DNA of 33,444 bases from a virus. The stretch spans positions 1 to 33,444 of IMG/VR virus record IMGVR_UViG_3300027142_000023, one strand, 5' to 3'. The position numbers were made by a program, and so were the translations under genes. The notes below the pieces were generated by a model. The model searched no databases and had not been told where the DNA came from. It worked only from the letters and a program-made list of their open reading frames with translations. Positions 1 to 33,444 of this stretch are shown here, in pieces. Position 1 is the first letter of the stretch. Each line of letters begins with the position of its first letter.

Positions 1-1
1 C

Positions 2-406
2 GACAAAAGAGGATTTCATATTTTTGATACGGATGATTATAAACTAGACTATTATCAAAATCCTTACACGATGTTTGAGAGAGTTTATTATGAAAATAAT
101 AATCCAAAAGATTTTGACGCATCTTATTTGACTGACAAAATGGTTAAAATCGTTGTTCGTCAAAGGGATGACTATAAGATGTTTGATAAGTTTGTAGATT
201 CGATAGTTAAAGTGAATCCATTAGAACTTAAAATTATTGAGAACGTTGATGTCTATGATGAAAATGTGAATTGTGATGAAATACCCACAGAGGATACATT
301 GAGTATTTTAGATAAATATGTGGAAGAGTCTGAATTTGAATTAGACAAAAACATAATCAAAAAACTCTTACGGGAATTTTATAAAGAAGCATTGGAAGTA
401 GAATAA
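2..406 (+). CDS. 47: gp47-like recombination nuclease subunit, C-terminal part (5' cut by window)
   Basis: The reading frame is open from the left edge and ends at the TAA at 404-406, so only about 134 C-terminal residues are visible. The segment just before the first internal Met reads RGFHIFDTDD and then QNPYTMFERVYYE, which matches my recollection of the C-terminal region of T4-like gp47, the SbcD/Mre11-type nuclease. The metallophosphoesterase motifs would lie upstream, outside the window. The family acts with gp46 to resect DNA ends for recombination-dependent replication. Its position immediately before gp46, with one small gene between, supports the call. The ATG at 71 is internal and is not proposed as a start. 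Confidence 0.8.
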   Translation, partial: DKRGFHIFDTDDYKLDYYQNPYTMFERVYYENNNPKDFDASYLTDKMVKIVVRQRDDYKMFDKFVDSIVKVNPLELKIIENVDVYDENVNCDEIPTEDTLSILDKYVEESEFELDKNIIKKLLREFYKEALEVE

Positions 407-693
407 TGTTTTTACTCACTATCGCAGAAAAAGAAGAAGAAGGGGCATATGCAGTAACCGATTCTAATGGTGAAAAGGCATTATATTTTTTCGAAGAAGA
501 GGATGATGCTGAAAGGTATGCTGGTCTTCTAATGGCGGAAGATTACCCAGAAATGACTGTGGTAGAAGTAGACGATGAAATGGGAATAAAGACTTGTGAG
601 ATGTATGGATATAATTATGTTATAATTACCCCAAATGAATTTGTGATACCACCAAGAGATTATGATACTATTCAAACGAATCGCATATCGTAA
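406..693 (+). CDS. DUF3110-like small protein between gp47 and gp46
   Basis: A 95-residue acidic protein whose ATG starts on the last base of the gp47 stop codon and whose 3' end overlaps gp46 by 32 nt, so it is probably translationally coupled to both. The pattern resembles DUF3110: an N-terminal strand, then FFEEEDDAERYAGLLMAEDY (residues 29-48), then a Val-Glu-Val-Asp turn and a C-terminal GYNYVII strand. DUF3110 is known mainly from cyanobacteria and plant plastids and has no established function. The family name is recalled, not searched. Its place in a recombination operon may only reflect genome packing. Confidence 0.72.
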   Translation: MFLLTIAEKEEEGAYAVTDSNGEKALYFFEEEDDAERYAGLLMAEDYPEMTVVEVDDEMGIKTCEMYGYNYVIITPNEFVIPPRDYDTIQTNRIS

Positions 694-2380
694 TTTTCTT
701 TCTTCTGGAAATCAACCAACAGAAATAAAATTTACAGATACGCAAACTACTTTAATTGTCGGTGCTAATGGTTCTGGCAAGAGCACAATGCTTGATGCTC
801 TTTGTTTTGGATTATTCAATAAAGCATTTCGTAAAATTACAAAAGGTCAATTAATCAATTCAACCAACGAAAAAGAATGTTTGGTTGAGATTGATTTTAG
901 TATTGGAACAAAAGAATATAAAGTTAAACGAGGAATTAAACCAAATATTTTTGAAATTTGGATTGATGGTTCTCTACAAAATCAAGCAGCAGCATCGGCA
1001 GACCAACAAAAACAACTAGAAGATAGTATCTTAAAATTAAACTACAAATCATTTACTCAAATTGTAATTTTGGGGAGTGCTTCTTTTGTGCCTTTTATGC
1101 AATTATCTACGGCACATCGCAGGGAAGTTGTAGAAGATTTATTGGATATTAAAATCTTTTCTGCAATGAATGCGGTAATTAAAGATAGGATTAAAAATAC
1201 AAATGATAAAATCAAAGAACTTTCTTTGAAGCAATCGATGACCGAAGAAAAGGTCGAGATGCAAAAAGAGTTTATTGAAAGCATTGAGAAAAGTGGTAAA
1301 GAAAATATAGAAAAGAAAAAAGATAAAATCACTTCTATTACCACTTATATTGACCAGTTAACGGCAGAGAACGTGCAGAAGGTAGAAGAAGTATCAAATA
1401 CTCTTCAACCCCAGTTAGAGAACCTTCTGGATGCATCTAAGAAACTGAAACAACTTTCTAATTTAAAGGGTAAGATTTCCGAGAAAGTATCAAGTATTAC
1501 AGAACAGCATAAGTTTTTTAATAATAATTCGGTATGCCCTACTTGCACCCAAACTATCGAAGAAGAATTCAGGTTAAATAAAGTTAGTGAATCTGAAACC
1601 AAAGCAAAGGAACTTCAGCAAGGTTATAATGAATTGAAAGAAGCAATTCAACAGGAGGAACAAAGAGAACGTGAATTCAATGTCGTTTCAAAAGAGATTG
1701 GGTCTTTAAATAATGAAATTTCTAACAACAATGTTAAAATTTCCCAACTTAATAAACAATCAAGAGACCTGGACCAGGAAATTCAAGACATTACCAAAAA
1801 AATTAAAAATAGAAATACTGAAAGAAAAGTATTAACTGAATTAGAAAAAACTTTAGATTTAATTCAAACTGAAAAGGCAAAAAATAAAGAAGATATTTCT
1901 TACTTTGATTTTACACATTCATTAATGAAAGATGGTGGAATCAAAGGAAAAATTATTAAGAAGTATCTTCCTCTTATGAATCAGCAGATTAATAAGTATC
2001 TGCAAATGATGGACTTCTTTATTAATTTTACTCTCGATGAAGAGTTTAATGAAAAAATCAAATCTCCTATTCACGAGGACTTCACATATGAAAGTTTTAG
2101 TGAAGGAGAGAAGATGAGAATTAATCTTGCGATTCTTTTTACTTGGAGAGAAATTGCAAGAATGAAAAATTCAGTCAATACCAATCTTCTTATTTTGGAT
2201 GAAGTGTTTGATAGTTCTTTGGATTTTATGGGAACAGACTATTTTACAAAAATTATTAAGTATGTTATAAAAGATACTAATATATTTGTGATTTCACATA
2301 AGACAGACGAATTGATTGATAAGTTTGATAGAGTTATAAAGTTTGATAAAATTAAAGGATTTAGTAAAATGGTTGACTGA
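662..2380 (+). CDS. 46: gp46-like recombination ATPase (SbcC/Rad50 type)
   Basis: A 572-residue SMC-like ATPase that partners gp47 in resecting DNA ends during recombination-dependent replication. It shows Walker A GANGSGKST at residues 34-42, two long charged coiled-coil arms (about 170-410) around a zinc-hook CPTC at 292-295, an ABC signature-like SFSEGEKMRINLA from residue 478, and Walker B ILDE with the Asp-Glu at 513-514. Length is close to T4 gp46 (about 560). The ATG at 662 lies inside the preceding gene, and the protein begins MILFKRIAYRNFLS, the usual first beta strand of the family, so this start is preferred. No intein or frameshift is seen. Confidence 0.95.
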   Translation: MILFKRIAYRNFLSSGNQPTEIKFTDTQTTLIVGANGSGKSTMLDALCFGLFNKAFRKITKGQLINSTNEKECLVEIDFSIGTKEYKVKRGIKPNIFEIWIDGSLQNQAAASADQQKQLEDSILKLNYKSFTQIVILGSASFVPFMQLSTAHRREVVEDLLDIKIFSAMNAVIKDRIKNTNDKIKELSLKQSMTEEKVEMQKEFIESIEKSGKENIEKKKDKITSITTYIDQLTAENVQKVEEVSNTLQPQLENLLDASKKLKQLSNLKGKISEKVSSITEQHKFFNNNSVCPTCTQTIEEEFRLNKVSESETKAKELQQGYNELKEAIQQEEQREREFNVVSKEIGSLNNEISNNNVKISQLNKQSRDLDQEIQDITKKIKNRNTERKVLTELEKTLDLIQTEKAKNKEDISYFDFTHSLMKDGGIKGKIIKKYLPLMNQQINKYLQMMDFFINFTLDEEFNEKIKSPIHEDFTYESFSEGEKMRINLAILFTWREIARMKNSVNTNLLILDEVFDSSLDFMGTDYFTKIIKYVIKDTNIFVISHKTDELIDKFDRVIKFDKIKGFSKMVD

Positions 2381-2422
2381 CCTTTGGTTTTTTGGTATGA
2401 TTGGTGAAGGTAAATGTGCCTT

Positions 2423-2749
2423 ATGACCTACACAACTTTTACTATTACTATGACTGAAAACACAAATACTAATGGTTTCTGGAAATACAATGAAGACAAA
2501 ATCCTGAAACAACTTGAAGAATATATTGCTGGTACTTATAATCAGCATTATGTTGATAGGACTGCTGGTGGAACAGAACAGACACTGGATAAAATCAAAC
2601 ACAATCGTCGTGAAGGTTTCTGTGCTGGCAACATTACTAAGTACACTGACCGTTATGATACCAAAGGAACTCCTCGTGCTGACTTGTTCAAAGTTTTGCA
2701 CTATACTATTCTTTTGATTAATCATCTGAATCTCGTTGAAAATAAGTGA
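2423..2749 (+). CDS. Small protein with DUF3310-like C-terminal motif
   Basis: About 108 residues, lying between gp46 and gp45. The C-terminal half has the pattern FCAGNITKYTDRYDTKG followed by DLFKVLHYTILLINHL. This fits the Phe-x-x-Gly-Asn...Lys-Tyr...Arg...Lys-Gly...Asp-Leu...Tyr...Leu-Ile signature of DUF3310, a small phage family sometimes annotated as nucleotide kinase without good proof. The start is uncertain: ATGs at 2414, 2423 and 2450 are in frame, and the only SD-like stretch (GAAGG at 2406-2410) is 3 nt from the first and 12 nt from the second. Function is unknown to me. Confidence 0.6.
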   Translation: MTYTTFTITMTENTNTNGFWKYNEDKILKQLEEYIAGTYNQHYVDRTAGGTEQTLDKIKHNRREGFCAGNITKYTDRYDTKGTPRADLFKVLHYTILLINHLNLVENK

Positions 2750-2766
2750 ATCTCAACCTCCAAACT

Positions 2767-3432
2767 ATGAAACTTTCTGAATCTACTATTACTATTCTAA
2801 AAAACTTTTCTTCAATTAATCAGTCCATTTTGGTTAAGTCGGGTTCAAAACTTCGTACAATTTCTGTTATGAAAAATATTCTAGCAGAAGCAGAAATTAA
2901 TGAAGAATTTACAAAGGATTTTGCAATTTATGACCTTAATCAATTTCTAAATGGATTGGGATTGCACCAGGATCCCGACCTTGATTTTGGGAATGACTCG
3001 CACGTTATTATTCGTGAAGGAAAACGTCGTGTGAAGTATTTCTTTGCTGACCCAGAAGTGATTGTATCACCACCAGATAAAGAAATCACACTTCCCTCCA
3101 GTGATGTTTGTTTTCAACTAGAGCATTCGCAACTTGATAAACTCATCAAAGCAGCAGCAGTTTATCAACTTCCTGACCTTTCTGCTGTTGGTGAAGCAGG
3201 CGTAATTCGTCTGGTTGTTCGTGATAAGAAAAATGATACTTCTAACGAATACTCCATTGTGGTTGGTGAGACTGATAAGGAATTTACTTTCAATTTCAAG
3301 GTTGAGAACATCAAAATTATTCCTGGTTCTTATGACGTGGTTGTGTCAGAAAAACTTCTGTCTAAATTCACCAATGAACGTTATAATTTGACTTATTATA
3401 TTGCTTTGGAGCCTGACTCTAATTTTTCTTGA
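2767..3432 (+). CDS. 45: gp45-like DNA polymerase sliding clamp
   Basis: A 221-residue protein matching T4 gp45 (228 residues), the trimeric ring that tethers gp43 polymerase to DNA and in T4 also activates late transcription. The N-terminus MKLSESTITILKNFSSINQS is the typical clamp start. An upstream in-frame GTG at 2746 overlaps the previous stop but would add seven residues the family lacks, so ATG 2767 is chosen. Gene order gp46-x-gp45-x-gp44-gp62-regA is the T4-like order. The many TATAAATA boxes in this window imply that a clamp-dependent late sigma-like system is used. Confidence 0.93.
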   Translation: MKLSESTITILKNFSSINQSILVKSGSKLRTISVMKNILAEAEINEEFTKDFAIYDLNQFLNGLGLHQDPDLDFGNDSHVIIREGKRRVKYFFADPEVIVSPPDKEITLPSSDVCFQLEHSQLDKLIKAAAVYQLPDLSAVGEAGVIRLVVRDKKNDTSNEYSIVVGETDKEFTFNFKVENIKIIPGSYDVVVSEKLLSKFTNERYNLTYYIALEPDSNFS

Positions 3433-3448
3433 TTTTTAATTTTATATT

Positions 3449-3988
3449 ATGAATATTTTTGTGACTGATGTGTGTCCAGTGCTTTCTGCTGTGTCCCTCC
3501 CAGATAAGCATATTGTTAAAATGCCCCTGGAGACCTGTCAGATGATTTCCGTTATTTACTCCAAGTGGTATTATGATTGGGGTACTATTCCCAAAAAGGA
3601 TGGAACCCCTTATAGTACTGAGAAGGGTGCTTTTCGTAATCATCCTTGTACTGTGTGGGCAGCAGAGAATTATGAGAATCTTGCTTGGTTAATTCGGCAC
3701 GGTTATGCTCTTTGTAATGAATATCGGCATCGTTATGGTAAAGAACACGCTTGTATGAAAGGACTTGAAGTAGCAGAGAATATCTTTGCTACTAAAAGTG
3801 AAAAGGAGATTTCCATCTATAAGAATGTGATAGAATTCGCAAGGGCAATGCCCGATGAGTTCAAATATGATGCAAGTATTGATACTCCAACAGCATATCA
3901 AAAGTATGTTGCGTCTAAACCTTGGGTAAAGGACAATTACCTAAAAATTCCTGATAGAATGCCAAATTGGATTTATGAATATGCGTGA
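3449..3988 (+). CDS. Conserved phage protein, possibly pyrimidine-dimer glycosylase-like
   Basis: 179 residues between the clamp and clamp-loader genes. It begins MNIFVTDVCPVLSAVSLPDK and continues HIVKMPLETCQMI, a start I associate with a widespread family of marine phage proteins. Later segments HPCTVWAAENYENLAWL (about 66-82), MPDEFKYD and PTAYQKYVASKP resemble in order the helices of T4 endonuclease V (DenV), and some relatives are annotated as pyrimidine-dimer DNA glycosylases. The similarity is weak and judged by eye. The catalytic Thr2 and Glu23 of DenV have no clear counterparts, so enzymatic function is unproven. Its 3' end overlaps gp44 by 14 nt. Confidence 0.6.
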   Translation: MNIFVTDVCPVLSAVSLPDKHIVKMPLETCQMISVIYSKWYYDWGTIPKKDGTPYSTEKGAFRNHPCTVWAAENYENLAWLIRHGYALCNEYRHRYGKEHACMKGLEVAENIFATKSEKEISIYKNVIEFARAMPDEFKYDASIDTPTAYQKYVASKPWVKDNYLKIPDRMPNWIYEYA

Positions 3989-4925
3989 AGATTTTTTGTG
4001 GGTGGAACGATATCGCCCAAAGACTATTGAAGATTGTATTCTCCCAGAGAGTATTAAGAAAACATTTACTGATTTTCTTAATAAGGGTGAGATTCCAAAT
4101 TTGCTTCTTGCTGGTCCTCCTGGAGTGGGGAAAACCACAGTAGCAAAGGCATTATGTAATGAGATGGGGGTAGATTTTTATGTCATTAACGGATCCGACG
4201 AAGGACGTTTCCTGGATACTGTACGGAACCAAGCAAAGAACTTTGCTTCGACCGTCTCACTTCAAGGAACTGGTAAACACAAAGTCATCATCATCGATGA
4301 GGCTGATAACACGGGCAACGACGTTCAACTCTTACTACGGGCAAATATTGAGGCATTTTATAACAACTGTCGATTCATCTTTACCTGTAATTACAAAAAC
4401 AAAATCATCGAACCCCTCCATTCTCGATGTGCTGTCGTTGAGTTCTCAATCAAAGGAAAAGAAAAAGCCCAGTTGGCAGGATCCTTCTTCAAGCGTTTGC
4501 AAAACATCTTGGATGAAGAGAGTATCAAATATAATCCGAAAGTTCTTGCCGAACTAATCAATAAGCATTTTCCCGATTGGAGGAGAGTTCTCAATGAATG
4601 CCAAAGATACTCTGTTGGTGGTGAAATAGATAGTGGAATTCTTGCATCCTTTTCTGACGTTGCCGTAAATGACCTTATCAATTATCTCAAAAATAAAAAC
4701 TTTCCAGAAGTCCGAAAGTGGGTGGTCTCCAACCTGGACAACGACCCTGGTGTCATTCTTCGCAGGATTTATGACTCCTGTTATGATTGCCTTTCACCCC
4801 AGTCTATCCCCGCTGCCGTTCTTATTGTTGCTAAGTACCAATATCAAATTGCGTTCGTGGCTGACCAGGAGATTAACCTTTTAGCAGCATTAACCGAAAT
4901 TATGTGTGAGTGTAGTTTTAAATGA
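3975..4925 (+). CDS. 44: gp44-like clamp loader large subunit (AAA+ ATPase)
   Basis: A 316-residue AAA+ ATPase that with gp62 opens and loads the gp45 clamp. Walker A is AGPPGVGKTT at residues 46-55, Walker B is VIIIDEADN (about 96-104), and the arginine-finger SRC motif is in LHSRCAVVEF. Length matches T4 gp44 (319). The ATG at 3975 overlaps the preceding gene by 14 nt, and the protein begins with the usual WVERYRPKTIEDCILP segment, fixing the start. The stop overlaps the next small ORF by four bases (ATGA), consistent with coupled translation. Confidence 0.95.
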   Translation: MNMREDFLWVERYRPKTIEDCILPESIKKTFTDFLNKGEIPNLLLAGPPGVGKTTVAKALCNEMGVDFYVINGSDEGRFLDTVRNQAKNFASTVSLQGTGKHKVIIIDEADNTGNDVQLLLRANIEAFYNNCRFIFTCNYKNKIIEPLHSRCAVVEFSIKGKEKAQLAGSFFKRLQNILDEESIKYNPKVLAELINKHFPDWRRVLNECQRYSVGGEIDSGILASFSDVAVNDLINYLKNKNFPEVRKWVVSNLDNDPGVILRRIYDSCYDCLSPQSIPAAVLIVAKYQYQIAFVADQEINLLAALTEIMCECSFK

Positions 4926-5080
4926 AACCAGAAACAAGAGAAGCAATGGAAATGCTTTTTGTTGCTAAATGGAATCTCCCAAAAGCAGCACAGCATTGCA
5001 ATCTTACTCACAAAGAATGTAAGATTGTATTTAATGAGTATTGTAATTTTCATCCAGCAACTTATAAGAATGAAGATTGA
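4922..5080 (+). CDS. Small conserved ORF between gp44 and gp62 (52 aa)
   Basis: A 52-residue ORF starting in an ATGA overlap with the gp44 stop and ending 11 nt inside gp62. It reads MKPETREAMEMLFVAKWNLP, then KAAQHCNLTHKECKIVFNEY, and has the feel of a small helix-turn-helix. I recall similar small proteins at this spot in T4-like cyanophages. The tight overlaps on both sides and the absence of a better frame in 4926-5069 support it as real. No function is assigned; a role in the clamp-loader operon would be speculation. Confidence 0.7.
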   Translation: MKPETREAMEMLFVAKWNLPKAAQHCNLTHKECKIVFNEYCNFHPATYKNED

Positions 5081-5456
5081 ATTGAAGGATTGGTTGAACT
5101 CAATCAATCAAACCAAAAAGAATATTATGGATGAAGACCCTTCCTCCAAAACCGATTACGCACCTTATATTATTAACAGATGTTTGTCGGGTCATATTGA
5201 TTGTTTGATGTATGCTAATGAGATGAATAAGTTCTCCTCATTAGATAAAAAACTTCAATATGATTTTTTTATAAATATTATCAGGAAAAAGAAGAGATTC
5301 TCTCCTTGGTTAAAACAAGAAAAGATCAAAGACCTTGAATTAGTTAAATCTTACTATGGATATAGTAATGAGAAAGCAAAGCAAGCTTTGGATATTCTTA
5401 CAAAAGAACAACTCGATTTTATAAAATCAAAACTTGAAACTGGAGGAACAAAATGA
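5070..5456 (+). CDS. 62: gp62-like clamp loader small subunit
   Basis: A 128-residue protein beginning MKIELKDWLNSINQTKKNIM, with the characteristic APYIINRCLSGHIDCLMYANEMN segment at about residues 29-51 shared by T4 gp62 and its relatives. It is shorter than T4 gp62 (187), as is usual in marine T4-likes. It forms the 4:1 loader complex with gp44. The ATG at 5070 is preferred over in-frame codons from 4959, because that earlier region is occupied by the conserved 52-residue ORF and the family N-terminus starts here. Its 3' end overlaps regA by four bases (ATGA). Confidence 0.85.
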   Translation: MKIELKDWLNSINQTKKNIMDEDPSSKTDYAPYIINRCLSGHIDCLMYANEMNKFSSLDKKLQYDFFINIIRKKKRFSPWLKQEKIKDLELVKSYYGYSNEKAKQALDILTKEQLDFIKSKLETGGTK

Positions 5457-5896
5457 GTGTTGTAAATGAACCTATTGTGATTTGGGCACAAGACCAAATG
5501 GTTGAAGTGATTTTGAATGAACCTGATGATTTTTTGAAGGTTCGTGAAACACTCACTCGTATTGGTGTCGCATCACGTAAAGAAAAGAAAATTTATCAAT
5601 CTTGCCATATTCTTCATAAGCAAGGTAAGTATTACCTCGTACACTTTAAGGAATTGTTTGCTCTTGACGGCAAACACGCAAATCTAACTGCGAATGACGT
5701 ACAACGTCGCAATCGCATTATTCAACTTCTTGCTGATTGGGGATTGATTACAATCGTCAAACCAGAAAAGATTACTGATATTGCTCCACTCAATCAAATC
5801 AAAGTCCTTGCCTATAAGGATAAGGCAGATTGGATTTTAGAGACCAAATACAATATTGGTGCCAAAAAGAAACGCACGGAAGAGGAAACCGAATAA
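5453..5896 (+). CDS. regA: RegA-like translational repressor
   Basis: 147 residues, with a core closely resembling T4 RegA (122 residues): EPDDFLKVRETLTRIGVASR, then YQSCHILHKQGKYYLVHFKE, then RRNRIIQLLADWGLI. RegA binds start regions of early phage mRNAs and blocks ribosome entry. This copy has an N-terminal extension of about 12 residues and a charged C-terminal tail (KKKRTEEETE). It is the last gene of the clamp/clamp-loader unit: an ATGA overlap links it to gp62, and a strong terminator follows 7 nt after the stop. Confidence 0.93.
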   Translation: MSVVNEPIVIWAQDQMVEVILNEPDDFLKVRETLTRIGVASRKEKKIYQSCHILHKQGKYYLVHFKELFALDGKHANLTANDVQRRNRIIQLLADWGLITIVKPEKITDIAPLNQIKVLAYKDKADWILETKYNIGAKKKRTEEETE

Positions 5897-5902
5897 GAAA
5901 GT

Positions 5903-5928
5903 GGGGAGTTCATCACTCCCCTTTTTTA
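5903..5928 (+). terminator. Rho-independent terminator after regA
   Basis: A perfect 7-bp GC-rich stem GGGGAGT / ACTCCCC (5903-5909 and 5915-5921) with a 5-nt loop, followed by six T. It closes the gp47-regA operon. Confidence 0.9.
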
Positions 5929-5946
5929 TATTTTTGAATATATACT

Positions 5947-5973
5947 AATGATGTTGCCTTCGGGGACATTATT
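5947..5973 (+). other. UUCG-tetraloop RNA hairpin upstream of hsp20
   Basis: The arm AATGATGTT (5947-5955) pairs with GACATTATT (5965-5973), giving 7 Watson-Crick and 2 G-U pairs. It is topped by a bulged G, two C-G pairs and a TTCG loop (5959-5962). No T-run follows, so it looks like an mRNA stability, processing or 5'-leader structure and not a terminator. It ends 16 nt before the SD of hsp20. Confidence 0.7.
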
Positions 5974-5989
5974 CACTTACAGACGCTTT

Positions 5990-5997
5990 AAGGAGGT
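5990..5997 (+). promoter_or_regulatory. Strong Shine-Dalgarno for hsp20
   Basis: AAGGAGGT is a near-perfect SD ending 5 nt before the ATG at 6003. It is much stronger than most ribosome sites in this window and suggests high expression of the chaperone. Confidence 0.8.
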
Positions 5998-6002
5998 CTA
6001 TT

Positions 6003-6482
6003 ATGTTCGGAACAAGTTCGATTACTTATTCAGTACCAGAAACTGCTAAGTATCTATTAGAAATTCAAAAAAATAGTATTGGAATGGATGAGTGGTTTAA
6101 AAGGTTTGATACTGCGTTTGATACGCATACTAACTATCCACCATACAATCTAGTTAAAGAAAGTAGTGTTGATTTTAGGCTAGAAATCGCACTTGCTGGA
6201 TATAAACGAGAAGATATTGAAGTTACTACGGAATGGAATAAACTCTTTGTAGAAGCAAAGAAAACTGGTGATACTTGTGATGAATATCTACATCAGGGAT
6301 TGGCAAAGAGAGCATTTACTCGCACCTGGACTTTATCGGATGATGTGGTTGTCGGTGATGTTTCTTATGTTGATGGATTGCTAACTGTCAAACTAAATAG
6401 AGTTATTCCAGAGCATCAAAAGAAGAAGGTTTATGAAATCATTTCGGGAGTTCGTGGAGATAATTCAGGAAGTGAAAGGTGA
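6003..6482 (+). CDS. Hsp20/alpha-crystallin small heat-shock protein
   Basis: 159 residues with an alpha-crystallin domain from about residue 50: YNLVKESSVDFRLEIALAGY, then a KREDIEVTTEWNKLFVEAKK strand pair, a Phe-rich FTRTWTLSDDVVV and a DGLLTVKLNR strand. Small heat-shock proteins of this kind are common in marine T4-like phages, between regA and gp43, as here; a scaffold- or capsid-folding role has been suggested. The gene has its own leader with a UUCG hairpin and a strong SD after the regA terminator, so it is likely an independent unit. Its last 50 nt overlap the next ORF. Confidence 0.92.
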   Translation: MFGTSSITYSVPETAKYLLEIQKNSIGMDEWFKRFDTAFDTHTNYPPYNLVKESSVDFRLEIALAGYKREDIEVTTEWNKLFVEAKKTGDTCDEYLHQGLAKRAFTRTWTLSDDVVVGDVSYVDGLLTVKLNRVIPEHQKKKVYEIISGVRGDNSGSER

Positions 6483-6621
6483 CTTTGGAACTAAACCATA
6501 TCACCCAAAAGAAAAATGTTATGGAAATACAGTATTCTATAAAAGATTAAAAAAAAGGGTGTGTTCTAAGGGAACTGATACTGGTTCTGGTGGTGCAAGT
6601 GGTGATAGTGGTGGTTTATAA
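6433..6621 (+). CDS. Small protein with internal-protein-like N-terminus
   Basis: 62 residues, beginning inside hsp20. The N-terminus MKSFREFVEIIQEVKG resembles the capsid-targeting sequence of T4 internal proteins (for example MKTYQEFIAEA of IPIII), with a possible gp21-type cleavage site at Ile-Gln-Glu. The rest is short and basic with two Cys, ending in a Gly/Ser tail. Other genes in this window share this N-terminal type. Function is unknown. The overlap and small size lower certainty, but the recognisable start argues that it is translated. Confidence 0.6.
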   Translation: MKSFREFVEIIQEVKGDFGTKPYHPKEKCYGNTVFYKRLKKRVCSKGTDTGSGGASGDSGGL

Positions 6622-6624
6622 ATA
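6617..6624 (+). promoter_or_regulatory. T4-type late promoter box (TATAAATA)
   Basis: A perfect TATAAATA match overlapping the stop codon of the preceding small gene. It lies 21 nt before a terminator hairpin, so any transcript from it would meet that terminator quickly. It may be chance or yield only a short RNA. Confidence 0.45.
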
Positions 6625-6644
6625 CAATTGAATATCGTCGTCGC

Positions 6645-6684
6645 AGGGAGGCAACTGGCAAAATCCAGCAATCCTCCCTTTTTT
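6645..6684 (+). terminator. Terminator before the first GIY-YIG gene
   Basis: The outer stem AGGGAGG / CCTCCCT (6645-6651 and 6673-6679) has an inner CTGG/CCAG stem and is followed by a six-T run. It insulates the following nuclease gene from hsp20 read-through. Confidence 0.85.
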
Positions 6685-6687
6685 GTT

Positions 6688-6695
6688 TATAAATA
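6688..6695 (+). promoter_or_regulatory. T4-type late promoter of GIY-YIG gene
   Basis: TATAAATA directly after the terminator T-run and 24 nt before the ATG at 6720. An AGGTAGG SD (6704-6710) lies between. Confidence 0.8.
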
Positions 6696-6719
6696 CCAAT
6701 AAAAGGTAGGAATGTTTAA

Positions 6720-7292
6720 ATGAATTATTATACCTATGCTTATTTTGATGAAAATAATATTCCTTATTATATTGGTAAGGGAAAGGGCAATAGAGCCTGG
6801 GATAAAAATCATTCAGTTAGGGTGCCCACCAACGATAAAATTATTTTATTAAAGAAAAATTTAAGTGAAAATGAAGCATATAGACACGAAGTTTATATAA
6901 TAAGTATATTGGGGAGAAAAAATAAAAAGACTGATGGGGGTGATGCTCCTCCTGTATTTGTTTCTCATACAGAAGAAACTAAACAAAAAATGCGTAATAG
7001 AAAACATAGTGAAGAAACTAAAAAAAAGATAGGTGAGAAAAGTAAAGGTAGAATATTTCCAGAAGATGCTAAACTTTACCTTTCTAACTTATATAAGGGT
7101 AGAAAACTTTCCGATAAAACTAAGGAAAAGTTGAGTAAATCTTTATGTGGAAAACCAAAAAGTGAAGAAACAAAAAGAAAAATGAGTAAAGCAAAAAAGC
7201 AAATGAGCGAAGAAACAAAAAGAAAAATGAGTGAGGCAGCTAAGATAAGAGAAGCAAAAAAGAGAGAAGCAAAAAAGAGAGAAGAAACTTGA
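6720..7292 (+). CDS. GIY-YIG homing endonuclease with NUMOD3 repeats
   Basis: 190 residues. The N-terminal GIY-YIG fold shows YTYAYFDENNIPYYIGKGKG (residues 3-22), Arg at about 25 and a likely catalytic Glu at about 57 in the EVYIISILG helix. From residue 80 there are at least five NUMOD3-like DNA-binding repeats of the type HSEETKKKIGEKSKG. The tail is a low-complexity Lys/Arg/Glu helix made by short tandem repeats. The gene is free-standing, with its own terminator upstream and a late promoter. Proteins like this cut a specific site in a related phage's genome to spread their own locus. Its target is probably near here (hsp20-gp43 spacer), but that is inference. Confidence 0.88.
   Translation: MNYYTYAYFDENNIPYYIGKGKGNRAWDKNHSVRVPTNDKIILLKKNLSENEAYRHEVYIISILGRKNKKTDGGDAPPVFVSHTEETKQKMRNRKHSEETKKKIGEKSKGRIFPEDAKLYLSNLYKGRKLSDKTKEKLSKSLCGKPKSEETKRKMSKAKKQMSEETKRKMSEAAKIREAKKREAKKREET
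7164..7232 (+). repeat. 24-nt direct repeat within NUMOD3 coding region
   Basis: The same 24 nt occur at 7164-7187 and 7209-7232, each coding for EETKRKMS. The match at DNA level suggests recent duplication of a NUMOD3 unit. Confidence 0.85.
7251..7280 (+). repeat. 15-nt tandem duplication (REAKK x2)
   Basis: Two identical 15-nt units GAAGCAAAAAAGAGA extend the C-terminal basic tail of the GIY-YIG protein. This looks like slippage. Confidence 0.85.
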
Positions 7293-7338
7293 CGCCTCCC
7301 CATTTTTTTGTTAAAATTACAACAGGTATGTGAATAAA

Positions 7339-7764
7339 ATGACTGTAAAACTCGCACTATTGAAATCTGGCGAAGATGTAATCGCAGATATTAGAGAAGC
7401 AATTTCAGAAGAAACAAATAAAACTGTTTCTTATATTTTTTCTGACCCTTATGTCGTAAAACTGACTCGGCCACAAGTTTTGATGGAAGATTCAGAACAG
7501 TTAGAAACCAGAGCATATAATATCTCAGTATATCCTTGGATGCCCTTGTCCGATGATACTGATATCGCAATTAATCCAGATTGGGTGGTTACAATTGTAG
7601 AACCAGCAGCAACTTTAAAGAAATCTTATGAGGATAGAATGAATGGAAGAGGAAATCACAATGTCAATGGACCAAATGATGGGGGAACCAATGAAACAAC
7701 AAGTGATGTCAGACCCGACAGTTCAAGTTCTAATCTTAATGAATCAGTTGAATTTAATCACTGA
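7339..7764 (+). CDS. Conserved protein upstream of gp43, paralogue A
   Basis: 141 residues from ATG 7339; an in-frame GTG at 7330 is less likely. The core has TVKLALLKSGEDVIADIREA near the start and PWMPLSDDTDIAINPDWVV then TIVEPAATLKKSYEDRM near residues 70-105, a small beta-barrel-like pattern I recall from T4-like cyanophages just before gp43. The last 35 residues are Asn/Ser/Gly-rich and lie in the region that also encodes the next gene in another frame. It is clearly related to that next gene. Function unknown. Confidence 0.75.
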   Translation: MTVKLALLKSGEDVIADIREAISEETNKTVSYIFSDPYVVKLTRPQVLMEDSEQLETRAYNISVYPWMPLSDDTDIAINPDWVVTIVEPAATLKKSYEDRMNGRGNHNVNGPNDGGTNETTSDVRPDSSSSNLNESVEFNH

Positions 7765-7966
7765 AATTCAAGAAGTATTGGTTGATTTTGGAGAACCAAA
7801 TTGTAGGTTAATAAAACCATATTTGATTTCTGATGATGGAAGTCTTTCTCCTTGGTTAAAGGGAATTACAAATGACGAAGAAATTATGATGAGTTCAGAC
7901 AAGATTTTAACTCTTGTTGAACCGACTGGAAAATTACTTGATGAATACACTGAACTTGTAAAATGA
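7661..7966 (+). CDS. Conserved protein upstream of gp43, paralogue B
   Basis: 101 residues from ATG 7661, preceded by the SD-like GGAAGAGG at 7645-7652; ATG 7643 is an alternative. It aligns with the previous gene product: TVQVLILMNQLNLITEIQEV corresponds to its LALLKSGEDVIADIRE strand, and PWLKGITNDEEIMMSSDKIL then TLVEPTGKLLDEYTE correspond to its PW...VEP...SYED region. It starts 104 nt before the end of that gene in another frame and ends in an ATGA overlap with gp43. Conserved hypothetical; the tandem arrangement suggests duplication. Confidence 0.75.
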   Translation: MSMDQMMGEPMKQQVMSDPTVQVLILMNQLNLITEIQEVLVDFGEPNCRLIKPYLISDDGSLSPWLKGITNDEEIMMSSDKILTLVEPTGKLLDEYTELVK

Positions 7967-10458
7967 GATTTTATACCAACGTCTATGAAAAATTTAATAA
8001 AATGTTGGTTCGTGGTTATGAAGACGGTAGGTATTTTCAATCAGAAGAAGAGTTCCAACCAACTCTCTATGTGACTTCCAAAAAACAAAGTGAGTATAAG
8101 ACTCTTGATGGGTTGAGTGTTGAACCAATTCAACCTGGAAAGATTTCTGACTGCAAGGATTTTTTGAAGAAATATGAAAATGTAGAAGGATTTACTGTTT
8201 ACGGTAATGATAATTACAAAGCACAATATATTTCTGAAACTTATCCAGAAGATGAAATTAAGTTTGATATTAAGAAAATTCGTCTTGCAACAATCGACAT
8301 TGAGGTTGCTTCTGAAAATGGATTCCCAAATGTATTTGATTGTGCGGAAGAACTTCTAGCAATTACCTTACAAAATTACGCAACAAAGCATATTATTTGC
8401 TTTGCTTCTCGTCCTTATATTAATACTCGTAAGGATGTTATGTATGTTGAATGTAGGGATGAAATTGATTTGATTCAACACTTTCTCGCATTTTGGGAAA
8501 AGGAAACTCCTGATGTAATTACAGGTTGGAACTGTGAGTTGTATGATATTCCTTATATTGCTGGAAGAATTGATAGAATTCTCGGTGAAAAGGAAGCACG
8601 TCGTCTTTCTCCTTGGGGGAATATTCGAAGAAAAGAACTTGTAATTAAAGGAAGAGAACAAATCTCTTATGAAGTTGCTGGGGTTTCTGTTATTGATTAT
8701 CTTGACCTTTATAAGAAATTTACTTATAAGGCACAGGAATCTTATCGTCTAGACCATATTGCTAATGTTGAACTAGGTCAAAAGAAATTGGATCACTCTG
8801 AGTTTGAGACTTTTAAAGATTTTTATACAAAAGATTGGCAAAAGTTTATTGATTACAACATTCGAGACGTAGAACTTGTAGACCAATTGGAAGACAAGAT
8901 GAAACTCATCGAACTATGTTTTACGATGGCATATGATGCTAAGGTCAATTTCAATGATGTGTTCTTTCAGGTAAGAACTTGGGATGCAATCATTTATAAC
9001 TACTTAAAGAAAAGGAATATTGTTATTCCTCCTAAGGACCGTTCAGAAAAGAGTGATAAATTTGCGGGGGCATATGTCAAGGAACCGATTCCAGGAAAGT
9101 ATGATTGGGTTGTTTCTTTTGACCTTAATTCTCTTTATCCTCACCTTATTATGCAGTACAATATCTCACCAGAGACACTCTTGGAAGAAAGACATCCCAG
9201 CGCAACTGTTGAAAGGATATTAAATCGTCAAGTCAAATTTGATAATTATAATGAATATGCGATATGCCCGAATGGTGCAATGTATCGTAAAGATGTTCGT
9301 GGGTTTCTTCCAGAACTAATGGAGAAAATGTATAACGACCGTGTAATCTTCAAGAAAAAGATGTTGGTTGCGAAACAGCAATATGAAAAAACCAAGACAA
9401 AAGAATTGGAAAAGGAGATTGCAAGATGCAACAACATCCAAATGGCAAAAAAGATTTCTCTTAATAGTGCTTACGGTGCTATTGGAAATCAGTATTTCAG
9501 GTATTATAAACTAGCAAATGCCGAAGCAATCACAATGTCTGGACAAGTTTCCATTCGTTGGATTGAAGGTAAAATGAACTCATACTTAAACAAAATTCTT
9601 AAAACAAATGATGTTGATTATGTTATTGCTTCAGATACTGATTCTATCTATCTTAATATGGGTCCTTTTGTTGAGACTGTATACAAAGGAAGAGAAAAAA
9701 CTACTGAGGAAATTGTTGGGTTCCTTGATAAGGTCTGTAAGATGGAATTTGAAAAATATATTGAGAGTTCTTACCAAGAATTGGCGGACTATGTGAATGC
9801 TTACGACCAGAAGATGCAGATGAAACGGGAAAATATTGCTGACCGTGGAATCTGGACTGCCAAAAAGCGTTATATCTTGAATGTTTGGGATAGTGAAGGT
9901 GTTCGTTATGATGAACCTAAATTAAAGATTATGGGATTGGAAGCAGTTAAATCTTCTACTCCTGCTCCTTGTCGTCAAAAGATTAAAGATGCTCTTAAAA
10001 TTGTGATGACTAAAACAGAAGACGAACTGATTTCCTTTATAGATAATTTTCGTAAAACATTTAATCAACTTCCTCCAGAAGAAATTTCATTTCCACGTTC
10101 AATTAATGATGTGAATAAACATAAATCTTCATCGACTCTTTATAGTAAAGGAACTCCAATTCACGCAAGGGGAGCAATTCTTTATAATCATCTAATTAAA
10201 GAAAAGAAGTTGGATAAGAAGTATGCGAAAATTCAAAATGGGGAAAAGATTAAATTTTGTTATTTGAAACTTCCAAATCCAATTCACGAAAACGTAATTT
10301 CTTATATTCAAGAATTTCCAAAGGAATTTGGACTAGACAAATATATTGATTATGACCTACAATTCAGTAAAGCATTTTTGGAACCGATGAAAGTCATTTT
10401 GGATGCAATTAACTGGAAAGTGGAAAAAACTGTAAACTTAGAATCGTTTTTTAACTAA
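7963..10458 (+). CDS. 43: gp43-like family B DNA polymerase
   Basis: 831 residues, the replicative polymerase with 3'-5' proofreading. Exo I is [10 protein letters not shown] with Asp112 and Glu114. Exo II lies in [14 protein letters not shown] and Exo III in YNIRDVELV. Polymerase motif A is FDLNSLYP with Asp387, motif B is [17 protein letters not shown] (about 502-518), and motif C is ASDTDSIYL with Asp558 and Asp560. The C-terminus ESFFN is a plausible clamp-binding tail. It is slightly shorter than T4 gp43 (898), normal for marine T4-likes. No intein, although polymerases are frequent intein hosts. ATGA overlap upstream; the stop codon overlaps the uvsX ATG. Confidence 0.97.
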
Positions 10459-11462
10459 TGGATTTTTTAAAAGATATTGTAAAAGAAATTGGCGGAGAAT
10501 ATGCATCTCTTGCCTCGGATATTGATGAAACTGAGACTTATGTTGACACGGGTTCGTATATTTTTAATGCACTGGTTTCAGGTAGCATATTTGGTGGTGT
10601 ATCTGGGAATAAAATTACTGCTATTGCTGGAGAGTCTTCTACTGGAAAAACTTTCTTCTCTCTCGCTGTGGTTAAGAATTTTCTTGATACTCACTCCGAT
10701 GGTTATTGTCTCTACTTTGATACTGAGGCTGCAGTAACAAAATCAATGCTCGAAAGTAGAGGACTTGATGTTTCTAGAATTGTAGTTATTAATGTAGTTA
10801 CAATTGAGGAGTTTAGATCAAAGGCACTCAAAGCAGTTGATTTATATCAAAAGAAAAAACCAGAAGAACGTAAACCTTGTATGTTTGTTCTTGATAGTCT
10901 TGGTATGCTTTCTACAACGAAAGAAATTGAAGATAGTTTGAATGACAAGCAGGTAAGGGATATGACTAAATCCCAATTGGTGAAAGGTGCTTTCCGTATG
11001 CTTACTCTTAAACTGGGTCAAGTAAACATTCCAATGATTGTGACTAATCACACTTATGATGTTGTGGGTTCTTATGTTCCTATGAAAGAAATGAGTGGTG
11101 GTTCTGGTCTTAAATATGCAGCATCTTCTATCATTTATCTTTCTAAGAAAAAAGAAAAGGATGGAACAGAAGTTGTTGGCAATATCATCAAATGTAAGAC
11201 ACAAAAGTCTCGTTTGAGTAAAGAAAACAAAGAAGTGGAGGTGCGTTTGTATTATGATGAACGTGGTCTTGATAAGTATTATGGTCTTCTTGATCTTGCT
11301 GAAAAGTATGAAATCTTTAAGAAGGTGGGAACTCGTTATGATGTCGGAGATGGCACAACTCAATTTGGAAAAACTATTAATGAAAATCCAGAGAAATATT
11401 TCACACCAGAAGTGATGCAAGCAATTGATGAAGCAGCAAAAAAGGAATTTTCTTATGGATAA
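10458..11462 (+). CDS. uvsX: UvsX-like RecA-family recombinase
   Basis: 334 residues. Walker A is GESSTGKTF with Gly58 and Lys64, and Walker B lies in [11 protein letters not shown] (about 135-145). The segment [20 protein letters not shown] matches the UvsX L2/central region. The protein catalyses strand exchange to prime T4-type recombination-dependent replication. It is shorter than T4 UvsX (391), as in cyanophages. Its ATG overlaps the gp43 stop, and its stop overlaps the next ATG (TAATGG), so the three genes are likely co-translated. Confidence 0.94.
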
Positions 11463-12013
11463 TGGAAAATATTCGAGTTATAAAAACTGGAATTGATGTA
11501 TCTAAAATATTAGAACAAATAAAACAATATCCAGAGGACTGGGGATCACAAAAGAATATTAAAGATAAAAAAATAGAACAACTTGACCCAACAAAATATA
11601 CTGTTACAGTTGATGTTCTTCAGTTGATAATTGGTGGAATAGAAAAGGAAGGACAATATGTTGGTGATACTGAAATTTGTATTCAAACACCAGCATATGA
11701 AAAGCACACAGAAGTTCTTAAATTCTTAAAGACATATTTTAAAAAAATACGTCGTTGTGCTTTTCTCTCTTTACCTGTTGGGGAGATTGTTGGAACTCAT
11801 ATCGATGAGGGAACTTATTATCTTACAAAGGATAGATATCACCTTTCCATTCAAGGAAAATACAGGTATAGTGTGGGGGATGAAACTGTGATTGTTGAAC
11901 CTGGAACCTTCTTTTGGTTTAACAATAAACTTCCCCATAGTGCTGAAAATATTGGTGATGAAGTCAGAATTACTTTTGTATTTGATGCTCCACACCATAA
12001 ACGAAATCCATAG
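11462..12013 (+). CDS. Asp/Asn beta-hydroxylase-type 2OG-Fe(II) oxygenase
   Basis: 183 residues. The C-terminal half carries the iron facial triad expected of aspartyl/asparaginyl beta-hydroxylases: His113 and Asp115 in GTHIDEG, and His159 in NKLPHSAEN. Arg169 in EVRITFVFD is a likely 2-oxoglutarate anchor. Between them, DRYHLSIQGKYRYSVGDETV and the FFWFNNKLPHS strand follow the family pattern. The substrate is unknown; the family hydroxylates protein side chains or free amino acids. It sits between uvsX and gp41 in the replication operon and overlaps uvsX by one base. Marine T4-likes carry many 2OG oxygenases, but this type is less usual. Confidence 0.85.
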   Translation: MENIRVIKTGIDVSKILEQIKQYPEDWGSQKNIKDKKIEQLDPTKYTVTVDVLQLIIGGIEKEGQYVGDTEICIQTPAYEKHTEVLKFLKTYFKKIRRCAFLSLPVGEIVGTHIDEGTYYLTKDRYHLSIQGKYRYSVGDETVIVEPGTFFWFNNKLPHSAENIGDEVRITFVFDAPHHKRNP

Positions 12014-12024
12014 ATAGAGGAGTA

Positions 12025-12660
12025 ATGGAAAAAGTCGAAACTACTATTTTGAGAAATTTACTTTTCAATAATGATTATTGTAGAAAAGTATTACCTTTTA
12101 TTAAAAATGAATATTTTGAAAATCTTCACGAGAAAGTAGTTTTTGAAGAGATTTGTAAATTCATTGTTGCCTATGAACAACTAGCAACAAAAGAAGTTCT
12201 TTTGATTGAAACAGAAAAAAGAACTGATATTACAGAAGATACTTACAAAATTATTTGTGATTATATTTCTAAACTTGATGATGCACCAGCAGATAAACAG
12301 TGGTTGATAGATACTACTGAAAAGTGGTGTAAAGATCGAGCAATTTATCTTGCTCTTATGGAAAGTATTAAAATTGCTGACGGGCAAGATGAAAAGAAAT
12401 CTAGAGATTCCATTCCAACAATTTTACAAGAAGCACTTGCTATTGGATTTGATAGCCACATTGGACACGATTACCTAAAAGATTACCAAGAACGATATGA
12501 CTCTTATCACAGAAAAGAAGACAAAATCCCATTTGATTTGGAATATTTTAACAAAATTACCAAAGGGGGTCTTCCTAACAAAACTCTTAATATCGCACTT
12601 GCTGGTTGTGTTCATCCAGAAACCAAAGTTAAAATTAGGTTTAGGAAGTTAAAACTATAA
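12025..12660 (+). CDS. 41: gp41-like replicative helicase, N-terminal half fused to split N-intein
   Basis: 211 residues: 194 of helicase (N-terminal domain and linker, ending NKTLNIALAG) plus a 17-residue N-intein. DnaB-family gp41 unwinds DNA at the fork and recruits gp61 primase. The extein stops in the middle of the Walker A motif; the remaining TGVGKS is encoded at 14611 after the C-intein. Alone this half has no ATP site. An SD-like GAGGAG (12017-12022) precedes the ATG. It is the last gene of the gp43-uvsX-hydroxylase unit before the insertion. Joined halves give 461 residues, close to T4 gp41 (475), so nothing of the helicase seems lost. Confidence 0.92.
   Translation: MEKVETTILRNLLFNNDYCRKVLPFIKNEYFENLHEKVVFEEICKFIVAYEQLATKEVLLIETEKRTDITEDTYKIICDYISKLDDAPADKQWLIDTTEKWCKDRAIYLALMESIKIADGQDEKKSRDSIPTILQEALAIGFDSHIGHDYLKDYQERYDSYHRKEDKIPFDLEYFNKITKGGLPNKTLNIALAGCVHPETKVKIRFRKLKL
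12607..12657 (+). other. Split intein N-fragment in gp41 (17 aa)
   Basis: It starts at the Cys codon 12607 following ALAG and reads CVHPETKVKIRFRKLKL before the TAA. CVHPETKV is a standard intein block A with nucleophilic Cys1. A fragment this short places it in the atypically split class, where the N-intein is about 16-25 residues and the rest, including block B, is on the C-fragment. The class is known from phage metagenomes. Confidence 0.88.
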
Positions 12661-12663
12661 ATA
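12656..12663 (+). promoter_or_regulatory. T4-type late promoter inside gp41 N-half stop
   Basis: TATAAATA overlaps the TAA stop of the N-half and lies 22 nt before the ATG at 12686. Confidence 0.8.
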
Positions 12664-12685
12664 AAATTATAAAATAAAAAAAAAG

Positions 12686-13459
12686 ATGAACTCACAAGAA
12701 ATTCGTGCCCTTCAAGAAGCATATATGGAAGTTGTTGAAGGTGCCGAAGGAGGAAGATTTCAGTATAATCAGAGACACGGACGACCTTTAATAACTCCAG
12801 AATTATCACAAAGCAGAAGTAGTCAAGGAACTCTTGGTGGTGTTACTTATGTAAGAGGACCACAGAGATTACCAAAAAGTAAGCGCAAATACGACAGACA
12901 AGTATTATCAGGAGTTCGTGCCGCAAGTAAGCAAGAAAAGGAAAGAGCAAGGAAAAGAATGGGTATAACGGAAGACATTTACGACATCATCCTCTCACAC
13001 TTACTTGATGAAGGATATGCCGAAACCCCAGAAGCAGCAGAAGCAATTATGGTGAATATGAGTGAAGATTGGAGAGATGATATTATGGAGAAAGAAGATA
13101 GTGAATATGAAAAAGCATCTGATGCAGCATTAGATTCAAGATATGGATATGGTAGAGCATCTGGTGATAAGCGTTCTTTTGGTAGGGCAGCAAATCGTTC
13201 CTCTGCTGCTGCTGCTCTTCGTGCGATTAGAAGAGGATTAAGAAGTGGAAGTGGCACTTCAAGAGAAGCAGGTGCTGATGCAGTTCATCAGGGATGGGCA
13301 AAAACTGCGAGAACAAGCACAGACCAAACACCAGAAAAGAAAGCAAAAAGAGCAAAACTTGCAGATACTCCATACTCCCAACTTCCTGATGATGAGAAGG
13401 AAAAGGATAGAGTATCTTTTGATGCCGTAAGAGCAACTTATAACAGGAATAAAAGATGA
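12686..13459 (+). CDS. Putative internal/structural protein inserted between gp41 halves
   Basis: 257 residues, basic, rich in Arg/Ala/Ser/Lys. It begins MNSQEIRALQEAYMEVVEGA, an amphipathic helix with a possible gp21-type site (Leu-Gln-Glu). Residues 96-134 (EDIYDIILSHLLDEGYAETP onward to MSEDWRDDIME) form a helical module shared with two other late proteins in this window. No enzyme motif is seen. It has its own late promoter and a terminator after it. I call it a late virion or prohead protein by family resemblance only. Its place inside a fractured replication gene is unusual. Confidence 0.72.
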   Translation: MNSQEIRALQEAYMEVVEGAEGGRFQYNQRHGRPLITPELSQSRSSQGTLGGVTYVRGPQRLPKSKRKYDRQVLSGVRAASKQEKERARKRMGITEDIYDIILSHLLDEGYAETPEAAEAIMVNMSEDWRDDIMEKEDSEYEKASDAALDSRYGYGRASGDKRSFGRAANRSSAAAALRAIRRGLRSGSGTSREAGADAVHQGWAKTARTSTDQTPEKKAKRAKLADTPYSQLPDDEKEKDRVSFDAVRATYNRNKR

Positions 13460-13485
13460 TTTGATAAAATCATAAAATCTTTTTC

Positions 13486-13512
13486 AACCACTCACTTATT
13501 GAGTGGTTTTTT
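13486..13512 (+). terminator. Convergent terminator inside the gp41 fracture
   Basis: A perfect 9-bp stem AACCACTCA / TGAGTGGTT (13486-13494 and 13500-13508), 5-nt loop, T-run on the + strand. On the - strand the hairpin is followed by only a short A/T stretch, so it is mainly for the rightward gene, though it may help stop the leftward HNH transcript. Confidence 0.88.
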
Positions 13513-13532
13513 ATTCATATCAATTTTAACTA

Positions 13533-14195
13533 TTATTTTTTAACTTTAGAATTTGGTGCTGGTTCTCCAGTTCCAAATTTCCAACCCTCGTTTGACTTCA
13601 TATCAACATCTTCTGGAAGTATTCTTTTCCATCCTTTTGTTCCTGGTAAGTGCATTACCTTCTTACCTTTGTGTGCTTTTCCTCCAAGAGATGCTCTTTC
13701 TTGTCTTCCTTGATTGGATGCCCAGTAATTAAATTCTTTTGATGCTCTCTTCTTGCCTCCAAGAGATGCTCTTTCCTTTCTGCCTTCTTCTGTGCTCCAA
13801 TAATAAAAATTTTTAACTTTATCATTTAAATATTCTTGTTTTTGAGTTTCTATTCCTCTAATCATCCATTCTTTTCTTTCTTCTACTGGTGTTGAAAAGA
13901 AACCAAGTTGATTATCTCTACAAAACTCTCCTATTATTTTTCTGTGTTGAGGTGATAAGTTTGCTCCCAACATTTTCATAGATCTTAAATCATTTGGATT
14001 TTTGTAAATCTTCCAAAGTAAATAATGTGCTATGATATGTTCTCTAACATTCAAGTATGTAAGGTTGCAATCATCATCTGTTCCTCCCATATGTTTAGGA
14101 ACAATATGGTGTTCGTGTAGTCCTGAATATTTTTTATAGTTTTCTCTTCTTGACTTATTACCTTCACATAGGTTAGAATAGATACGATCAAACAT
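13533..14195 (-). CDS. HNH homing endonuclease, antisense inside the gp41 fracture
   Basis: 220 residues. The HNH motif is HEHHIVPKHMGGTDDDCNLT at about residues 27-46, followed by NVREHIIAHYLLWKIYKN, the usual zinc-less phage HNH layout. The C-terminal half has two copies of a FYYWSTEEGRKERASLGGK-like unit, probably DNA-binding, then GWKRI and GWKFG segments. It is transcribed opposite to gp41 from its own late promoter. It probably cleaves unfractured or intein-less gp41 alleles and so drives spread of the split locus, as proposed for fractured genes with nucleases in other phage data. That function is inferred. Confidence 0.9.
   Translation of the reverse strand: MFDRIYSNLCEGNKSRRENYKKYSGLHEHHIVPKHMGGTDDDCNLTYLNVREHIIAHYLLWKIYKNPNDLRSMKMLGANLSPQHRKIIGEFCRDNQLGFFSTPVEERKEWMIRGIETQKQEYLNDKVKNFYYWSTEEGRKERASLGGKKRASKEFNYWASNQGRQERASLGGKAHKGKKVMHLPGTKGWKRILPEDVDMKSNEGWKFGTGEPAPNSKVKK
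13681..13775 (-). repeat. 20-nt direct repeat in HNH gene (ERASLGG units)
   Basis: CCTCCAAGAGATGCTCTTTC occurs at 13681-13700 and 13756-13775 (+ strand), each encoding ERASLGG. The repeated DNA marks a duplicated binding module. Confidence 0.85.
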
Positions 14196-14223
14196 TCCCT
14201 GTCCCTGCTACTGCTAATACTAT

Positions 14224-14231
14224 TATTTATA
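14224..14231 (-). promoter_or_regulatory. T4-type late promoter for the HNH gene
   Basis: TATAAATA on the minus strand, 28 nt upstream of the HNH ATG; a CAGGGA SD (about 14196-14201) precedes that ATG. It lies only 4 nt from the divergent gp41 C-half start codon. Confidence 0.78.
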
Positions 14232-14235
14232 TAAA

Positions 14236-14610
14236 ATGTGGATTGAAAAAGAAACAACAATTGCTGAAATCAAAACATTACTTGATAATGGATATGAGGT
14301 AGAAGTTGATTCGCCTGATGGATATGTTCCAGTCAATTTCTTCATTAACAAAGGAATGTATGATGAATATGTTTTAAAGGTTGATGATGGAGAACCTGTG
14401 AGATGTAATGCTGACCATTTATTTGAAACATCTTTTGGGTGGATGAAAGCATCACACCTTTATGAAAAATATAAGACAAATCATTTTATAACTAAAAATG
14501 GTTATAAACTTGGAAGTGTCTTTAAGACAGGAAATCAAATACCTATTGTTGATATTAATGTAAATCATCCAAATCATAGGTATTATACTAATGGTGTTTC
14601 TTCTCACAAT
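14236..14610 (+). other. Split intein C-fragment in gp41 (125 aa)
   Basis: It runs from MWIEKETTIAEIK to TNGVSSHN, with penultimate His and terminal Asn at 14605-14610 and Thr as the +1 extein residue. Block B-like RCNADHLFETSFGW (about residues 54-67) supplies the conserved His. Block F/G is IPIVDINVNHPNHRYYTNGV followed by SSHN. No endonuclease domain is present within it. Confidence 0.9.
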
Positions 14611-15414
14611 ACAGGTGTAGGTAAATCCTTGTTTATGTGCCATGTGGCTAGCTCCGTGTTGCTCCAAGGACGGAACGTATTGTACATTACGCTTGAAATG
14701 GCAGAGGAGAAAATTGCTGAACGAATTGACGCAAATCTCTTAAATGTTAATATCAAAGATATTGAAACATTGCCAAAAGTAATGTTTGATACGAAAGTAA
14801 ATAATATTGCGAAGAAAACACAAGGAACTCTGATTATCAAAGAGTATCCAACTGCTTCGGCACACGCAGGTCATTTTAGAGCACTTCTTAATGAACTCTC
14901 TCTTAAGAAATCATTTAAACCTGATATTATTTTCATTGACTACCTTAATATTTGTGGGTCCTCAAGATATAAGAGTAATTTTTCAGTCAATTCTTACTCT
15001 TATGTCAAAGCAATTGCGGAAGAACTTCGTGGTCTTGCAGTTGAAGCAAATGTTCCAATTGTTTCCGCTACCCAGACTACTCGTAGTGGTTTTTCTAGCT
15101 CCGATCCTGACCTTACTGATACTAGTGAATCCTTTGGTCTTCCTGCTACTGCTGACCTTATGTTTGCCCTTATTAGCACAGAAGAGTTGGAGGGGTTGGG
15201 ACAGATTATGGTGAAACAATTGAAGAACCGTTATTCTTCAACTGATAAATATAAGAGGTTTGTTGTTGGTGTTGATAGAGAAAAAATGCGTCTCTATGAT
15301 TGCGAACAATCTGCACAAAAAGATATTATTAATTCTGGAAAAGATGAGGAATACGAATCACCAGAAAGAAATAGTGAATCAAAAACTAATAAATTTTCTG
15401 GATTTAAATTCTAA
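14236..15414 (+). CDS. 41: gp41-like replicative helicase, C-terminal half with split C-intein
   Basis: 392 residues: a 125-residue C-intein, then 267 of helicase. The extein opens TGVGKSLFMCHVASSVLLQG, completing Walker A. It continues with NVLYITLEMAEEKIAERIDA, Walker B in DIIFIDYLNICG, the SATQTTRSGF motif and the MVKQLKNRYSST segment of RecA/DnaB-fold helicases. The C-terminus is KTNKFSGFKF. After trans-splicing with the half ending at 12606 the helicase would be complete. There is no obvious SD before the ATG, and the + strand terminator at 13486 separates it from the N-half, so how it is transcribed is unclear. The stop overlaps the next ATG (TAATG). Confidence 0.93.
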   Translation: MWIEKETTIAEIKTLLDNGYEVEVDSPDGYVPVNFFINKGMYDEYVLKVDDGEPVRCNADHLFETSFGWMKASHLYEKYKTNHFITKNGYKLGSVFKTGNQIPIVDINVNHPNHRYYTNGVSSHNTGVGKSLFMCHVASSVLLQGRNVLYITLEMAEEKIAERIDANLLNVNIKDIETLPKVMFDTKVNNIAKKTQGTLIIKEYPTASAHAGHFRALLNELSLKKSFKPDIIFIDYLNICGSSRYKSNFSVNSYSYVKAIAEELRGLAVEANVPIVSATQTTRSGFSSSDPDLTDTSESFGLPATADLMFALISTEELEGLGQIMVKQLKNRYSSTDKYKRFVVGVDREKMRLYDCEQSAQKDIINSGKDEEYESPERNSESKTNKFSGFKF

Positions 15415-16127
15415 TGGGAATTATTTACTGTATTCATAATTTAACTACTGGTAAAAAATACATAGGACAAACTGTAGAAAAATTACAGAGAAGAATTCTT
15501 CGTCATTTTAGAACAATTAATGAAACTAAAATTAGTAGAGCAATACAAAAATATAGTAAATATAATTTTGTTTATGGTATACTTGAAGAAGTTGAAAATA
15601 TAAATCTATTAGATGAAAGGGAAAAATATTGGATTCAATATTATGATACTGTAAATAATGGATTTAATATCAAAGAAGGTGGTAAGTGTTCTAGAGGATT
15701 TAAACAATCACAAAGTTCCATAGAAAAAAGAAGGCAAAAACTTCTTGGTAAAACTTTAAGTGAAGAACATAAACAAAAATTAAGCAAAGCACATAAAGGA
15801 AAAGTTCTTTCAAAAGAAACAGTTGATAAAATGATTGTATATAAAACTGGAAGAAACTTGACTGAAAGTTGTAAAGAAAAAATTTCAAAGTCTCATTGTA
15901 AAAATACATATGAACTGGAAAATAAAAATGGAATGGTATTGATAATAAAAAATTTAGCAAAATTTTGTAGGGAAAATAATTTTTCTCAAAGTTATTTTAC
16001 TAGAATTTTAAAAGGGGAAAGAAAAACTTATAAAGGATGGAGCATAAAAAAACTTGACTCAGGACAAGAAGAAGAGTATACTTATGAAGAAGATAAAAAA
16101 AGTAAATTTTCAGGATTTAAATTTTAA
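15414..16127 (+). CDS. GIY-YIG homing endonuclease carrying a gp41-like C-terminal tail
   Basis: 237 residues. GIY-YIG appears as GIIYCIHNLTTGKKYIGQT at residues 2-20, with Arg at about 27 and Glu at about 71 in LLDEREKYWIQYYDT. NUMOD3-like repeats (LSEEHKQKLSKAHKGK) follow, then a NUMOD1-like end with YKGWSIKKL. The last 23 residues, starting DSGQEEEY and ending KSKFSGFKF, do not belong to the nuclease: they match the C-terminus of gp41 just upstream. The gene starts in a TAATG overlap with gp41, with no late promoter or hairpin of its own, so it is likely co-translated with the helicase C-half. Confidence 0.9.
   Translation: MGIIYCIHNLTTGKKYIGQTVEKLQRRILRHFRTINETKISRAIQKYSKYNFVYGILEEVENINLLDEREKYWIQYYDTVNNGFNIKEGGKCSRGFKQSQSSIEKRRQKLLGKTLSEEHKQKLSKAHKGKVLSKETVDKMIVYKTGRNLTESCKEKISKSHCKNTYELENKNGMVLIIKNLAKFCRENNFSQSYFTRILKGERKTYKGWSIKKLDSGQEEEYTYEEDKKSKFSGFKF
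16056..16124 (+). repeat. Divergent duplicate of the gp41 3' end fused to the GIY-YIG ORF
   Basis: These 23 codons match 15331-15411 of gp41: DSGQEEEY against NSGKDEEY and SKFSGFKF against NKFSGFKF. The last 25 nt before and including each stop (15390-15414 and 16103-16127) differ at only two bases. Confidence 0.85.
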
Positions 16128-16132
16128 ATACT

Positions 16133-16543
16133 ATGACTCAACGAATTGATTTTGGCAAATATCAAAACTTTGTAGATGCTGTTACAAGTGATGCATCTAA
16201 AGATTTTCTTGCTCTTTCTGACCGTATGGTTCAGCTGGATGAAAAGGGTGCAAATATCGAAAGACTCCTAACTGCTGGTGTTGGAATTAATGCTGAAGGT
16301 GGTGAATTCCTTGAAATTGTAAAGAAACTTATTTTTCAAGGTAAGTCTTGGAATGATGAGACTCGCACGCACTTAATTAAGGAACTTGGTGATACTTTAT
16401 GGTATGTTGCTCAGGCTTGTATTGCTCTTGATGTTTCCTTTGATGAAGTGGTTCAAACAAATATTGATAAACTGATGAAGCGTTATCCAGATGGATTTTT
16501 TGACGCATATTATAGTGAAAATCGTGAAGAGGGAGACATTTGA
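16133..16543 (+). CDS. mazG: MazG-type nucleotide pyrophosphohydrolase
   Basis: 136 residues. The metal-binding pattern of the all-alpha NTP pyrophosphohydrolases is visible: GGEFLEIVKKLIFQGK, with the Glu pair, followed by HLIKELGDTLWYVAQAC. MazG-like enzymes hydrolyse NTPs or dNTPs, and in marine phages a role in nucleotide or alarmone control has been debated. It lies 5 nt after the GIY-YIG stop and its stop overlaps the next start (ATGA-type), so it belongs to the gp41 transcription unit. A single domain, as in phage MazG. Confidence 0.85.
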   Translation: MTQRIDFGKYQNFVDAVTSDASKDFLALSDRMVQLDEKGANIERLLTAGVGINAEGGEFLEIVKKLIFQGKSWNDETRTHLIKELGDTLWYVAQACIALDVSFDEVVQTNIDKLMKRYPDGFFDAYYSENREEGDI

Positions 16544-16716
16544 TGAGCAAAAACGTAAGTATTAAAATTGATTTGATTTCTGCGGCAACTGTGAGGCAAG
16601 TTCTTTTTGACGCACAAAAAGGATATAGTTATGAGTTTCCAACGGAAAGGATTAATAAAATTCGAGAAGTAATTGGTCTTCTTGATGAGAAGATCGAAGA
16701 ACAAGTAAAAGAATAA
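16543..16716 (+). CDS. Small ORF downstream of mazG (57 aa)
   Basis: MSKNVSIKIDLISAATVRQV begins a 57-residue, highly charged, helical protein; its ATG overlaps the mazG stop (TGATG arrangement). The middle GYSYEFPTERINKIREVIGL is followed by an acidic C-terminal helix ending EQVKE. I recall small proteins of this type in marine T4-like genomes but no function. Coupling to mazG and normal codon use support it as real. Confidence 0.68.
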   Translation: MSKNVSIKIDLISAATVRQVLFDAQKGYSYEFPTERINKIREVIGLLDEKIEEQVKE

Positions 16717-16723
16717 ATTTTAA

Positions 16724-16754
16724 CTCTCTCTTTCTAAATACAAGAAAGGGGGGG
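16724..16754 (+). promoter_or_regulatory. Hairpin with late-promoter-like box before nuclease gene
   Basis: A 12-bp stem (CTCTCTCTTTCT-type arm at 16724-16735 with the G-rich arm 16743-16754, including three G-U pairs) and a 7-nt loop. TCTAAATA at 16733-16740, one base off the late consensus, lies across the 5' arm and loop. The G-rich arm also serves as the only SD-like sequence for the ATG at 16762, so the stem would hide the ribosome site. A T-run (16756-16761) could alternatively make it a terminator. Confidence 0.5.
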
Positions 16755-16761
16755 ATTTTTT

Positions 16762-17526
16762 ATGTCTAATCCAGCACTAGCAGGAAAACAATATGAGATT
16801 ACTCTTAGAAATAAATTAAAATCAGTTTTTAAAAATATTCCAAAAAATGCTGGATTTGGAAGTGGTCCAGACTTAACTATACCTTCTGTTAACAATCCAG
16901 GACAGACACTTTTAGTTGAAGCAAAAACAACCACACAGGCTGACTTTGGGCAAAAGGCAATCACATTTAATGGAACTTCTTGGGTCGCAAAATTTGATGG
17001 AACAGAACCACAATCAATAGTTAGTTTGTATAATTATCTTTATTCGCAATATGATGTAGATAGAAAAATACAACAAACTTGGGGACTACCAAATAATGAA
17101 TTGACTGCTACTGATTTGCGAGATATTATCAATAATAATAGTCTTGGTAAAGTTTTATATTATGAAAAACTTTTAATTGAAAAAACTGGAAAAGCAAATC
17201 CATTTCCACAAACAACAATAGCATCTGGACCAGATATTGTTTCTAAAATTATATCTTATTATAATAGTAAGGGTATAAATTATATACAGATAAAAAATGA
17301 AGGATTTTATATTCTTGGTAATGATAGAATGGGTTTAAATTCAAAACTTCCAATTGATATACCAAGATTTGCTCCATCATCTGCTAGTTTAGTTGTTAGA
17401 GGTAAAACAAGTAATAGTAATGGAACATTTAGACCAACATTAACATTAAAAAGTGAAGGTGTTGCGAGAAGTAATTTTTCATTAGATGATGCTAATGATT
17501 TGAGATTACTTCGTGACAGTTTCTAG
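16762..17526 (+). CDS. PD-(D/E)XK-like nuclease, putative
   Basis: 254 residues. Near the N-terminus, EITLRNKLKSVF is followed by SGPDLTIP with Asp37 and LLVEAKTTTQADFGQ with Glu53 and Lys55. This is the Pro-Asp...Glu-x-Lys spacing of restriction-type nucleases, preceded by the usual helix. The rest (a YINYIQIKNEGFYILG-like strand pair and a Thr/Ser-rich C-terminus) is unrecognised. It could be a free-standing homing or restriction-like enzyme, or a Vsr-like repair nuclease. No other catalytic motif is seen. It sits in the gp41-to-late-gene junction under a hairpin that may control its translation. Confidence 0.65.
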   Translation: MSNPALAGKQYEITLRNKLKSVFKNIPKNAGFGSGPDLTIPSVNNPGQTLLVEAKTTTQADFGQKAITFNGTSWVAKFDGTEPQSIVSLYNYLYSQYDVDRKIQQTWGLPNNELTATDLRDIINNNSLGKVLYYEKLLIEKTGKANPFPQTTIASGPDIVSKIISYYNSKGINYIQIKNEGFYILGNDRMGLNSKLPIDIPRFAPSSASLVVRGKTSNSNGTFRPTLTLKSEGVARSNFSLDDANDLRLLRDSF

Positions 17527-17528
17527 TG

Positions 17529-17536
17529 AATAAATA
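17529..17536 (+). promoter_or_regulatory. Variant late promoter (AATAAATA)
   Basis: One mismatch to TATAAATA, 18 nt before the ATG at 17555. A TATAAATG at 17550 overlaps the start codon and cannot be the promoter of this gene. Confidence 0.4.
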
Positions 17537-17554
17537 ACTAAAAATACCATATAA

Positions 17555-18742
17555 ATGAAAAGTTTTGCTAGATTTATTAAAGAAGCAGTAGAAACACTTG
17601 CGTCTACTGAAGCAAAGAACCGCGGACTTAAAGGAAACGGTCATGGTGATTGGTATGATACTCAAGGAAATTTTGTAGCAAAAACTGTAGGTGGAAAGTT
17701 AAAATATTTCGGTCAAGGTGGTGCTGACGAACAACAGCAACAAGGAGAAAAGAAGAAGGCAACAGTAAAACAGAAACAGAAAGCACCACAACAAGTAGCA
17801 CAGCAGCAGCAAGCAGAACCAGAGCAAGTGAATGGTGTTGCTATTGTAATTGGAAGATTCAATCCACCATCCAAAAATCACGGAGCATTATTGAAAGCAG
17901 GATATTCTCAGGCAACTCGAAGAAGATTTGAGTTTAGAGTTTATCCAAGTCGTATTGAAGATGGAGCAACAAATCCACTCAATCCAGGATTGAAGATTTC
18001 TTATATGCAATCGATGTTCCCAGAGTATGCGGAGTATATTGTAGATAGTGATAATGCAAAAACTATTTTTGATGTTTTGGGTTCTGTGTATGATGATGGA
18101 TATACTGATGTTGTAATCATAACGGGACAAGATAGACTTGGTGAATTCCAAAGTTTAGTTCATAAAGGAGACGGACAGCAATATCAGTTCAATAATATTG
18201 AGGTAGTCCCATCTGGAATAAAAGACCCTGATAGTGATGTTGAAAGTCCTGGTTCTTCTGCGATGATGAGAACAGCAGCAGCAACAGGAGATTATGAAAG
18301 ATTTGCTACTGGACTTCCAGCAAATATGGATACCGCAGAGAAACAGGAAATGTTTAATACTGTTTCTCGTTCAATGAAAGTGAGTGAAGATACTGAAATC
18401 TGGAAGATTGCTCCGGAATTGGATTATGAGGGAATGAGATGGAATTATAAAAAGAATGGTTTATTTGATGTTGGTGCTTTGGTAGAAAATTTAAATAGTG
18501 GATTAGTTGGAAGAATTCTTCGTAGAGGAGCAAATCATTTAATTTGCGTAACGAAAGAAGGTGTGATGTTTAAGAGTTGGTTGAAAGATGTTCGTGAAGT
18601 TTATGAGGTTGGGACTTGTGAATACAGAGCACATACACAAAAGATGACACCAGGACAACCAGTAAATTCTTATACTGATGTTAAAATAAAACCAACAATG
18701 AAGAAAAATATAAATACCAGTAGGAAAAAAGTATCTAAGTAA
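17555..18742 (+). CDS. Nucleotidyltransferase-like protein with capsid-targeting-like N-terminus
   Basis: 395 residues. The N-terminus MKSFARFIKEAVETLAS strongly resembles T4 internal-protein targeting sequences, with a gp21-like Ile-Lys-Glu/Ala site at residues 8-11. A Gln-rich linker (about 57-90) leads to a cytidylyltransferase-like Rossmann domain: AIVIGRFNPPSKNHGALL from residue 96 (Gly100, Arg101, His109) and GSSAMMR (233-239) in place of the usual SSTxxR. The C-terminal module VGRILRRGANHLICVTKEGV and WLKDVREVYEVGTCEYR is frequent in T4-like cyanophage structural proteins. Only one His of the HxGH motif remains (SKNH), so activity is uncertain. Probably a late virion-associated protein. 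Confidence 0.78.
   Translation: MKSFARFIKEAVETLASTEAKNRGLKGNGHGDWYDTQGNFVAKTVGGKLKYFGQGGADEQQQQGEKKKATVKQKQKAPQQVAQQQQAEPEQVNGVAIVIGRFNPPSKNHGALLKAGYSQATRRRFEFRVYPSRIEDGATNPLNPGLKISYMQSMFPEYAEYIVDSDNAKTIFDVLGSVYDDGYTDVVIITGQDRLGEFQSLVHKGDGQQYQFNNIEVVPSGIKDPDSDVESPGSSAMMRTAAATGDYERFATGLPANMDTAEKQEMFNTVSRSMKVSEDTEIWKIAPELDYEGMRWNYKKNGLFDVGALVENLNSGLVGRILRRGANHLICVTKEGVMFKSWLKDVREVYEVGTCEYRAHTQKMTPGQPVNSYTDVKIKPTMKKNINTSRKKVSK
18709..18716 (+). promoter_or_regulatory. T4-type late promoter
   Basis: TATAAATA inside the 3' end of the preceding gene, 27 nt before the ATG at 18744. Confidence 0.75.
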
Positions 18743-18743
18743 A

Positions 18744-20315
18744 ATGAGACCTTGGAAGGAAATTATCACTGAAGCAAAAGATAAAAAAAATATGACTGCT
18801 GCTGAAATTAGAAAAGCAGGTGAAGCAGCATTGAAAGACGAACAAACAAAAAATAAAAAGGAAAAACAAGCACAAGCACAAAAATCAAAAAATAAATACT
18901 ATAAGTTAGCAAAAAAAAGGGAGAAGAGAAAAGGTGAACAACTTAAATTCTCTATCGACCAAGCTAGAAAAAATGCTGAAGCAAGGAAAAATAAAGAATT
19001 AGAAGATATTAAAAATAAACCCAGACAAGCTGCAAGTGCTGCTCTTTCTGATATTAAAACACAATCAATTTCACAGAGAGATAGTGATGCGACTGCTTAT
19101 ACAAAGGTAGTTGGAAATGTTTCATCTCTTGCTGGTGGAATTGCGAAAGCAGGGATTGGTTACGCTGTAGCAAAACATAAAGCAAAAAAAGCAGCAGCAG
19201 AGGCAGAAAAAAATGATGTAGAAAGTAAAATACCAAAGAAGAAACCAAGAAAAAGTGGACTTTTAGGTGGTAGACCTCCCAGTGGAGGGCAAACTCCTCC
19301 TTCTGGTGGTAGTCCAACTCCTCCTTCTGGACCAAATGGACCAAAACCTCCTGCTGGACCAAAGGGTCAAGAAGCAAAACCAACAAAACGTGTTGCACAT
19401 AAAGCACCAACCATATATGGATTTCCTGTTGGAAATCAAGCTAGATCAATTGCACTTGCTGGTAAAACTATATCTGGAAAATTTTCTACTATTGGACGAG
19501 GTGGGGAAAATGCTCTTAGCAGAAGAATTGATAAAGCAAATAAAGTAAAAAGACCATACAAAGGAAATACATCAAACATTAAAGAAAAATATTCCAATTG
19601 GAGAGATGAATTTCTTATTGAGCAGGGATTGCTTTTTGAAGTTGAAGATGAGACTAATAAAACTGATAAAACAGAAAAGAAAAAAATTATTGATGTGATG
19701 CGTGGTAAAAATAAAATTGAAATCAATCCAACCATGAAAGAGGAGAAGGACCAGGAAGGTGGAATGGTTCATAATGAACTTGCTACGATGGAAAGAGCAG
19801 TTAAAACTCTTCGTAAAAAGATAAAATCTCCAAATCAACAACTTCCTGCTTGGGTTCAATCCAAAATCTCAAAAGCAGCAGATTATATTGATAGTGTTGC
19901 TGATTATATGTCTGGTGAAACTGAACCTGTTTCAGAAGAATGTGGATGTGAGGATGATGGAAAAAAAGTTCTTGCGATGATGATTATCAAAAAAGCAGTG
20001 GACGTAAAGAAGAAAAAGAACTTTCAATTAAATTCTGGAATTATTGGTGAAGCAAAAACTGCTGCTTGGCAACGTGAGGAAGGAAAGAATCCTGAAGGTG
20101 GTCTAAATGCTAAAGGTAGAGCATCTGCTAAAGCACAAGGACATAATCTAAAACCACCAGTTACAACTCCACCATCAAAACTTGACCCTGATAGTAAATC
20201 AGCAAAACGTAGAAAGTCTTTCTGTGCTCGTATGGGTGGGATGCCTGGTCCTATGAAGGATGAAAAGGGAAGACCAACAAGAAAGGCACTTTCATTAAGA
20301 AAATGGAACTGCTGA
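18744..20315 (+). CDS. Putative internal virion protein with DUF6321-like C-terminus
   Basis: 523 residues, very basic. The N-terminus MRPWKEIITEAKDKKNM is targeting-like, with Ile-Thr-Glu/Ala. Next come a Lys/Ala coiled-coil stretch (about 20-165), a Pro/Gly-rich linker (about 173-215) and a segment KYSNWRDEFLIEQGLLFEV typical of marine T4-like structural proteins. Then a helical unit MVHNELATMERAVKTLRKKI ... PAWVQSKISKAADYIDSVAD, and a C-terminal module AAWQREEGKNPEGGLNAKGR ... RKSFCARMGGMPGP ... RKALSLRKWNC, which I associate with DUF6321. That mosaic of modules is seen in many phage late proteins without known activity. Own late promoter upstream and terminator after. Confidence 0.75.
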   Translation: MRPWKEIITEAKDKKNMTAAEIRKAGEAALKDEQTKNKKEKQAQAQKSKNKYYKLAKKREKRKGEQLKFSIDQARKNAEARKNKELEDIKNKPRQAASAALSDIKTQSISQRDSDATAYTKVVGNVSSLAGGIAKAGIGYAVAKHKAKKAAAEAEKNDVESKIPKKKPRKSGLLGGRPPSGGQTPPSGGSPTPPSGPNGPKPPAGPKGQEAKPTKRVAHKAPTIYGFPVGNQARSIALAGKTISGKFSTIGRGGENALSRRIDKANKVKRPYKGNTSNIKEKYSNWRDEFLIEQGLLFEVEDETNKTDKTEKKKIIDVMRGKNKIEINPTMKEEKDQEGGMVHNELATMERAVKTLRKKIKSPNQQLPAWVQSKISKAADYIDSVADYMSGETEPVSEECGCEDDGKKVLAMMIIKKAVDVKKKKNFQLNSGIIGEAKTAAWQREEGKNPEGGLNAKGRASAKAQGHNLKPPVTTPPSKLDPDSKSAKRRKSFCARMGGMPGPMKDEKGRPTRKALSLRKWNC

Positions 20316-20338
20316 TAAATATAATAAATGAATATTAG

Positions 20339-20364
20339 GGGAGTTTGATACTCCCATATTTTTA
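20339..20364 (+). terminator. Terminator after the late gene ending at 20315
   Basis: The stem GGGAGT / ACTCCC (20339-20344 and 20350-20355) with loop TTGAT is followed by ATATTTTT. The late promoter of the next gene begins at its end. Confidence 0.8.
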
Positions 20365-20370
20365 TAAATA
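20363..20370 (+). promoter_or_regulatory. T4-type late promoter
   Basis: TATAAATA directly after the terminator and 30 nt before the ATG at 20401. Confidence 0.82.
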
Positions 20371-20400
20371 AGTTTAGGAAAAAAATTAACGAGAAATCAC

Positions 20401-21168
20401 ATGGCACTTTGGGGTATTTCAACAAACGCAGAGACTGCAGCAAATAATTATGCAATTCCCAAATACTTTGGTGAGTATTCTGCAATTAATTCTCAATTTG
20501 AAGCAACTGACAAGAACAGAAGTCCTTATAATTGCTTTGCAACAAATGCTGGATGGACTTATAGGCATTATGGAACCAGAATGCATTCTGGTCTTTCTAC
20601 AAGTTATTATGACGAGTTGATCGTACAAGTTTCTGGATTGAATACCACTGGTTCTGGCACAAGTACAGTTGGTCTCGGGACTGCTACTCCAATTGCCGTT
20701 TTCTTTGAGGATCCAAACCTTGCATCTCCAATTAGTATTGGTGCTGGTGGAACAACTGGAATTGCAACTGGGACTACTGGATACGTTCACATAGTTTGGA
20801 ACGAAGCAGTTTATTGTTCTGCTGGTGCAACTGTTCTCATTACTCCATCTACTGGTTCAAATATTGTTGCTACTGCTGCTTCTGCAGGGGCTCCAGTTTC
20901 ACTCAATATTCCTGGAGTAGGGCAAACTGTAATTACTTTTAACGGACAAATAACCAATAGAGTTGCTTTTGCATTTACTGCACCTTCAACTGGAATTGGA
21001 ACTGTTTTAAGAATTGCTACTGGAAATGGAGTAGTTGGAACAATTACCGATTTCTCTGGTGGTGCAGCAGTAGATAAAGTTATTAATGGATTAGTTAAAA
21101 ATATTGCTGGTGCAGGAACTACTTCTGGTGTCGGTATTGGGACAACTACTTTAACGATTAAAGCATGA
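20401..21168 (+). CDS. Putative virion structural protein, beta-rich
   Basis: 255 residues, Gly/Thr/Ala/Ser-rich, with few charged residues after residue 60. It begins MALWGISTNAETAANNYAIP, the MALWG start seen in many marine T4-like structural proteins. A segment PYNCFATNAGWTYRHYGTRM and STSYYDELIVQVSGLN precedes long beta-strand repeats of the SGTSTVGLGTATPIAVFFED type. This composition is typical of tail, neck or decoration proteins. Own late promoter. I cannot place it as a specific T4 gp; gp13/14-type neck or a fibre accessory protein are alternatives. Confidence 0.7.
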   Translation: MALWGISTNAETAANNYAIPKYFGEYSAINSQFEATDKNRSPYNCFATNAGWTYRHYGTRMHSGLSTSYYDELIVQVSGLNTTGSGTSTVGLGTATPIAVFFEDPNLASPISIGAGGTTGIATGTTGYVHIVWNEAVYCSAGATVLITPSTGSNIVATAASAGAPVSLNIPGVGQTVITFNGQITNRVAFAFTAPSTGIGTVLRIATGNGVVGTITDFSGGAAVDKVINGLVKNIAGAGTTSGVGIGTTTLTIKA

Positions 21169-21169
21169 T

Positions 21170-21541
21170 ATGAGATTTGATGAATTGAATGAGGATAATT
21201 ATCTATTATTTGCTATTAAATATTATGATAATCCACAATCTGTAACTAAAGATGATTTTTATGAGGACCTAAAAAGGTTCAAGTGGATAAAGAGATTATT
21301 GAAGAGACATAAAACAACTGGTGAGCTAAATGCTCACCTTTTGATTAATCATTTTATTATTCTTTATAATGTTTTTGGTGATGCAGCAACACCTTTATTG
21401 TTTTATAAAATAGATAGTGAATTTTGGACTGTTGTTAAAACTTTTATAGTTTATCTTGGAAGGTTGCCAGAAGTTCCAAAAACTAAAATTCACAATATTC
21501 CAATTGATGTAGACTGTTTAGAACAACTTAATTTAATCTAA
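21170..21541 (+). CDS. Conserved T4-like hypothetical (DUF7207-like)
   Basis: 123 residues: MRFDELNEDNYLLFAIKYYD, then DFYEDLKRFKWIKRLLKRHK and a hydrophobic ELNAHLLINHFIILYNVFGD helix pair. The pattern matches a small conserved protein found in T4-like phages near structural genes, which I recall as DUF7207. Function unknown. It begins 1 nt after the previous stop and its TAA overlaps the next ATG by one base, so it is part of the same late unit. Confidence 0.72.
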   Translation: MRFDELNEDNYLLFAIKYYDNPQSVTKDDFYEDLKRFKWIKRLLKRHKTTGELNAHLLINHFIILYNVFGDAATPLLFYKIDSEFWTVVKTFIVYLGRLPEVPKTKIHNIPIDVDCLEQLNLI

Positions 21542-21771
21542 TGAAAGAATCTACCCTAGACAAAATTATTTCAATTGTAAGACATTATATTATTGAAGAT
21601 GGAATGTCAGCATCTGCTGTTCCTACAAATTCCACAAACCCACCAGGTCAAATAAATATAGCAGGACTTCCACCAGATAATCCACCTGTTTTTAAGAAAA
21701 ATAAAAAAAATATATTTTTAGGTAAAGGTTCTCGTAAGAACTGGATGCAAAAACGAAACCCACCACAATAA
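21541..21771 (+). CDS. Small conserved late protein (76 aa)
   Basis: 76 residues. An N-terminal helix TLDKIISIVRHYIIEDGMSA leads to a Pro/Gly/Asn-rich middle and a basic end with KNIFLGKGSRKNWMQKR. Similar small proteins with a Lys-rich terminal RKxW motif follow the DUF7207-like gene in other marine T4-likes, as I recall. No function can be given. It overlaps the previous stop by one base. Confidence 0.65.
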   Translation: MKESTLDKIISIVRHYIIEDGMSASAVPTNSTNPPGQINIAGLPPDNPPVFKKNKKNIFLGKGSRKNWMQKRNPPQ

Positions 21772-21779
21772 TTAGTAAA

Positions 21780-22202
21780 ATGTTTCCACCATCATCTACA
21801 GAAACAAAAATAGCAGTACTTGAAGAACGTATTAATGTTTACGAGCAGATGATGGAACGCATTGACACTGCGATTCAGAAGATAGGAGAAACGAGTCAAA
21901 ATATCAGTCAAATGCTTGCCATTCATAATGAAAAGATTGAGCAGTGCAATAGAACAGACAATATTATTGTAAAGATGATTGAAGATATTAAAGTATCATC
22001 AAAAGAACAACACGAACAAATAAGTGAAAAGTTGGGTGAAAGAATAGGGAAAGTAGAAGAAAAGGTAGAAAGTATTTCAAAATTTAGATGGCAAGTACTG
22101 GGTGGTTTAGCAGTACTTGCCATCTTCATTAAATTTGCCCCACCCGCATTAAATCTCTTGACAACACATCATAATTCAAGTAGCATAGAGAGAACGAAGT
22201 AA
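21780..22202 (+). CDS. Coiled-coil protein with C-terminal membrane helix
   Basis: 140 residues. A long heptad-like coiled coil (about residues 5-100; TKIAVLEERINVYEQMMERI and later KLGERIGKVEEKVESI) is followed by a single transmembrane helix WQVLGGLAVLAIFIKFAPPA at about 105-124 and a short polar tail. The layout is like XhlA/haemolysin-type holin accessory proteins and a T4-like family I recall as DUF7201. A role at the membrane in lysis or in tail function is possible but unproven. ATG 8 nt after the previous stop. Confidence 0.68.
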   Translation: MFPPSSTETKIAVLEERINVYEQMMERIDTAIQKIGETSQNISQMLAIHNEKIEQCNRTDNIIVKMIEDIKVSSKEQHEQISEKLGERIGKVEEKVESISKFRWQVLGGLAVLAIFIKFAPPALNLLTTHHNSSSIERTK

Positions 22203-22216
22203 TATTCTTTTTTGTA

Positions 22217-23218
22217 ATGAGTTTTGTTGATTCCAAATACATCGGGCTGGTATCTTCCCGACTGGATAAGTTTGCTAAGAAAAAAGAAGGTCTTTATAAC
22301 TTTCGGTGCCCTTACTGCGGTGACAGTCAAAGGACAAAGAGTAAGGCAAGAGGATATATTTACCAATTAAAGAACGACCATAATTTTAAGTGTCATAATT
22401 GTGGAACTTCTAGAACATTTACAAACTTTCTCAAAGATTTAGATGTTGTTCTTTACGACCAGTATGTGATGGAAAGATATAAAGAAGGAACTACTGGAAA
22501 AAGGTCTCAAACAAAGAACCCAGAGTTTAAGTTTGAGAAACCAAATTTTTCAAAAAAGGCATTTGACCTGCCTACCATCGCAGAACTAAATAAAGAACAT
22601 TCTGCAAGAAAATACTTAGAAGATAGAAAAATACCTAACAACTATCTGTGTGAATTGTATTTCTGTGAAAAGTTTAAAGAATGGACCAACACGCAAAAAC
22701 ACACCTTTGATAAAGTAGAACGGGACGAACCACGAATTATTATTCCTTTAATCAATAAAGGAGAAATATTTGGATTTCAAGGTCGTAGTTTAAATAAAAA
22801 ATCAAAGGTGAAATACATTACAATTATTCTTGATGATACACATCCAAAAATTTACAATTTGGATAAACCAGACTACGACAAAATTGTTTATGTTGTTGAA
22901 GGACCAATTGATAGTATGTTTTTGGATAATTCAATTGCTATGGTTGGTGCAGACATCGATAAAATGTTTTTCATATCCAACTTTGCAACAGAATTTGTAA
23001 TGGTGTATGACAATGAAAAACGAAATAAACAGATCGTAGATAGAATGGAAAAAGCAATACAAATGCGATTTCCAATCGTCATTTGGCCGAATGACTTGAA
23101 AGAAAAGGATATTAATGATATGATCCTTTCAGGAATTGATGCCCCAAAAATCATCAAGGAAAATACTTATATGGGATTAGAAGCAAAAGCAAAACTTATT
23201 GGATGGAAACGAGTATGA
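22217..23218 (+). CDS. 61: gp61-like DNA primase
   Basis: 333 residues, matching T4 gp61 (342), which makes RNA primers with the gp41 helicase. An N-terminal zinc finger has Cys31 and Cys34 (CPYCGD) and Cys59 and Cys62 (CHNCGT). A TOPRIM core follows: VVEGPIDSMF with Glu228 and Gly229, SIAMVGAD, and MVYDNEKRNK as the acidic DxD-like loop. IWPNDLKEKDINDMI is the usual C-terminal primase motif. The start at 22217 has the expected SFVDSKYIGLVSSRLDKF beginning. The stop overlaps the nrdA ATG. Confidence 0.93.
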   Translation: MSFVDSKYIGLVSSRLDKFAKKKEGLYNFRCPYCGDSQRTKSKARGYIYQLKNDHNFKCHNCGTSRTFTNFLKDLDVVLYDQYVMERYKEGTTGKRSQTKNPEFKFEKPNFSKKAFDLPTIAELNKEHSARKYLEDRKIPNNYLCELYFCEKFKEWTNTQKHTFDKVERDEPRIIIPLINKGEIFGFQGRSLNKKSKVKYITIILDDTHPKIYNLDKPDYDKIVYVVEGPIDSMFLDNSIAMVGADIDKMFFISNFATEFVMVYDNEKRNKQIVDRMEKAIQMRFPIVIWPNDLKEKDINDMILSGIDAPKIIKENTYMGLEAKAKLIGWKRV

Positions 23219-24909
23219 GCAACGGTACAAAGGTAATTAAGAGAAGTGGTGATAATGAACCTCTTGATCTCAATAAACTTCACTTAATGGTTGAGGAGGC
23301 ATGTAGGGACCTCTCTGGTGTTTCTGCATCACAGGTCGAGATGCAATCTGGTATTCAATTCTATGATGGAATTACAACAGCAGAAATTCAGGAAATTTTA
23401 ATTCGTTCTGCATCTGATTTGATTGATTTGGAAAATCCAAATTATCAATTTGTTGCAGCAAGACTACTTCTGTTTTCGGTGAGAAAATCTTTGTATGGAA
23501 GAGTTCAAGATCATCCTACTTTTGTAGATCATATTAAGAAATGTGTTTTTGCTGGAGTATATGATTCAGAAATCTTGACTAACTATACAGAGGAAGAACT
23601 TAATCGTCTTGGTGGTTATATTAATCATAACCGTGATTATCTATTTACTTATGCTGGTCTTCGTCAAGTAGTTGATAAGTATCTTGTTCAAGACCGTAGT
23701 GCTGGGCAAGTATATGAAACTCCACAGTTCATGTATATGATGATTTCTGCGACTATTTTTGCTAGATATCCAAAAGAAACTAGAATTTCTTATGTCAAAC
23801 GATACTACGACGCAATCTCCAAACACAAAATCAACATTCCCACACCTATCATGGCAGGAGTGCGAACTCCACTTCGACAATTTGCTAGCTGTGTTCTTGT
23901 TGATGTTGATGACACCCTCGATAGCATCTTTAGTTCTGATATGGCTATCGGCAGGTATGTTGCACAAAGGGCGGGAATCGGCATCAACGCAGGTAGAATC
24001 CGTGGCATCAACGCTAAAATCAGAGGTGGAGAAGTTCAGCACACAGGTGTTGTCCCATTCCTCAAGAAGTTTGAAGCAACTGTCCGATGCTGCACTCAAA
24101 ATGGCATCAGAGGTGGATCAGCAACTGTCCACTTCCCAATCTGGCACCAAGAAATCGAAGATATCCTAGTACTAAAAAATAACAAAGGAACCGAAGACAA
24201 CCGTGTTCGTAAGTTAGACTACTCTATCCAAATCTCTAAACTGTTCTATGAACGATTCATCAAGAATGAAGAGGTCTCTCTCTTCTCCCCACACGCAGTT
24301 CCTGGTCTGTATGATGCTTTTGGAACTGATGCTTTTGACGAGTTATATGTACGTTACGAACGAGATGAGTCTATTCCTAGAAAGACTATCGGAGCTCAAG
24401 AACTCTTTCTGGACCTCCTGAAAGAACGTGCTGAAACTGGTCGTATTTACATTATGAATATCGACCATTGCAATTCTCACTCATCCTTTATGGATAAGGT
24501 TGAGATGAGTAATCTTTGTGTTTCTGGTGATACTAAAATCAAAATTAGATATCCAGAACCCATTTATAATGATATTGGTGAAGTATCTGATTGGAGAGTT
24601 TGTGAGATTGAAATTCATATTGAAGATTTAGAAATTTACCTTTCTGATAGGATAGCTATAATTGCATGTCTTTGTGATGATGTTCCTCAAATAGAAGTTC
24701 TTTCTTATAATATAGAAACTAATCAACAAGAATGGGCACCTATTACAGCATTTGCCGAAACATCACCAAAAGCAAAGGTAATGAAAATTACTGATGAAGA
24801 AAGTGGTAAGAGTATTGTAGTTACACCAGAGCATCAAGTATTCACAAAAAATCGTGGATATGTAGTGGCAAAAGACCTAACCGAAACCGATGAGTTGGTA
24901 ATTAACTAA
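23215..24909 (+). CDS. nrdA: Ribonucleotide reductase large subunit NrdA, N-terminal half with split N-intein
   Basis: 564 residues from ATG 23215 (overlapping the gp61 TGA): 434 of NrdA and a 130-residue N-intein. The extein begins with an ATP-cone-like segment (TKVIKRSGDNEPLDLNKLHL) and carries ASCVLVDVDD, with the likely first redox Cys, then AGIGINAGRIRGINAKIRGG. It ends HSSFMDKVEMSNL, one residue before the catalytic Cys. An upstream in-frame ATG at 23203 would add four residues inside gp61. NrdA with NrdB makes dNTPs for phage replication. This half alone lacks the thiyl-radical Cys and cannot be active. Confidence 0.94.
   Translation: MSNGTKVIKRSGDNEPLDLNKLHLMVEEACRDLSGVSASQVEMQSGIQFYDGITTAEIQEILIRSASDLIDLENPNYQFVAARLLLFSVRKSLYGRVQDHPTFVDHIKKCVFAGVYDSEILTNYTEEELNRLGGYINHNRDYLFTYAGLRQVVDKYLVQDRSAGQVYETPQFMYMMISATIFARYPKETRISYVKRYYDAISKHKINIPTPIMAGVRTPLRQFASCVLVDVDDTLDSIFSSDMAIGRYVAQRAGIGINAGRIRGINAKIRGGEVQHTGVVPFLKKFEATVRCCTQNGIRGGSATVHFPIWHQEIEDILVLKNNKGTEDNRVRKLDYSIQISKLFYERFIKNEEVSLFSPHAVPGLYDAFGTDAFDELYVRYERDESIPRKTIGAQELFLDLLKERAETGRIYIMNIDHCNSHSSFMDKVEMSNLCVSGDTKIKIRYPEPIYNDIGEVSDWRVCEIEIHIEDLEIYLSDRIAIIACLCDDVPQIEVLSYNIETNQQEWAPITAFAETSPKAKVMKITDEESGKSIVVTPEHQVFTKNRGYVVAKDLTETDELVIN
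24517..24906 (+). other. Split intein N-fragment in NrdA (130 aa)
   Basis: It begins at Cys codon 24517 (CVSGDTKIKIRY, block A). Block B is KSIVVTPEHQVFTKNRGYVV, with the Thr-x-x-His, then AKDLTETDELVIN before the TAA. This is the conventional N-intein architecture. Confidence 0.92.
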
Positions 24910-24912
24910 TAG

Positions 24913-24968
24913 GATAGGGAGTGTAATTTCTACATTTTATAAATAGTTATGAGATTACACTTCCTATT
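24913..24968 (+). promoter_or_regulatory. Hairpin enclosing a late promoter, 5' of GIY-YIG gene
   Basis: The arms 24914-24927 and 24954-24967 pair over 14 bp with one G-U. The loop contains TATAAATA (24938-24945). Transcription from the late box should start near 24951, omitting the 5' arm, while read-through RNA from nrdA would form the stem and cover the bases immediately before the ATG at 24969. Confidence 0.82.
24938..24945 (+). promoter_or_regulatory. T4-type late promoter in hairpin loop
   Basis: Perfect TATAAATA, 23 nt before the ATG at 24969. Confidence 0.83.
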
Positions 24969-25640
24969 ATGAAAACCTATATTGTATATAAAATTACGAA
25001 TAAGAAAAACGGAAAGTCTTATATAGGAAAATCTGAATATCCATTAGAGCATCGTTGGAATCGTCATTTATCATCAGCAAGAAATGGTTCTAAATTTAGA
25101 TTTCATTCTGCTATTAGAAAATATGGGGAAGATTGTTGGGACTTATCTGTGATTGAAACTTACCAAACTGAAGATGAAAACTTTATTAATGAAAAGGAAA
25201 CTCACTTCATTAAACTCTTTGAAAGTGATACTAAAGGTTATAATGCTACTTCGGGGGGAACTGGTGGATGGATGCTTCCAAGATGCTCACAGGAGGTTCA
25301 GGAAGAGTGGAGAAATGGTATTTCCATAAGAACTATTGGTTACAATAATCCAAACTATTCTGGATACACTGATGAGGAACTCATAGAAGTAGGTGTAAAG
25401 TTTGCTAAAAAATATGGATTTATTGGTGGAAGGAAAAGAATAGTTGAGTTTGCTCTTAGTGAATTAAATATTAAGTTTCCAAAACATTTCTCCAAAAATA
25501 GATTTGACGGAAACCATCAAAACTTTTATAAATCTATTGAAGAACAAACTGGATTGGTGTATAATCCTTATTATAGAGACGAAACTCAAAGAAAACTTGC
25601 TAAACAACTTTTAGAACAAAATAGGAGAAAAAAATGCTAA
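24969..25640 (+). CDS. GIY-YIG homing endonuclease within the nrdA fracture
   Basis: 223 residues. The GIY-YIG core is KTYIVYKITNKKNGKSYIGK at residues 2-21, with Arg at about 29 in HRWNRHLSSA and the catalytic-type Glu in FINEKETHFIKLFES (about 75-82). The glycine-rich turn YNATSGGTGGWM follows, and the C-terminal half is an unrecognised, probably DNA-binding, domain (GGRKRIVEFALSELNIKFPK). It lies exactly between the NrdA N-intein and C-intein halves and overlaps the C-half start by 7 nt. It probably targets uninterrupted nrdA. Translation is likely restricted to late transcripts by the upstream hairpin. Confidence 0.92.
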   Translation: MKTYIVYKITNKKNGKSYIGKSEYPLEHRWNRHLSSARNGSKFRFHSAIRKYGEDCWDLSVIETYQTEDENFINEKETHFIKLFESDTKGYNATSGGTGGWMLPRCSQEVQEEWRNGISIRTIGYNNPNYSGYTDEELIEVGVKFAKKYGFIGGRKRIVEFALSELNIKFPKHFSKNRFDGNHQNFYKSIEEQTGLVYNPYYRDETQRKLAKQLLEQNRRKKC

Positions 25641-25732
25641 AGATTGAATATCTTGAAGAAGAAATCCCAGTTTATGATATTACAGTAGAAGGAACTCATA
25701 ATTTCTTCGCAAATGATATTCTAGTCCATAAT
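25634..25732 (+). other. Split intein C-fragment in NrdA (33 aa)
   Basis: MLKIEYLEEEIPVYDITVEG continues THNFFANDILVHN, which is blocks F and G with terminal His-Asn at 25727-25732 and Cys as the +1 residue. A textbook C-intein of 33 residues. Confidence 0.93.
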
Positions 25733-26728
25733 TGCCAGGAAATTACTCTTCCAACAAAACCACTTCAACACATTGATGATCCCAATGGGGAGATTGCACT
25801 TTGTATTCTTTCTGCTGTTAATGTTGGCAAAGTAAAGTCTGATGATGAATTTGAAGATCTTTGTAATCTTTCTGTTCGTGGTTTGGAAGAATTGATTGAT
25901 TATCAAAACTATCCTGTAGTTGCTGCAGAGATTGGAACCAAAGCACGTAGATCTTTGGGTGTTGGGTACATTGGTTTGGCACACTATCTTGCTAAACTTG
26001 GTTTTAATTACGATACTCAAGAAGCTTGGGATGCGGTTCATCAATTGTCTGAATCGTTCCAATATTTCCTTCTAAAAGCATCAAATGAAGTTGCTAAAGA
26101 AAAGGGTGCCTGTGAATATTTTAATCGCACTAAGTATTCGCAAGGTATTCTTCCAATTGATACTTACAAGAAAGATGTGGATGAAGTTTCTTCTGTTGCT
26201 CTTCAGCACGATTGGGAAGCGTTAAGGCAATCAATCAAAGAGTTTGGTCTCAGGCACTCCACTCTTACGGCACAGATGCCATCTGAATCCAGTTCTGTCG
26301 TCTCCAATGCCACAAACGGCATCGAACCACCTCGTGGATTTTTATCAATTAAGAAATCTAAAAAAGGTCCTCTCAAACAAATTGTTCCACAATATCAACA
26401 TCTTAAAAACAACTATACGTTGCTTTGGGATATGCCTAGCAATCGTGGTTATATTAATATTGTTGCAGTTATGCAGAAATTCTTCGATCAAGCAATTTCT
26501 GGAAACTGGTCGTATAATCCAGAAAATTATACCAATAATGAAGTTCCTGTTAGCGTAATGGCACAAGATATGCTTACTTGTTTTAAACTTGGGCATAAGA
26601 CGGCATATTATCAAAATACATATGACAATAAGACCGACGAAATTAAGGAGGAAAAAACTAATATTGACGATTTGGTTAAAGAACTTTTAGAAGGGGGGGA
26701 AGACGACTGTGAATCCTGTAAAATTTAG
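25634..26728 (+). CDS. nrdA: Ribonucleotide reductase NrdA, C-terminal half with split C-intein
   Basis: 364 residues: a 33-residue C-intein, then 331 of NrdA beginning CQEITLPTKPLQH, whose first Cys is the radical-forming cysteine (E. coli Cys439 equivalent) followed by the conserved Glu. Other landmarks are MPSESSSVVSNATNGIEPPR, the substrate-phosphate loop, and the C-terminal redox pair CESC. Total spliced length is 765, like E. coli NrdA (761). A good SD (AGGAG, 25623-25627) sits 6 nt before the ATG, inside the GIY-YIG gene. The end overlaps the nrdB region upstream of its start. Confidence 0.94.
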   Translation: MLKIEYLEEEIPVYDITVEGTHNFFANDILVHNCQEITLPTKPLQHIDDPNGEIALCILSAVNVGKVKSDDEFEDLCNLSVRGLEELIDYQNYPVVAAEIGTKARRSLGVGYIGLAHYLAKLGFNYDTQEAWDAVHQLSESFQYFLLKASNEVAKEKGACEYFNRTKYSQGILPIDTYKKDVDEVSSVALQHDWEALRQSIKEFGLRHSTLTAQMPSESSSVVSNATNGIEPPRGFLSIKKSKKGPLKQIVPQYQHLKNNYTLLWDMPSNRGYINIVAVMQKFFDQAISGNWSYNPENYTNNEVPVSVMAQDMLTCFKLGHKTAYYQNTYDNKTDEIKEEKTNIDDLVKELLEGGEDDCESCKI

Positions 26729-26750
26729 AATCACTGCAGAGAAAGAAAAA

Positions 26751-27893
26751 ATGATTGAAGGAATGACCGTATTTAATACTCAAGAGGTAGATGCCAAAAA
26801 GCAACCTATGTTTTTTGGTGCTCCTCTTGGAGTTCAAAGATATGATTCTTATAAGTATCCTGTCTTTGATAAATTAACTCAACAACAGTTAGGATATTTC
26901 TGGAGACCTGAAGAAGTTTCTTTGCAGAAAGATCGTTCGGATTATCAAACTCTTCGTCCAGAACAAAAGCACATCTTTACTTCTAATTTGAAGTATCAAA
27001 TTCTTTTGGATTCAGTTCAAGGTCGTGGTCCAGGGATGGCATTTGCACCTTACTGTTCACTTCCAGAATTGGAAGCCTGTATGAAGGTTTGGGAGTTTAT
27101 GGAGATGATCCATAGTCGTTCCTATACATACATTATTAAGAATGTTTATTCTGATCCAACAGAAGTTTTTGATTCCATTTTAAATAATGAAAAGATTTTA
27201 GAAAGAGCATCATCAGTTACTGGTGCTTATGATGACTTTATTAATTCCGCACAACTTTATGGAAACTCAAATCTTTGGGTTCACGCACAAGAAGGTGCTG
27301 GATATGCGAAAGATGAACGTATTGAACTCAAAAGAAAACTCTATCGTGCAGTCGCAAATGTCAATATTCTCGAAGGTATCAGGTTTTACGTTTCGTTCGC
27401 TTGCAGCTTTGCGTTTGGTGAACTCAAACTTATGGAAGGATCCGCTAAAATTATCTCTCTCATCGCAAGAGACGAAAATCAGCACCTTGTCATTACTCAA
27501 AACATCCTCAATAAGTGGCGTGAAGGAGATGATGCAGAAATGCAACAAATTTCTAAAGAAGAAGAGGAATGGGTAAGAAGTGCTTTTGATAATTGTGTAA
27601 ATGAGGAGAAAAGGTGGGCAGAGTATTTGTTTAAAGATGGTTCAATGATTGGATTGAACGACAAACTCCTTTGGAGTTATGTTGAGTGGATTGCTAATCG
27701 TCGAATGAAATCTATTGGTATTAAACCACTTTATGATATTTCTGCTAAGAACAATCCTCTTCCTTGGACAGAGCATTGGATTAGTTCCAAAGGACTTCAA
27801 GTCAGCCCACAACAAACGCAGGTGCAGTCTTATATTGTTGGTGGAATTAAACAAGATGTTGCTGCAAACACATTTGCTGGATTTCAACTTTGA
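26751..27893 (+). CDS. nrdB: Ribonucleotide reductase small subunit NrdB
   Basis: 380 residues from ATG 26751. Other in-frame starts are GTG 26709 and ATG 26763; family proteins begin near TVFNTQEV, so the shorter forms are favoured. The diiron/tyrosyl-radical protein shows LPELEACMKVWEFMEMIHSR (Glu and Glu-x-x-His ligands), a GIRFYVSFACSFAF helix, and IARDENQHLVITQ (second Glu-x-x-His). AEYLFKDGSMIGLNDKLLWS and the C-terminal FAGFQL tail, which docks to NrdA, are typical of T4-like class Ia enzymes. It is intact, without intein. Confidence 0.93.
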   Translation: MIEGMTVFNTQEVDAKKQPMFFGAPLGVQRYDSYKYPVFDKLTQQQLGYFWRPEEVSLQKDRSDYQTLRPEQKHIFTSNLKYQILLDSVQGRGPGMAFAPYCSLPELEACMKVWEFMEMIHSRSYTYIIKNVYSDPTEVFDSILNNEKILERASSVTGAYDDFINSAQLYGNSNLWVHAQEGAGYAKDERIELKRKLYRAVANVNILEGIRFYVSFACSFAFGELKLMEGSAKIISLIARDENQHLVITQNILNKWREGDDAEMQQISKEEEEWVRSAFDNCVNEEKRWAEYLFKDGSMIGLNDKLLWSYVEWIANRRMKSIGIKPLYDISAKNNPLPWTEHWISSKGLQVSPQQTQVQSYIVGGIKQDVAANTFAGFQL

Positions 27894-27898
27894 CTAAT

Positions 27899-27952
27899 AC
27901 AAGAAACTGAAATATAATATTATATAAATAGTATTAGAGTTCAGTTTCTTGT
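27899..27952 (+). promoter_or_regulatory. Hairpin enclosing a late promoter, 3' of nrdB
   Basis: A perfect 13-bp inverted repeat ACAAGAAACTGAA / TTCAGTTTCTTGT (27899-27911 and 27940-27952) surrounds a 28-nt loop with TATAAATA. A late transcript would start near 27936, without the 5' arm. Read-through RNA from nrdB would fold and occlude the start region at 27955. Confidence 0.85.
27923..27930 (+). promoter_or_regulatory. T4-type late promoter in hairpin loop
   Basis: Perfect TATAAATA, 24 nt before the ATG at 27955. Confidence 0.83.
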
Positions 27953-27954
27953 TT

Positions 27955-28689
27955 ATGTATTATGTTTATGAATTAATAGACCCAAGAGTCAATCTGCCTT
28001 TTTATGTTGGAAAGGGAAAAGATGATCGGGTTTATTTTCATTTGTCCGAAAAAACAAGAGCAAAAAGTGATAATGAAAGAAAATTTAATAAAATACAAAA
28101 AATAAGAAAGGAGGGGTATGAACCAGAAGTCAAAATAGTTGAATATTTTGAAAATGAAAATGATGCTTATTTTTATGAAGAATCATTAATACAAAAATAT
28201 GGAAGAATACGATATGATGAGGGTGGAATATTAACAAATATTTGTGAAAGCTCAAGACCACCAAATCATAGAGGAAAAACATACCAAGAAATATATGGTG
28301 ATAAGTGGGAAGACCAAATAGAAAAAAGAAGAAATTTGCAACTTTCTGTTGGTGGATATGGACCTAAAAAACATAGTGAAGAAACAAAAAGGAAAATAAG
28401 TAAAAAGGTTGCGGGAGAGAATAATCCAAGTTATGGTATTCCTTGTAGTGAAGAAAGAAAAAGAAAAATAAGTGAAAAGGCAAAGGAAAGATATGCTGCA
28501 GGTTTTAAACCACCATCTGCAAAAATTTGGAAACTCACATCTCCAGAAAATAAAGAATATGTTATTGTTGGTGGATTAAAGGAGTTTTGTAAATCTCAAA
28601 ATATCTCATATGCTACTATGAGTGCCGCAATTAAGTATGATAGAAGAGGTCCAAGAAGAAATGGGTGGAGTATTGAAGAGAAAATTTAG
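27955..28689 (+). CDS. GIY-YIG homing endonuclease with NUMOD3 repeats, 3' of nrdB
   Basis: 244 residues from ATG 27955; the in-frame TTG at 27949 lies inside the hairpin arm and is rejected. The core is YYVYELIDPRVNLPFYVGKG at residues 2-21, with Arg at about 25 and a Glu-rich DAYFYEESLIQKYG helix. Two NUMOD3-like repeats follow (HSEETKRKISKKVAG, CSEERKRKISEKAKE). A NUMOD1-like end has VIVGGLKEFCKSQNISYATM and NGWSIEEKI. The 3' end overlaps the next gene by 29 nt. Late expression is expected from the hairpin arrangement. Likely target: the nrdB 3' region of related phages. Confidence 0.9.
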   Translation: MYYVYELIDPRVNLPFYVGKGKDDRVYFHLSEKTRAKSDNERKFNKIQKIRKEGYEPEVKIVEYFENENDAYFYEESLIQKYGRIRYDEGGILTNICESSRPPNHRGKTYQEIYGDKWEDQIEKRRNLQLSVGGYGPKKHSEETKRKISKKVAGENNPSYGIPCSEERKRKISEKAKERYAAGFKPPSAKIWKLTSPENKEYVIVGGLKEFCKSQNISYATMSAAIKYDRRGPRRNGWSIEEKI

Positions 28690-29077
28690 AATATCACTAC
28701 CAGAAGATGAGTGTGTAATAAAACTTCAAGAGTATTGTAGTTTTTCTTCTATTCTATTGAAAGTTCCTGTGGTAGTTAAACCTCTATGTTCTGATGCAAA
28801 CTGCCACAATAATGTAAATAAGTATGTAAATACTTATGGGGGGGAAAGAATAAGTGGATATTATCTAATTACAGATATTGATGATGAGAATTATGGATGT
28901 GCGATATACCATAGCATCTGGAAAAATACTTATGGAAACTTAATAGATATAACACCATTTGAAGATAGTAGAGAATATAATATGTTTTGTGAGTTCAATG
29001 GTAAAGACTATTATTCTGGTGTTATTTTTAACAATGGAGAATATGAAGTATTAAAACCAGGATTAAATGTAATATGA
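28661..29077 (+). CDS. Conserved hypothetical downstream of nrdB/GIY-YIG
   Basis: 138 residues from ATG 28661; in-frame ATGs at 28622 and 28637 lie deeper inside the nuclease gene. It contains KPLCSDANCHNNVNKYVNTY followed by GGERISGYYLITDIDDENYG, then AIYHSIWKNTYGNLIDITPF and EYNMFCEFNGKDYY. The Cys/His set and the His-Asn-Asn start of a Tyr/Gly-rich beta fold are conserved in proteins I recall from marine phages, but I know no function. The start overlapping the nuclease may mean the original 5' end was altered by the insertion. A terminator overlaps its stop. Confidence 0.65.
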   Translation: MGGVLKRKFRISLPEDECVIKLQEYCSFSSILLKVPVVVKPLCSDANCHNNVNKYVNTYGGERISGYYLITDIDDENYGCAIYHSIWKNTYGNLIDITPFEDSREYNMFCEFNGKDYYSGVIFNNGEYEVLKPGLNVI

Positions 29078-29101
29078 GGGGTTACGACCCCTCTTTTTTT
29101 T
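29076..29101 (+). terminator. Terminator after the nrd region
   Basis: A 7-bp stem GAGGGGT / ACCCCTC (29076-29082 and 29087-29093) with a 4-nt loop and an eight-T run, running directly into a late promoter. Confidence 0.9.
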
Positions 29102-29108
29102 ATAAATA
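29101..29108 (+). promoter_or_regulatory. T4-type late promoter
   Basis: TATAAATA adjoining the terminator T-run, 22 nt before the ATG at 29131. Confidence 0.85.
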
Positions 29109-29130
29109 AAAAAAAGTATTACTTATTCAT

Positions 29131-30723
29131 ATGTCTGGAATTTCTAAGTTCAAAAGAATTTACAGTGAGGGTGTTGCAGCAGAACATCCAGACGTTGCGG
29201 GACAACCAGAATTTGCAAGTAAAGCAGATAAAGAAATTGCTCGTAGAAGAGCAGCAAGAGCAAAGAAAGCAGGACCACAACTTCCAAGTTTTGTTGCGTC
29301 AGTAAAGAAAGAAGAAACTGAACTTGATGAAGAAAAACGTCCATTTCCTTTTGAAAAAGTAGAAGCAAAAAAAGAAAAAGTAAAAAAAGGTTCTCTATAT
29401 GCTAGAGACAAAGGGGATTCTTCTCCAGTCAGTGATTCTGAAATGGAAGCAACCAGAAAATTTAACAAAATGAGTGTAGTTAGTGCTGCTGAAACTAGAA
29501 AAAAACAAAAAGCAGATAGAAACGAAGAGTTTGAACTTGATGAAAAGATTGATGTGGGTGCTGATGCTGGTGCGACAATCAGTGATTTCGTTCATTCAAA
29601 AAGCAAAACTTTCAAGGGTGATAGCAAAAAGCAAAGAATTAAGAGAGCACTTGGTGCTTATTATGCGGCACAAAGAGAAGAAACAGAAAATATTTACAAC
29701 TATGTAATTGAAACTTTGGTTGCTGCAGATTATGCAGAGAGTTATGAAACTGCTGAAAATATGTTCGAACATATGAGTAGTGAATTTGTAGCAGTTATTC
29801 TTGAAGAGTATATTGAAGAAGCAAAACGTTCAAGAACTGAAAGAAGAGCAAAAAATGCTGGAAAGAAAGGATATAATAAAGAAGGAAAACCTGTTCCCAA
29901 AGTTAGCAAAACACACGTTATACATGATGTGGATGATAATGTCGCAGACCAAAGACATCCAGATGCTGCTAAAATTGATTTACACAAAAAGGACTCAGGT
30001 TCCTATAAACACGTTAAAGCAATGACCCCCAGTGAATTTGCCCATACCCCACTTGAACCCAAACATGAATATGGATTTGATGAATTTAGAGATACAGATA
30101 AATTCAAAAAAACTACTAAAAAAACAAAAGTAGCTGGAATGGGAGATAGTCCAAGAAGACCCGCAAAAAAATCTGTTGTTACTGCTCGTGGGGGATCTGC
30201 ATTTGGAAGTAATAAACCTAGCACTCCTATGGATGACCCCGGATCATTTGCGAAGGATTTGAGGGACAGAATTGGAATAAGAGGTCTGAAAAGAAAAGAT
30301 GTTCATTTTACTGGTGGAATGAGTAAAGGACCAAATAAAGGTCTTTCTGGTCCTAAAAAAAAGGGTAAATTAGTTTCAAAAATTGTAGACCCAAGTGATA
30401 GGAAAGAAATAACAACAGATGATCACCTTGGTAATACAAGAGCTATGGCTGCTGCCGCAAGTGCTGCTGCACCCCAGGCTAAAGTTGTAGCATATCAATC
30501 AAGACCTGCTACAAGAAAACCAAAAGGAAAAGGAAAAGTTGGAGATATAGTTCCAAAAAGAGTTGGTAAGGAAAATAAACCAGGAGATACTAATATAGGA
30601 ATAAGAGCTAACTCAGGTGCTCCAAAATCTACTAAACAAACACAAAGAGCACGTAAAAAAGCAAGAAGAGGTATGGGAGAAGAGATGTCTTCTTATGAAT
30701 ACTGGAAACAGTTTGTTGATTGA
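29131..30723 (+). CDS. Putative internal virion protein with embedded HAD-like domain
   Basis: 530 residues, basic. The N-terminus MSGISKFKRIYSEGVAAEHP is targeting-like. Helical module: residues 186-228 (ENIYNYVIETLVAADYAESY ... MSSEFVAVILEEYIE), shared with two other late proteins. Residues about 260-450 look like a HAD phosphatase fold: motif I DVDDN at 266-270, MTPSEFAHTPLEPKHEYGFD then EFRD, motif II TAR at 351-353, Lys-rich motif III, motif IV TDDH at 429-432. The C-terminal end is Lys/Arg-rich and finishes SSYEYWKQFVD. Whether the HAD domain is active is unknown; motif I has Asn where Thr is usual. Own late promoter. Confidence 0.75.
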   Translation: MSGISKFKRIYSEGVAAEHPDVAGQPEFASKADKEIARRRAARAKKAGPQLPSFVASVKKEETELDEEKRPFPFEKVEAKKEKVKKGSLYARDKGDSSPVSDSEMEATRKFNKMSVVSAAETRKKQKADRNEEFELDEKIDVGADAGATISDFVHSKSKTFKGDSKKQRIKRALGAYYAAQREETENIYNYVIETLVAADYAESYETAENMFEHMSSEFVAVILEEYIEEAKRSRTERRAKNAGKKGYNKEGKPVPKVSKTHVIHDVDDNVADQRHPDAAKIDLHKKDSGSYKHVKAMTPSEFAHTPLEPKHEYGFDEFRDTDKFKKTTKKTKVAGMGDSPRRPAKKSVVTARGGSAFGSNKPSTPMDDPGSFAKDLRDRIGIRGLKRKDVHFTGGMSKGPNKGLSGPKKKGKLVSKIVDPSDRKEITTDDHLGNTRAMAAAASAAAPQAKVVAYQSRPATRKPKGKGKVGDIVPKRVGKENKPGDTNIGIRANSGAPKSTKQTQRARKKARRGMGEEMSSYEYWKQFVD

Positions 30724-30725
30724 TT

Positions 30726-31310
30726 ATGAAAACATTTAAACAGTTTTGTATCGAAGCATACCAAATACAAGAACTTTTTGGGTTTGGTGAAACCCCAAAA
30801 CCAAAACCTTCCAATAAAGTTTTAGCTTATAAGAATTATCAATCAGGTGTTTTGGATAAAGATACTGGTAAATTCACTCAAAGAACACATAGTGATGAGG
30901 AGCAACAAAGATATGGATGGAAACCAGTAAAGGTAAGTTCTTATAGTAAAGCAGATACACCAGGGCCAAAAACTGCTAGTGGGCACAAATTTGATGATAA
31001 TCAGAGATTAGTTGCTGTTCCTTATAAGTACAAAGAGAAGGAAGTACCAAAAGGAGTGTGGAAAGGTACTCCATCTACACCTTTTGGTACTAAAATGGAC
31101 CTCACAACAAAACCTATGGGAACAGCAACAAAGGTTGTTAAAACTTCAGTTCAAGATACTGGTAATTTTGGAAGAGCAGGAGATACTAATAAAGAAGTTA
31201 AGATGGATTTGAGTTTGAGAACAGCAAAAGATTTAGCACCAGTCTCTACAGCAAATGAATTTGGAAAAAGAATGGTATATGCTAAGGTTTCACCATCTGC
31301 GAGTAAATAA
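30726..31310 (+). CDS. RlpA/3D-like barrel protein with capsid-targeting-like N-terminus
   Basis: 194 residues from ATG 30726, 2 nt after the previous stop. The N-terminus MKTFKQFCIEAYQIQELFG is very close to T4 IPIII (MKTYQEFIAEA). The remainder fits a double-psi beta-barrel as in RlpA/3D-domain lytic transglycosylases. The landmarks are VSSYSKADTPGPKTASGHKF (Ala-Ser-Gly at 84-86), TPFGTKMDL (Phe-Gly-Thr from 120), VQDTGNFGRAG (Asp144-Thr-Gly) and VKMDLSLRTAKDLA (Asp161-Leu-Ser). In the family the Asp of DTG or the barrel Asp is catalytic. A virion-packaged peptidoglycan-acting protein is a reasonable but unproven reading. Confidence 0.68.
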   Translation: MKTFKQFCIEAYQIQELFGFGETPKPKPSNKVLAYKNYQSGVLDKDTGKFTQRTHSDEEQQRYGWKPVKVSSYSKADTPGPKTASGHKFDDNQRLVAVPYKYKEKEVPKGVWKGTPSTPFGTKMDLTTKPMGTATKVVKTSVQDTGNFGRAGDTNKEVKMDLSLRTAKDLAPVSTANEFGKRMVYAKVSPSASK

Positions 31311-31314
31311 AAAG

Positions 31315-31322
31315 AATAAATA
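31315..31322 (+). promoter_or_regulatory. Variant late promoter (AATAAATA)
   Basis: One mismatch to the late consensus, 35 nt before the ATG at 31358, in the only spacer of this block lacking a perfect box. Confidence 0.4.
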
Positions 31323-31357
31323 AGTATAGAAAAGTACTTTTTACTACTCCTAAGAAG

Positions 31358-32986
31358 ATGAATAGAAAAGATTTGGACGCCTTGAATGAGTTGTATTTGG
31401 GTGTTTATAGTGGGGAGCAGTTGAATGAAGGTCCACTTACACCAGATCAAATTAAATACAGAAATGAACGTGCTGGATTAGGGGTAGTAAGTAGAGGTGG
31501 TAAATTTGTAGCAACGGGAAAAGTCGATCCAAATTTGACTAGCGATTGGGAATGGATGACCAGTAGTCAAGCAGGCAAAAGGCAACAACTAAGAGCTCAG
31601 AAACTTGCTGCTGACTTGAATAAAAAACAACAAGAAGTAAGAATATCAAGAGCACAAAATGCTGCTATTGCAGCAGCAGATAAGGCAGAAAAAGCAAAAG
31701 CAGCACAATCACAAAGACCAGCAGCAGGTTCAGGTTCAACACCTCCACCAAGACCAGCATCGTCTGCTCCAGTTCTTTCAAAGAAAGACGGAGTAGAAGG
31801 AACAGGAGTTGGTGCTAATTTTAAAGCAAGAGCATTTACTGCCACAGAGAAGTCCCGTTATGCAAGTGTTGCCGCACAAAATGCAGCAAGGAATTCTGCA
31901 TCATCGGCACCAAAACCCCCAACACCAGCAATTGGAAAGTTAGGAAACACTTCATTTGAAAGAAGAACACCAACTTCTGCTGAACTTAAAGCAGCACAAG
32001 GAGAAAGAGCAAGACAAAAATCTGCTGGAGAAAATACTAGTACAAAACAGAATTCAGAAAAGGCACTTCAAGCAGCACAGAAGACCAATCTTCCTACAAC
32101 TGGACCAACTTCTGCAACCCCTGATTTGGGAAGTATAGGTAGAGATCTAGCACGAGCAAACACAGTACAAAATTTGAATAGAGCACCCGCAGGTTCTGCG
32201 GCTGCTAAAGCATTACCAGTAAAACCAGCACCAGCACCTACACCTTCACAGATTGCAGGTGCTTCTCAAGGAATTGAACCAAAACCTATAAATAATACAA
32301 AGACTAAACCAATACAAATGAAACCAGAATCTTACGAATGGCCTTCTGCAAAAACAATTAGAGATATTGCAGGTGCTTATGCTTCAATCTACGAAGCAAA
32401 GAAAAAAGACCAAGACCAAGATGGTGATAATGACTTTGCAGATGTAAGAATTGCAAGAATGATTGCATCTGGAATGTCTAAGGCAGAAGCAATCGCAGCA
32501 GTTAGAAATAAGTCATATAATGAAGAAGTTGAGATTGATGAAGCAACTGCGATGGCTAAGAGAGGTCATGATGAAACCGAAATTCGTAATAAGATTGCAA
32601 AATCAACAGGTGGAGGAGAGGCTGCTGATAGAGCAACTGCATTAGCAGATAGGCAAACTTTTAGAGGTAGTGGATCGGCAAGAGATAGATTTGCAAGAAC
32701 ACAGAGAGGTGATTTCCGTAAGACAACTTCTTCAAATCCTGGTCTTCACGGATATGCTCACCAGTCCAATGACCCTGCCGTAAAAGCAAAGCAGGCAGCA
32801 AGAGGAGCACAAAGAGGTGTTCTGACCCCTAGAGAGAAAAAGCAACTCAATAGAGAGTCATATGAAGCATATGAGTTTGTAGCATCATATCTTCTTGAAA
32901 ATAATTTTGCATCAACAGTTGAAGATGCAAATGCAATTATCAACAATATGAGTGAAGGTTGGTTCAACCAAATTATAGAAGGATAA
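31358..32986 (+). CDS. Putative internal virion protein with EF-hand-like loop
   Basis: 542 residues, Ala/Pro/Ser/Lys-rich. The N-terminus MNRKDLDALNELYLGVYSGE continues QLNEG, a possible gp21-type cleavage site (Leu-Asn-Glu/Gly). A long low-complexity middle (about 90-320) probably lacks fixed structure. ETYEWPSAKTIRDIAGAYAS-like helix residues precede a loop DQDQDGDNDFAD at 351-362, followed by VRIARMIASGMSKAEAIAAV, a module common in cyanophage late proteins. The C-terminus (502-541; YEAYEFVASYLLENNFASTV ... MSEGWFNQIIEG) is the helical module shared with two other late genes here. Function unknown. Confidence 0.75.
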   Translation: MNRKDLDALNELYLGVYSGEQLNEGPLTPDQIKYRNERAGLGVVSRGGKFVATGKVDPNLTSDWEWMTSSQAGKRQQLRAQKLAADLNKKQQEVRISRAQNAAIAAADKAEKAKAAQSQRPAAGSGSTPPPRPASSAPVLSKKDGVEGTGVGANFKARAFTATEKSRYASVAAQNAARNSASSAPKPPTPAIGKLGNTSFERRTPTSAELKAAQGERARQKSAGENTSTKQNSEKALQAAQKTNLPTTGPTSATPDLGSIGRDLARANTVQNLNRAPAGSAAAKALPVKPAPAPTPSQIAGASQGIEPKPINNTKTKPIQMKPESYEWPSAKTIRDIAGAYASIYEAKKKDQDQDGDNDFADVRIARMIASGMSKAEAIAAVRNKSYNEEVEIDEATAMAKRGHDETEIRNKIAKSTGGGEAADRATALADRQTFRGSGSARDRFARTQRGDFRKTTSSNPGLHGYAHQSNDPAVKAKQAARGAQRGVLTPREKKQLNRESYEAYEFVASYLLENNFASTVEDANAIINNMSEGWFNQIIEG

Positions 32987-33009
32987 AACACTTTTATTAT
33001 AATACACCA

Positions 33010-33035
33010 AGCACCTCTTGACAGGTGCTTTTTTT
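33010..33035 (+). terminator. Terminator after the second late block
   Basis: The stem AGCACCT / AGGTGCT (33010-33016 and 33023-33029) with a 6-nt loop is followed by a seven-T run. Confidence 0.9.
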
Positions 33036-33077
33036 ATGACTATAATCACTCTGTTAGGGTTGAAGATAAGTTATATC

Positions 33078-33085
33078 TATAAATA
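33078..33085 (+). promoter_or_regulatory. T4-type late promoter
   Basis: Perfect TATAAATA, 24 nt before the ATG at 33110. Confidence 0.78.
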
Positions 33086-33109
33086 ACTTGAATATTATTA
33101 GGGACCCAG

Positions 33110-33208
33110 ATGAGTTATGAAAACCCTTGGTTATATCAAGGAAAAGTTTTTGAGACAGAAGATATTCAAGAGAATTTTGGATTTGTTTATTTGATAGAAT
33201 TTTTTTAG
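33110..33208 (+). pseudogene. Truncated N-terminus of a GIY-YIG-like phage protein
   Basis: 32 codons: MSYENPWLYQGKVFETEDIQ then ENFGFVYLIEFF and TAG. The segment up to GFVYLIE is, as I recall, the standard start of a T4-like phage family in which a GIY-YIG-type core (NGxKYIGxK) follows at once. Here the frame stops after two Phe codons, exactly where that core should begin. A late promoter and an SD-like AGGGA are intact, so the start is likely genuine. Either an insertion or deletion broke the gene, or its remainder lies beyond the window as with the split genes. Confidence 0.6.
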
Positions 33209-33217
33209 AATCATAAA

Positions 33218-33444
33218 TTATTTAAACTCTTTTCTTTGTAAAATATCAATATTTCTATTTTTTTGGTATATTGAAAGACCAGAAGCAGTAGAAATATATC
33301 CAGTGATTAAACATTCCCATAATTTTAAATTATGATTTATTTTATTTTTTATTGTTTTTAAATTTATAGGATTCCCATCAACATAAAATATTTTATTTTT
33401 TTCAATTAATTCTATATACTTGTTCCAATGAATATCTTTTTCTT
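33218..33444 (-). CDS. C-terminal part of an unknown minus-strand protein
   Basis: The frame is open from the right edge to the stop at 33218-33220, about 74 residues, including HWNKYIELIEKNKIFYVDGN and LKLWECLITGYISTASGLSI. It is very AT-rich. I do not recognise it. It faces the truncated gene, ten bases from its stop. This resembles the gp41 locus, where an antisense HNH gene lies inside the fracture, so a mobile nuclease is one possibility, but no nuclease motif is visible in this part. Confidence 0.5.
   Translation of the reverse strand, partial: EKDIHWNKYIELIEKNKIFYVDGNPINLKTIKNKINHNLKLWECLITGYISTASGLSIYQKNRNIDILQRKEFK

What the first reader, a model, noticed from the sequence alone, without database searches (positions are those of the whole stretch)
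24913..24968. Hairpin with late promoter in its loop before the nrdA-embedded GIY-YIG gene
A 14-bp stem surrounds a perfect TATAAATA, and the 3' arm ends 1 nt before the ATG. Early RNA running through from nrdA should fold and block initiation. RNA started at the late box (about 24951) lacks the 5' arm and is free. This logic is known for T4 I-TevI. It would allow the nrdA C-half downstream to be read early while delaying the nuclease.
Basis: partly seen in the sequence, partly recalled or inferred. Interest (0 to 1): 0.65.

Follow-up and report, generated by a model that had tools for sequence, protein, structure and literature searches.

The report
Hairpin that delays a phage endonuclease
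In front of a DNA-cutting "selfish" gene that sits inside a cyanophage's split ribonucleotide reductase gene, a hairpin with a late promoter in its loop probably keeps the cutter silent until late infection, and the hairpin's arms look like two mirror copies of the DNA site the cutter may recognise.

Summary
A 14-bp stem (24914-24967) encloses a perfect TATAAATA (24938-24945) and ends 1 nt before the ATG of a GIY-YIG gene (24969-25640). The host gene is a "fractured" nrdA: the GIY-YIG gene lies between the halves of a split intein (N half 24517-24906, C half 25634-25732). Hairpin, late box and nuclease travel as one unit: 86 of 86 relatives examined keep box and stem. HEG-free contiguous inteins exist, and one relative has lost box and nuclease but kept the 5' arm. 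The same design precedes a second GIY-YIG gene in the window (27955), whose stem covaries, and unrelated GIY-YIG and HNH genes elsewhere. The I-TevI-type delay reading is well supported by anatomy, though unproven. One correction: the 3' arm holds no Shine-Dalgarno and the AUG is outside the stem, so the block would act on ribosome landing. New here: both arms resemble nrdA just after the intein insertion point (12/14 in the window; 14/14 in 20 of 84 loci; 16 of 16 bases in an intein-free cultured phage). This suggests a double operator for autorepression, as known singly for I-TevI. Best filed as a new variant of a known kind.

The parts
23203..24909 (+). nrdA N-terminal part (438 aa of NrdA) fused to the N half of a split intein (24517-24906), stop 24907-24909
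   Evidence: (Ribonuc_red_lgC, TIGR01445 intein N-terminal region)
24914..24930 (+). 5' arm of the hairpin; its reverse complement resembles the nrdA homing-site right half (12/14 here, 14/14 in some relatives)
24938..24945 (+). T4-type late promoter box TATAAATA in the loop
   Evidence: conserved in 84 of 86 relatives, GATAAATA in 2
24951..24967 (+). 3' arm of the hairpin; predicted late start at 24951; resembles nrdA 25739-25752 (12/14)
24969..25640 (+). free-standing GIY-YIG homing endonuclease gene (223 aa)
   Evidence: PF01541, E 3.6e-12; phrog_314 homing endonuclease; Foldseek best match I-TevI catalytic domain
25623..25627 (+). Shine-Dalgarno AGGAG of the NrdA C half, 6 nt before its ATG
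   Evidence: sequence; -7.3 kcal/mol to the anti-SD
25634..26728 (+). C half of the split intein (25634-25732) fused to the NrdA C-terminal part (331 aa); its ATG overlaps the nuclease stop
   Evidence: (TIGR01443 intein C-terminal region)
25739..25752 (+). nrdA sequence 6 nt after the intein insertion point that the hairpin arms resemble (codons E I T L P)
27899..27952 (+). second hairpin with TATAAATA (27923-27930) in its loop, ending 2 nt before the ATG of another GIY-YIG gene
   Evidence: (I1)
27955..28689 (+). second GIY-YIG homing endonuclease gene, just after nrdB

Best explanation
The element is the 5' control region of a mobile homing-endonuclease cassette that was inserted into a mini-intein in nrdA and split it. 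Middle-time RNA read through from nrdA carries both arms. It folds and covers the ribosome landing zone up to 1 nt before the AUG, so the nuclease is not made while the two NrdA-intein halves are. When the phage switches to late transcription, RNA starts at 24951 inside the structure, has no 5' arm, and gives an open, 18-nt, SD-less leader that can be translated. Shown: the anatomy, its conservation, its co-inheritance with the nuclease, covariation in the sister family, and predicted openness. Inferred: that the late box is used, that the fold blocks translation, and that a late switch is needed. A second, more tentative layer: the arms are inverted copies of the right half of the homing site, so the nuclease may bind them as operators and shut its own late promoter down.
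For: Hairpin far beyond chance. Box plus stem in 86 of 86 relatives with enough upstream sequence, 95.8% of 645 pair cells kept. Arms 90% identical to the window (329 of 364) where four-fold sites of the nuclease gene are 65% (174 of 267) (one of the 13 loci, L057, is counted out of register at 9 of 28). Contiguous inteins without the cassette, and L205 with box and nuclease deleted but the 5' arm kept. Sister family (27955): stem pairs covary beyond all 500 shuffles. Among TATAAATA boxes followed by an ORF start, stems of -18 kcal/mol or better occur in 26 of 26 of this family, 25 of 28 of the sister family, 1 of 19 of the 6720 family, and 17 of 77 remaining, of which 14 look like nucleases by eye (representatives tested). 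Independent cases in cultured phages: KP13-7 and TG1, both in split-intein nrdA. Predicted openness. Precedent: I-TevI, I-TevII, I-TevIII, segB, Aeh1 mobE (PMC2988022 passages; PMC3014915 passages).
Against: No Shine-Dalgarno in the 3' arm and AUG outside the stem. Within this family alone covariation is not significant (46 of 500 shuffles reach the score; one pair with a full double change, L236). The family of GIY-YIG gene 6720 mostly lacks the design, so it is not universal. No transcript start, translation or binding data. Three genes that are not recognisable nucleases (L084, L086, L136) also have strong stems (L086 and L136 scanned).
Confidence: 0.7

Rival explanations
1. The inverted repeat is first of all a DNA operator: two inverted copies of the homing-site half flank the late box so that the nuclease represses its own promoter. 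RNA folding is a by-product.
For: Arms match nrdA +6 to +19 after the insertion point: mean 12.6/14 with a two-way base, top of 1544 positions; 11.3 to 11.9/14 for exact arms against a maximum of 10.7 for 658 nuclease-coding and 10.5 for 376 intein 14-mers; an arm is 14/14 in 20 of 84 loci; the intein-free phage DSL-LC03 has the 3' arm's 16 nt GAGATTACACTTCCTA at the uninterrupted site. Arm sequence is conserved, not only its pairing. Precedent: I-TevI operator 15/20 like its homing site (PMC2988022 section 10).
Against: The sister family keeps pairing while its sequence changes, and its subfamily with the window copy shows no target likeness in nrdB. TG1 and KP13-7 arms do not match their own exons (9/14 and 8/14). 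The loci are related, so the match is close to one event. Binding was not tested.
Confidence: 0.4
2. The arm likeness to nrdA is a relic of insertion or break repair (captured target DNA) and has no function now; the hairpin only delays translation.
For: The element is the edge of the cassette, and the upstream flank diverges at the 5' arm base. Capture of target DNA at repaired breaks is established knowledge (recalled).
Against: The arms stay near constant while nrdA sites drift at synonymous positions, which needs selection on the arms.
Confidence: 0.3
3. The hairpin is a transcription terminator or an RNA-processing site between nrdA parts.
For: Stable stem between two reading frames.
Against: No U tract follows; the stem is A+T-rich and abuts an AUG. 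A terminator here would cut off the NrdA C half. A terminator-plus-late-box design is seen instead before the gene at 6720.
Confidence: 0.05

Closest known systems
T4 I-TevI (also I-TevII, I-TevIII) late promoter and hairpin
   Same: Late promoter placed so that only read-through RNA forms the inhibitory hairpin; nuclease inside an early or middle nucleotide-metabolism gene; GIY-YIG catalytic fold (I-TevI); homing-site-like sequence at the promoter
   Different: Split intein instead of group I intron; no Shine-Dalgarno in the stem; two inverted homing-site-like arms instead of one operator
Aeh1 mobE in nrdA
   Same: Free-standing nuclease splitting nrdA, late promoter, hairpin upstream
   Different: HNH family, RBS sequestered (PMC2988022 passages); no split intein is mentioned in those passages, though PMC3653736 (passages) calls the Aeh1 insert an intein
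Fractured genes with split inteins (Dassa 2009; not held, known through reference lists and PMC3653736 passages)
   Same: nrdA interrupted by inteins in metagenome data; by recall, split intein halves with a free-standing nuclease between them
   Different: No control element is described in the passages that I could read
Yersinia T4-like phage vB_YenM_TG1 and Klebsiella phage KP13-7 nrdA
   Same: Split-intein nrdA with nuclease preceded by a hairpin with a late-type box in the loop
   Different: TG1: HNH nuclease, Shine-Dalgarno in the 3' arm, no target likeness. KP13-7: box AATAAATA, arms 8/14 to its own exon, nrdA in more fragments

Membership tests
I-TevI-type late-promoter hairpin switch | T4-type late box inside a stem-loop directly before the nuclease start codon | tested here: met
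I-TevI-type late-promoter hairpin switch | Shine-Dalgarno hidden in the stem | tested here: not met
   no SD in the 20 nt before the ATG; -2.7 kcal/mol to the anti-SD
I-TevI-type late-promoter hairpin switch | predicted late transcript lacks the 5' arm and opens the initiation region | tested here: met
   0.15 to 0.57 unpaired, 38 of 38 distinct; prediction only
I-TevI-type late-promoter hairpin switch | nuclease made only late | not testable with these tools
   needs RNA and protein data
I-TevI-type late-promoter hairpin switch | embedded in an early or middle transcription unit | tested here: inconclusive
   nrdA/nrdB are middle in P-HM2 (PMC5082946 passages); not measured for this phage
Fractured gene with split intein | intein N and C motifs at the ends of two reading frames, extein seamless when joined | tested here: met
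   joined NrdA 769 aa, 82% identical to DSL-LC03 with 1 gap
Fractured gene with split intein | free-standing nuclease gene between the halves | tested here: met
Fractured gene with split intein | protein trans-splicing | not testable with these tools
   bench only
GIY-YIG homing endonucleases | GIY-YIG catalytic domain | tested here: met
   PF01541 46.8 bits against cut-off 22.6; 1MK0 E 7.1e-4, model of moderate to low confidence
I-TevI-type autorepressor | promoter-proximal sequence like the homing site | tested here: met
   the homing site itself is inferred from the insertion point
I-TevI-type autorepressor | nuclease binds it and lowers promoter activity | not testable with these tools
   bench only
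Intrinsic terminator | G+C-rich stem followed by U tract | tested here: not met
   sequence after 24967 is TATGAAAACC

The most novel reading that the evidence does not exclude
One palindrome does two jobs: as DNA its arms are two inverted copies of the nuclease's own homing-site half that let the nuclease shut off its late promoter, and as read-through RNA the same arms fold on each other and keep the nuclease untranslated while the split-intein host protein is made. The target sequence itself would thus have been turned into the RNA timer.
Probability: 0.33. Interest if true: 0.68.

Novelty: new variant of a known kind. Interest (0 to 1): 0.52.

Why it matters
It shows how a selfish nuclease can break an essential gene's reading frame and still be tolerated: the host protein is rebuilt by trans-splicing from halves that can be translated while the nuclease waits. 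The relatives give a readable series (whole mini-intein, split intein with nuclease, split intein after nuclease loss in L205), which bears on how split inteins arise. The same promoter-in-hairpin design recurs with unrelated stems before several nuclease families, so it may help to recognise homing genes in phage metagenomes and, if the arm likeness is functional, to predict their target sites from the arms.

Tried and rejected
Terminator reading: rejected, no U tract. Classic RBS sequestration: not met, no Shine-Dalgarno. Covariation inside the window's own family: not significant. Design as a rule for all homing genes: rejected, because the gene at 6720 has a terminator followed by a late box, only 1 of 19 of its family's boxes has a strong stem, and the HNH gene 13533-14195 has a box but only a weak stem (-12.6). 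Target likeness for the window's second nuclease (27955): none found in the nrdB end or up to about 1.7 kb upstream. Its distant subfamily B does show likeness to nrdB codons about 60 nt before the stop (10.6/13, 0 of 437 null windows, but the null maximum is 10.1). Arms against own exon in KP13-7 (8/14) and TG1 (9/14): negative. Relatives of the KP13-7 nuclease in viral contigs: none. The nuclease model (pLDDT 63, pTM 0.38) is too weak to say how its C-terminal domain binds DNA.

Rows dropped before counts: four of the 80 loci (L008, L061, L071, L075), which are cut off at or near the start; L034, which has less than 60 nt upstream; one search looked only at 30 of the 80 loci, chosen as not already in the nuclease set, and added ten of them to the hairpin set; identical rows were merged where 'distinct' is said; one search skipped 2 loci of the sister family without a box or start; one search left out 2 loci without a readable exon; one search compared 13 chosen loci.

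Full report
What is there. The window is a virus record of 33,444 bases. Its nrdA is closest to T4-like Synechococcus phages; the 30 best of 776 records with a match each cover at most 66% of the fractured region, in two pieces, so the insert is missing there. NrdA is encoded in two parts. The first ends with the N half of an intein and a stop codon (24909). The second begins with the C half (25634). Between them lies a 223-aa GIY-YIG gene. Joined, the NrdA parts give 769 aa, 82% identical with one gap to intact NrdA of phage DSL-LC03, in which the insertion point is uninterrupted. The first extein residue after the intein is the Cys of SNLCQEI, which by recall is the radical cysteine of class I reductases. 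So the nuclease does not sit in an intron and does not simply break nrdA: it sits in a split intein.

The hairpin. All first-stage coordinates hold. The fold is far outside chance (z -5.18). Only two of the 12 TATAAATA boxes in the window lie in stems stronger than -18 kcal/mol, and both precede GIY-YIG genes.

Relatives. A search of viral contigs with the nuclease found 103 relatives, of which 80 were kept. Wherever the flanks are long enough, both intein halves surround it. With ten further loci from an intein search and the window, 86 loci have at least 60 nt upstream. In 84 the loop box is TATAAATA and in 2 it is GATAAATA. There are 38 distinct hairpins. They keep 95.8% of pair cells. Upstream of the 5' arm the sequences diverge abruptly, so the hairpin is the left edge of the mobile unit. 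In 12 of the 30 intein-search loci looked at the halves are one reading frame without the nuclease between them (L172-L175, L186-L188, L200, L201, L220, L230, L235). In L205 the intein is split, but nuclease and late box are gone and the 5' arm is followed directly by the C half's Shine-Dalgarno and start. The order whole, invaded, nuclease lost is inferred.

Structure against sequence. In this family the arms barely vary, so covariation cannot speak, apart from one full exchange in L236 with L171 as the half-way form. In the sister family before the second GIY-YIG gene (27955), which mostly follows nrdB, the stem is kept by paired changes: 9 pairs with changes on both sides, none of 500 shuffles reaching that or the covariation score (the alignment was made by sequence and not fitted to the structure). 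Beyond these, stems of unrelated sequence enclose a late box before other nucleases: L249 (-36.0), L077 (-35.5), L018, L045 and L046 (GIY-YIG type), L248 and L281 (HNH). In cultured phages, TG1 has a 12-bp stem around TATAAATA with AGGAG in its 3' arm before an HNH gene in a split-intein nrdA, and KP13-7 has a stem around AATAAATA before a 35% identical GIY-YIG gene in a split-intein nrdA. MA01 and S-CREM2 have long stems that enclose a terminator-like hairpin and the box.

How it may work. Read-through RNA hides the 15 nt before the AUG (mean unpaired 0.15) and late RNA frees them (0.57), in 38 of 38 distinct hairpins; for the sister family 0.27 and 0.51, in 33 of 35. The AUG itself does not change (0.52 and 0.47). 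There is no Shine-Dalgarno, but many genes of this window also lack one. The NrdA C half has its own (AGGAG 25623-25627). Hence halves on, nuclease off in middle RNA is plausible. nrdA and nrdB belong to the middle cluster of cyanophage P-HM2 (PMC5082946, passages). A T4-like late consensus is reported for cyanophage S-PM2 in silico (PMC2988020, passages).

Arms and target. The 14-mer of the 3' arm, GAGATTACACTTCC, and the reverse complement of the 5' arm resemble nrdA at +6 to +19 after the insertion point. In the window each arm matches 12/14. That alone is weak: 17 and 21 of 397 random 120-mers do as well for the two strands. Across 41 distinct exons the site is the best of 1544 positions, mean 12.6 with a two-way base at position 3, next best 9.1. 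With exact arms the means over 42 distinct exons are 11.6 and 11.9 (11.3 for the window's own 5' arm), against a maximum of 10.7 among 658 nuclease-coding 14-mers and 10.5 among 376 intein 14-mers. An arm is identical (14/14) to the site in 20 of 84 loci and at least 12/14 in 59 of 84; 7 of 45 distinct hairpin-site combinations are 14/14, and 3 of 45 are 9 or less. Intein-free DSL-LC03 has GAGATTACACTTCCTA, all 16 bases, at the site. The loci are related, so this is evidence for one striking likeness and not for many. I-TevI's operator is 15/20 like its homing site and is bound equally well (PMC2988022, section 10 read). Here both arms carry the likeness in inverted order. In subfamily B of the sister family the arm resembles nrdB (10.6/13, top of 11,760 comparisons, 0 of 437 null windows). 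In subfamily A, which includes the window's second nuclease, nothing was found. In KP13-7 the arms are a variant of the cyanophage arms with the same E-I-T-L-P reading (GAAATCACACTACC) and two full paired exchanges, but its own exon matches only 8/14.

Literature. The hairpin-plus-late-promoter control of homing genes is known for I-TevI, I-TevII, I-TevIII, segB and Aeh1 mobE (PMC2988022 passages and section 10; PMC3014915 passages). Inteins in metagenomic nrdA are known (PMC3653736 passages, citing Dassa 2009, which was not held). In nine searches of the open library I saw no listing whose title or abstract start describes this control for a split-intein nuclease, or arms that copy the target. 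Most hits were not opened and subscription papers are largely missing.

Verdict. The setting (split intein) and the arm-target likeness make it a new variant of a known kind.

Noticed in passing
window 27899-28689: Second GIY-YIG gene after nrdB with the same promoter-in-hairpin design; its family shows covarying stems.
   Followed up: yes
window 6688-7292: Third GIY-YIG-type gene (phrog_314 homing endonuclease, NUMOD3), preceded by a terminator-like hairpin, then TATAAATA and a good Shine-Dalgarno: a different control design.
   Followed up: partly
window 13533-14231, minus strand: HNH-type homing endonuclease gene with its own TATAAATA (14224-14231) but only a weak stem; with it, all four homing genes found in the window have a perfect late box starting 31 to 36 nt before the start codon.
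   Followed up: partly
L205: Split intein without nuclease: late box and nuclease deleted, 5' arm left as a scar directly before the C half's Shine-Dalgarno. A possible origin of nuclease-free split inteins.
   Followed up: partly
L099, upstream of 2001: The late box between the arms is inverted (TATTTATA on the gene strand), as if the loop had flipped; natural inversion or assembly fault.
   Followed up: no
L172 to L175, L186, L188; L172:3455-4216: NrdA with a contiguous intein stops again shortly after the splice site and is followed (in L172) by a homing-endonuclease-like gene (phrog_314): a second break in the same gene.
   Followed up: no
L319 (Klebsiella phage KP13-7): nrdA in several pieces with what looks like another intein C-terminal end near 5549, besides the GIY-YIG split intein.
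   Followed up: no
L322 and L323 (Synechococcus phages MA01, S-CREM2), upstream of 1498: Late box inside a 41 to 48 kcal/mol fold that also encloses a terminator-like hairpin, before a GIY-YIG-like gene next to primase and nrdA.
   Followed up: no

Follow-up and report, generated by a model that had tools for sequence, protein, structure and literature searches.

Why would a T4-like cyanophage place a peptide of the kind that directs proteins into phage heads in front of a barrel of the kind found in cell-wall enzymes? The question is raised by one gene in a 33.4-kb window (the whole stretch of DNA analysed, 33,444 nt, from IMG/VR record IMGVR_UViG_3300027142_000023), whose source is a T4-like cyanophage according to its virus record. 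A sequence-only reading of the window had noted a capsid-targeting-like leader ahead of an RlpA-type barrel, and had proposed head packaging and ejection as a new route for wall remodelling or superinfection control. T4-like cyanophages are among the most abundant viruses in water and, to our knowledge, almost nothing has been described of what cyanophages carry in their heads, and little of what most T4-type internal proteins do. A tagged protein whose enzyme fold can be recognised offers a cargo open to direct test.

The gene and its relatives

The 194-aa ORF, from the ATG at 30726 to the stop at 31310, is a real gene as judged from the ORF call and translation in the window, and its ATG lies 2 nt past the stop of the preceding gene. 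Its parts are:

30726..31310, + strand: target gene (194 aa), comprising leader, post-leader module and RlpA-type double-psi barrel
30726..30755, + strand: capsid-targeting-like leader MKTFKQFCIE, residues 1-10, with F4 and F7; E10 is a possible first cut
30765..30773, + strand: displaced prohead-protease-type site IQE, residues 14-16, with a predicted cut after E16
30816..30920, + strand: conserved post-leader module VLAYKNY...RYGW, residues 31-65, present in L023 without the barrel
30921..31295, + strand: double-psi beta-barrel, residues 66-190, from structure prediction and profile alignment

Relatives were collected by scanning IMG/VR twice, which gave 24 and then 119, with 80 retained; together with the annotated phages S-PRM1 and DSL-LC03 they represent about 50 distinct proteins, and both the conservation counts and the structure alignment use 45 full-length relatives. 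A pattern scan of a bacterial and archaeal genome collection returned zero relatives. The ORF, the motif series and the leader noted by the sequence-only reading were all borne out by the sequence, the relatives and the profiles. All ten of the 13 close pairs with enough changes for dN/dS to be usable give values of 0.09-0.32, a range that shows purifying selection on the gene; the nearest pair, the window protein and L004, differs by only four changes and is uninformative in this respect. The predicted mature protein is ~20 kDa, with a pI of ~9.8 in the window and at least 9.8 in 45/45 members, and neither a signal peptide nor a hydrophobic or membrane segment was found in any of the 45. One relative (L053:8001-8051) has a target frame that stops after 17 codons while the remainder matches the family, reflecting either a frame error in sequencing or decay.

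The leader and its predicted processing

In the T4 genome, IPI begins with MKTFKEFTSTTTPVSTITEA, and the window leader MKTFKQFCIEA matches both MKTFKEF of IPI and MKTYQEFIAEA of IPII and IPIII. The capsid-targeting peptides of T4 are 10-19 residues long; targeting depends on residues 4 and 7 and processing on residues 8 and 10, such that an Asp at position 10 blocks processing and leaves targeting intact (PMC9026906). In the target family, position 4 is F or Y and position 7 is F in 45/45 members, and the 45 residues at position 10 comprise 22 D, 19 E and 4 Q. The motif [ILV]-x-E occupies positions 8-10 in 8/45, in five of which the leader runs straight into the domain, and 36 of the 37 relatives that lack it there carry an [ILVC]-x-E shifted to 13-16. 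By sequence match, a protease-type site [ILVC]-x-E, ending at residue 10 or shifted to 15-16, is thus present in 44/45; the window protein has both C-I-E at 8-10 and I-Q-E at 14-16. These leader counts are drawn from kin sequences that are not independent, and they describe a pattern rather than a probability.

The T4 internal proteins IPI, IPII and IPIII share with the target family an N-terminal targeting peptide in which residue 4 is aromatic and residue 7 is Phe, and the small basic mature protein (the T4 proteins are basic and about 8-20 kDa; PMC9026906); by sequence match, the target family also has a candidate for their protease site, whose Glu is at 10 or displaced, as in IPI (ITE at 17-19). 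They differ in that the cargo of the target is a double-psi barrel of a wall-enzyme clan, its gene lies mostly beside gp23, and its packaging is a prediction. Sequence, genomic context and T4 precedent nevertheless give good support to the capsid-targeting reading of the leader, and the predicted packaging of the target protein in the head is well supported with it.

The fold of the barrel

Single-protein sequence searches of Pfam, PHROGs and PDB gave nothing reliable, and the window protein has no match to Pfam DPBB_1. AlphaFold2, supplied with the 45-sequence alignment, returned a model with pLDDT 86.8, in which residues 31-190 are mostly above 90 and the leader is a low-confidence helix. 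Foldseek matched the model to the P. aeruginosa RlpA-like protein PA4485 (4avr, E 3.4e-6) and to a baseplate chain of cyanophage A-1(L) (8kea_A, E 3.2e-6), as well as to expansins, kiwellins, cerato-platanin-like proteins and, in BFVD, phage RlpA models. The predicted fold is an RlpA/expansin/GH45-type double-psi barrel, so that AlphaFold2 and Foldseek agree with the barrel first proposed from motifs.

The order of those motifs (TASG at 83-86, PFGTKMDL at 119-126, VQDTG at 142-146, VKMDLS at 158-163), which had been likened to that of transglycosylase barrels, was confirmed by profile comparisons that align the same motifs: a phage RlpA set matches the family at E 2.8e-7, and the A-1(L) hub at E 2e-6 over hub residues 293-372. 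The hub scores 46, against at most 22 for shuffled controls, and E. coli RlpA scores 25, against at most 21. PHROG 7930 ('lipoprotein precursor') matches 10/45 members, with a best E of 2.9e-4, and Pfam PF03330 (DPBB_1) matches 0/45 above its curated 28.8 bits, the best E being 0.041. MltA was rejected as nearest kin, E. coli MltA scoring 12.2, the same as shuffled sequence. An IgA protease fragment (E 0.27), a single PDB match obtained with a small alignment, was dismissed as chance, and TBPIP, RS4NT, Lipase_C and similar weak Pfam matches were dismissed because they are scattered, sub-threshold and at odds with the predicted fold.

Candidate active-site residues

30972..30983, + strand: TASG motif; T83, A84 and G86 invariant in the 45-member alignment
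31017..31019, + strand: Val98, at the place of the His of RlpA AAHP (AVP in the window), from the alignment
31155..31157, + strand: Asp144, aligned with the Asp of RlpA NDRGP, from profile alignment
31206..31208, + strand: Asp161, aligned with the Asp of RlpA DLS, from profile alignment

Asp144 and Asp161, which the sequence-only reading had singled out and numbered correctly, are invariant in 45/45 members together with G146, T83, A84 and G86, and both are kept at identities down to about 50%. The two outcomes that the sequence-only reading had named as refuting it, a fold other than a double-psi barrel and Asp residues that vary among homologues, were both checked and neither was seen. They align with the two barrel Asp residues of RlpA and of the A-1(L) hub. 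In P. aeruginosa RlpA, D168 has been named the catalytic Asp, while E. coli RlpA is reported to be without activity (PMC9712689). In the E. coli sequence a Ser occupies residue 11 after the Asp of DRG, a place taken in other RlpA proteins by the Asp of DLS; from this spacing we infer that the position of D161, and of the E. coli Ser, would be that of P. aeruginosa D168. The endoglucanase domain of the A-1(L) hub (residues 266-430) lyses Anabaena cells, and changes to its conserved catalytic residues reduce activity or expression (PMC10966104). The aligned hub residues 293-372 fall within this domain if equal numbering is assumed, the deposited gene being shorter than the published hub.

Catalysis by the barrel is likely, although E. 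coli RlpA indicates that barrels of this type can be non-catalytic. Val98 stands in for the RlpA His, conservation in the target family does not extend to the E and D that follow TASG, and the DPBB_1 cut-off is missed; we therefore term the domain an RlpA-clan barrel and not RlpA.

Comparison with wall-acting proteins

RlpA shares with the target the barrel fold, the motif order and both barrel Asp residues; the target differs in falling below the Pfam cut-off, in having Val for His, in lacking a signal peptide, lipobox and SPOR domain, and, in many members of the family, in an insertion ahead of PFGTK. The A-1(L) gp15 endoglucanase is likewise a homologous, phage-borne barrel with both Asp residues aligned, and it acts on a cyanobacterial wall; it belongs to a large tail hub and keeps the His, whereas the target is a separate, leader-bearing protein. 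Phage DSL-LC03 carries, in addition to the target family, a stand-alone RlpA (WJZ47928.1) whose barrel has both Asp residues, but this protein has no leader, retains the AAHP His, passes the Pfam cut-off and is encoded amid small genes distant from the head cluster. A separate RlpA gene is present in at least two target-family genomes (DSL-LC03 and the genome of L037), and S-PRM1 carries an annotated tail lysozyme, so the target barrel would be an additional wall-acting protein. Stand-alone canonical RlpA genes (L102, L103) were seen in 2/5 phage records searched, and have 241 relatives in IMG/VR.

T7 gp16 resembles what is proposed for the target in being head-internal; it has a transglycosylase domain and is ejected at entry. 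It belongs to a podovirus, has a different transglycosylase fold with a catalytic Glu, is large and membrane-spanning, and has no targeting peptide of the target's kind; conversely, the predicted fold and a segment scan show neither a gp16-type transglycosylase domain nor a membrane-spanning ejectosome region in the target. As a head-internal, ejected transglycosylase, gp16 counts against the view that wall-acting proteins are otherwise only on the tail or made as lysins (PMC8954989). The principle is therefore already known, and the proposed new route is not wholly new; what would be new is the variant, a small separate enzyme with a T4-type tag, and the route would be new for T4-type internal proteins.

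Gene neighbourhood and predicted late expression

In relatives with enough flanking sequence, the usual order is sheath, tube, portal, protease, scaffold, major capsid (gp23), target, gp3-like, uvsY and uvsW, while in the window lineage and some others the target lies behind nrdA-nrdB, between further unassigned genes. The features near the target in the window are:

29078..29108, + strand: terminator-like hairpin (GGGGTTACGACCCC and a T-run), then a T4-type late promoter core, TATAAATA, at 29101
29131..30723, + strand: upstream gene, ending 2 nt short of the target ATG
31358..32986, + strand: downstream neighbour of the same cluster, with LNE/G near its N-terminus

The late promoter core T[CA]TAAATA occurs no more than 60 nt upstream of the target in 23/43 distinct regions, against about 1% expected, and is located 17-28 nt ahead of the start, often directly after a terminator hairpin. 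The major capsid gene, taken as a positive control, has it in 2/26 and is uninformative, a result that transcription from promoters further upstream would presumably explain. In the window the core precedes the upstream gene and not the target itself, and the two genes are probably co-transcribed; a late-promoter-like AATAAATA lies in the gap ahead of the downstream neighbour. In one relative (L006:2466-4511) the barrel is fused in frame behind the SYYEYWKEFID end of the upstream gene, which replaces its own leader. The fusion partner is a larger protein with a phosphatase-like DMDETLF motif.

A helical-looking module of ~38 residues (Y..V...L.E.GFA......A..I...MSE.W...II) recurs in window genes 12686-13459, 29131-30723 and 31358-32986 and in L006, and in L057, L058 and L097 makes up a stand-alone 52-aa ORF that follows the capsid gene and lies just upstream of the target; it is possibly a shared head-cluster element.

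The leader on other cargo

The leader is modular: it is joined to unrelated cargo at six loci (L019-L024), one of which (L023) has the leader and the post-leader module with the barrel absent. These other-cargo proteins sit at the same two places as the target, the nrdB and gp23-uvsW loci, which suggests that the two loci are exchangeable cargo sites. Contig 3300025732_000023 carries both a barrel gene (L059) and an other-cargo leader gene (L024). The window itself encodes a second leader protein:

17555..18742, + strand: MKSFARFIKEA leader with a cytidyltransferase domain, T4-GC190 family

The T4-GC190 cytidyltransferase family has been found in S-SM1 virions (PMC3037559), and its S-SM1 member begins with MKKFSAFLNEA, so that it offers a separate, indirect line on virion location. 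In the papers searched, no virion proteomics of a target-carrying phage was found.

Possible functions of the target protein

We give about an even chance to the explanation that the target is a T4-type internal head protein with an RlpA/GH45-type peptidoglycan-cleaving barrel, ejected with the DNA and acting on the wall at entry. Its expression would be late, in most relatives as part of the head cluster, and its leader would dock it in the prohead core; a gp21-type protease would cut after E16 or E10, freeing a protein of ~20 kDa and pI ~9.8 within the DNA-filled head. This protein may then exit with the DNA via the tail, reach the periplasm as the phage enters and act there on the host wall through D161 together with D144. 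Since the protein has no signal peptide, a wall function requires either ejection or lysis. T4 internal proteins go to the cytoplasm and not to the wall, which counts against wall action, and with an annotated tail lysozyme in S-PRM1 it is not obvious why another enzyme for entry would be required. The more particular proposal of a tag-loaded, soluble RlpA/GH45-type head enzyme released into the periplasm, with the nrdB and gp23 loci as exchangeable cargo sites, we hold tentatively, at somewhat short of even. If wall activity is borne out, delivery of a wall enzyme from the head would extend from T7 to contractile-tailed phages, and the leader would be of help in predicting further injected proteins. 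We found nothing in support of superinfection control.

The packaged barrel could instead be non-catalytic, binding DNA, glycan or capsid and serving as core filler, condenser or, once injected into the cytoplasm like T4 internal proteins, host-takeover factor. A pI of about 10 in all 45 members, the many invariant residues outside the barrel in the post-leader module, the missing RlpA His and the precedent of E. coli RlpA as a structural, inactive barrel (PMC9712689) are all consistent with such a role, but the retention in 45/45 of both Asp residues, one of them missing from inactive E. coli RlpA, and the presence of an active wall-cutting domain in one of the two best structural matches (PMC10966104) lead us to consider it rather unlikely.

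Wall action could also come at the end of infection, the enzyme building up in the cytoplasm and degrading the wall at lysis, with the leader incidental or sequestering a fraction of the protein. The late promoter fits this, as does the role in lysis proposed for an RlpA-like gene of cyanophage PA-SR01 (PMC10286775); we nonetheless judge it improbable given a leader with the T4 targeting residues in 45/45 full-length members, the lack of a signal peptide, the position of the gene within the head module and the separate RlpA gene elsewhere in at least two of the genomes. Still less probable is a place in the tail or neck, where the barrel would serve penetration as in the A-1(L) hub: this would account for the similarity in structure to the A-1(L) baseplate chain and for the gp3-like tail completion gene that comes next, but the protein has no tail-assembly domain, is small, very basic and soluble, and bears a leader of the prohead-core type.

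Other features of the window

Two genes of the window, for a gp41-like helicase (12025-15414) and for NrdA (23203-26728), are both broken into a pair of ORFs with intein-like ends (..AGCVHPETKVKI / ..YYTNGVSSHNTG and ..NLCVSGDTKIKI / ..FFANDILVHNC) and endonuclease-like ORFs between the halves; they resemble the split inteins known from gp41 and NrdA of phages. Inspection by eye also identified GIY-YIG/homing-endonuclease-like ORFs at 6720-7292, 15414-16127, 24969-25640 and 27949-28689.
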